Source of the DNA: Bacillota bacterium
GTDB lineage: Bacteria; Bacillota; Clostridia; Peptostreptococcales; Anaerovoracaceae
Direction: 5' to 3'
Length of the DNA: 32,745 bases
NCBI GenBank assembly: GCA_017556505.1
Contig: JAFYNS010000075.1
Span: forward strand, 1-32,745
Positions 1 to 32,745 of the stretch are shown here, one piece after another. A program made the position numbers and the translations under genes. Below the pieces are notes generated by a model. The model ran no database searches. It had not been told where the DNA came from and was given only the letters and a program-made list of their open reading frames with translations. Position 1 is the stretch's first letter, and the number at the start of each line of letters is the position of its first letter.

Positions 1-19
1 GTCCCTTATCCAGTTTCAT
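1..19 (-). CDS. 5' end of an unidentified gene, cut by window edge
   Basis: Only six codons (MKLDKG) are visible before the window ends. The ATG at 19-17 is chosen because a good ribosome binding site (AAAGGACGG, about 28-36 on this strand) lies eight bases upstream, and a near-consensus promoter with operators lies upstream of that. A nearer upstream ATG at 26-24 runs into a stop after six codons and is rejected. The product cannot be named from six residues. The promoter architecture suggests a repressor-controlled, possibly autoregulated, gene or operon. Confidence 0.5.
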
Positions 20-70
20 ACGTCATACCGTCCTTTCTTTATCTACATTCAGATTTTATTCTAATTTACT

Positions 71-118
71 TAGATAATCTATGTACATTTCTTAGTTGTA
101 TTATACATAGATTATCTA
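71..118. promoter_or_regulatory. Paired operator: inverted 15-bp copies over the promoter
   Basis: TAGATAATCTATGTA (71-85) and its exact reverse complement TACATAGATTATCTA (104-118) flank an 18-base spacer. Each arm also contains an 11-bp near-palindrome (TAGAT, one base, ATCTA). One copy sits between the -35 and -10 boxes, the other just downstream of the predicted start of transcription. That is a classic arrangement for steric repression by a dimeric repressor. The cognate regulator is not identifiable; it may be the gene at the left edge. Confidence 0.65.
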
Positions 119-128
119 TGCAAGTCAA
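100..128 (-). promoter_or_regulatory. Sigma-A type promoter for the left-edge gene
   Basis: On the minus strand TTGACT (128-123) and TATAAT (105-100) are separated by exactly 17 bases. This is the best vegetative promoter in the window. Transcription would begin near 93 and give a leader of about 75 bases before the ATG at 19. The 17-base spacer contains one copy of the palindrome described in the next entry. Confidence 0.8.
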
Positions 129-453
129 CTGAATCTTTATAATTTCCATGTGGCTTGAAAATGCCATCATCTCAAATAAAGCATTTTTAAAATTTGGGAT
201 GCATACTTTTCGGTTAAATCATTATGCTTCACATTTTGTCCTAATATCTTCTTTTATTACATGTCGAAAACACACGAAAATAGTCGATAAAAGCGGTAAA
301 AAAGAATTTTGCTCTTGCTATTATGGCCATTTCTTTTTTCTAATCTGTTTCACCCCATCCCATTTTTCAAAAAACTGATTTCTGAGGTGGATTGAATATC
401 AAAGAACCTTAAATCTGCCGGTAATTATACGAATTCTTATAACTACTCTTGTA
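129..453. other. AT-rich intergenic stretch, no supported gene
   Basis: About 325 bases clearly richer in A and T than the rest of the window. A 76-codon open frame at 148-378 on the plus strand has no ribosome binding site, no recognisable domain and a low-complexity hydrophobic tail, so it is not called. A short frame preceded by GAGGTGG near 385 stops after six codons. No RNA gene or further promoter is convincing here. Confidence 0.5.
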
Positions 454-486
454 TAAAAAAAGAAAAAGGGCAGATCCCTGCCCTTT
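454..486 (-). terminator. Rho-independent terminator of the MarR/ABC/PPOX unit
   Basis: On the minus strand the nine-base stem AAAGGGCAG / CTGCCCTTT with a four-base loop (465-486) is followed by a run of thirteen T interrupted by a single C (464-454 and beyond). It lies 24 bases after the stop codon of the FMN-binding protein gene and closes the operon that starts with the MarR gene. Confidence 0.88.
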
Positions 487-509
487 CATCTCGTTGATAA
501 GTATGTAAA

Positions 510-1028
510 TTATCTATCCAGTGTGCCTTCCTTGCGCGCCATCATCAGTTCTTTTGCTTCTTTTCCGGTCAGATGTTCAATGTCGATGGCATATACCCAT
601 GCTCCGGTGCAGGCATCGGTTTTAGCGTGACGCACATGTTCCGGAATCATGGAAGACATGGAGTCTACCAGGGCACGGAAGCCCTGGATCTTTTCTTCGC
701 CATCCAGCTTGCGTACGCGGCCCATAGCGATAACGCTGCGGTACAGAGTGGAGTACTTTTCACCTTCCACTTCATTGTAGTCAATCACGGTAAAGCTGCA
801 CTTTGGACCGCCGATTGCCTGGTCTATTTCCAGACAGTCTGTCTTGTAGCCACGGCGTGCAGAGTGGAAGTAAATCTTTCCATCCTTATATGCGTAGTTC
901 ATCGGTACGCCGTAAGGGAAATCATCGTCCCCCATTACGCACAGCGTGCCTACATTGTTGCGAACCAGTACCTCTTCCGTCACTTCCGGTACCAGCAGCT
1001 GTGCCGCTCTGAACATTCTTCTGATCAT
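510..1028 (-). CDS. Pyridoxamine 5'-phosphate oxidase-like FMN-binding split-barrel protein (NimA-like)
   Basis: A 172-residue cytosolic protein of the PPOX/FMN split-barrel superfamily. Residues about 18-60 give the family pattern: a short helix, LVRNNVGTLCVMG, a DDFPYGVPMNYAY strand pair and KIYFHSARRGYK, in which the H and the basic residues normally contact FMN phosphate. Members include 5-nitroimidazole resistance proteins and poorly defined flavoprotein reductases, so the substrate is unknown. The start is supported by AGGAGG about nine bases upstream. It lies 13 bases after the ABC transporter gene and before the terminator, so it is the last gene of the MarR/ABC unit. This suggests a role in modifying a compound that the exporter also handles, which is inference. 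Confidence 0.82.
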   Translation of the reverse strand: MIRRMFRAAQLLVPEVTEEVLVRNNVGTLCVMGDDDFPYGVPMNYAYKDGKIYFHSARRGYKTDCLEIDQAIGGPKCSFTVIDYNEVEGEKYSTLYRSVIAMGRVRKLDGEEKIQGFRALVDSMSSMIPEHVRHAKTDACTGAWVYAIDIEHLTGKEAKELMMARKEGTLDR

Positions 1029-1041
1029 TTCCTTTTTCCTC

Positions 1042-3033
1042 CTAATCTAACTCAAAGGCCCCAGTATACAGCTGATAGTAACGGCCTTTCTCTTCCATTA
1101 AGTGTTCATGGTCGCCTCGTTCGATGATGCGTCCCTGATCCATTACCATAATAACATCTGAATTCTGAATTGTCGACAGTCTGTGTGCAATGACGAAGAC
1201 GGTTCTTCCATGCATCAGATTGTCCATGCCGCGCTGTACGATGGCTTCTGTACGGGTATCGATAGAAGATGTAGCCTCATCCAGAATCATGACCGGCGGA
1301 TCTGCCACCGCCGCACGGGCAATGGAAATCAGCTGACGCTGTCCCTGAGACAGGCCGCTGCCGTCACCTTCCAGCACCGTATCATAACCGTCCGGCAGCA
1401 TACGGATGAAACCGTCCGCATTGGCAAGTTTTGCCGCGGCGATACACTCTTCATCGGTGGCATCCAGCTTACCGTAACGGATATTTTCCATGACGGTACC
1501 GGTGAACAGGTTTACGTCCTGCAGAACGATACCCAGGGAATTTCGCAGATCCGCTTTACGGATGTTGTTGATGTTGATGCCGTCGTAGCGGATTTTACCG
1601 TCGTCGATGTCGTAGAACCGGTTAATCAGGTTGGTAATGGTGGTTTTTCCGGCTCCCGTAGCGCCCACCAGGGCAACTTTCTGGCCGGGCTCTGCATACA
1701 GAGTAATGTCGTGGAGCACTTCCTTTTCTTCGGTGTAGCCGAAGTCCACCTGATACATGGTAATCCGGCCTTCCATGGGCACCAGTTCAAAACCTTCCGC
1801 CGCGTTCACATCGCGGTTTTCGTGGTTCTGGCGAACGGTAACGCCGTTTGGCACCTTCCATGCCCAGTGACCGGTACGCTGCGGACATTCGGTCATTTCA
1901 CCGCCCTCGTCCACACAGACATTTACCAGGGTCACGCTTCCGTGGTCTTCTTCCGGCTTTTCATCCAGCAGCTTGAAAATACGTGCTGCCCCGGCCATGG
2001 CCATGACAACTGCATTCAGCTGGTTGGAAATCTGTGTAATCGGGTTCACAAAGTTACGTGACAGCGTCAGGAAGGAAGCGATAGTACCCAGTGTCAGCAC
2101 CGGTTCCCCGCCGATGGACAGGTTTGCAACCCCTGTGATACCCATGACACCGCCGATTACTGCCACTGCTACGTAGAGCACATAACCCAGATTTCCCATA
2201 ATCGGCATCAGGATGTTGGCCATGGTGTTGGCGCTTGTGGATGCTTCGCACAGCTGCCGGTTTTTCTCATCAAAATCTTTTTTCGCGGCCTCTTCGTGGC
2301 AGAATACTTTCACCACTTTCTGACCGTTGATCATTTCTTCAATATAGCCGTTCAGCTCGCCCAGGTTCTTCTGCTGCTTCATGAAGAAGCCGCCGCTCTT
2401 TCCGGCGATTTTGCCGGCAAGTATCACCATGAGCACTGCGAAGCCTACCACAACCAGAGTCAGCCAGACTGACAGGTGGAGCATGGAGCAGAGCACTGCA
2501 ATCATGGAGACGATGGAACTGAACAGGTTTGGCAGAGACTGCGCCAGCATCTGACGCAGAGTATCTGCATCGTTGGTACAATGGCTCATCACTTCGCCAT
2601 GGGTCCGTGTATCGAAATAGCGAACCGGCAGGTTCTGCATATGAGCAAACATCTCATCACGGATATCTTTTAAAGTACTCTGAGCTACCACCGCCATGGT
2701 GATAGTGGAGAAGAAGTTTGCGAAAATCCCTGCTCCGAAAATGATGCATACATTTCCGATGGCCTTCAGAAGCCCGTTAAACTGCGGGTTTGCCTGTGTC
2801 AGCATTGGGAGAATATGATCGTCAATCAGGCTCTGGATAAACAGAGAAGATGCCACACTGGCAACTGCACTGACCAGAATGCAGATCATCACAAACAGAA
2901 GACGGAACTTGTAATCCCCCAGGTAGGTGAGCAGTCTTTTGATGGTTCCTTTTTCAATTTTCATGCCGGGAGGCGGTGCCATACCGCGGCGTCCTCCCGG
3001 ACCGTGTCCCGGGCCTCTCATTGGTTCTGCCAT
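1042..3033 (-). CDS. ABC exporter half-transporter with the intact catalytic ATP-binding residues
   Basis: A 663-residue type IV ABC exporter subunit, with a transmembrane domain followed by a nucleotide-binding domain. A Gly/Pro-rich tail (1-24) precedes transmembrane helices in about 40-330. The nucleotide domain shows Walker A GATGAGKTT (about 457-465), a divergent signature LSQGQ (561-565), Walker B VMILDE with the catalytic glutamate (E586), the D-loop SSIDTRTE and switch His617 (VIAHRLS). A polar, cysteine-containing insert of roughly 50 residues (about 366-415) precedes the first nucleotide-domain strand. The ATG overlaps the stop of the preceding ABC gene (TAATG), preceded by GGAGGTG. 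The partner supplies a degenerate Walker B and switch, so the pair is expected to form an asymmetric drug exporter of the BmrCD/TM287-288 kind. The substrate is unknown. Confidence 0.92.
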   Translation of the reverse strand: MAEPMRGPGHGPGGRRGMAPPPGMKIEKGTIKRLLTYLGDYKFRLLFVMICILVSAVASVASSLFIQSLIDDHILPMLTQANPQFNGLLKAIGNVCIIFGAGIFANFFSTITMAVVAQSTLKDIRDEMFAHMQNLPVRYFDTRTHGEVMSHCTNDADTLRQMLAQSLPNLFSSIVSMIAVLCSMLHLSVWLTLVVVGFAVLMVILAGKIAGKSGGFFMKQQKNLGELNGYIEEMINGQKVVKVFCHEEAAKKDFDEKNRQLCEASTSANTMANILMPIMGNLGYVLYVAVAVIGGVMGITGVANLSIGGEPVLTLGTIASFLTLSRNFVNPITQISNQLNAVVMAMAGAARIFKLLDEKPEEDHGSVTLVNVCVDEGGEMTECPQRTGHWAWKVPNGVTVRQNHENRDVNAAEGFELVPMEGRITMYQVDFGYTEEKEVLHDITLYAEPGQKVALVGATGAGKTTITNLINRFYDIDDGKIRYDGININNIRKADLRNSLGIVLQDVNLFTGTVMENIRYGKLDATDEECIAAAKLANADGFIRMLPDGYDTVLEGDGSGLSQGQRQLISIARAAVADPPVMILDEATSSIDTRTEAIVQRGMDNLMHGRTVFVIAHRLSTIQNSDVIMVMDQGRIIERGDHEHLMEEKGRYYQLYTGAFELD

Positions 3034-4802
3034 TATACGGCACCTCCTTCCCCTAAAGTCGCTTTATTCTGGGACTCATAAACTTCCCGGTAAATATCGC
3101 TGGTTTCCAGCAGTTCTTCGTGGGTTCCCACTGCGGCAATCCGGCCGTCATCCAGAACCACAATCTTATCCGCATCCTGAACGGAAGCCACGCGCTGTGC
3201 GATAATGATTTTGGTGGTATCCGGAATTTCCTCTGCAAAAGCCTTCCGGATCATGGCATCGGTCTTCATGTCCACCGCACTGGTGGAGTCGTCCAGAATG
3301 AGGATCTTCGGCTTGGCAATCAGTGCACGGGCGATACATAGTCTCTGTCTCTGACCTCCGGATACATTGGTACCGCCCTGTTCGATGTGGCTGTCATACC
3401 CATCCGGCATCTGGCTGATAAACTCATCGGCACAGGCCAGGCGGCACACCCGCTGAATTTCTTCATCGGTGGCATCTGCAGCACCCCAGCGCAGGTTTTC
3501 CTTAATGGTTCCGGAGAAGAGCACATTCTTCTGCAGCACCATGGCTACCTGCTTGCGCAGCACTTCCAGATCGTAATGGCGGACATCCACTCCGCCTACC
3601 TTCACACTTCCGGAAGTCACATCGTAAAGACGCGGAATCATCTGCACCAGAGTGGACTTGGAGGAACCAGTGCCCCCCAGAATACCCACGGTTTCACCGG
3701 ATGCAATGTGCAGGTTAATATCATTCAGGGCGTTTCGGCCGGTATGGCCTTCCCCCTTCTTATAGGCAAAATCCACATGTTCGAAGACTACGGAACCGTC
3801 GGTCACTTCCATTACCGGATTTTCCGGAGTGATAATGTCGCTTTCTTCCTCCAGGATTTCCACGATACGGTTTCCTGCCGCACGGGCCATGGTCAGCATC
3901 ATGAAAATCATACCCAGCATCATCAGGCTCATGAGGATCTGCATGGTATAAGTAACCAAACTCATGAGTTCCCCTGTGGACAGACCCAGATCCGCGTTGT
4001 TTCCGGAAGCAATCACAGCCTTGGCGCCAATCCAGGAAATGAGCAGAATGCAGGTATACATACACAGCTGCATCAGCGGGGAAACGAAGGCCATCATCTT
4101 TTCTGCCTTGACGAAGTCCTTGTAAATGCCGCCGGACATGGTCTGGAATTTTTCAGTTTCAAACTTCTGACGGTTGAAGGACTTCACTACGCGGACAGCA
4201 TAGAGATTTTCCTGAACCACGTTGTTCAGCTTGTCATAATTCTTAAACACCCGGTCGAAAATCGGATGTACAAACTTCATGATAAACAACAGGCCGATAA
4301 GCAGAACCGGAATATTGCCGACGAAAATAAGGCACATCTTTGGATCAATCTTATATGCCGCTGCAAAAGAGAACACCAGCATGCCCGGTGAACGGACGGC
4401 CACTCGGGTCAGCATCTGAAAGGCCATCTGCACATTGGATACGTCCGTGGTCAGACGGGTCACAATGCTGGCTGTGCTGAAGTGGTCAATGTTGGAGAAA
4501 GAATAGTCCTGGACCTTATAGTACATGGCCCGGCGCAGATTCTTTGCGAAACCGTTGGAAGCCACTGCTGCCGTCCGTCCGGACAGAGCACCGAAAAACA
4601 GTGCCAGCAGAGCAGCCGCAAGCAGAAATGCCCCGTATTTCAAAATCACGTTCATATTCCCCTGCTCGATACCCTGGTCAATCAGGTCCGCCATAATCAG
4701 CGGAATTCCAATGTCCATAATAACTTCCAGCATGACAAACAGCGGTGTCATCACGGTCTGTTTTTTATACTCACCGATATACGGTGCCAGCTTTTTTATC
4801 AA
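3033..4802 (-). CDS. ABC exporter half-transporter with a degenerate ATP site
   Basis: A 589-residue ABC exporter subunit: membrane helices in about 15-310, nucleotide-binding domain in about 335-575. Walker A is GGTGSSKST (376-384) and the signature VSGGQRQ (480-486) is canonical. Walker B is LILDD (501-505), with Asp in place of catalytic Glu, and the switch histidine is replaced by Gln (IIIAQRV, Q536). Asp-for-Glu with Gln-for-His is the known hallmark of the regulatory half of heterodimeric exporters such as TM287, and the partner gene has the complementary altered signature. The first codon is TTG, since the only upstream in-frame codon is followed by a stop; it overlaps the MarR stop as TTGA, so translation is probably coupled. 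The next ATG would remove the first membrane helix. Confidence 0.92.
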   Translation of the reverse strand: MIKKLAPYIGEYKKQTVMTPLFVMLEVIMDIGIPLIMADLIDQGIEQGNMNVILKYGAFLLAAALLALFFGALSGRTAAVASNGFAKNLRRAMYYKVQDYSFSNIDHFSTASIVTRLTTDVSNVQMAFQMLTRVAVRSPGMLVFSFAAAYKIDPKMCLIFVGNIPVLLIGLLFIMKFVHPIFDRVFKNYDKLNNVVQENLYAVRVVKSFNRQKFETEKFQTMSGGIYKDFVKAEKMMAFVSPLMQLCMYTCILLISWIGAKAVIASGNNADLGLSTGELMSLVTYTMQILMSLMMLGMIFMMLTMARAAGNRIVEILEEESDIITPENPVMEVTDGSVVFEHVDFAYKKGEGHTGRNALNDINLHIASGETVGILGGTGSSKSTLVQMIPRLYDVTSGSVKVGGVDVRHYDLEVLRKQVAMVLQKNVLFSGTIKENLRWGAADATDEEIQRVCRLACADEFISQMPDGYDSHIEQGGTNVSGGQRQRLCIARALIAKPKILILDDSTSAVDMKTDAMIRKAFAEEIPDTTKIIIAQRVASVQDADKIVVLDDGRIAAVGTHEELLETSDIYREVYESQNKATLGEGGAV

Positions 4803-5266
4803 TCCTCATTTACCTCACTTTCGCTATATAAATTATCCAGAATACGGTTCAAATATCCTGTCAGCTGCGTTTTTTCTTCTTCTGAAAAGTCTCTGGTCAG
4901 CAGTTCTTCCAGATTCTTTCGTTTTTCTTCCATCTGGTCCGCAATTTCTACCGCCGCATCGGTCAGCACAATCTGACGGAGACGGGCATCTTCTTTTACG
5001 GTGCACCGCTTAATAAACCCCTTTTTTTCCATCAGTGTCAGTACCTTGGATGCGGTGGACCGGGTCACATTAAAGGCCTTTTCCAGGTCCTTCTGATAGA
5101 TAGGCTGATCTTTGTGGCAGTTCAGATAACCGATAATCCAAAGATTCTTTCCGGTCATCCCTTCCAGCTCACGTACCATGGGATCGTTATCTCCCATACG
5201 GTGAACGCCGTTATGAATCATGCCCAGCAGCCGTCCTACTTCCTGAACAGACTTACCATTTTTCAT
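4799..5266 (-). CDS. MarR-family transcriptional regulator
   Basis: A 155-residue winged-helix regulator. Residues about 40-100 show the MarR pattern: a helix starting LWIIGYL, the recognition region QKDLEKAFNVTRSTASKVL (58-76), and the wing KRCTVKEDARLRQIVLT (86-102) with the family's D-x-R element. Flanking helices would form the dimer interface. The ATG at 5266 follows a G-rich ribosome binding site (AAAGGGGG). It is the first gene of a unit with the two ABC subunits and the FMN-binding protein, with coupled or overlapping junctions. A large palindrome covers its own promoter, so it most likely represses itself and the exporter until a ligand binds. The ligand is unknown. Confidence 0.92.
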   Translation of the reverse strand: MKNGKSVQEVGRLLGMIHNGVHRMGDNDPMVRELEGMTGKNLWIIGYLNCHKDQPIYQKDLEKAFNVTRSTASKVLTLMEKKGFIKRCTVKEDARLRQIVLTDAAVEIADQMEEKRKNLEELLTRDFSEEEKTQLTGYLNRILDNLYSESEVNED

Positions 5267-5302
5267 CTCTTTTTCCCCCTTTTTGCGAAATACTCCAAAA
5301 AA

Positions 5303-5345
5303 TAAAATTGCCGCATATCAAATTGTTTGATATGCAACAATTTTA
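5303..5345. promoter_or_regulatory. MarR operator: 43-bp palindrome covering the -10 box and start site
   Basis: The inner arms GCATATCAAA (5313-5322) and TTTGATATGC (5326-5335) are perfect and centred on 5324. Two mismatched pairs further out, TAAAATTG (5303-5310) and CAATTTTA (5338-5345) are again perfect around the same centre. The outer arm includes the -10 hexamer and the inner arm covers the predicted transcription start. MarR proteins bind such palindromes. The double length suggests two dimers or very tight repression. Confidence 0.75.
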
Positions 5346-5368
5346 CTATCATGATTCTTTTCCGTCAA
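5340..5368 (-). promoter_or_regulatory. Promoter of the MarR/ABC/PPOX operon
   Basis: On the minus strand TTGACG (5368-5363) and TAAAAT (5345-5340) are separated by 17 bases. Transcription should start near 5333, inside the palindrome, about 67 bases upstream of the MarR ATG. Confidence 0.7.
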
Positions 5369-5400
5369 TGGTTCCCAAAGAAAACTCACAGAAACTTCAT

Positions 5401-5634
5401 TTACTTCTTATTGGCGTTTCTTCTGGACTGTGCCGTGGTTCCCTTCGGGCTGAAATCGTAATTCCAGTTAATCTTTTCGCCTTTGATGCGCATTCCGATA
5501 TAAATACATACGAAACCGCCAATTACCGCCACATAGTAAATCAGGTTTGGAATATCCACCAGATAGCGGTTTACCATCATCGGCAGTACGATTAATACGA
5601 AACCAATGGCATAAAAAATTGTACCTTTGCTCAT
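5401..5634 (-). CDS. Small two-helix membrane protein of unknown function
   Basis: 77 residues. Two hydrophobic segments (about 5-22 and 30-48) with a short polar turn RYLVDIPN, then a basic, mostly hydrophilic tail ending in KK, consistent with an inner-membrane hairpin whose tail faces the cytoplasm. No family was recognised. It follows the class V aminotransferase gene by 10 bases, so it belongs to the end of the seven-gene unit starting with malic enzyme. No clear terminator follows; the next signals are the MarR promoter and operator. Confidence 0.7.
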   Translation of the reverse strand: MSKGTIFYAIGFVLIVLPMMVNRYLVDIPNLIYYVAVIGGFVCIYIGMRIKGEKINWNYDFSPKGTTAQSRRNANKK

Positions 5635-5644
5635 TCTTTTCTCC

Positions 5645-6721
5645 TTAAGCTAATAAATATAAATCATCTAAACCCAGTAAATCCATCAGGGCCCAGATGG
5701 TATCGTTTACTTCCATTCGGTCATTGAAATATCCGAAACTGAAACGTGTCAGACCCTGTTCTGCGGTACCCAGTACCTCGTGCATTCGGCTTGCACCGTG
5801 AAGCCCCGCCTTGCAGACAATTCCAAAGTTTTTCAGCATGTGTTCAGAAACCTGCTCCGGTGTGAATCCGTCCACGCGAATAGATACGGTGGCAATTTTC
5901 GTATTGGTACCGAAATCACCGTAAACTTCTACTGCATCCATGGATTTGGTCGCCTCGAAGAAGCGTTTTGCCAGGCGGTGCGGCAGCATGGAAATTCCGT
6001 ATATTCCCTTCTCGAAGATGTATTCAAGACCTGCGCAGTAACCGCCCAGTTTAACCGGATCAACTGGTTTCAGTGCTTCTGCCAGCTCCGGCTTTTCTTC
6101 CAGCACCGGAACCAGACCTTCCTTAAACTGCTCCATCAGGCCTTCCTTCAGGCAGATTCCGCCGACCCCTTTCGGACCCATCATCTTTTTGTATCCTGTG
6201 AAGCAGTATACATCAATTCCCAGATCTTCCAGACGAACTTCCGTTGCTCCTGCTGTCTGACATCCGTCAGAAATCACCAGAAGCTTATGACGGCGTGCAA
6301 TGGTTGTGAGACGGTCCATATCCGCAATATTTCCAGTTACACTGCAGCCGTGTGCACATACGATAGCGCGGGTGTTTGGACGGATTAAACCTTCAATTTC
6401 ATCATAATTAAGAACACCATAAACGTTTGCTCCCAGCGTGGAAAATTCCACGCCATGAACTGCTGCCAGTTCTTCAGCCAGATCCCAGGTCGCATCCACA
6501 TCCATGACAGAAAGAATAATATGGTCGCCCTTCTTAATAAAAGCCCGCAGTGCCAGTTCCACTGCCTGACTGCCGCTGTGGGTAAAAATTACATTCTCAG
6601 GATTCTTCATGCAGAATAATTTCGCGGTAAGGGCCTTTGCCTGCGCTTCTGTGGCTGGCGCTGCATTCTTCACGCCTTCCGGTTTCTGCAAAGTTTTCGC
6701 TGCATTATTTAAAAAAACCAT
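5645..6721 (-). CDS. Class V aminotransferase, cysteine desulfurase-like, without the catalytic cysteine
   Basis: 358 residues, PLP-dependent fold type I. The start FLNNAAKTLQKP resembles the NNAAT-KP opening of cysteine desulfurase family proteins, but the stretch between it and ENVIFTHSGSQAVELAL is about 20 residues shorter than usual. HGCSVTGN (124-131) and SDGCQTAGA (161-169) match the PLP ring and pyridine-nitrogen regions. FTGYKKMMGPKGVG (174-187) contains the Schiff-base lysine, probably K178. In desulfurases the later motif reads AGLHCAP; here it is AGLHGAS, with Gly309 at the persulfide cysteine. The following GTAEQGLTRFSFGYFN is well conserved. Sulfur transfer from cysteine by the usual route is therefore unlikely, and another PLP lyase or transaminase activity is possible. 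It lies 22 bases after the nicotinamidase-like gene. Confidence 0.85.
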   Translation of the reverse strand: MVFLNNAAKTLQKPEGVKNAAPATEAQAKALTAKLFCMKNPENVIFTHSGSQAVELALRAFIKKGDHIILSVMDVDATWDLAEELAAVHGVEFSTLGANVYGVLNYDEIEGLIRPNTRAIVCAHGCSVTGNIADMDRLTTIARRHKLLVISDGCQTAGATEVRLEDLGIDVYCFTGYKKMMGPKGVGGICLKEGLMEQFKEGLVPVLEEKPELAEALKPVDPVKLGGYCAGLEYIFEKGIYGISMLPHRLAKRFFEATKSMDAVEVYGDFGTNTKIATVSIRVDGFTPEQVSEHMLKNFGIVCKAGLHGASRMHEVLGTAEQGLTRFSFGYFNDRMEVNDTIWALMDLLGLDDLYLLA

Positions 6722-6743
6722 AAACTCACCAAGTTCCTTTCTC

Positions 6744-7280
6744 TTAACGAATTACCTGTACATGGATACTTTCCATTACTTTCAGAGCAGCCTCCTGCAG
6801 GCTGTCATCATTGCTTGCCACCAGGGCTGCATTCACAATCTGCGGTACATCTGGCATGGCTGCTTTCACCACCGCAATATTTGACAGTACACAGATATTG
6901 GTCACCACGCCGCAGAACTCCACACTTTCGTATTCGCTGCCGCGGTTTCTCAGATAATCTGCCAGCTCCAGACTTCCAAAGGTCGGCTTACTGAAGACCA
7001 GGTCATGTTTGCCCTTCAGAGCAGCTACCTTTCCGTAAAGCTGCCATCCGTCCTCACCGTCCATGCAGTGGGGAACCGGCAGATTCTTTCCTTCCTGACT
7101 GTCCATGTAATGACGGTCATGGGTGTCCATGGTGAAAATAATTTCCGCACCATCCCCCAGACTTCGGTACTCGCAGATTTTTTCTGCGATTCCCTCCTCC
7201 AGTGCTGTGGCCTGCGGACAGCCCAGCGCTCCATTCACAAAATCGTTCTGGTAGTCTACTACAATCAGTAATTTTTTCAT
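6744..7280 (-). CDS. Isochorismatase-superfamily cysteine hydrolase, nicotinamidase-like
   Basis: 178 residues. The catalytic triad of this superfamily is complete: D9 (VVDYQNDF), K98 (FSKPTFGS) and C130 (GVVTNICVLS). D52, H54 (MDTH) and H71 (VPHC) stand where nicotinamidases bind their metal, which favours nicotinamidase over isochorismatase. The length is typical for PncA-like enzymes. The expected reaction is nicotinamide to nicotinate plus ammonia, the first step of pyridine salvage, in the cytosol; related amidases on other substrates cannot be excluded. It lies 13 bases after the Fe-S flavoprotein gene, in an operon that also encodes a NadD-like domain, which supports a pyridine-nucleotide role by context. 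Confidence 0.82.
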   Translation of the reverse strand: MKKLLIVVDYQNDFVNGALGCPQATALEEGIAEKICEYRSLGDGAEIIFTMDTHDRHYMDSQEGKNLPVPHCMDGEDGWQLYGKVAALKGKHDLVFSKPTFGSLELADYLRNRGSEYESVEFCGVVTNICVLSNIAVVKAAMPDVPQIVNAALVASNDDSLQEAALKVMESIHVQVIR

Positions 7281-7293
7281 TTCTGTTCACCCC

Positions 7294-8370
7294 TCAGTCT
7301 CTGAGCAAAATCCGCTGCGCAAACTCTGCCGCCTGTTCATCAATATCGTCTATTTCCAGTATACTTCCCGGATTGTTCGCTGTCGCCATGAGAGCAAATT
7401 TTGCCGGGAGAATAAAGTTCTTATTCATATTGATGGCCCCGATTACCTGCTGTGCCACAATGTCACCGCCGCTGTAGCCGGATACCACCAGTGCATAAAA
7501 CCGTTTCCGGCTGAAATCATTGGTGCGGAACAGTGCGGTCAGGCGGTTGATAAATGCCATGATGTTGGCACTTACCGAATCATTGTAGTTCGGGCAGATC
7601 AGCACCAGAATGTCGCCTCTGGCAATTGCCGGATATACTTTTTCTACCATAACTCCGCCATAAAAGCAACTTGATTTTTCACCATAATGTAAACAGGCTT
7701 CATATTTGCAGCCGCGGCAGTCCCAGACTTCCCCGTCACGAAGCGAGATTTCCTCAATGCGGGCATAACCGTCCAGGTGCTCCTGGACTTTGGACCAGAG
7801 TACCAGACTGTTAGATGTTTTCCGGCTGCTGGCATGGACTGCCAGAATGGATGGGCAGGAAAGCTTCTCCACCCTAAATTCCAGCACTTTGTTTACCAGC
7901 TTCCGCACTGCATCTTCATAGGCATGATAAAGATTGGTCTGCAGGGTCTTCGCCTGTACATCGTAATTTTTCAGACTTCCCGTGCCTTCCACCAGAGATT
8001 TCCCCGGCAGCGTGCATCCTGCCATACTTGCCGCAAAAGCAAGTCTGCGACCCGCATCCTTTGTGTAGCATTCATCGGCTCCGTCAATCAGGATTCCGGC
8101 GGCTGCTCCCAGGAGACAGTCCCGGTTCCGGTGAAGATAACGCAGCACCTCCATCATTTCCATATTGATGCCGCTTATATCCAGTTCTGCTGCGAAGAGA
8201 ATACGGCTTTCTTCCAGCTGACCGCTGTCTGCAGCCCGGCAGAATTCATCTGCACCGTCCAGCCAGTGTATTTCTGTCTTTTTTTCAGCATCTGTCAGCG
8301 CGTACTCCAGCAGCTGGTCCAGCCGTCCGCTGCCGTCAGGATCCGGCAGATATGCAATATACAGACTCAT
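7294..8370 (-). CDS. Two-domain protein: unknown N-domain plus Fe-S flavoprotein-like NAD(P)H reductase
   Basis: 358 residues. The C-terminal half (about 172-358) is a flavodoxin-fold FMN reductase domain: SILAVHASSRKTSNS (174-188) is the phosphate-binding first loop, and LICPNYNDSVSANIMAFINR (257-276) and VVSGYSGGD match later FMN loops. Cysteines 218, 221, 226 and 235 form a compact cluster motif in the place where iron-sulfur flavoproteins carry theirs. The N-terminal half (1-165) is alpha/beta in appearance and is not recognised; its LGAAAGILIDG and AGRRLAFAASMAGC stretches recall a flavodoxin-like or NAD-binding pattern, so it may be a divergent duplicate. It lies 12 bases after the LDH-like gene. 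Electron transfer between NAD(P)H and an unknown partner is the likely role. Confidence 0.78.
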   Translation of the reverse strand: MSLYIAYLPDPDGSGRLDQLLEYALTDAEKKTEIHWLDGADEFCRAADSGQLEESRILFAAELDISGINMEMMEVLRYLHRNRDCLLGAAAGILIDGADECYTKDAGRRLAFAASMAGCTLPGKSLVEGTGSLKNYDVQAKTLQTNLYHAYEDAVRKLVNKVLEFRVEKLSCPSILAVHASSRKTSNSLVLWSKVQEHLDGYARIEEISLRDGEVWDCRGCKYEACLHYGEKSSCFYGGVMVEKVYPAIARGDILVLICPNYNDSVSANIMAFINRLTALFRTNDFSRKRFYALVVSGYSGGDIVAQQVIGAINMNKNFILPAKFALMATANNPGSILEIDDIDEQAAEFAQRILLRD

Positions 8371-8382
8371 CGCTTCACCTTC

Positions 8383-9411
8383 TTATATTATCCCGCAAAG
8401 ATTGTCATAAGCATGCTTTATCCGCTCATACAGCGGCAGAGGAAGCATCAGATCCTCATATTCCAGTTTTATTCCGTCAATCCGGTTTTTTACGCCCAGG
8501 AAAGCCCCCTCTGCCGTTCTGGTACCGTCTTCCGCCTGGTGCACCGGTTCTCCCAGGTAAACAGAGCTGTAATGCCACTGTCCCCGGAGTGCCCGCAGAA
8601 CGGACATGGTTCCCGACGAAATAGCAGGAGCAAGATACGGTTTAAAGCCCAGTTCCCGCACTTCCAGATTGGCTTCAACCGTCAGTCTGGTCAGGTGACG
8701 GGACAGCTCGTCATCATAATTTTCTATGCTGTTGGCGATAACAAGATCACCGCCATGAGGTCCGAAAGCTCTTCCTTCTGTTGGATAAGAGGTCAGCCTT
8801 TCATCCTTCCGTGCATAGTACACGGCTCTCCGGTTCATGACCCCAAGGCCAAAGCCACGGATCTGCCCCGGCTCCAGTCCGGAAGCCAGCAGGGCTGCTT
8901 TGCAGAGAGGATCCACCGGATCGGAAACCACACCGAAAATGCCTTTATAGTCTGCAGCACCGGCCATGGAAGCGAAATGCTCCACGATTTTGCGGTTGGC
9001 TTCAAGCTGCATCATCCGCACATCCCCCTTCACGCCGATGGCAGGGATGGCTTTGCTGGCACAGAAAAGGAAGAGATCGCAGTCAAACAACTCTTCCTCT
9101 TTCAGGATTACCACTTCCGGAAGAGGTACTGTGTTTCCGTCTTCCGCTTCTGCTTCCTCGAAAGACCAGCCCATCTGGTTCATTTCCCGCTCATAACGTT
9201 CCAGCACATTTGGATTTATATCATAGATACCGATGGTACCAATGGTTCCTGCTCCCAGAACTTTCAGTCCCAACAGAAGAGTGGCGCCCACATCCCCCAG
9301 AGCCAGAATATGCACTCTGGCTCCGCGTCCTTCTGCCTGGGGCAGCGGACGCCTGAGCTGGAGAGGAATCTGTGCGGGACAAAGCTCCCGCAATGATTTT
9401 TTTATGGTCAT
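8383..9411 (-). CDS. Lactate/malate dehydrogenase-family-like NAD-dependent oxidoreductase
   Basis: 342 residues. A Rossmann start VHILALGDVGATLLLGL (33-49) is followed by an acidic residue at the end of the second strand (GIYDIN, D64), which favours NAD over NADP. VVSDPVDPL (161-169) resembles the SNPVD motif of LDH/MDH, MNRRAVYYAR (192-201) is in the region of the substrate-binding arginine, and FGPHGGD (216-222) resembles the catalytic-histidine motif (H219). The sequence between is highly divergent and the C-terminal part is longer than in standard LDH, so substrate and even activity are uncertain. The ATG overlaps the stop of the 1613-codon gene (ATGA), indicating translational coupling. 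Its position between malic enzyme and a flavoprotein suggests hydroxyacid or redox metabolism. Confidence 0.75.
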   Translation of the reverse strand: MTIKKSLRELCPAQIPLQLRRPLPQAEGRGARVHILALGDVGATLLLGLKVLGAGTIGTIGIYDINPNVLERYEREMNQMGWSFEEAEAEDGNTVPLPEVVILKEEELFDCDLFLFCASKAIPAIGVKGDVRMMQLEANRKIVEHFASMAGAADYKGIFGVVSDPVDPLCKAALLASGLEPGQIRGFGLGVMNRRAVYYARKDERLTSYPTEGRAFGPHGGDLVIANSIENYDDELSRHLTRLTVEANLEVRELGFKPYLAPAISSGTMSVLRALRGQWHYSSVYLGEPVHQAEDGTRTAEGAFLGVKNRIDGIKLEYEDLMLPLPLYERIKHAYDNLCGII

Positions 9412-12400
9412 TTGAATAATTTCCTCATGCGAAGCAGCCGTTCTATGTCTTTTTCCACATAGGTACTGGCCGCCATATTTTCATCCTGCAATACGTGATT
9501 GCCCATGTCCGGACACTTCGTAACCATGAGAACTTCTCCCAGACGCTGGATCGTCAGCTTACGCTCAAACTCATCCTGATATTCTTCTTCCAGTGTTTTC
9601 AGAATATCCCTGGAGTTTTCCAGACATGTCATGGAGTAATCAAAAATACTGCACAGCGGTACATTTCCGAAGAAACCCGGTACTGCAAACGGCAGAATCA
9701 GATTTACGGAAGGGATGGATTCCATCGACGCTACACTGACGTCTCTGTTCTTGATGCTGTCACCGCCCAGATAAGGGTAGGTTATGATTTCATCAATCCA
9801 GAATTTCAGGTTCGGCAGGAAGTAAGCACTTTCCACTTCTCTCTCTCTGGTCATCATCAGGTCGCGTCCGCGGCCGGTCTGTACACCGACTACCGTCTTT
9901 ATGACATTTACCTGATTTTCCTTCAGAATTCCGTCCAGTTCATTCATTCTGTAACCCTTATGAAGAAGGTCATCCACCAGGATTACCGGCCGGTTGAAAG
10001 ATTTTATGGTTTTTACCTGGTTTGCCAGAGGGGAATAATGTGCGGCCTCTTCAATAGTGAATCCGGACATATCTTTTTCAAAATATTTTTCAGTATGGAG
10101 TGATTTGGTAACAGTGTTCGGTACCACCGCGCCATCCAGCACCTTTCCAAAAGGCACTGCCATATACGGACCATACTGCTTCTGCTGACGCGGAACTGCC
10201 GGCACACCATTGATTTCTGTAATCAGCCGAATCATCTTATGATGCATGATACCAGCATTGAAGGTCAGGACCAGATTTCCCGGATACATCTTTGTCAGCA
10301 CCTGAAGCATTCTGTCATGAGCATGTTCCACCGCATCCAGAACGTTCTGATTCCGGTTCAGCGGACTCTTGATAAATGCTTCCACGTTCTTGAACACAAT
10401 AACCGGATCCTTCATATTCGCAGCATAAATCGGTCCGGACGCTCCTGCCGTACCGGATGCAATGTTGACAAAGCCCTGCTTTGACAGCATCTCCAGTACT
10501 CTGCTTCCCATCCCCGCCTCATGACACGGATGATAAACCACGTAAGTATAGTCACGTGCCAGAAGTTCACTGAGAACTTCTGTCAGAATAGTCTGTCCCA
10601 GATTGGAGATGGAACTGTTCTGACTGAAATACAGTCCGCCGATTACAGCGATGGCGCCCACCGCCTGAGCTCGGATATGAGCTGCAATTTCCGGATTCTT
10701 AAACTCCTTCAGCAAATCGATACTGTCCAGTCTGCTGACAGCTGCCAGCGCTACGACTTTGCCGCCGTATACTCCATCGCGGATCCGCACAGTACGGACA
10801 CCTGGACGGTTCAGATATTCCTGAACGGTATCATAATCAAAGCCCCAGCTTTCCAGTTCTTCCTTCATATCGTCTGCGGCTTCTCCATCCCGGCTCATGT
10901 AGGCTTCCAGACGGATATCCTGTGCCTGAATCATGTGCTTGTATGCAGGCTCCCGGAGATACAGACCGTTTTCAAAGATGTAGTTCTGTGCCACCGGGTC
11001 AATCAGATTGGAAATATCCCGGTTCAGGTCGATGTTTTCACGAATTTTGGTGGAACTGATATCTTCGTAGTATTCTTCCAGGGTAAGATTGATAATGCTG
11101 CCGCTGATCGGGTAGCGTTTCGGTGCAGTACCTGGACAGGCTGGCTGTGCTGACGGTACAGACTGGCCGCTGTTTCTCCGGAAGATAATATGGTTGAATG
11201 TATGGATGGAATGTTCCTTTTCCTCTGCACGGTAGCAGGAAGCATTCTCGATTACATCACTTCCGGCCACGAAGTACAGCTGACGGTCAGCAAAGAGTTC
11301 CTTCAGCTGCTTCAGATCATCCGGATTGGCGATATTTACCGGAATATGATCCGGGAAAATATAGATTTCAGCTTCATCGGCTACGGACATGCTCATCAGC
11401 TTCCGGCGCTGCAGTCTCGGCTGAGTCTTTTTCGACCAGCTGAATTCATCCAGTGCCAGATAAACTTCGTATCCCATATTGCGGATTTCTGTGGCAATCG
11501 CCTTATGGCTCAGGCTGAACGGGTCGAAGGTTCCCGGGAAGAAAGCAACTTTTTCCCGGTCAGGAATATGAAATGGACCCTTTTCCGCTTCGTAGAGTGT
11601 AATGAAGCGGTAGATGTGGTTCAGCACTGCTGCATTGTTGAAGAAATCCAGTCCCTCTTCCTTCTGTCCGTCGTACAAAGTCAGCATTTTCTTGCCGTTG
11701 TGACAGAAAATCTGGTATTTTTCTTCCAGTGTCAGATTTGGAGAGCCGAAAATATGGGTTCCCATGGTCCAGAGAGCTTCGGAACTGATTGTGCTGTCAT
11801 AGTTGGCAAATCCTCTGAGAATCAGATTCACCAGATGATACTTACGATGCTCCGCAGCTTCCTCCGTTTCATGTTCCCCGAAATTAGTCCGATAAATCCG
11901 GTAGTGTTCCAGCATGACACCGAAGGTGTGCAGCACGGTAGACGCAGCCTGTCCGTTATTGGATTCAAAAAGCTTCATCAGATCGTCTATGGCTTCATCC
12001 AGTTCCTGCGGCGGCAGGTGGAGCATAATCGGTCCCAGATAAAACGGAATATATTTAGAGAACTGGTAATCACCGATTTCCAGGCCCTTGCTCAGTTCTA
12101 CCGCAATTTCATTTCTCTCTTCCATGGGCATTCTGCCGATAATGGAAACAAGGGCTTCCCCTGCGGCGCGGCGGACGGTTACGGTTTCACTGACCTTAAC
12201 CAGATTTCCCAGATGGGTAGCCACATGGAGTTCCTCTCCCTTGCCGAAGCCGGACTGCAGATGCTTCATCATCAGATTGATATTGCCGATTTTGATGGTC
12301 CATGGGGTTCTGGCCTTCATGTTATCCAGGAACATTTCTGCCAGAACTTCTGTGCTCAGCGGTTCCTGAGGATTCAGTCCCATGATTTCCATCAGTTCCC

Positions 12401-14249
12401 TGTAATAGGTTTCTTCCTCAATCTGCTCGTCCGGCTGAGAGTACATGCATTTTACTCTTACAGCCGCAATTTTCAGGTCGATATTTTCTTTTTTCACAAT
12501 AGATGAAGCAAAGTTCAGAATGGTGCGGCACTGTTTTTCACTGCACCACTGCGGTGCGATCATTCCCGCAGCACGAAGCAGAGCTTCCTTATTCAGAGAG
12601 GTCAGGCTGCGGCTGTTAAACCACGGCATCAGAGCCGCAATATATTCCTGCCTCTGATTTTCAGGACAGGTGTTCAGCAGTCCGCTTACCAGATTCTTCA
12701 GACAGCTTTCAATCCATTTTTTATGCTGTTCCGTCAGTTTGAAATCAGACTGCAGGACCTGCCGCAGATAGTGTTCAAACAGGGAGATATTATTTATTTT
12801 TTTCCGTGCCGGCTGCACGCCTTCCGGAAGTTCTTTTCTGAATTCTTCGTTAAAACGGGCAATAATCAGCCCCATGATTTCACCAGCCTGGGTCCGGATA
12901 TCACTCTCGCGGTGAGCCAGCAGTTCATAGAGGAACTTCAGTGTCATGAGTTTCTGCTTTTCCGTCATGTAGGTGGAGTACTCCCCAAAGATGGAAATAT
13001 AGGTGCGCAGATTCTTCCACTGTTTTTCACTTCTGGCAGTTTCCAGCAAATTGGCAAAATCTTCTTCCCGGTAGAAATGATTCATCAGGCGGATATTGTG
13101 ATCTACTGCAATGTGCTTAATCTTAAGCACCGCCTCGTTATTGCGCAGCAGCGCCACATCCTTTTCCGCGGCTCTTTCAGGCAGCAGGGGAACTGCTGCC
13201 GGAACTTCCGGCAGCACCACATTCACGCCCAGATTCCGCATATAGTTTTCGAAATCAACCAGCTTGTTATATACTTTACGGTAGCGCAGTTCTTTAGCCG
13301 CATCCACATTATCCAGCTTATCCAGAATGACCTGGAAGGATTCCGCCAGGGAATAGAAATGTACAACCTCCACTCCGTCCACCCGGCTGCTCTTCACCCG
13401 GAAATCCGCATAAATCAGAATCAGAGATTCCACAGAAAGGTTTTCCAGTTCCAGATCCCAGGTGGAATGGTTGGCCGCAATATGACTGATCATCGGCATG
13501 TTAAACCGGGTCAGACAGAAGTCAGTGTAGTAGTAATGAATATACGGAATTCTCCGTTCCTCACCTTTTTTGCAGCCGTATTTTCCGATATCGTGAGCTG
13601 CAGCTGCCGCAGAAACCATTCCAAGATCCACAGGTACATTGAGATGGGCCAGCTGTCTTGCCACATGCATAGCTACATAATGAACTCCTGCGATATGTCC
13701 CAGAGTGTTCCATGGTGTGATTTCGGTTCCGATCCGCATGAATTCATAAACATACTGCAGTCTGGACATACGGTCAAACCGCTGATATTCCCGGTTGTAT
13801 CCACCCGCATCAATTTCCGGCATCCGGAGAAAGCGGATATCCACTGTAGGATCAAACGGAAGATTCAGCCGTTCATACTTGAAAAGCACCTGAAGAAGCC
13901 GGAGGAAAACCTTTCTTCCTCTGGCTGAAGTATCCTCAGACTCCTCTGCCTTTTTTTCAGGGAACAGCTGGCCAAGCACATATTCATATGCATGAGCCGG
14001 CCATCCCTTTTCAGGAACCGGTCCCAGGTCTGCCAGCAGGTCTGCCATCATGTCTGCAGTCTTCACCGCACTGAAACGGCCTCTTTCGTCCCGTTCTGCA
14101 AGCAGCTGCTCGATCAGCTGCTTCATACTGTGCTTTTCCAGGAAAGTCAGCATGTCGCCATGACTCATGGACATGTTCTTCAGAAAGGCACGCTCCGTAA
14201 GTACGGTCTGAATCTCATTATACAGTTTTTCACTCTGCGTTCTGTTCAT
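9408..14249 (-). CDS. Giant fusion: HD hydrolase, helical repeats, NadD-like adenylyltransferase, GNAT-like and PRTase-like regions
   Basis: 1613 residues with no signal peptide. HD domain at about 180-300: H190, the HD pair H219/D220 (AAHDIGKYG), H256, H261 and D282. Region 370-880 is all-helical with HEAT-like units such as VRRAAGEALVSIIGRM. A nucleotidyltransferase domain at 900-1095 is clear: FPGTFDPFSLSH (904-915), FVAGSDVIENASCYR (993-1007) and ISSTKIR (1064-1070) match the NadD family in order. Region 1110-1290 looks GNAT-like (AVIGGLYF, LGQTILTEVLSELLARDY). Region 1310-1560 contains RPVILVDDLLHKGYRM (1420-1435), resembling a type I PRPP loop but without its usual Thr. Weak ribosome binding site (AGAGAG). 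It lies 28 bases after malic enzyme and is coupled to the LDH-like gene. HD and NadD are linked elsewhere (YqeK beside or fused to NadD), but this five-part fusion is not one I can name. Confidence 0.85.
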   Translation of the reverse strand: MNRTQSEKLYNEIQTVLTERAFLKNMSMSHGDMLTFLEKHSMKQLIEQLLAERDERGRFSAVKTADMMADLLADLGPVPEKGWPAHAYEYVLGQLFPEKKAEESEDTSARGRKVFLRLLQVLFKYERLNLPFDPTVDIRFLRMPEIDAGGYNREYQRFDRMSRLQYVYEFMRIGTEITPWNTLGHIAGVHYVAMHVARQLAHLNVPVDLGMVSAAAAAHDIGKYGCKKGEERRIPYIHYYYTDFCLTRFNMPMISHIAANHSTWDLELENLSVESLILIYADFRVKSSRVDGVEVVHFYSLAESFQVILDKLDNVDAAKELRYRKVYNKLVDFENYMRNLGVNVVLPEVPAAVPLLPERAAEKDVALLRNNEAVLKIKHIAVDHNIRLMNHFYREEDFANLLETARSEKQWKNLRTYISIFGEYSTYMTEKQKLMTLKFLYELLAHRESDIRTQAGEIMGLIIARFNEEFRKELPEGVQPARKKINNISLFEHYLRQVLQSDFKLTEQHKKWIESCLKNLVSGLLNTCPENQRQEYIAALMPWFNSRSLTSLNKEALLRAAGMIAPQWCSEKQCRTILNFASSIVKKENIDLKIAAVRVKCMYSQPDEQIEEETYYRELMEIMGLNPQEPLSTEVLAEMFLDNMKARTPWTIKIGNINLMMKHLQSGFGKGEELHVATHLGNLVKVSETVTVRRAAGEALVSIIGRMPMEERNEIAVELSKGLEIGDYQFSKYIPFYLGPIMLHLPPQELDEAIDDLMKLFESNNGQAASTVLHTFGVMLEHYRIYRTNFGEHETEEAAEHRKYHLVNLILRGFANYDSTISSEALWTMGTHIFGSPNLTLEEKYQIFCHNGKKMLTLYDGQKEEGLDFFNNAAVLNHIYRFITLYEAEKGPFHIPDREKVAFFPGTFDPFSLSHKAIATEIRNMGYEVYLALDEFSWSKKTQPRLQRRKLMSMSVADEAEIYIFPDHIPVNIANPDDLKQLKELFADRQLYFVAGSDVIENASCYRAEEKEHSIHTFNHIIFRRNSGQSVPSAQPACPGTAPKRYPISGSIINLTLEEYYEDISSTKIRENIDLNRDISNLIDPVAQNYIFENGLYLREPAYKHMIQAQDIRLEAYMSRDGEAADDMKEELESWGFDYDTVQEYLNRPGVRTVRIRDGVYGGKVVALAAVSRLDSIDLLKEFKNPEIAAHIRAQAVGAIAVIGGLYFSQNSSISNLGQTILTEVLSELLARDYTYVVYHPCHEAGMGSRVLEMLSKQGFVNIASGTAGASGPIYAANMKDPVIVFKNVEAFIKSPLNRNQNVLDAVEHAHDRMLQVLTKMYPGNLVLTFNAGIMHHKMIRLITEINGVPAVPRQQKQYGPYMAVPFGKVLDGAVVPNTVTKSLHTEKYFEKDMSGFTIEEAAHYSPLANQVKTIKSFNRPVILVDDLLHKGYRMNELDGILKENQVNVIKTVVGVQTGRGRDLMMTREREVESAYFLPNLKFWIDEIITYPYLGGDSIKNRDVSVASMESIPSVNLILPFAVPGFFGNVPLCSIFDYSMTCLENSRDILKTLEEEYQDEFERKLTIQRLGEVLMVTKCPDMGNHVLQDENMAASTYVEKDIERLLRMRKLFK

Positions 14250-14277
14250 GATTTCACACTCTCTTTAATATTCGGCT

Positions 14278-15459
14278 TTATACTCTGGCCAGTCCCAGTC
14301 TGACAGCCTCCTCTGCCACAGCCTTTGCCACTGCATCCACGACTGCTGGATTAAAGGCATCCGGCAGGACATAGTCAGCACGCAGTTCTTCTTCCGGAAT
14401 CACTGCTGCGATGGCTCTTGCTGCCGCTTCCTTCATGGAGTCGGTAATTCTTGATGCACGTACATCCAGAACTCCGCGGAAAATACCAGGGAACGCCAGA
14501 ACATTGTTTACCTGGTTCGGGAAGTCGGAACGTCCGGTTCCCACTACTGCCGCACCTGCTTCCAGTGCTTCCTGCGGCATGATTTCCGGAGTTGGGTTGG
14601 CCATGGCGAAGACGATCGGATCCTTTGCCATGGAGCGGATCATATCCTTTGTCAGCATATTCGGTCTGGATACACCTACGAAAATGTCCGCATCTTTGAT
14701 TACGTCAGCCAGTTTGCCCTGGAGATTATCCTTATTGGTCACCTTTGCCATGCGTTCCTGTTCGGAGTTATTGGAAGGAGCACCTTCATAAACGGCGCCG
14801 TCCTTATCGCAGAGGATGATATCGCCGAAACCAATCTGGTTTACCATCTTTGCGATGGAGATACCGGCTGCACCTGCACCGTTGATTACGATTTTCAGAT
14901 TTCCCATCCGTTCCTGACGGCCGGTAACCTTCACTGCATTCAGCAGTGCTGCCGCAGCGATAATTGCAGTACCATGCTGGTCATCATGGAATACCGGAAT
15001 GTCACAGCGCTCAATCAGTTCCCGTTCAATTTCAAAACATCTCGGTGCACTGATATCTTCCAGGTTGATACCGCCAAAGCTCTTGGAAATATTCACTATG
15101 GTATCCACAATCACCTTAGGATCTTTGGAATCCACACAGATAGGGAAAGCATCCACCCCTGCAAAACGCTTAAACAGCGCACACTTTCCTTCCATTACAG
15201 GCATGCCTGCAGAAGGACCAATGTCCCCCAGACCCAGCACTGCGGTACCATCTGTAATCACGGCAACCAGGTTTCCCTTTCTTGTATATTCATACGCCAG
15301 AGATTCATCCTTATTGATTTCCAGACATGGTTCTGCCACACCCGGTGTATATGCTATGGAAAGTTCTTCCTTATTGTTAACAGGTGCTCTGGAAATAACT
15401 TCAATTTTTCCCTGCCATTCTCTGTGTTTCTGTAATGCAATTTCTCTCTTGTCAGCCAT
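14278..15459 (-). CDS. Malic enzyme (oxaloacetate-decarboxylating malate dehydrogenase)
   Basis: 393 residues from the chosen start. It converts malate to pyruvate and CO2 with reduction of NAD(P). Visible family motifs are ELSIAYTPGVAEPCLEI (Tyr as general acid), NLVAVITDGTAVLGLGDIG, EGKCALFKRFAGVDAFPI with the catalytic lysine, NLEDISAPRCFEIE, the metal site PVFHDDQHGTAII, the Rossmann loop INGAGAAGISIAK, and MANPTPEI. This is the short prokaryotic form without a phosphotransacetylase extension. An upstream in-frame ATG at 15480 is rejected because the strong AGGAGG sits inside that extension, eight bases before the ATG at 15459. It is the first gene of a tightly spaced seven-gene unit. Confidence 0.95.
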   Translation of the reverse strand: MADKREIALQKHREWQGKIEVISRAPVNNKEELSIAYTPGVAEPCLEINKDESLAYEYTRKGNLVAVITDGTAVLGLGDIGPSAGMPVMEGKCALFKRFAGVDAFPICVDSKDPKVIVDTIVNISKSFGGINLEDISAPRCFEIERELIERCDIPVFHDDQHGTAIIAAAALLNAVKVTGRQERMGNLKIVINGAGAAGISIAKMVNQIGFGDIILCDKDGAVYEGAPSNNSEQERMAKVTNKDNLQGKLADVIKDADIFVGVSRPNMLTKDMIRSMAKDPIVFAMANPTPEIMPQEALEAGAAVVGTGRSDFPNQVNNVLAFPGIFRGVLDVRASRITDSMKEAAARAIAAVIPEEELRADYVLPDAFNPAVVDAVAKAVAEEAVRLGLARV

Positions 15460-15496
15460 GACTTGATCCTCCTGCGTCATTATTAATATATACTGT

Positions 15497-15525
15497 ATTT
15501 TACCACATTCTTATGCACTTGGCAA
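15497..15525 (-). promoter_or_regulatory. Promoter of the malic enzyme-led seven-gene operon
   Basis: On the minus strand TTGCCA (15525-15520) and TAAAAT (15502-15497) are separated by 17 bases, five of six matches in each box. The -35 overlaps the last codons of the aro fusion gene. The start would be near 15490, giving a leader of about 30 bases to the ATG at 15459. All following genes down to 5401 are separated by 28 bases or less, and no terminator was found among them. Confidence 0.65.
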
Positions 15526-17034
15526 AATATATGCCCGGATTTCTTCCGCCGCTTCTTCCAGGGTTTTGCCGTTGTTTTCCACTTCTGCATCGCACCAGCT
15601 GCGGTAGAGCGGCAGTCTCTGTGCGTAGAGCCGTTCCAGCGGATTGCTCTGGCTCAGCGGGCGTCCCTCAACCGGCAAAACGTTTAAATCCCGGTTTATA
15701 AATACCAGCCGTCCGTTTTCTGCCAGGGAATAGTAGTTTTCTTCCCGGGTAACCACACCGCCGCCGCAGGCGATAATGATTCCTGTCTCGTGCTTCAGGG
15801 TATCGACTGCTTCCATTTCAATCCGGCGGAACAGGTCTTCCCCGCCCTCTTCAAAGATGGAAGGAATGGACCTGCATTCTCTCTGGACAATCAGCTCATC
15901 CACATCCACAAAGCGGCGTCCGGTCAGTTCCGCCAGCTTTCTTCCGATGGAGGATTTGCCGCATCCCGGCATACCAATCAGAACGATATTTTCTTTTTCA
16001 GCAGCAAGCTTTTTCTCAATCTTTTCTGCTGCTTCATCAGGAATTTCACATCCCAGGAACAGCTGTGCACTGGCTTTTGCCTGTCCCACCAGCATCTTCA
16101 GCCCACCGAAACCTTCCATACCGGACTTGCGTGCCTGACAGAGGAAATTGGTCCGCAGCGGGTTGTATACCACATCAAAAACATACTCCAACTTCCAGAA
16201 GGCTCCCGGATATGCAGCAGAAACTCCGGTATTCGGATACATTCCCACCGGCGTAGTATTCACCATAATCACCGCATCCTGATGATACATCTTCATCTGC
16301 TGGTAGTCACATCCTGTTTTTCCATCACGGCTTACCACTACCACCTGAGATGCACCCAGATCCTCCAGCACACAGGCCACAGCCTTTGATGCACCGCCGG
16401 AGCCCAGAACCAGACATTTTGCACCGGAAACAGGGGCACCGGACTGTTCCACCGTCGTGCGGAATCCATCGTAGTCCGTGTTATATCCCAGAATTCTGCC
16501 GTTTCGGCGAACCAGCGTATTGACAGCTCCAATCCGCTGTGCTTCCGGTGAAAGCTCGTCACAGAAGTCTATCACAGACTCCTTATAAGGGATTGTCACA
16601 TTCAGACCTGCCCACTGACCATTTCTTACGAAGTCTTCCAGATTTTCCGGTTCCACTTCAAATATGCCATAATTGTACGGTTCACTGTATTCGGCCAGCA
16701 TACGGTGAATTTCCGGAGAGAAACTGTGGGAAAGGTTCCGTCCCAGAAGACCGAAATTGCGAAGGCTGTTCTGATAATTCCGGCTCACCTCCATGAGTTT
16801 GCGGAATACTTCAGCGGCATAATCTGAGAGTTCTTCCGTCACACCGGAGGTGATACGGCTGAGAATTTCTTCTTCTCTTTCAGGAACATAAACCGGCAGT
16901 CCCTGCTCCATCTTGTTTCTCACCACTTCACGGGCAGCAGCCATTCGTTTTTCAAAAGCCTCTGCAATGATGCGGTCCTGTTCATTGATCACCTGGCGCG
17001 CTTCCTCCAGCGTCAGTCTTCTGTCAGATTCCAT
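15511..17034 (-). CDS. Trifunctional shikimate protein: chorismate mutase, shikimate dehydrogenase, shikimate kinase
   Basis: 507 residues. The AroQ-type chorismate mutase is at about 1-92: a long first helix LEEARQVINEQDRIIAEAF with EKRM, then VVRNKMEQGLPVYVPEREEEIL. Shikimate dehydrogenase is at about 93-330: LLGRNLSHSFSPEIH (serines binding shikimate), NVTIPYK with catalytic K151, YNTDYDG with D187, the nucleotide loop LGSGGASKAV, and NTTPVGMYP. Shikimate kinase is at about 348-507: Walker A GMPGCGKSS (354-362), FVDVDE, LFRRIE, CGGGV and GRPL. Together these cover two consecutive steps before chorismate is made plus the chorismate-to-prephenate step. GGGGGAGG lies seven bases before the ATG. 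A terminator hairpin of the upstream two-component genes lies about 25 bases upstream, so an aro transcript may have to pass through it. Confidence 0.93.
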   Translation of the reverse strand: MESDRRLTLEEARQVINEQDRIIAEAFEKRMAAAREVVRNKMEQGLPVYVPEREEEILSRITSGVTEELSDYAAEVFRKLMEVSRNYQNSLRNFGLLGRNLSHSFSPEIHRMLAEYSEPYNYGIFEVEPENLEDFVRNGQWAGLNVTIPYKESVIDFCDELSPEAQRIGAVNTLVRRNGRILGYNTDYDGFRTTVEQSGAPVSGAKCLVLGSGGASKAVACVLEDLGASQVVVVSRDGKTGCDYQQMKMYHQDAVIMVNTTPVGMYPNTGVSAAYPGAFWKLEYVFDVVYNPLRTNFLCQARKSGMEGFGGLKMLVGQAKASAQLFLGCEIPDEAAEKIEKKLAAEKENIVLIGMPGCGKSSIGRKLAELTGRRFVDVDELIVQRECRSIPSIFEEGGEDLFRRIEMEAVDTLKHETGIIIACGGGVVTREENYYSLAENGRLVFINRDLNVLPVEGRPLSQSNPLERLYAQRLPLYRSWCDAEVENNGKTLEEAAEEIRAYILPSA

Positions 17035-17055
17035 AAAGTTCCTCCCCCGTATTGT

Positions 17056-17085
17056 AAAAAAGAGTCAGCCCTTTCGGACTGACTC
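17056..17085 (-). terminator. Terminator after the two-component operon, in the aro leader
   Basis: Minus-strand stem GAGTCAG / CTGACTC (17085-17079 and 17068-17062), extended by inner pairs and closed by a GAAA tetraloop, followed by six T (17061-17056). It is a strong intrinsic terminator 18 bases after the response regulator stop and 22 bases before the aro start codon, with no visible promoter between hairpin and aro. Confidence 0.85.
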
Positions 17086-17102
17086 CTCGATTATCCTGTG
17101 AG

Positions 17103-17816
17103 TTATGCTAATGATTCGTCTTCTAACATTCTATAACCAATTCCAAGCTCTGTAAAGATGTATTTTGGCTCTCCCGGATTGGCTTCCAGTTTACGCCGGA
17201 TGTTGGCCATGTTAACCCGGAGAATCCGGTTGTTATCGTCTGCATATGGGCCCCATACCTGATTAATCAGGGAATCATAGGTCAGAACTTTTCCGGAATT
17301 CTGAGCCAGCAGAGATACAATCTTATATTCCACCCGGGTCAGGTGAACTTCTTTTCCTTCCACGGAAACCAGACGCTTTTCAAAATCAATTTTCAATCCG
17401 CCAGCACTGTATGGACGGTTGGAATTAACATGGCTGTCCACCATTCTGTTATTATGGCGAATGGCTGTCCGGATTCTGGCCAGCAGCTCAAAGGTACCGA
17501 AAGGCTTGGTAATATAATCATCTGCACCGCTGTCCAGGGCCATTACCTTTTCTTTCTCCTGGGTTCTGGCAGAAATAACGATGATCGGGATGCTTGACCA
17601 CTCTCTTGTCTTGCGGATAATATCCATGCCATCCATATCAGGCAAACCCAGATCCAGCAGAACAATATCCGGCAGGGAAGAAGTCAGCTGTGCCAGCCCT
17701 TCTTTTCCGCTGTGAACTGCGGTTGTCTTATAATCATGCGCCTGCAGGGTTTTCGAGACGAAATCGCAAATGCTCTTTTCATCTTCAATAATCAGTACGG
17801 AAACTTTCTGTGTCAT
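17103..17816 (-). CDS. OmpR-family response regulator, KdpE-like
   Basis: 237 residues. The receiver domain (about 4-120) has the acidic pocket IIEDE, phosphoacceptor D55 (VLLDLGLPDMDG), the conserved Thr/Ser region ISARTQEKEK and lysine K104 (YITKPF). A winged-helix DNA-binding domain follows (about 135-235), with LTRVEYKIVSLLAQNSGKVL, a VWGPYADDNNRILRVNMANIRRKLE recognition region (quoted in parts: VWGPY, NNRILRVNMANIRRKLE) and IFTELGIGYRM. This spacing and the SGADDYITKPFGTFELLARIR stretch (SGADDYITKPFG, ELLARIR) are typical of KdpE. It follows the histidine kinase gene by three bases. No kdpFABC genes are in the window, so the target may not be potassium uptake. Confidence 0.88.
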   Translation of the reverse strand: MTQKVSVLIIEDEKSICDFVSKTLQAHDYKTTAVHSGKEGLAQLTSSLPDIVLLDLGLPDMDGMDIIRKTREWSSIPIIVISARTQEKEKVMALDSGADDYITKPFGTFELLARIRTAIRHNNRMVDSHVNSNRPYSAGGLKIDFEKRLVSVEGKEVHLTRVEYKIVSLLAQNSGKVLTYDSLINQVWGPYADDNNRILRVNMANIRRKLEANPGEPKYIFTELGIGYRMLEDESLA

Positions 17817-17819
17817 CTC

Positions 17820-18959
17820 TTATTCCTCCTTTTCCTTCGGAAGTGTGAATCGGAATTCGGCCCCTTCTCCATGATTGGAGGCAGTGATTTCACCTCCATG
17901 TGCCAGGATGATGGTTCTGCAGATGGAAAGTCCAATCCCCATCCCTTTATAGGAATCCTGCTTCCCGTTTTCCCCTTCCTGATAACCGTCTCCATCAAAG
18001 ATGGTTTTCAGTTTCGCCGTATTAATGCCACGGCCAAAATCTTTGATACGAACTACTACACTTTCTTCAGTTTCTTCTACCACCAGCTCCGTCGGACGGC
18101 TGCTGTGAGCATGGAACTGTGCATTCTGTAAAATATTTATGATGACCTGCTCTATCAGCATGGCATCCATCATAATCATAATAAGATTGTCCGGAACGGA
18201 TACTTTCACTTCCGCATCAGGGAAACGTTTCCGGAACCGTACCACAGATGCAGCAACAACTTCATCGATTGCCTCCAGTGATTTGGTCACCTGCGCAGTC
18301 TCATTGTCAATGCGGGTTACGGAGAGGAGATTTTCCACCATGCTCAGAAGCCAGTTTGCATCTTCTTTTATGTGGCTCACAAGCTGACGTTTTTCTTCGT
18401 TGTCCAGTGTATCTTCCATTTCCAGATAAGAATTGCTGCTTCCGATGATACCAGTCAGCGGTGTTCGCAGGTCATGAGATACAGCACGGAGCAGGTTGGC
18501 CCTCATTTTTTCTTTCTGGGCTTCCATCAGCTGCTTTTCCTGCTCTGCAAGTGCTCTGGCCTGTTCCTTCATGTTTGTGGTCATGGCGGAAGTAATCATG
18601 GCGATAACCAGCATTCCCACGAAGGTTACCTGATACCCTTCCAGTGTAAAGTTCAGCGACTGAACCGGATAGGTAAAGTAATAGTTTACACTGACTACGC
18701 TTCCTATTGCAAAGAGCATACCGAAAATGTAGCCATCCGTATACCGTGCTACAATGAACAACCCCAGTACATACAGCATGGCGATGTTCAGCGACGGGTC
18801 TGCAGAAATCTCATGGAAAGCAAAGGCTCCAAAGGTAACCGCAACGAAAACCATCAAGGCAATGCCGCAGTTTTTACGATGATTTTTCTCCAGCTCTTCT
18901 CTGGACTTTGATTCCATATGCTTGATATAATCCTTTTTCTGTTCACGTTTTTCCTTCAT
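17820..18959 (-). CDS. Sensor histidine kinase resembling the C-terminal half of KdpD
   Basis: 379 residues. A charged N-tail (1-30) is followed by four membrane helices (about 32-50, 56-72, 77-93 and 111-127) with the DUF4118-type loop YYFTYPVQSLNFTL, as in KdpD. A coiled-coil linker (130-155) leads to the HisKA domain with H162 (AVSHDLRTPLTGI) and the HATPase domain with N279 (NILQNAQFHA), DFGRGI and GMGIGLSICR. The N-terminal KdpD ATP-binding/USP module of about 400 residues is absent. GGAGAG precedes the ATG. It phosphorylates the response regulator encoded three bases downstream. Short KdpD-like kinases occur in Clostridia; the signal they sense is unclear. Confidence 0.88.
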   Translation of the reverse strand: MKEKREQKKDYIKHMESKSREELEKNHRKNCGIALMVFVAVTFGAFAFHEISADPSLNIAMLYVLGLFIVARYTDGYIFGMLFAIGSVVSVNYYFTYPVQSLNFTLEGYQVTFVGMLVIAMITSAMTTNMKEQARALAEQEKQLMEAQKEKMRANLLRAVSHDLRTPLTGIIGSSNSYLEMEDTLDNEEKRQLVSHIKEDANWLLSMVENLLSVTRIDNETAQVTKSLEAIDEVVAASVVRFRKRFPDAEVKVSVPDNLIMIMMDAMLIEQVIINILQNAQFHAHSSRPTELVVEETEESVVVRIKDFGRGINTAKLKTIFDGDGYQEGENGKQDSYKGMGIGLSICRTIILAHGGEITASNHGEGAEFRFTLPKEKEE

Positions 18960-18985
18960 GGCACACTCTCTCCATTTCTGTCCTG

Positions 18986-19019
18986 ATTATACACCCGATG
19001 TCCGTTAAAAGGGTGTTAA
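18986..19019 (-). promoter_or_regulatory. Promoter of the kinase/regulator operon with an 11-bp direct repeat
   Basis: A perfect TATAAT (18991-18986) lies 27 bases before the kinase ATG and lacks a good -35. Upstream are TTAACA (19019-19014) and TTAACG (19008-19003), spaced 11 bp, one helical turn. Tandem repeats with this period are the usual binding mode of OmpR-family regulators, so autoregulation by the encoded response regulator is plausible. Confidence 0.5.
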
Positions 19020-19094
19020 GATGTCAAAAAACATTAGCATTTTTTCTTATTTTAGACAATTTTTTTGAAGACTGCAATACTGTTCTTCACCTGC

Positions 19095-19122
19095 ACCCTT
19101 TCTCTGCACAGAACATATTATA
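19095..19122 (+). promoter_or_regulatory. Candidate sporulation promoter of cotJABC
   Basis: CATATTATA (19114-19122) fits the sigma-K -10 pattern CATAnnnTA, and AC (19095-19096) lies 17 bases upstream at the -35 position. The first four bases also fit sigma-E, which drives cotJ in Bacillus subtilis, but no ATA-type -35 is seen. Initiation near 19129 would be about 25 bases before the first codon. Confidence 0.4.
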
Positions 19123-19153
19123 AACTGTATTTCAAAAAGAAAGGGGTAATATT

Positions 19154-19474
19154 TTGATCAGAGAACCATACATTGGCATGCCGATTCAGATCGGCTGCAT
19201 GCCGGGCAATATGCCTGGCCACCCTGTTCCGCCCCCACAGAGACCGACGCCTCCGGTACCATCACCGCCTTCTCCGGCACCGATGCCGGATGGAAATCCG
19301 ACTTGTGCACCGGTTTCAGGTTTCGATACCAGGCTTCTTGGCGCACTTCCTCTTGCCATGACCTATGTGCCCATGCAGCAGTGGAAATCCGCCTATTCGC
19401 CGACAGAAGCACTCATGCACGGAACACTGTTTCCGGATCTGCACCTTCCGTTTGAAGGGAGGAAACTGCGATGA
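19154..19474 (+). CDS. cotJA: Spore coat associated protein CotJA
   Basis: 106 residues. The C-terminal half carries the CotJA pattern: LAMTYVPMQQWKSAYSPTEA (about 73-92) and GTLFPDLHLPFEG. The N-terminal half (about 18-50) is strongly proline-rich (PVPPPQRPTPPVPSPPSPAP), an extension relative to the short Bacillus protein. The start is TTG at 19154, supported by AAAGGGG about eight bases upstream; the later ATG codons have no ribosome binding site. It is the first gene of a three-gene operon, its stop overlapping the CotJB start (ATGA). It is expected in the coat or its inner layer, made in the mother cell. Confidence 0.9.
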   Translation: MIREPYIGMPIQIGCMPGNMPGHPVPPPQRPTPPVPSPPSPAPMPDGNPTCAPVSGFDTRLLGALPLAMTYVPMQQWKSAYSPTEALMHGTLFPDLHLPFEGRKLR

Positions 19475-19719
19475 ACAGAAATGAAATGCTCCGAAAAGTA
19501 CAGGAAGCAGACTTCGTGCTGTACGACACAGCACTGTTCCTGGATACACACCCGACCTGCCAGGCAGCACTTGAATTCTTTAACCAGTACCAGAAGGTCT
19601 ATACGGAGGCAGTTGCCGACTATGAAGCCCAGTTCGGTCCCCTGGTTGCCATTGATACAGACACATCACAAGGATGGACCTGGGTTCAGGGACCATGGCC
19701 TTGGGAAACGGAGGCTTAG
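19471..19719 (+). CDS. cotJB: Spore coat protein CotJB
   Basis: 82 residues, small and acidic, with the CotJB features: LRKVQEADFVLYDTALFLDT (8-27), a middle helix ALEFFNQYQKVY, and the tryptophan-rich C-terminus GWTWVQGPWPWE. ATGA overlap with cotJA and a three-base gap to cotJC. In the family the three Cot proteins are assembled together. Confidence 0.92.
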   Translation: MNRNEMLRKVQEADFVLYDTALFLDTHPTCQAALEFFNQYQKVYTEAVADYEAQFGPLVAIDTDTSQGWTWVQGPWPWETEA

Positions 19720-19722
19720 TTT

Positions 19723-20334
19723 ATGTGGCAATATGAAAAGAAATTACAGTTCCCTGTAAACATTAAAAATCCAAATCCCGCTATGGCCAAATTTATTATA
19801 AGCCAGTATGGCGGTCCGGATGGCGAAATCGGAGCCTCTCTGCGATATCTTTCTCAGAGGTACTCCATGCCTTACCGGGAAGCAGCCGGTGTGCTCACGG
19901 ACGTAGGTACCGAAGAGCTGGCCCATCTGGAAATGGTAGCAACGATTGTGCGCCAGCTGACCCGTAACATGACCATCGAACAAGTAAAAGAAGCAGGCAT
20001 GGAAACCTATTTCGTTGACCATACCGGCGGTGTTTACGCACAGGCAGCTGCAGGATTCCCGTTCGACGCACTCTGTTTTGCCTCCAAAGGTGATGCCATC
20101 ACGGACCTGGTGGAGGATATGGCTGCTGAGCAGAAAGCACGTACCACTTACGACAACATTCTCCGTATGGTGGATGACCCGGACGTTATCGCTCCGATCC
20201 GCTTCCTCCGTGAACGTGAAATCGTCCATTTCCAGAGATTTGGCGAAGCTCTGCGTATCGTGCAGGACAATCTGGACAGCAAAAACTTCTACGCCATCAA
20301 TCCGGAATTTGACTTGCGGCCGCAGAATCTCTGA
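19723..20334 (+). CDS. cotJC: Spore coat manganese catalase-like protein CotJC
   Basis: 203 residues, a four-helix bundle ferritin-like protein of the manganese catalase family. The dimetal ligands are visible in order: E35 (GGPDGEIGAS), E65 and H68 (GTEELAHLE), E136 (AAEQKART) and H169 (REREIVHF, with E166). The length matches CotJC, which is shorter than stand-alone manganese catalases. It probably decomposes hydrogen peroxide at the spore surface; whether it is active here cannot be read from sequence. It ends 24 bases before a strong terminator. Confidence 0.93.
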   Translation: MWQYEKKLQFPVNIKNPNPAMAKFIISQYGGPDGEIGASLRYLSQRYSMPYREAAGVLTDVGTEELAHLEMVATIVRQLTRNMTIEQVKEAGMETYFVDHTGGVYAQAAAGFPFDALCFASKGDAITDLVEDMAAEQKARTTYDNILRMVDDPDVIAPIRFLREREIVHFQRFGEALRIVQDNLDSKNFYAINPEFDLRPQNL

Positions 20335-20358
20335 GCCACGCAGCCGCAGCAGAAAGAA

Positions 20359-20402
20359 GCAGCCACCGGGATGTATCTCATCCCCGGTGGCTGCCGTTTT
20401 TT
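20359..20402 (+). terminator. Terminator of cotJABC, convergent with the YibE/F gene
   Basis: A 12-base perfect stem, GCAGCCACCGGG (20359-20370) and CCCGGTGGCTGC (20383-20394), followed by CG and six T. It immediately abuts the stop codon of the minus-strand gene that ends at 20402, and could also slow transcription from that side, although there the T-run is poor. Confidence 0.92.
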
Positions 20403-21559
20403 CATTCTTTTCGTGTTACCCAGGCCGCAGAGAGGCACACCGTGACCGGTACACTCAGGACCACAGAAATGCCGCCGGTAATTCCCTGCAGAATTTCAAT
20501 GGCCAGATAGTTTGAACTCAGGAGCTGATTCAGATGAATGCCATAGGAACTCAGTACCAGCAGAAATGGAAGTGCCGTTCCTGCGAAGGCCAGAATCAGA
20601 GTTTCACACATGGTTCCCACCATATCTCCACCCACGTGCATTCCAGACCGAATCAGGTCCTTTCGAGAGGTCTTTGGATGGACTTCCCGGATTTCACAGA
20701 GGCTGCTGGTCAGGGACATGGTCATATCCATCAGAGCACCCAGAGAGGCAATGACCACACAGGCAAAGAGAAGCTGCCCCACGTTAAGGCCCGTATGCTG
20801 AGAAATCAGCAGCAGGCTTTCCCCCTCTTCCAGCTGATATCCTGTAACTGACAGGAGACCTGAAATCAGATAATAGGTTCCTACACTGATTACAAGCCCT
20901 GTCATAATGGAGATAAGACTGATTCCTGTCTTTGCACTGACGCCGTTCAGCAGCACCATACAGGAGGCTGCAATGAGACAGGCCGTAAGCAGGCTGCTGA
21001 GAATGGGAGAGCAGCCATGATAAAGCATGGGAATCAGCATTTTAATAAGAAAGAACAGAGAAACCAGAAGGCCCGCCACACTGCCGAATCCCTTCCGCCG
21101 TCCCACCACTGCCATGAACAGGGCGAAAATCACCCCGGCAAGGAGGATACCCCGGGTACGGTCATAGTTATAAACCGTCAGGTAAGCCGCAGTTCCTTCC
21201 GGTGCATCGATTTTCACGATGATCTGCTGTCCTTTTTTTACGGGTACATAGTGGGTGGTACTCAGATTATTCTGCACCGCCACCAGCTGTCCTTTGTAAG
21301 TTCCGGCTTTGATTTCCACCTCCAGAACCTGCAGACCCAGCTTCCGTCCTGTGCCTTCCTCTTCGGCCAGGTCTTCACTGACGATGCGGTTTACCACGCC
21401 CTTTTCGTAGGATATGGAACTGCTGTTATACATGGAATATTCCATGGGGTGATGGCTGCTGATGACACCAACCAGCACCATAATCAGTATGATAGCAAAC
21501 ACAGCAAGGACGGTGTAGTCCCGTCCCTGCTGCTGCATGGTATTGCGTTGTTTTTTCAT
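20402..21559 (-). CDS. YibE/F-like multi-pass membrane protein
   Basis: 385 residues. One N-terminal membrane helix (about 17-35), an extracellular beta-rich segment (about 50-130: VVNRIVSED, LQVLEVEIKAGTYKGQ, GQQIIVKID), then about seven membrane helices to the C-terminus. The features MDMTMSLTSSLCEIREVHP, GMHVGGDMVGTMCETLILAFAG (quoted in parts: GMHVGGDMVGTM, CETLILAFAG) and FLLVLSSYG are characteristic of the YibE/F family, whose function is not established. Its ATG is four bases after the stop of the giant secreted protein and has no obvious ribosome binding site, so its translation is probably coupled. The pairing suggests the two products act together at the cell surface, which is inference. 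Confidence 0.82.
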   Translation of the reverse strand: MKKQRNTMQQQGRDYTVLAVFAIILIMVLVGVISSHHPMEYSMYNSSSISYEKGVVNRIVSEDLAEEEGTGRKLGLQVLEVEIKAGTYKGQLVAVQNNLSTTHYVPVKKGQQIIVKIDAPEGTAAYLTVYNYDRTRGILLAGVIFALFMAVVGRRKGFGSVAGLLVSLFFLIKMLIPMLYHGCSPILSSLLTACLIAASCMVLLNGVSAKTGISLISIMTGLVISVGTYYLISGLLSVTGYQLEEGESLLLISQHTGLNVGQLLFACVVIASLGALMDMTMSLTSSLCEIREVHPKTSRKDLIRSGMHVGGDMVGTMCETLILAFAGTALPFLLVLSSYGIHLNQLLSSNYLAIEILQGITGGISVVLSVPVTVCLSAAWVTRKE

Positions 21560-21563
21560 GAGG

Positions 21564-24500
21564 TTATTTTATAGTTCTCCATGCTTTAGTGGACCAGTCT
21601 GTATAGTATTTCTTACCATTGATTTCCTGGCAGCCACGAACTTTATAGTAATAGGTGTTTCCGGTTTTCAGGCCCTTGGTGTTATAGTAGCTGGTCTTCG
21701 TGGTGGTGAAAATCGGTTTTTTTGTGAATCCGCTGTATCTCTTCGTTGAGCGGAATATCTGATACCCATCAAAATCCACGTCGCTTTCTTTTTCGTACCA
21801 CCATACTTTTACGGCCTTTTTACCTTTCAGGGTGGTCAGCTTGGAGCGTGTAATCAGCTTGGTGGATTTCACTGCTGCAATCTGGTCAGCGGTGCTGTCC
21901 TTATCATCTTCAATATCTGGCGCAGTTCCAGGAGTCTGGCTGCCGCCGGTTGTGCCAGAGCCGGAACCGGAGCCGGAACCTGAACCGGAACCTGATCCAG
22001 AGCTGGAGTTGCCGGTGAGGGCCGTAACAGCCTGCTGTGCGGATTTTGCGGAGAGAACCAGCTGATAGCCGTCCGCTTCACCGTCCAGCGCAAACTGGTA
22101 CTTGATCTGTCCGTTTGCATCGGTTGGAACTTCAGACAGGTAAAGAATGTCGTCCGCTGTCAGATTCTTCAGGTCCACATCCTTCTTTACAGCTGCCATA
22201 GTTACCTGCACGCCTTCAGCGGCGCCCTTCAGGGTCACGGTTCCGCTGGCGATGCCGTCCTTCACAGTCTGAGCAGACAGTGCGAAGGTACCGTTTGCTG
22301 CGGCTGCAGAAGAGCTGTATGTCTTCTGTTCCAGAGCCAGGTATGCTTCATGGCACTGTGCACTCAGCGGGAAGGTATTTTCTGCATCTTCATATTCCAC
22401 TTCATTGAGTGCCAGATCGCCGGTCAGAGGGTCGGTTCCGCTCTGGTAGCAGGTTACCTGTGGTACCATGGCAGATGTCATGTCTTCCAGGCTGTCCCAT
22501 GCATAGATACGGATCTGGTCACCGCTTTCGAAGGACATAGCTTCTTCCAGAGTGAAGTACTTTCCGGACTGATTCTTTCCGGCACCGGTTACGGTTACCA
22601 GCTGCTTATCCAGCAGCTTGCTTCCGTCTTTGCTATAGCGTGCAATCACAACCACACTGTCATCGCTGAAGTTGTGTGCGGTAAAGCCCTTTACTGCACC
22701 ATTTTCCACATCCAGCTTCACGGTCGGTACGGTCACCATAACCATGAGGGAAGAGCATACGGTACGTTCTCCGTAGGAATTGCTCGGGTCGTTGGTGACT
22801 TCATATTCTCCGTCTTCATTGAGAATCACAGAGGTGGAGGAGCCGCCGCCATCCATGTTCAGCGCCTGTACTGCTCCCAAATCCTTCATATACTGACCCA
22901 GTTTTTCAATGGTGAAGCCCTGTGCTCCGTTGTTATAGCCTCTTCCGTCTACAACCACGAAGAAAACAGAACCATCTTCACGGATGCCCACTGCAGTACG
23001 TGGGTGTGTACCATGGCGGTATACATATTCTTCATCATAATCCGGATCAGAGGTATCGGTGACGTCATAATCGCTGAAGTCCTGTACCACTCCATCCTTT
23101 ACCATCCAGAACTGTCCGCCGGATGCCTGTACCAGCTGATCCTTATAGGTTTCCCAATCTTCGCCGTAATCCCCAATGATGGCAGTACCATCTTCCAGGA
23201 TACCGAAGAAAGCACGAAGCGGATAGTTTCTGGTAATGCCATCTACCACCACGCCTGGAGTCATAATTCCTTCCAGAATCTTGCCGCCGTCTTTTATCAG
23301 GTGTCCTTCCGGTCCATTATTGGTATAGAATTCTCCGTTAACTGCAGCGACCACGTCTTTTCCGACTGCTTCGGTCTGAATGGCCTGATTCTTTACGGTT
23401 TCTCCGTAGCTGTCCTTCCAGGTTCTGTCTCGCAGGTCATTATCATCATCGTCCGTCATTTCCAGCTGGACATCGTTCCTGGTGCCCACTGCGATGGAAA
23501 TATTTTTATTATTCAGATCTACATCAATGATGTTTGCAACCTGCTTCAGGTTATCGGTGTCAGTAAAGGTCATCTGACGCAGGGTCACGCCTTCTGCCAC
23601 CTGGGAAGTTTCATCGGACTGAATGGCTTCGGTAATCTGGCTTACCGTAATTACCACAGTTCTGGTTGCAGTTGCCGTATTTCCTGCCTTGTCGCTTACC
23701 GTATAGGTCAGGGTATATACACCAGGGGTATTACTGTCTACTTCACCGGTTACGGTGACTTGGGATTCCAGATTTTCATCCACATTGTCGATGATGTTCA
23801 CGCCTTCCATCGGGTCGAAATCAGGGCCTGCAGCCACATTCTTTTCCACTGGCAGCAGGATGGTCGGTGCTTCTGCATCGCCATTTTCGTTCTTGGTCAG
23901 TGTAACCGTATCCATCAGGTTGGCCTCTGCACTGCCATCGTTGTCAGTAAAGCAGGTACTCAGTGTAAAGTGGTGTTCATCTACGTCTACATTGGTGATG
24001 GAAGGGCGGCTGTCCTGACGGCTTACCTTGGCATACTGCGTAATGATTGCATCGCTCTGCAGTGCATAGTACTTGCTTCCGCTTGCGGAGTTTGCTGTCA
24101 GGTATAATACATCTCCGGACGCCGGGTCGATGCCATCCTGGTCATCAGCCACGTTGGTTCCGTTCATCATGTAGCTGCGTGTATAAACATGGTCATGACC
24201 CATGAGTACCACGTCGATGTCATATTTACTGAAAATATTCGGCAATTCTTCTCTTCTCTGGATGATATCCGTATCATCATAATGGGTGGCAGAGCTGTAT
24301 ACGGAATGATGGAAGGTTACCACTTTCCAGTCTACGCCCTGTCCGTGTTCCCTCAGCACTTCATCGATGAATGCTTCATGGGATGCCGTGCTCAGATTGT
24401 TGGAGTTCAGAGAAATAAATAATACATTGTTGTAAGTAAACCAGTAGTCTCCGCCAGATTTGGAATCGCTGTCTGCAGTTCCATACTTCCTGCTGAGATT

Positions 24501-27500
24501 CGGCATATTGAAGCGTTCATTCCAGTACACACTTCCCACATCGTGGTTCCCGATGTTTGCAGCCAGAGCCAGACTCTTCAGTTCGTCCGGAGCCATAAAT
24601 GCTGCGTATTCGTTGGCGTTGGAATTGTGTTCTACCTGGTCTCCGGCACTGAGCAGGAATGCACTGTCCTTAAACTGGCCGACTGCATATTCCAGTGTCT
24701 TTTCCCAGTTCTGGCCGTCCGTCCTGGTATCTCCACTGGAGCCGATCTGCGGGTCTCCGGCAAAGAGGAAGCGGAATGCTCCGTCAAAATCTCCTGTCTG
24801 GAAGGTATACACATCAGACCAGGCTTCTTCGTTGCCCACACGGTATACATACGTTGTGTTTTCTTCCAGTCTGCCGGTTTCTGCCTTGCTTGCATATTCA
24901 TCCATTCCGGTTCTTCTGGTATCTGCAGTGAACTGTTTCATGCCTTCCTCTGCAGTTGGGAAGGTTCCGTCATTTTCATAGGCATCTGCCGGTGCAATCT
25001 GCAGGAAGGCAGTGCTGCCAGAAGTGCTGATCCAGTTGAAGTTTCTGGTAGTTTCATCGCTTCCCACATTGAAGGTCACGTCGTACACTTCCATGCTGGT
25101 ATTCAGTGCGGTTTCCGCCACGTTCTTCAGTACCGGACGTACCAGCTGGCTGTCCATGGTCCAGGTGTTCTCAAAATCCCAGCCCAGGGTATCCTTATAA
25201 GTTGTTTCTTCGGCGAGCGCTTCATCGGTGACGGTTGCACCCTGTTCGTTGGATGCGTCTGCCCCTTCGGTGACTGCTGTGCCATTCAGCAATGCATTTT
25301 CGGATGCAATATTGTTTGTGAACACGCCGGCTGCCTTACCGATAATTCTGGCGATTGGTTTTCCTTTTACATTGCTTACGTTACCTGCCAGCAGGGCACA
25401 GTCAGAGATATAGGTATCTGTGTAACCATAGCCTGCAATACCGCCGGTGTTCTGTACATAAGAGTATACGTTCGGGATCGCATAACATTTTTCAATAGTG
25501 CCGTTGTGGTCCGCAACACCTGCGATGGCACCGGCTTCCCAGTTGGCTCTTACGCTGACCTGGGTGTAGCAGTTCCGGATGACACCATAGTTTCTGCATG
25601 CGATACCGCCTGCCATCCAGCCGCCATAAATCTTACCATTTACATAGCAGTTTTCGATGATGCCGTTGTTGTAGACTGCCAGCCCTGCCAGATGGTAGCT
25701 GTTGGAACTGGTATCTCCCTGCAGCTTCACGTTGGCCAGACCCAGATTTTTAATGGTGCCCACATTGTTCACAATCAGGGCAATATCTGTCTGGGAACCT
25801 GATGTCTGGATTGCCAGGTTTTCGATGGTATATCCAGCGCCGTCCAGAGTTCCGCAGAATACTTCCGCCGGTGTATAGTCTTCTGTAACGGTGATATTGT
25901 TTTTCAGAACGAAATTGGCCATTGGGTATTCTGCAATCTTCGCTAAATCTGCTTCGGTTTCCACATAAATGGTTTCCCCGGCAGCAGACTGTGCAGCGAT
26001 TTCCGGTACGTTTTTTAATACCGGTCTTCCCAGGGTGTCATCCATGGTCCAGGTATTGGTGAAATCCCAGCCCAGGTTGGTGTAAGCAGCTTCTGCCTTC
26101 AGTGCTTCGTCTGTCACGGTCGCACCGTTTACAGTGGCATCGCCGCAGCTTTCTTCTGCTGCAGCCTGTCCCTGCAGTGTCAGGGATGCAGATGCAATAT
26201 TTCCGGACAGGTTCTGATTCGGGTTGGACCTGCCCAGGATTCTGCCGATGGTAGTCTTGGCAGTATCGGCCATTTCCACAGATCCGGAAAGAACGGCACT
26301 GTTCTGAATGACAGCCGTATTGTCGCGTGCATAAGCAACCAGTCCGCCTGCATTATAGGTAGAGCTGTATACCTCAGCCTGTGCATAGCAGTTTTCTACC
26401 GTAGAACTGATTTCGGACACAGCCACCAGTCCGGCACTTTCGCCGTTTGCTTTGGATGTTACAACCGCATAACAGTTCTTAACGGTGCCGTAGTTGTGGG
26501 CTGCGATACCTGCTGTTCTGTGTCCCCCTTCCACAGACCCGGTCACATAACAGTTTTCAATGATACCGGTGTTGGACGCTGTAATACCAGCAGCCCAGCA
26601 GTCATTATCCATACGTGCGCTGTAGATAGATACACCTGCCAGACCCAGATTTTTAATGCTTCCGCTGTTGTTTTCAATTAGAGCGGCCTTATTGGCTGTA
26701 CCGGTGGCAGCCACCATCAGACCGGTGATCGTATGTCCGTCACCGTCCAGGGTACCGCTGAAAGAAGAAATCGGTGTGAAAAGTCCATCCATCTGGATGT
26801 CAGCAGTCAGTTTGAAGGTTCCCGATGGATTTTCACGAATCAGCTCCAGATCCGCTGCAGCTGCGATTTCAGTCACCACAACAGGCACTTCTTCACTGCC
26901 CTGACCCGGTTCCGGTACATTTTTCAGTGACGGATAATCGTTATCGATGGTCCAGATCGTTTCCGTATCCCATCCCAGGGTATCCTTGTATAAAGCTTCA
27001 CTCTTCAGTTCTTCGTCTGTTACAGTCAGGCCGTTCTTGTTATCTAAAGTACCGTCTGTAACAGGGCTGTTCTGCACCAGTGCGCGGGCAGAAGCTACGT
27101 TGTTCACATAAACAGGCTTCGCCTTTTCCTTCCCGCAGATGCGTGCGTAACTGGTATTGCCTGCGGAAGTCAGAGTTGCGGAACCGCCGGTAACAGCGTT
27201 ATTTCGGATGATCACACTGGTATCCGCACTGTAAGCCACCAGAACACCTACATTATACTTGTTGGTGAAAACAGTAGCATTGGTCCAGCACTTTTCAATT
27301 ACAGAGTTGGCCCTCATAACTGCTGCGATGCCGCCGCATTCAACTTGCGCAGCAGCATCCACGTGTGTATAGCAGTTTCGGATAGTTCCATAGTTTTCTG
27401 CTGTAATGCCGCCCACACGGTATCCTCCGTTAATGGTGCCGGTCACATAGCACTGTTCTATGGTACCGTAATTGTTCGCTGCAATACCGGCAGAAAAATA

Positions 27501-27917
27501 GTTGTTTGCATTGAGGCCGGTAAGATTTACCTCGTACAGACCCAGCTTCTGAATGGTGCCTTCATTGGTAACCACCAGGGCTGCCTGAGTTGGGCCTGAG
27601 GTAATTGCGGTGATGGTCAGGTTGGAAATGGTATGTCCATTTCCGTCCAGAACTCCACTGAAGGAGTCAATTGGTGTAAATTCCCCCGTCATGGTGATGT
27701 CATCTGTCAGCTGGAAGTTTCCGGATGGGTTTTCACGGATTTTTTCCAGATCTGCTTCTGAGCTGATGGCAATCATGCCGCTGGCATTGCTGCCTTCGCT
27801 GCTGCCGTCATCGGCCCACGCATAGGTGGTCGATGACATCATGCTCAGACACATTGACAAAATGATCAGCAGACTGAGAATTTTTTTCGTTGTTTGCTTC
27901 ACATAGGTTTGTCTCAT
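21564..27917 (-). CDS. Giant secreted protein: three beta-helix-like repeats, purple-acid-phosphatase-like domain, NAGPA-type phosphodiester glycosidase
   Basis: About 2117 residues; numbers below count from an upstream ATG 13 codons earlier. Signal peptide 14-48 (KKILSLLIILSMCLSMMSS, then TYAWA). Three GLUG-like repeats of about 290 residues fill 61-948. A purple-acid-phosphatase N-domain (950-1055, ETTRNFNW) precedes a metallophosphoesterase (1060-1310) with GDPQ, GDQ, GNHD, FHHSVY and GHDH. An Ig-like domain (about 1362-1438) is followed by a phosphodiester glycosidase domain (1455-1742) with NGEFYTNNG, HPRTAVGI, VVVDGR and ALNMDGGGSSTS. A Ser-Gly linker (1986-2001) leads to a fibronectin-like domain. 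No LPXTG, SLH or other anchor is seen. The start at 27917 has AGGAGGT seven bases upstream. The chemistry implied is removal of a sugar from a sugar-phosphate diester and then of the phosphate. Confidence 0.88.
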   Translation of the reverse strand: MRQTYVKQTTKKILSLLIILSMCLSMMSSTTYAWADDGSSEGSNASGMIAISSEADLEKIRENPSGNFQLTDDITMTGEFTPIDSFSGVLDGNGHTISNLTITAITSGPTQAALVVTNEGTIQKLGLYEVNLTGLNANNYFSAGIAANNYGTIEQCYVTGTINGGYRVGGITAENYGTIRNCYTHVDAAAQVECGGIAAVMRANSVIEKCWTNATVFTNKYNVGVLVAYSADTSVIIRNNAVTGGSATLTSAGNTSYARICGKEKAKPVYVNNVASARALVQNSPVTDGTLDNKNGLTVTDEELKSEALYKDTLGWDTETIWTIDNDYPSLKNVPEPGQGSEEVPVVVTEIAAAADLELIRENPSGTFKLTADIQMDGLFTPISSFSGTLDGDGHTITGLMVAATGTANKAALIENNSGSIKNLGLAGVSIYSARMDNDCWAAGITASNTGIIENCYVTGSVEGGHRTAGIAAHNYGTVKNCYAVVTSKANGESAGLVAVSEISSTVENCYAQAEVYSSTYNAGGLVAYARDNTAVIQNSAVLSGSVEMADTAKTTIGRILGRSNPNQNLSGNIASASLTLQGQAAAEESCGDATVNGATVTDEALKAEAAYTNLGWDFTNTWTMDDTLGRPVLKNVPEIAAQSAAGETIYVETEADLAKIAEYPMANFVLKNNITVTEDYTPAEVFCGTLDGAGYTIENLAIQTSGSQTDIALIVNNVGTIKNLGLANVKLQGDTSSNSYHLAGLAVYNNGIIENCYVNGKIYGGWMAGGIACRNYGVIRNCYTQVSVRANWEAGAIAGVADHNGTIEKCYAIPNVYSYVQNTGGIAGYGYTDTYISDCALLAGNVSNVKGKPIARIIGKAAGVFTNNIASENALLNGTAVTEGADASNEQGATVTDEALAEETTYKDTLGWDFENTWTMDSQLVRPVLKNVAETALNTSMEVYDVTFNVGSDETTRNFNWISTSGSTAFLQIAPADAYENDGTFPTAEEGMKQFTADTRRTGMDEYASKAETGRLEENTTYVYRVGNEEAWSDVYTFQTGDFDGAFRFLFAGDPQIGSSGDTRTDGQNWEKTLEYAVGQFKDSAFLLSAGDQVEHNSNANEYAAFMAPDELKSLALAANIGNHDVGSVYWNERFNMPNLSRKYGTADSDSKSGGDYWFTYNNVLFISLNSNNLSTASHEAFIDEVLREHGQGVDWKVVTFHHSVYSSATHYDDTDIIQRREELPNIFSKYDIDVVLMGHDHVYTRSYMMNGTNVADDQDGIDPASGDVLYLTANSASGSKYYALQSDAIITQYAKVSRQDSRPSITNVDVDEHHFTLSTCFTDNDGSAEANLMDTVTLTKNENGDAEAPTILLPVEKNVAAGPDFDPMEGVNIIDNVDENLESQVTVTGEVDSNTPGVYTLTYTVSDKAGNTATATRTVVITVSQITEAIQSDETSQVAEGVTLRQMTFTDTDNLKQVANIIDVDLNNKNISIAVGTRNDVQLEMTDDDDNDLRDRTWKDSYGETVKNQAIQTEAVGKDVVAAVNGEFYTNNGPEGHLIKDGGKILEGIMTPGVVVDGITRNYPLRAFFGILEDGTAIIGDYGEDWETYKDQLVQASGGQFWMVKDGVVQDFSDYDVTDTSDPDYDEEYVYRHGTHPRTAVGIREDGSVFFVVVDGRGYNNGAQGFTIEKLGQYMKDLGAVQALNMDGGGSSTSVILNEDGEYEVTNDPSNSYGERTVCSSLMVMVTVPTVKLDVENGAVKGFTAHNFSDDSVVVIARYSKDGSKLLDKQLVTVTGAGKNQSGKYFTLEEAMSFESGDQIRIYAWDSLEDMTSAMVPQVTCYQSGTDPLTGDLALNEVEYEDAENTFPLSAQCHEAYLALEQKTYSSSAAAANGTFALSAQTVKDGIASGTVTLKGAAEGVQVTMAAVKKDVDLKNLTADDILYLSEVPTDANGQIKYQFALDGEADGYQLVLSAKSAQQAVTALTGNSSSGSGSGSGSGSGSGSGTTGGSQTPGTAPDIEDDKDSTADQIAAVKSTKLITRSKLTTLKGKKAVKVWWYEKESDVDFDGYQIFRSTKRYSGFTKKPIFTTTKTSYYNTKGLKTGNTYYYKVRGCQEINGKKYYTDWSTKAWRTIK
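21954..22001 (-). repeat. Hexanucleotide repeat encoding a Ser-Gly linker
   Basis: Eight Ser-Gly dipeptides are encoded by a tandem six-base repeat (variants of GGTTCC and GGCTCC read on the minus strand). It is a flexible linker between the enzyme part and the C-terminal fibronectin-like domain. Six-base unit changes would alter linker length without a frameshift. Confidence 0.8.
25113..25970 (-). repeat. Surface repeat 3 of the giant secreted protein
   Basis: Third copy with the same order (TEADLAKIAEYPMANFVL, GTLDGAGYTIENL, NNGIIENCYVNG, TVTDEALAEETTYKDTLGWD, PVLKNVAE), more diverged at its N-terminal strand. It passes directly into the phosphatase N-domain. Confidence 0.75.
26001..26876 (-). 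repeat. Surface repeat 2 of the giant secreted protein
   Basis: Same order of elements as repeat 1 (AAAADLELIRENPSGTFKL, GTLDGDGHTITGL, NTGIIENCYVTG, TVTDEALKAEAAYTNLGWD, PVLKNVPE). It appears closest to repeat 1 by eye. Confidence 0.75.
26907..27776 (-). repeat. Surface repeat 1 of the giant secreted protein
   Basis: Repeat unit of about 290 codons: opens with ISSEADLEKIRENPSGNFQL, then GVLDGNGHTISNLTI, several NYGTI-NCY turns typical of a parallel beta-helix, and closes with TVTDEELKSEALYKDTLGWD and a WTID..PSLKNVPE element. Confidence 0.75.
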
Positions 27918-27941
27918 TTCTTTTACCTCCTTGTGGCCCCA

Positions 27942-27997
27942 TTGTATCTTTTCCATGTTAAAGGCTTATAAAAGGAACGGTAAAACCTGCGTAAAAC
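27942..27997 (-). promoter_or_regulatory. Pho-box-like promoter of the giant phosphoesterase gene
   Basis: Reading the minus strand, TTTTAC (27996-27991), TTTTAC (27985-27980), TTTTAT (27973-27968) and TTTAACA (27962-27956) recur at 11, 12 and 11 bp. A -10 box TACAAT (27947-27942) follows with no usable -35. With initiation near 27935 the four boxes span about -22 to -62, the position and period of PhoP core sites (TTAACA-like hexamers on an 11-bp period) in Firmicutes. The boxes lie between the pdaA stop and the start codon at 27917. Confidence 0.5.
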
Positions 27998-28003
27998 TTT
28001 TTC

Positions 28004-28837
28004 CTATTTCAGTTCTTCCAGACTCCGAAACACATAACCTTTCTGTTTCCATCCCTGAATCAGTTCCTGCAGGATTTCTGCATTGGTTTTCGATGTAGAA
28101 TGAAGCAGAACGATGGCTCCCGGATGAATCCGGCGGTTCAGAAGGTTCAGAGCCTCTTCTCTGGCAGGCTGTTTGTTTTCGTACCAGTCTACGTAGGCCA
28201 GACTCCAGAAGACTGTGGTGTATCCCAGTTCGTCTGCCTGTTTCAGGTTTTCTTCGCTGTACTTTCCCTGGGGCGGCCGGTAATACTTTTTCATTTCGCT
28301 GCCAGTCACGGTACGGTATACCGCTTCCAGCTGTTCCAGTTCCTTTTTAAAATCTTCTTTAGATGCGATGGCCGACATGTCGGGATGATGCATGGTATGG
28401 TTTCCCACCAGATGCCCCTCCGCCTCCATCCGTTTCACCAGGTCCGGATTTTCTTCCATATAGTTTCCTACCAGAAAGAATGCAGCAGGTACTTTTTCAT
28501 CCTTCAGAACATCCAGAATTCCCGGCGTATATCCGTTTTCATAACCCGCATCAAAGGTCAGGTAGATGCATCTGTCTTTCACATCCTGTTCCGTCCCGTA
28601 AAACCATGCATCGTACTGCTGCAGGTATTCTCTGGTGGCGTTTCCCACCGGCGTTTTTCCTTCTTCCTGGAAACTGAGTCCCCAGTTCCCTTCTGCAGCC
28701 GCATTGACAGCCTCACTCAGTGTCTGAACCTGCAGTTCTTTTTTTTCAAAGTTTTTCATAATCTGATTTTTCGTTACTGCTGCTCCTCCTACCAGCATAA
28801 CCGTTATCACCAGTGCATTCATAACTTCTTTCTTCAT
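28004..28837 (-). CDS. pdaA: Polysaccharide deacetylase, PdaA-type (delta-lactam-forming, spore cortex)
   Basis: 277 residues. One N-terminal membrane anchor or uncleaved signal (about 7-21). The PdaA N-region NWGLSFQEEGKTPVGN (51-66) and YDAWFYG precede the NodB domain: TFDAGYENG (D96), metal ligands H147 and H151 (GNHTMHH), YYRPPQGKY (R187), AYVDW (D217) and VLLHS (H246). PdaA removes acetyl groups from N-acetylmuramic acid during delta-lactam formation in spore cortex. The ATG directly follows a T-run; the ribosome binding site AGGTGA lies inside the terminator hairpin of the preceding gene. It ends 8 bases before the Pho-like boxes of the giant gene. Confidence 0.9.
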   Translation of the reverse strand: MKKEVMNALVITVMLVGGAAVTKNQIMKNFEKKELQVQTLSEAVNAAAEGNWGLSFQEEGKTPVGNATREYLQQYDAWFYGTEQDVKDRCIYLTFDAGYENGYTPGILDVLKDEKVPAAFFLVGNYMEENPDLVKRMEAEGHLVGNHTMHHPDMSAIASKEDFKKELEQLEAVYRTVTGSEMKKYYRPPQGKYSEENLKQADELGYTTVFWSLAYVDWYENKQPAREEALNLLNRRIHPGAIVLLHSTSKTNAEILQELIQGWKQKGYVFRSLEELK

Positions 28838-28873
28838 AAAAAATCACCTCATGGCAGTCTATGCCACGAGGTG
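28838..28873 (-). terminator. Terminator hairpin that contains the pdaA ribosome binding site
   Basis: On the minus strand CACCTC and TGGCA (28873-28862) pair with TGCCA and GAGGTG (28856-28845) around a five-base loop, with one mismatch, followed by A and six T (28843-28838) and then the pdaA ATG (28837-28835). The 3' arm GAGGTG is the pdaA ribosome binding site. The structure can therefore end the purF-like/nudC/reductase transcript and also mask pdaA translation in any read-through RNA. Confidence 0.8.
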
Positions 28874-28894
28874 AGTCATCATTCAGCATTTATG

Positions 28895-29923
28895 CTATTT
28901 GGTGTTTTCAGCCACAATCTTACGGTAGCCTTCCAGGTTCTGACGGAGCAGTTCCGGTGTATCCAGTTCATATGGACAGCGCTTCTTACACTGACCGCAG
29001 TCGATACACTTGGTGATGCGTTCCATTTCTTCCTGTTTTTCTTCGGTAATCCAAGGCGCAACCGGACCACGGGTCATCATGAGAACCATTCTGGCACAGT
29101 TATTGATTGGAATACCCACAGGACATGGCATACAGTATCCGCATCCGCGGCAGAATCCGCCCTTCAGTTCTTCCCTGTCCTTTTCAATGACAGCCTTCAC
29201 TTCTTCGTCTTCCATGGTCGGTACATTTATAGCGCATCCCAGGAATTCGTCCAGTTCTTCTTCCTTCTGTACGCCCCAGATTGGAAGCACACCTGGGAAC
29301 TGGTTCAGATAAGCATAGGCTGCACGGCCATTCTGAATCAGACCGCCGGACATCCCCTTCATGGCGATAAAGCCCATATCCGCTTCTTCACAAAGCTGGA
29401 GAATCCGCAGTTCCTTCTCGGTAGACAGATAATTCAGCGGGAACTGGAGGGTTTCATACAGTCCGGATGCAATCGCTTCTTCAGCCACAGCAAGGCGATG
29501 GTTTGTAATGCCGATATGGCGGATTTTGCCGGCCGCCTTTGCTTCCAGCAGGGCGTCATACAGTCCGTCTTCACCGCCCGGCTTCGGACAGAACGGGGTA
29601 TTATGAAGCTGATACAGGTCCACATAACCGGTCTTCAGCTGACTCAGGGAATAATCCAGTTCTTCCTTCAGCTTTTCACCGGTCAGAGCCATGGACTTGG
29701 TTGCGATGAAGATGTTTTCTCTCACATCGGCCAGAGCCAGTCCGATCTTATGTTCACTGTCAGTATAAAATCTTGCGGTATCGTAGAAATTCACACCATG
29801 TTCGTATGCCTTGCGGAGCAGTTTTACCGCTTCTTCATCGCTGATTCTCTGAATCGGCAGTGCACCGAAACCATTTTTATCGGCCAAAATTCCTGTTTTT
29901 CCAAGTCTGACTTTTGTATTCAT
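28895..29923 (-). CDS. Aldo/keto reductase with C-terminal double [4Fe-4S] ferredoxin domain
   Basis: 342 residues. A TIM-barrel aldo/keto reductase (about 1-235) has the full catalytic tetrad D48, Y53, K76 and H107. The C-terminal domain has two cluster motifs: C258, C261, C264 and C267 followed by Pro, with C276 nearby, and C306, C309, C312 and C316 followed by Pro. Fused Fe-S reductases of this type are common in anaerobic Firmicutes; their substrates are unknown, and electrons may come from ferredoxin rather than NAD(P)H. The ATG overlaps the nudC stop (TAATG), so the two are translationally coupled. A terminator follows 22 bases after the stop. Confidence 0.92.
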   Translation of the reverse strand: MNTKVRLGKTGILADKNGFGALPIQRISDEEAVKLLRKAYEHGVNFYDTARFYTDSEHKIGLALADVRENIFIATKSMALTGEKLKEELDYSLSQLKTGYVDLYQLHNTPFCPKPGGEDGLYDALLEAKAAGKIRHIGITNHRLAVAEEAIASGLYETLQFPLNYLSTEKELRILQLCEEADMGFIAMKGMSGGLIQNGRAAYAYLNQFPGVLPIWGVQKEEELDEFLGCAINVPTMEDEEVKAVIEKDREELKGGFCRGCGYCMPCPVGIPINNCARMVLMMTRGPVAPWITEEKQEEMERITKCIDCGQCKKRCPYELDTPELLRQNLEGYRKIVAENTK

Positions 29924-30798
29924 TAAAGTAACTCCTTTTCTTTTCCTGCACGGAACGCTTCAATCATGGTGCCGGTCAGACTGATTCTGCCGGATGCTTC
30001 CGGTATTTCATCTCTGTACAGCCATTCGCCTACAGACAGTTCCTCTTCATCCAGATGGATTTCGTCGGATCCATCCAGGTCGCACCAGAATCCCATGAGC
30101 AGGGTATCGCTGAAGGACCATGGCTGGCTGCCGCAGTAACGGATGTTTTTCACGCAGACGCCCACTTCTTCCATCACCTCACGGCGTACAGTATCCTCGA
30201 TTGGCTCGCCAATCTCAGCAAAACCTGCAATCAGAGCATACCGTGTGTAGCTCCGTCCGCTGTATTTGGTCAGCAGAAGCCGCTCCCCATCGGTCACGCC
30301 TACGATGACTGCAGGGGAAATCTTTGGATAAATGGTATTGCCGCAGACCGGACAGCGGAGCATACGCTCCTTTTCAGAATGTACCAGTTCACCGCCGCAT
30401 CGTCCGCAGTACTTGTTATTATCGTACCAGTTTTTCAGCTGCAGTCCTGTAATTCCCGCAAAACACTGCCACAGAGGCTCGGATTCACGGAACACGCTGC
30501 TCTCCATGGAGAAACGCTGTGCTGCGGTTTCCGGCAGTTCCGGTTTTTCCTTCAGCAGGTAATATCCTGTTTCATCAATGGTGAAGAGATAAGTGCACTC
30601 TTCTGCTGCCGCTGCAGCACCGGGTCCCAGATCACGGAACCGCGGGAAAATAAGATTCTGTGGAGAATCCGGTGTTTCACCCGGCTCCCAGCCCGACAGC
30701 ACGCTGTCGCCCTCATAATAGAGTGCAAAACTTTCCGGCTTCGGCGGTACCGGCTTGTATTCATTACGATAAACGTGTGGATAAATGTTCTGAATCAC
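29923..30798 (-). CDS. nudC: NADH pyrophosphatase / NAD-cap hydrolase NudC
   Basis: 291 residues. A variable N-domain (1-125) is followed by a zinc ribbon with C131, C134, C149 and C152, then the Nudix box starting at G192 (GFAEIGE, RREVMEEVGV). The NudC-specific SQPWSFSDTLLMGF (224-237) follows and separates it from other Nudix enzymes. It splits NAD(H) to NMN(H) and AMP and can remove NAD caps from RNA. The first codon is GTG, with GAGGAG seven bases upstream, overlapping the end of the PurF-like gene. It lies 11 bases after that gene, so the two share a transcript. Confidence 0.92.
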   Translation of the reverse strand: MIQNIYPHVYRNEYKPVPPKPESFALYYEGDSVLSGWEPGETPDSPQNLIFPRFRDLGPGAAAAAEECTYLFTIDETGYYLLKEKPELPETAAQRFSMESSVFRESEPLWQCFAGITGLQLKNWYDNNKYCGRCGGELVHSEKERMLRCPVCGNTIYPKISPAVIVGVTDGERLLLTKYSGRSYTRYALIAGFAEIGEPIEDTVRREVMEEVGVCVKNIRYCGSQPWSFSDTLLMGFWCDLDGSDEIHLDEEELSVGEWLYRDEIPEASGRISLTGTMIEAFRAGKEKELL

Positions 30799-30809
30799 TT
30801 GTATCTCCT

Positions 30810-32231
30810 CTATCTTCTTCCGTCCCAGCAGTAGGTGCAGAGTTTTTCTTTCGGCAGACCGGTGGCTTCAATCATATCGTCCAGACGGCAGAAACGAAGG
30901 GTAGTGAAGCCCATTTCCTTACGGATTTCTTCTACCATAGCATCGTACTTTTCAGTGTTCGGATCTGCGTATTCAGCCAGAGTTTCCCTGGTTTCCTGAC
31001 CATCTTCCAGTCTGTGTATGACACGTCTGGAAATCAGGTCCATTTCGGACTTGGATCTGGAGAAGTTAATGTAGCGGCAGCCGTACATAATCGGCGGACA
31101 TGCCGGACGGATGTGAAGTTCCTTAGCCCCGATTTCAAAGAGGAATTCTGCAGTTTCGCGCAGCTGGGTGCCTCTTACGATGGAGTCATCGATGAGAACG
31201 ATACGCTTGCCGCGGATCAGTTCGTCTACGGTCAGCAGCTTCATCTTGGCAATCAGGTCACGCTTGGACTGGATAGACGGTGTAAAAGAACGCATCCAGG
31301 TCGGAGTATATTTTATAAACGGACGGGCAAACGGAACGTGAGAAGCGTTTGCATAACCAACAGCAGCTGCAATACCGGATTCAGGAACACCTGCTACGAT
31401 GTCTGCACTGACATCACCGATTTCAGCGTCACGTTTGGCCATGTTTTCACCGGTGCGGTTACGCATTCTTTCTACAGAGATACCTTCATAGGAAGTAGCA
31501 GGGAAACCGTAATATACCCACAGGAAGGTACAGATCTTCATATCGTCGCCTGGTTCCAGAAGGGTTACACAGCTTCTTTCTGTGATTACCACGATTTCAC
31601 CAGGTCCCAGTTCCTTATAATCTTCATACTGGAGGTTTCTGTATGCAAAGCTTTCGAAGCTTACGCAGTAACCATCTTCTTTCTTACCCACTGTAATCGG
31701 TGTTCTGCCCTGAATATCTCTTGCCGCATATACGCCGGCCTGATTCATCAGCAGGATGGACATGGAGCCGTCAATCACTTCCTGGGCATAGTGAATCCCT
31801 TCAATCAGATTTCCCTTCTGATTAATCAGTGCTGCTACCAGTTCGGTTGCATTGATTTCGCCGCCGCTCATTTCCTGGAAATGGCCGTGACCGTTGTCAA
31901 ACAGACCCTGAACCAGCTGGTCCGCATTGTTAATCTTACCTACGGTGGCCAGTGCGTAGGTACCGTGGTGAGAACGGATGATCAGAGGCTGCGGCTCATA
32001 GTCGGAAATACATCCGATACCGAATTTGCCCTTCATGCTCATCATATCTTTACCGAATTTTGTACGGAAAGAAGCATTCTCAATATTATGAATTGCACGG
32101 TCAAATCCCTTTTCAGTGTCATATACCGCCATCCCTCCGCGGCGAGGTCCCAGATGGGTCTGATAGTCTACCCCAAAATATAAGTCAAATACGCAGTCAT
32201 CCTGCGATGCTGCGCCGAAAAATCCGCCCAT
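30810..32231 (-). CDS. Amidophosphoribosyltransferase (PurF) paralog without the glutaminase nucleophile
   Basis: 473 residues with both PurF domains in order. Ntn-type glutaminase half: about 1-230. It should begin MCG; here it begins MGGFFGA, so no Cys can become the N-terminal nucleophile, and no propeptide is present. The oxyanion motif NGN of PurF reads VGK (97-99). The PRTase half (about 255-440) is well kept: GVPESGIAAA, the PRPP loop VLIDDSIVRGTQ (345-356) and SRSKSEMD. Cysteines matching the four [4Fe-4S] ligands of Bacillus-type PurF are retained: C234, C385, C465 and C468 (LCTYCWD). It may be ammonia-dependent, regulatory or act on another amine. AAGGAG precedes the ATG. It leads a unit with nudC and the Fe-S reductase. 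Confidence 0.85.
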   Translation of the reverse strand: MGGFFGAASQDDCVFDLYFGVDYQTHLGPRRGGMAVYDTEKGFDRAIHNIENASFRTKFGKDMMSMKGKFGIGCISDYEPQPLIIRSHHGTYALATVGKINNADQLVQGLFDNGHGHFQEMSGGEINATELVAALINQKGNLIEGIHYAQEVIDGSMSILLMNQAGVYAARDIQGRTPITVGKKEDGYCVSFESFAYRNLQYEDYKELGPGEIVVITERSCVTLLEPGDDMKICTFLWVYYGFPATSYEGISVERMRNRTGENMAKRDAEIGDVSADIVAGVPESGIAAAVGYANASHVPFARPFIKYTPTWMRSFTPSIQSKRDLIAKMKLLTVDELIRGKRIVLIDDSIVRGTQLRETAEFLFEIGAKELHIRPACPPIMYGCRYINFSRSKSEMDLISRRVIHRLEDGQETRETLAEYADPNTEKYDAMVEEIRKEMGFTTLRFCRLDDMIEATGLPKEKLCTYCWDGRR

Positions 32232-32268
32232 ATACGTTCACGCTCCTTGTTTTCTTTCTCGAATATAC

Positions 32269-32313
32269 GTGCAGAAAACTGCACCACTGCTCTTCAGTGT
32301 ATCACATTTTCTG
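32269..32313. promoter_or_regulatory. Leader/promoter region of the PurF-like operon with nested inverted repeats
   Basis: GTGCAG, AAAA, CTGCAC (32269-32284) is a perfect 16-bp inverted repeat. A second pairing brings CAGAAAA (32272-32278) and CACTG (32285-32289) against CAGTG (32295-32299) and TTTTCTG (32307-32313), mutually exclusive with the first. A candidate extended -10, TGATACACT on the minus strand, overlaps at about 32304-32296. The alternative folds could be regulatory, or the first repeat an operator. No T-run follows, so it is not called a terminator. Confidence 0.35.
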
Positions 32314-32332
32314 ACAATTTACTATAAATATT

Positions 32333-32745
32333 TTACTTCCACTCAAACCCACCGGCGCCGTCAGCTTCCAGCGTGCTGCTGAAGAAGGTCTTTGCCATTT
32401 CAATCAGGTAAGTGATGTCTTTTGCACCTGCGCTTTCATAGGAGGAATGCATAGCCAGCTGCGGCAGGCCAATATCTACGGAGTTTACGGATACCTGGGA
32501 TGTGGAAATGTTCCCCAGAGTGGAGCCGCCGGCGATGTCTGACCGATTGGTATAAATCTGTGCCGGCACCTCCGCCTTTTCACAGAGCATCTTCAGCACG
32601 GCTGCAGATACCGAATCTGACGAATATTTCTGATTGCCGCTGAACTTGATAACGATGCCGCCGTTCATCTTCGGACGGTTCACAGAATCAGACAGATCTC
32701 CCCGGTTTGGATGGACTGCATGAGCATTGTCAGCGGAAATCAGAA
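32333..32745 (-). CDS. M18-family aminopeptidase, C-terminal part, cut by window edge
   Basis: About 137 C-terminal residues are present and the reading frame runs off the right edge. The frame continues upstream of the internal GTG at 32683 as SADNAHAVHPNRGDLSD, which is the family motif with a metal-binding histidine. Later motifs include PKMNGGIVIKF, YTNRSDIAGGSTLGNIS (DIAGGSTLG is highly conserved) and IGLPQLAMHSSYES with the C-terminal metal-binding histidine. M18 enzymes are dodecameric zinc aminopeptidases of the cytosol that remove N-terminal acidic or other residues. It ends about 100 bases before the PurF-like gene. Confidence 0.92.
   Translation of the reverse strand, partial: LISADNAHAVHPNRGDLSDSVNRPKMNGGIVIKFSGNQKYSSDSVSAAVLKMLCEKAEVPAQIYTNRSDIAGGSTLGNISTSQVSVNSVDIGLPQLAMHSSYESAGAKDITYLIEMAKTFFSSTLEADGAGGFEWK

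Follow-up and report, generated by a model that had tools for sequence, protein, structure and literature searches.

The closest described systems to the protein reported here are the fusions of NadD and YqeK (NCBIfam PRK07152; JCVISYN3A_0380, PMC9426524), which join a NadD-fold nucleotidyltransferase (NT) to an HD phosphohydrolase within a single polypeptide of ~360-370 amino acids, with the NT first, a canonical HxGH motif and a recognizable YqeK HD domain. In such a fusion, NaAD analogues produced by the NadD domain are hydrolysed by the HD domain of the same protein (PMC9426524), and according to a statement in the same paper (PMC9426524, reference 33) YqeK HD proteins are Ap4A hydrolases. 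Single components of the system described below also resemble NadD itself (TIGR00482, nicotinate mononucleotide adenylyltransferase), the type-I PRTases (PF00156) and the lactate/malate dehydrogenases.

Here we analyse a giant protein encoded in a stretch of 32,745 nucleotides from a member of the Anaerovoracaceae (contig JAFYNS010000075.1; the whole stretch is called the window). An initial annotation had described it as a five-part fusion built around a NadD-like enzyme; it had cited NadD-HD fusions as a precedent, correctly (PMC9426524), and could not match the whole to a described system. We reach the same result, since the full-length protein has no family in Pfam, NCBIfam or PADLOC and no description of its architecture was found in the searched databases or open-access literature. 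As in the NadD-YqeK fusions, the HD domain may clean up after the NT. In contrast to these fusions, the giant protein has its HD domain first, a 550-residue HEAT region between HD and NT, two extra folds, a changed NT active site and two partner genes that are almost always present. The system as a whole appears to fit no known kind that was tested, and its component folds are individually known.

Coding status and distribution of the giant gene

The frame at positions 9408-14249 is a real coding gene. The coordinates given initially are exact, and the strand, which had been left unstated, is the minus strand (Table 1); the plus-strand frame across the same positions was rejected because it contains in-frame stops. 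Comparison with three relatives gives identities of 37-47% at third codon positions and of 72-84% at second positions, with numerous synonymous changes, and the lower identity at third positions indicates selection on the gene at the level of the protein.

Full-length relatives of ~1,600 amino acids, with 30-79% identity, were found in every same-genus genome searched (in one of them truncated at the edge of a contig), in 134 of 247 genomes sampled from this anaerobic order, or just over half, in 32 of 391 from the class and in 8 of 399 from a sample of the phylum. Named carriers include Aminicella lysinilytica and Acetoanaerobium noterae, which place the lineage in the Anaerovoracaceae and other Peptostreptococcales-type Clostridia and not in the Lachnospiraceae, the setting assumed at first. 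Relatives from one taxonomic family mostly cluster together in the tree. Distribution within the family is patchy. A viral origin was considered and rejected, as the matches on viral contigs are CoaD-like fragments and phages carry no relatives. Plasmid records hold a single full-length match, which lies in a 2.6-Mb replicon.

Domain architecture of the giant protein

From the N to the C terminus the protein comprises a helical N-terminal region, an HD domain, a HEAT scaffold, a NadD-fold NT, a GNAT-like fold and a PRTase-like fold. The chain was covered by two separate, overlapping AlphaFold2 models of residues 1-899 (mean pLDDT 91.1, pTM 0.88) and 880-1613 (mean pLDDT 90.3, pTM 0.88), and these models, together with Pfam, Foldseek and conservation, bear out the five-part architecture. 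Invariant columns fall mostly in the NT, HD and PRTase regions, with few in the N-terminus and the GNAT-like region.

Table 1. Features of the locus, with positions in the window
Feature	Positions	Strand	Basis or remark
Giant gene, 1613 aa, ATG start	9408..14249	minus	Orthologues, codon-position conservation
Residues 1-150, helical N-terminal region, poorly conserved	13800..14249	minus	AlphaFold, conservation
Residues 151-345, HD metal-dependent phosphohydrolase domain	13215..13799	minus	Pfam, conservation, AlphaFold
Residues 346-895, HEAT-like helical repeat scaffold, 550 aa	11565..13214	minus	AlphaFold, Foldseek, Pfam
Residues 896-1105, NadD-fold NT; motifs GTFDPFSLSHK and ISSTKIR	10935..11564	minus	Pfam, Foldseek, alignment
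Residues 1106-1292, GNAT-like fold	10374..10934	minus	Topology, viral-library Foldseek
Residues 1293-1520, type-I PRTase-like fold; VPFGK, PNTVTKSLHTEK, VDDLLHKGYR	9690..10373	minus	Topology, Pfam, conservation
Residues 1521-1613, helical C-terminal tail	9411..9689	minus	AlphaFold
LDH/MDH-superfamily dehydrogenase-like gene, 342 aa	8383..9411	minus	ATGA overlap (4 bp) with giant gene
FMN-reductase-like flavoprotein gene, 358 aa	7294..8370	minus	FMN_red domain
Malic enzyme gene, 29 bp upstream of giant gene in this genus	14278..15480	minus	Outside conserved module
Isochorismatase-family gene, nicotinamidase-like by eye	6744..7280	minus	Follows module in three same-genus loci only
Promoter-like site upstream of malic enzyme gene	15525-15497		Consensus match only
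Terminator-like hairpin after aminotransferase gene	5346-5302		Consensus match only

The HD assignment follows from the model and the alignment, which place the H...HD...D metal ligands of the superfamily in an all-helical domain. H185, H219, D220, H238 and D282 are invariant in 70 of 70 sequences and H261 is present in 69; among the residues listed initially H219, D220, H261 and D282 therefore stand, while H190 (65/70) and H256 (51/70) vary. Pfam HD (PF01966) matches 16 of 40 homologues, with a best value of 9e-6, and reaches 0.001-0.002 on the window copy alone, which is just under its cut-off. The suggestion that this domain is of the YqeK type was rejected: hhalign gives a probability of 0.3% against the HD domain of a NadD-YqeK fusion from the same family (YqeK, COG1713), no YqeK model is among the NCBIfam matches, and the two are not recognizably similar. 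The region that follows the HD domain is all-helical in the AlphaFold model (residues 346-890); Pfam HEAT is found in 10 of 40 homologues (best 1.6e-6), and the top Foldseek matches are HEAT/ARM-type proteins such as importins and CAND1.

Over residues 895-1100, where a nucleotidyltransferase had been anticipated, the predicted structure has a NadD fold. This region matches Pfam CTP_transf_like (2.4e-10), aligns with NadD in Foldseek (E ~1e-9, TM up to 0.80 on the target) and is homologous to the canonical NadDs of the carrier genomes in hhalign (99.4%). With NadD it shares the fold, GTFDP and the ATP-site motif ISSTxIR, but the rest of the active site has diverged. The HxGH site has become S/T-x-(S/G)-H, with Ser (62/70) or Thr (8/70) in first position and the last His kept in 67 of 70 sequences; the NaMN-site motif SYTxxT is replaced by VNIANPxDL; and the active-site Trp of NadD aligns with an invariant Tyr1006. 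The earlier statement that three NadD motifs are present is consequently not supported. The window copy scores 46 bits with the NadD model TIGR00482, below the cut-off of 112.45, and in a direct comparison under this model the NT scores 51 versus 163 for the genome's own NadD. A canonical NadD is encoded separately in 13 of 13 genomes checked, which together with the replaced HxGH and nicotinate-site motifs led us to reject the NT as the genome's NadD and argues that it has another job. We infer an NTP-using adenylyl- or nucleotidyltransferase with a different acceptor, which is probably not NaMN. The same two observations leave a pyridine nucleotide substrate, and with it the pyridine-nucleotide machine envisaged initially, unproven.

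The last two domains had been called weaker, and both appear to be real as folds, the GNAT-like one without sequence support. Read from the model, residues 1106-1292 have the GNAT topology beta1-alpha1-alpha2-beta2-beta3-beta4-alpha3-beta5-alpha4-beta7, and Foldseek matched viral GNAT models. The RxxGxG acetyl-CoA loop of GNAT (PF00583) is not conserved in this region and profile comparison with GNAT was no better than controls; we retain the assignment at the level of the fold, which is degenerate. Residues 1293-1520 follow the topology of type-I PRTases in the AlphaFold model, PRTases outrank the controls in profile comparison, and at E<0.1 PF00156 picks up 25 of 65 homologues, the best at 2.7e-4, with the window copy below the Pfam cut-off. 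For this region Foldseek also matched a viral HGPRT model. As the Foldseek list against the PDB for the C-terminal half showed only NadD entries, the Foldseek support for the PRTase and GNAT folds comes from the viral library. The conserved loops V1365-P-x-G, PNTVTK and DD..KGxR retain the PRPP-loop DD and the flexible-loop Lys/His of type-I PRTases, but differ from them in the PRPP motif, where TGxT is altered to KGxR (DDLLHKGYR).

A conserved three-gene module

The giant gene opens a conserved three-gene chromosomal module. The initial annotation omitted the operon partners, which we count as the strongest clue to function. The order giant gene-dehydrogenase-flavoprotein, on one strand, is conserved in most of 70 loci; the dehydrogenase cluster covers 59 loci and the flavoprotein cluster 57, to which the window's own pair has to be added as it was masked by a longer antisense frame. 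The 134 of 247 genomes that have the giant gene include 131 with the dehydrogenase and 126 with the flavoprotein, whereas neither partner occurs in the 113 genomes that lack it (Fisher p ~5e-68 and ~2e-61, respectively, uncorrected for shared ancestry). This co-inheritance (131/134 versus 0/113) makes it almost certain that the three proteins function jointly. Exceptions are genus g60 (G060, G124), which has the giant gene without either partner, and otherwise fragmentary or distant assemblies; in genome G1075 the partners are present on a different contig.

The dehydrogenase is a member of the LDH/MDH superfamily, its best solved relative matching at 1.8e-9. It shares with lactate/malate dehydrogenases the NAD-binding Rossmann fold, the pair of substrate Arg residues and the catalytic His (R132, R195 and H219, all invariant, in alignment with LDH), but has an invariant Met192 at the position of Asp168 and Asp at that of Asn140. 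The L-lactate dehydrogenase model TIGR01771 gives 23.8 bits on this gene, far from its cut-off of 303.55. The flavoprotein contains an FMN_red domain (6.8e-17) and four invariant cysteines (C218, C221, C226 and C235) in a C-x2-C-x4-C-x8-C arrangement, which is perhaps an Fe-S site.

Copies without nearby partners

Nine loci have no partner nearby, and parsimony on the tree accounts for them with five changes; seven of the nine were treated as duplicates, five of which adjoin an APH-like kinase gene. The NT His is changed to Gln in three of the seven duplicates, and another two fit the NT consensus more poorly. The HD ligands, on the other hand, are present in all seven, and the PRTase loop residues persist in most. 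This pattern of loss and retention suggests that HD and PRTase form the core of the protein, with NT activity apparently accompanying the two redox partners.

Proposed function and alternative explanations

The reading that we tentatively favour, at a probability of about 0.38, is a three-gene enzyme system in which a line from base to mononucleotide to dinucleotide is combined with HD clean-up and redox partners. The PRTase-like domain would convert a base and PRPP into a mononucleotide, to which the NT would attach AMP (or a different NMP) taken from an NTP, yielding an NAD-like dinucleotide. Erroneous or excess products would be hydrolysed by the HD domain, in the way that YqeK serves NadD in mycoplasmas, a proofreading role for which the HD clean-up in the NadD-YqeK fusion offers a precedent (PMC9426524). 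HEAT repeats could keep the catalytic sites together, the GNAT-like fold could be a binding or structural element, and the NAD-binding dehydrogenase and the flavoprotein would use the product, or supply or modify its precursor. Against such a dinucleotide line are the change of TGxT to KGxR and the Ser/Thr in place of the first His of HxGH, as a result of which either site could have another activity, and also genus g60, which keeps the giant gene without both partners. That the module makes and uses an undescribed base-adenosine (or base-NMP) dinucleotide cofactor, with base attachment, adenylylation and proofreading all on the giant chain and the partners as dedicated redox enzymes, is speculative and on balance doubtful; a new dinucleotide, if made, would enlarge the short list of redox cofactors known today. 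The co-inheritance of the trio makes a so far undescribed step of nucleotide or redox metabolism amenable to direct testing through three genes.

An HD domain and an NT in one chain follow a GlnD-like logic, and the protein could accordingly be read as a regulator of the GlnD/GlnE kind that controls redox or nitrogen metabolism by modifying proteins, in which the NT adds AMP or another NMP to a partner, HD removes it and the other folds sense nucleotides, with the LDH-like enzyme or glutamate dehydrogenase as candidate targets. Glutamate dehydrogenase is a neighbour of the module in two clades that are distant from one another, in differing arrangements, and glutamate-synthase-like genes sit between the module genes in a third, but such adjacency concerns a minority of loci. 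This regulator, targets included, is unlikely given that the NT has a NadD fold, for which all known substrates are small molecules, while GlnD and GlnE have a Pol-beta fold, and that no ACT-type sensor domain was recognized in the giant protein. Likewise unlikely is a second pyridine-nucleotide enzyme that salvages or remodels NAD (turning nicotinamide/nicotinate or NMN into NAD(P) species), in which HD would proofread and the partners would consume the product. It would agree with the homology between the NT and NadD, with partners from NAD(H)- or flavin-using families and with the nicotinamidase-like isochorismatase gene that follows the module, but this neighbour is confined to one genus, each genome checked already has a canonical NadD, and the NaMN site has lost SYTxxT and the Trp to other residues. 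NAPRT and NAMPT are not known to include type-I PRTases, the class that the PRTase-like fold resembles.

A nucleotide stress sensor or alarmone hydrolase, with an active HD domain (for example in Ap4A-like cleavage) and NT, GNAT and PRTase folds that serve mainly as ligand sensors, is also unlikely. Conservation is highest in the HD domain, which every copy retains, the GNAT and sometimes the NT are degenerate, and a statement in PMC9426524 ascribes Ap4A hydrolysis to YqeK HD proteins; yet the HD domain is not recognizable as YqeK, a pure sensor would not need the NT and PRTase motifs that are conserved in partner-linked copies, and the two redox partners would be left unexplained. Very improbable indeed is a defence or mobile-element system, which patchy presence within the family and a large multidomain protein with helical repeats might bring to mind: there is no match in PADLOC, phages have no relatives and viral contigs hold only CoaD-like fragments, the only plasmid-record match of full length is in the 2.6-Mb replicon, and clustering in the tree mostly follows taxonomic family.

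Genus-level additions to the module

Searches of the window and 12 related loci with Rfam placed no riboswitch where it could control the giant gene. A class-V aminotransferase gene also follows the module in this genus and, like the malic enzyme and isochorismatase genes, is a genus-level addition to the conserved trio. In the window, the malic enzyme gene is probably co-transcribed with the giant gene.

Neighbourhood of the giant gene and its relatives

In two distant clades the module has glutamate dehydrogenase as its neighbour, and in a third clade three glutamate-synthase-like genes lie amid the module genes; this neighbourhood is drawn from loci L059, L060, L064, L088-L091, L094 and L102, together with L054 and L057. 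Both partners, the LDH/MDH-like dehydrogenase and the FMN-reductase-like flavoprotein, are absent while the giant gene is kept in one genus (locus L087 of genome G060, and genome G124). Partner-less duplicates of the giant gene occur at L065, L066, L067, L080 and L081, where they are adjoined by an APH-like kinase gene (cluster 7). A NadD-YqeK fusion is present in one genome of the window's taxonomic family (L120).

Two database records among the relatives are doubtful. The 2.63-Mb Acetoanaerobium noterae "plasmid pTPELB2" carrying L107 looks like a chromosome recorded as a plasmid, and the contig filed under Akkermansia that holds L039, a partial copy at 89% identity, is probably misbinned.

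Other genes in the window

Additional features of the window
Feature	Positions	Strand	Basis
Chorismate mutase, shikimate dehydrogenase and shikimate kinase, single fused chain	15511-17034	-	
Putative secreted protein, 2130 aa	21564-27956	-	domains by eye
NudC-type NAD(+) diphosphatase	29923-30798	-	above its NCBIfam cut-off
PurF-like amidophosphoribosyltransferase	30810-32231	-	188 bits, cut-off 350

The PurF-like gene is perhaps a divergent paralogue, because its score falls well short of the cut-off. The NudC-type gene is located about 15 kb from the module. The secreted candidate appears by eye to contain repeated beta-type units, metallophosphatase-like and phosphodiester-glycosidase-like stretches, and a putative Fn3-like C-terminal part.

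Follow-up and report, generated by a model that had tools for sequence, protein, structure and literature searches.

A secreted protein from a gut-type clostridial bacterium of the family Anaerovoracaceae joins a calcineurin-like metallophosphoesterase (MPE) domain to a NAGPA phosphodiester glycosidase domain, and its gene directly adjoins one for a YibE/F-family membrane protein. We give roughly even chances to the view that the exported protein hydrolyses phosphorylated polymers, either at the cell surface or outside the cell, and works with YibE/F as its membrane partner. The NAGPA-MPE pairing could not be upheld as a novelty, because a 2024 paper in Sci Adv on ShfP (YvnB) already describes NAGPA as a possible fusion partner of calcineurin-like phosphoesterases of the cell surface (PMC11488536). 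What is new here is the domain order, with NAGPA after the MPE, and the coupling to YibE/F; the pairing itself is known. The coupling of MPE and YibE/F was found computationally, as an association in genomes, and the roles given to both genes are hypotheses. The window, meaning the whole stretch of DNA that was analysed, is one entire contig of 32,745 nucleotides from a genome of 2.4 Mb in 198 contigs.

Architecture of the fusion protein

An unbroken open reading frame of 2130 amino acids occupies positions 21564-27956 on the reverse strand, as do all other window features located below. The start at 27917, also chosen by the sequence-only reading, is the better choice, since its ATG has AGGAGG 8 nt upstream and a signal peptide (MRQTYVKQTTKKILSLLIILSMCLSMMSSTTYAWA; 27813-27917, read off the sequence) follows directly. 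The resulting gene (21564-27917) encodes a secreted multidomain phosphoesterase/phosphodiester glycosidase of 2117 amino acids; residue numbers given here refer to the 2130-residue frame, from which 13 must be subtracted for the 2117-residue protein. From its N terminus, the protein consists of the signal peptide, three GLUG-type modules, an N-domain of the purple acid phosphatase (PAP) type, the calcineurin-like MPE, an Ig domain, NAGPA, and a C-terminal FN3-like domain. Domain calls were made with Pfam at scores above the curated cut-offs. The sequence-only reading had placed a metallophosphoesterase and a NAGPA-like domain, both with intact motifs, in a single secreted protein, and this is confirmed by PF00149 and PF09992 matches above the cut-offs and by the presence of both motif sets. 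E-values of 6e-35 for NAGPA and 1.3e-12 for the MPE, together with fold matches at 2e-20 and 1e-22, respectively, rule out a chance origin of these assignments.

The PAP-type N-terminal (FN3-like) domain (PF16656; residues 960-1054, positions 24795-25079) scores 42.6 bits against a cut-off of 30, and the calcineurin-like phosphoesterase domain that follows (PF00149; residues 1061-1258, positions 24183-24776) is recognised by Pfam, motifs, and predicted structure. Its motifs are GDPQ (1067), GDQ (1105), GNHD (1136), HH (1216-1217), and GHDH (1253), in which D1068, D1106, N1137, H1217, H1254, and H1256 are, by sequence, the ligand-type residues. Near-invariant positions in a 52-row alignment are D1068, Q1070, D1106, N1137, H1138, H1216, H1254, and H1256. 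The predicted MPE structure (mean pLDDT, 94.5) finds its best PDB matches in plant purple acid phosphatases (TM 0.76, E 1e-22), and the MPE and N-domain model has the same two-domain fold as those enzymes (1kbp and 3zk4), with the same order of metal ligands at the sequence level (D, D, N, H, H, H). However, whereas the plant enzymes carry a tyrosine ligand three residues past the block II aspartate, the window MPE has E1109 there and its relatives have N, E, D, Q, or H, with tyrosine in 0 of 52 aligned rows. True purple acid phosphatase identity was therefore rejected, and the MPE domain is PAP-like yet no PAP.

The NAGPA domain (PF09992; residues 1534-1739, positions 22740-23357) scores 121 bits against a cut-off of 25 and contains NGEF (1540), HPRT (1651), DGR (1670), and NMDGGGS (1700), thus including the conserved HPRT, DGR, and DGGGS motifs. 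Its model, predicted with moderate confidence (pLDDT 70) from a shallow alignment, matches the DUF2233 protein BACOVA_00430 (3ohg; Foldseek E 2e-20, with a sequence match at 7.8e-18) first and vertebrate uncovering enzymes second. Both BACOVA_00430 and NAGPA, the mannose-6-phosphate uncovering enzyme, share PF09992, the HPRT-DGR-DGGGS motifs, and the fold with the window domain. Unlike the uncovering enzyme, the window domain is bacterial and fused to a phosphoesterase, and GlcNAc-P-Man is at most a candidate substrate for it. Viral contigs held almost no relatives of the window NAGPA (one locus).

Three GLUG-type repeat modules (PF07581) of about 290 amino acids each, with mutual identities of 45-46%, span residues 60-350 (26907-27779), 355-650 (26007-26894), and 661-950 (25107-25976), and a bacterial surface Ig-like domain called by Pfam (PF16403; residues 1374-1435, positions 23652-23837) lies between the two catalytic domains. 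Past NAGPA, a Gly/Ser-rich linker evident in the sequence (21921-22004) leads to the C-terminal FN3-like domain of about 100 amino acids (21567-21869). Because 19 other places in the same genome, mostly within large frames, are similar to this domain, it looks like a house module, perhaps one for surface retention. No SLH or cell wall-binding domain was found in the fusion protein.

By its published description, the ShfP/YvnB type of phosphoesterase is likewise secreted and calcineurin-like, has five metal motifs with like residue types and similar spacing, and shows PAP_N-type FN3 and adhesion domains as well as reported fusions to NAGPA among its members (PMC11488536). Against that description, the window protein, which combines a secreted calcineurin-like domain with adhesion-type modules, fits a ShfP-like class (PMC11488536). 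It differs in its GLUG modules, in its C-terminal NAGPA, and in its YibE/F partner, which is unmentioned in the ShfP paper. Bacillus subtilis ShfP, unlike the window protein, carries an array of LTD and Ig domains and has YabQ (ShfA) as its antagonist; the equivalent motif residues are needed for its effect, and glycerol release has been reported (PMC11488536).

Recurrence and domain order of the fusion

The sequence-only reading called for a comparison of architectures that combine PF09992 with metallophosphoesterases, and the pairing indeed recurs. Relatives were gathered by an MPE-only alignment search of genome contigs, and 12 further Clostridia genomes carry a NAGPA-MPE fusion (L032/L067, L033, L034, L045, L049, L062, L101/L127, L121, L123, L124, L125, and L128); a scan of genome contigs with the full 806-residue core as the query gave no matches. 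NAGPA comes first in all 12 of these other fusions, and only in the window was it found after the MPE. BLAST aligned a colinear GLUG-PAP_N-MPE core between window residues 364-1368 and residues 314-1457 of L049, a Pseudoflavonifractor protein (33% over 1175 columns), while the window NAGPA (1446-1742) matched L049 residues 38-295. The NAGPA domain has moved, and the remainder of the protein has stayed in place. The L045 and L062 proteins resemble L049 in having the same colinear core, a homologous NAGPA, and an adjacent YibE/F gene, but in all three NAGPA is N-terminal.

Mapped onto a 111-domain MPE tree, which has long branches, includes one genome twice with a fragment, and leaves out the diverged fusions L123-L125, the presence of NAGPA requires at least seven state changes. 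These changes imply that the combination was gained or lost repeatedly, which supports a functional link between the NAGPA and MPE activities.

A second class of NAGPA-first fusions has a diverged MPE (L033, L034, L121, L123, L124, L125, and L128) and usually adjoins another secreted protein. None of these seven has YibE/F nearby, and the idea that every NAGPA-MPE fusion is paired with YibE/F was therefore rejected. Tandem PAP_N-MPE units, with two or three copies per protein, were observed as well (L131/L105, L126, L132, L044, and L052). Within the genus of the window bacterium, the fusion gene and YibE/F pair is accessory, as evidenced by four other congeneric genomes with neither a match to the fusion core nor the YibE/F neighbour.

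YibE/F and other neighbouring genes

The YibE/F gene (385 amino acids; 20402-21559), overlooked by the sequence-only reading, starts 5 bp past the stop of the fusion gene, and its product matches PF07907 at 1.6e-67 (228 bits against a cut-off of 27.2). Neighbouring YibE/F genes were sought elsewhere with a profile built from six YibE/F proteins beside these fusions and a distance limit of 3 kb, in a locus collection chosen by MPE similarity and not by neighbours. YibE/F lies within 3 kb in 58 of 80 MPE-subfamily loci, and it adjoins the subfamily in 34 of the 36 Bacillota loci whose two flanks each extend for 1.5 kb or more. The paired genes are on the same strand in 55 of 58 cases, with a median gap of 52 bp between frames, and YibE/F may be upstream (about 26) or downstream (about 32) of the MPE gene. 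At a generous 2.5% per locus, the chance probability of this pairing is about 2e-52, a figure that exaggerates the strength of the association, the loci being related. The loci tested come from Clostridia, Bacilli, Erysipelotrichia, Tissierellia, and Coriobacteriia; among loci L041-L120, the pairs are near-constant in Bacillota and Coriobacteriia, and in actinomycetes YibE/F was near the MPE of this subfamily in 0 of 9 fully flanked loci. No gene family besides YibE/F was common to the flanks of the MPE loci.

The literature searched offered neither a link between YibE/F and phosphoesterases nor a function for YibE/F. The family appears there only under the putative transporters, as TC 9.B.141 (PMC3924187), and a paper on the glycerol response of L. 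reuteri lists a YibE/F gene as well as a metallophosphoesterase gene but does not call them neighbours. The association of the two genes as a pair is apparently previously unreported.

About 40 regions with YibE/F genes not beside an MPE were also read in the bacterium's own taxonomic family. Some of these genes adjoin secreted proteins of 1500-2700 amino acids, for which an initial impression from Pfam that they were nonenzymes was overturned by NCBIfam, which showed CehA/McbA-type (PHP-type) metallohydrolase domains (four of five proteins above the NCBIfam cut-off and one below). Two others adjoin a secreted alkaline phosphatase (PF00245). In an even, class-wide sample of 37 YibE/F regions, about six adjoin a secreted phosphoesterase (an MPE in L284 and L287, PHP in L271, alkaline phosphatase in L285 and L291, and 5'-nucleotidase in L290), and the others adjoin assorted genes. 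Since most of that sample has no such partner, a phosphatase partner for every YibE/F gene was rejected; the link is strong from the MPE to YibE/F and is, in the opposite direction, a minority habit concentrated in some clades. Overall, the partners of YibE/F include secreted PhoA at four loci, PHP/CehA-McbA at six loci or more, and 5'-nucleotidase at one; on the YibE/F tree, PHP and PhoA partners were labelled by motif, incompletely, and these labels undercount. Partners of YibE/F that are secreted alkaline phosphatases, a 5'-nucleotidase, or PHP/CehA-McbA proteins containing OB-fold-like domains were seen at L195:5569-7092, L201:5814-7397, L285:9378-10946, L291:5765-7219, L290:9152-11209, and L205-L208.

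Upstream of the fusion gene by 87 bp is a gene for a PdaA-like polysaccharide deacetylase (28004-28837; TIGR02884, 297.9 bits against a cut-off of 298), which is possibly on the same transcript; a terminator-like hairpin (28874-28844) precedes the PdaA-like gene, and no terminator-like site on the same strand lies ahead of the fusion gene. PdaA was dropped as part of the system because it is not a shared neighbour at other loci, and this nonconserved gene hints at a wall context. The ribosome-binding site for the PdaA-like gene (start at 28837) falls within the 3' arm of the strong hairpin at 28844-28874, which could sequester it.

Farther along the window, one protein combines chorismate mutase, shikimate dehydrogenase, and shikimate kinase domains (15511-17034), and another of 1613 amino acids has HD and nicotinate-nucleotide adenylyltransferase-like domains, with large remaining regions that have no assigned domain (9408-14249). 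A short KdpD-like sensor kinase (DUF4118 and kinase core; 17103-18959) has a response regulator alongside, and no kdp transporter genes were seen in the window.

Proposed function and alternatives

In the mechanism that we propose, the GLUG, Ig, and FN3-like modules would keep the enzyme attached or close to a glycan matrix. NAGPA would hydrolyse a sugar C1-O-P ester to leave a phosphomonoester, and the MPE would then strip the phosphate or cut neighbouring phosphodiesters. YibE/F would be the membrane partner of the secreted enzyme and would most likely act as a permease for phosphate, a polyol, or a sugar, perhaps importing such products. Stepwise chemistry of this kind, with the sugar released by NAGPA and the phosphate by the phosphatase, is plausible, and the recurrent fusion of the two domains in both orders speaks for it. 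A likely substrate class is anionic wall polymer, including the wall teichoic acid linkage GlcNAc-1-P-6-MurNAc, which is chemically close to the GlcNAc-1-P-6-Man known for NAGPA; environmental phosphoesters and host or yeast phosphoglycans are further candidates. Against the proposal, the two catalytic domains might use different substrates, many YibE/F genes adjoin unrelated genes, and the diverged-MPE fusions and actinomycete MPE loci do without a nearby YibE/F.

Possible but doubtful is a pure phosphorus scavenger that takes phosphate from varied extracellular phosphoesters (nucleotides, phosphosugars, and phytate-like compounds), with NAGPA merely widening its range and YibE/F importing phosphate or the organic product. 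The adjacency of YibE/F to unrelated secreted phosphatases (PhoA, 5'-nucleotidase, PHP, and MPE) fits that role, as do the plant purple acid phosphatases and wheat purple acid phytase among the top MPE fold matches, but the many glycan-binding-type modules and the recurrent fusion to NAGPA point to a polymer substrate. The same range of neighbours, all of them metalloenzymes, since metal dependence is a general property of the enzyme families beside YibE/F, could instead mean that YibE/F supplies metal to secreted metallophosphoesterases or acts in their assembly or export and does not import products; we regard this as unlikely, and the conserved polar residues held in the hydrophobic part of YibE/F fit several functions.

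The sequence-only reading, whose domains and motifs stood up to the Pfam and motif scans, had looked to host glycans and yeast mannan, and these substrates drew no support from the data. A forager for mannose-6-phosphate glycans or yeast phosphomannan would suit the apparent gut origin of several pair-bearing loci and the action of the animal NAGPA relative on GlcNAc-1-P-6-Man, but no mannan utilisation genes adjoin within the window and the pair also occurs in Bacilli such as Paenibacillus and Neobacillus, so that we consider it very unlikely. Anionic polymers of the bacterium's own wall type are at least as likely a substrate, given the two LCP genes and one TagF-like gene in its genome and the PdaA-like neighbour. 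That neighbour, at the TIGR02884 cut-off, also raises the prospect of wall remodelling in sporulation, in which the protein would be coexpressed with a muramoyl deacetylase and would trim teichoic-type polymers from the forespore or mother cell wall, as proposed for ShfP, which acts in the B. subtilis forespore (PMC11488536). We find such a role distinctly unlikely, considering that the PdaA gene is not common to other loci and that the MPE-YibE/F pair extends to Coriobacteriia. Coriobacteriia are not known to form spores.

The occurrence of YibE/F beside secreted phosphate-releasing enzymes in many other bacteria as well suggests a common system for scavenging or for recycling at the cell surface. 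In our judgment, the chances are even that YibE/F in this clade is dedicated to secreted phosphoesterases as their membrane partner, probably a permease. The two genes would make up an undescribed system that could use calcineurin-like, PHP-type, PhoA, or 5'-nucleotidase enzymes interchangeably, with the NAGPA-MPE fusion as the form specialised for sugar-phosphodiester polymers. The fusion would represent a repeatedly assembled two-step phosphoester enzyme, built in both orders, that makes coupled release of sugar and phosphate testable. Moreover, the near-obligate pairing in Bacillota, together with the recurrent pairing with other phosphatases, provides a concrete functional hypothesis for YibE/F, a widespread membrane family.
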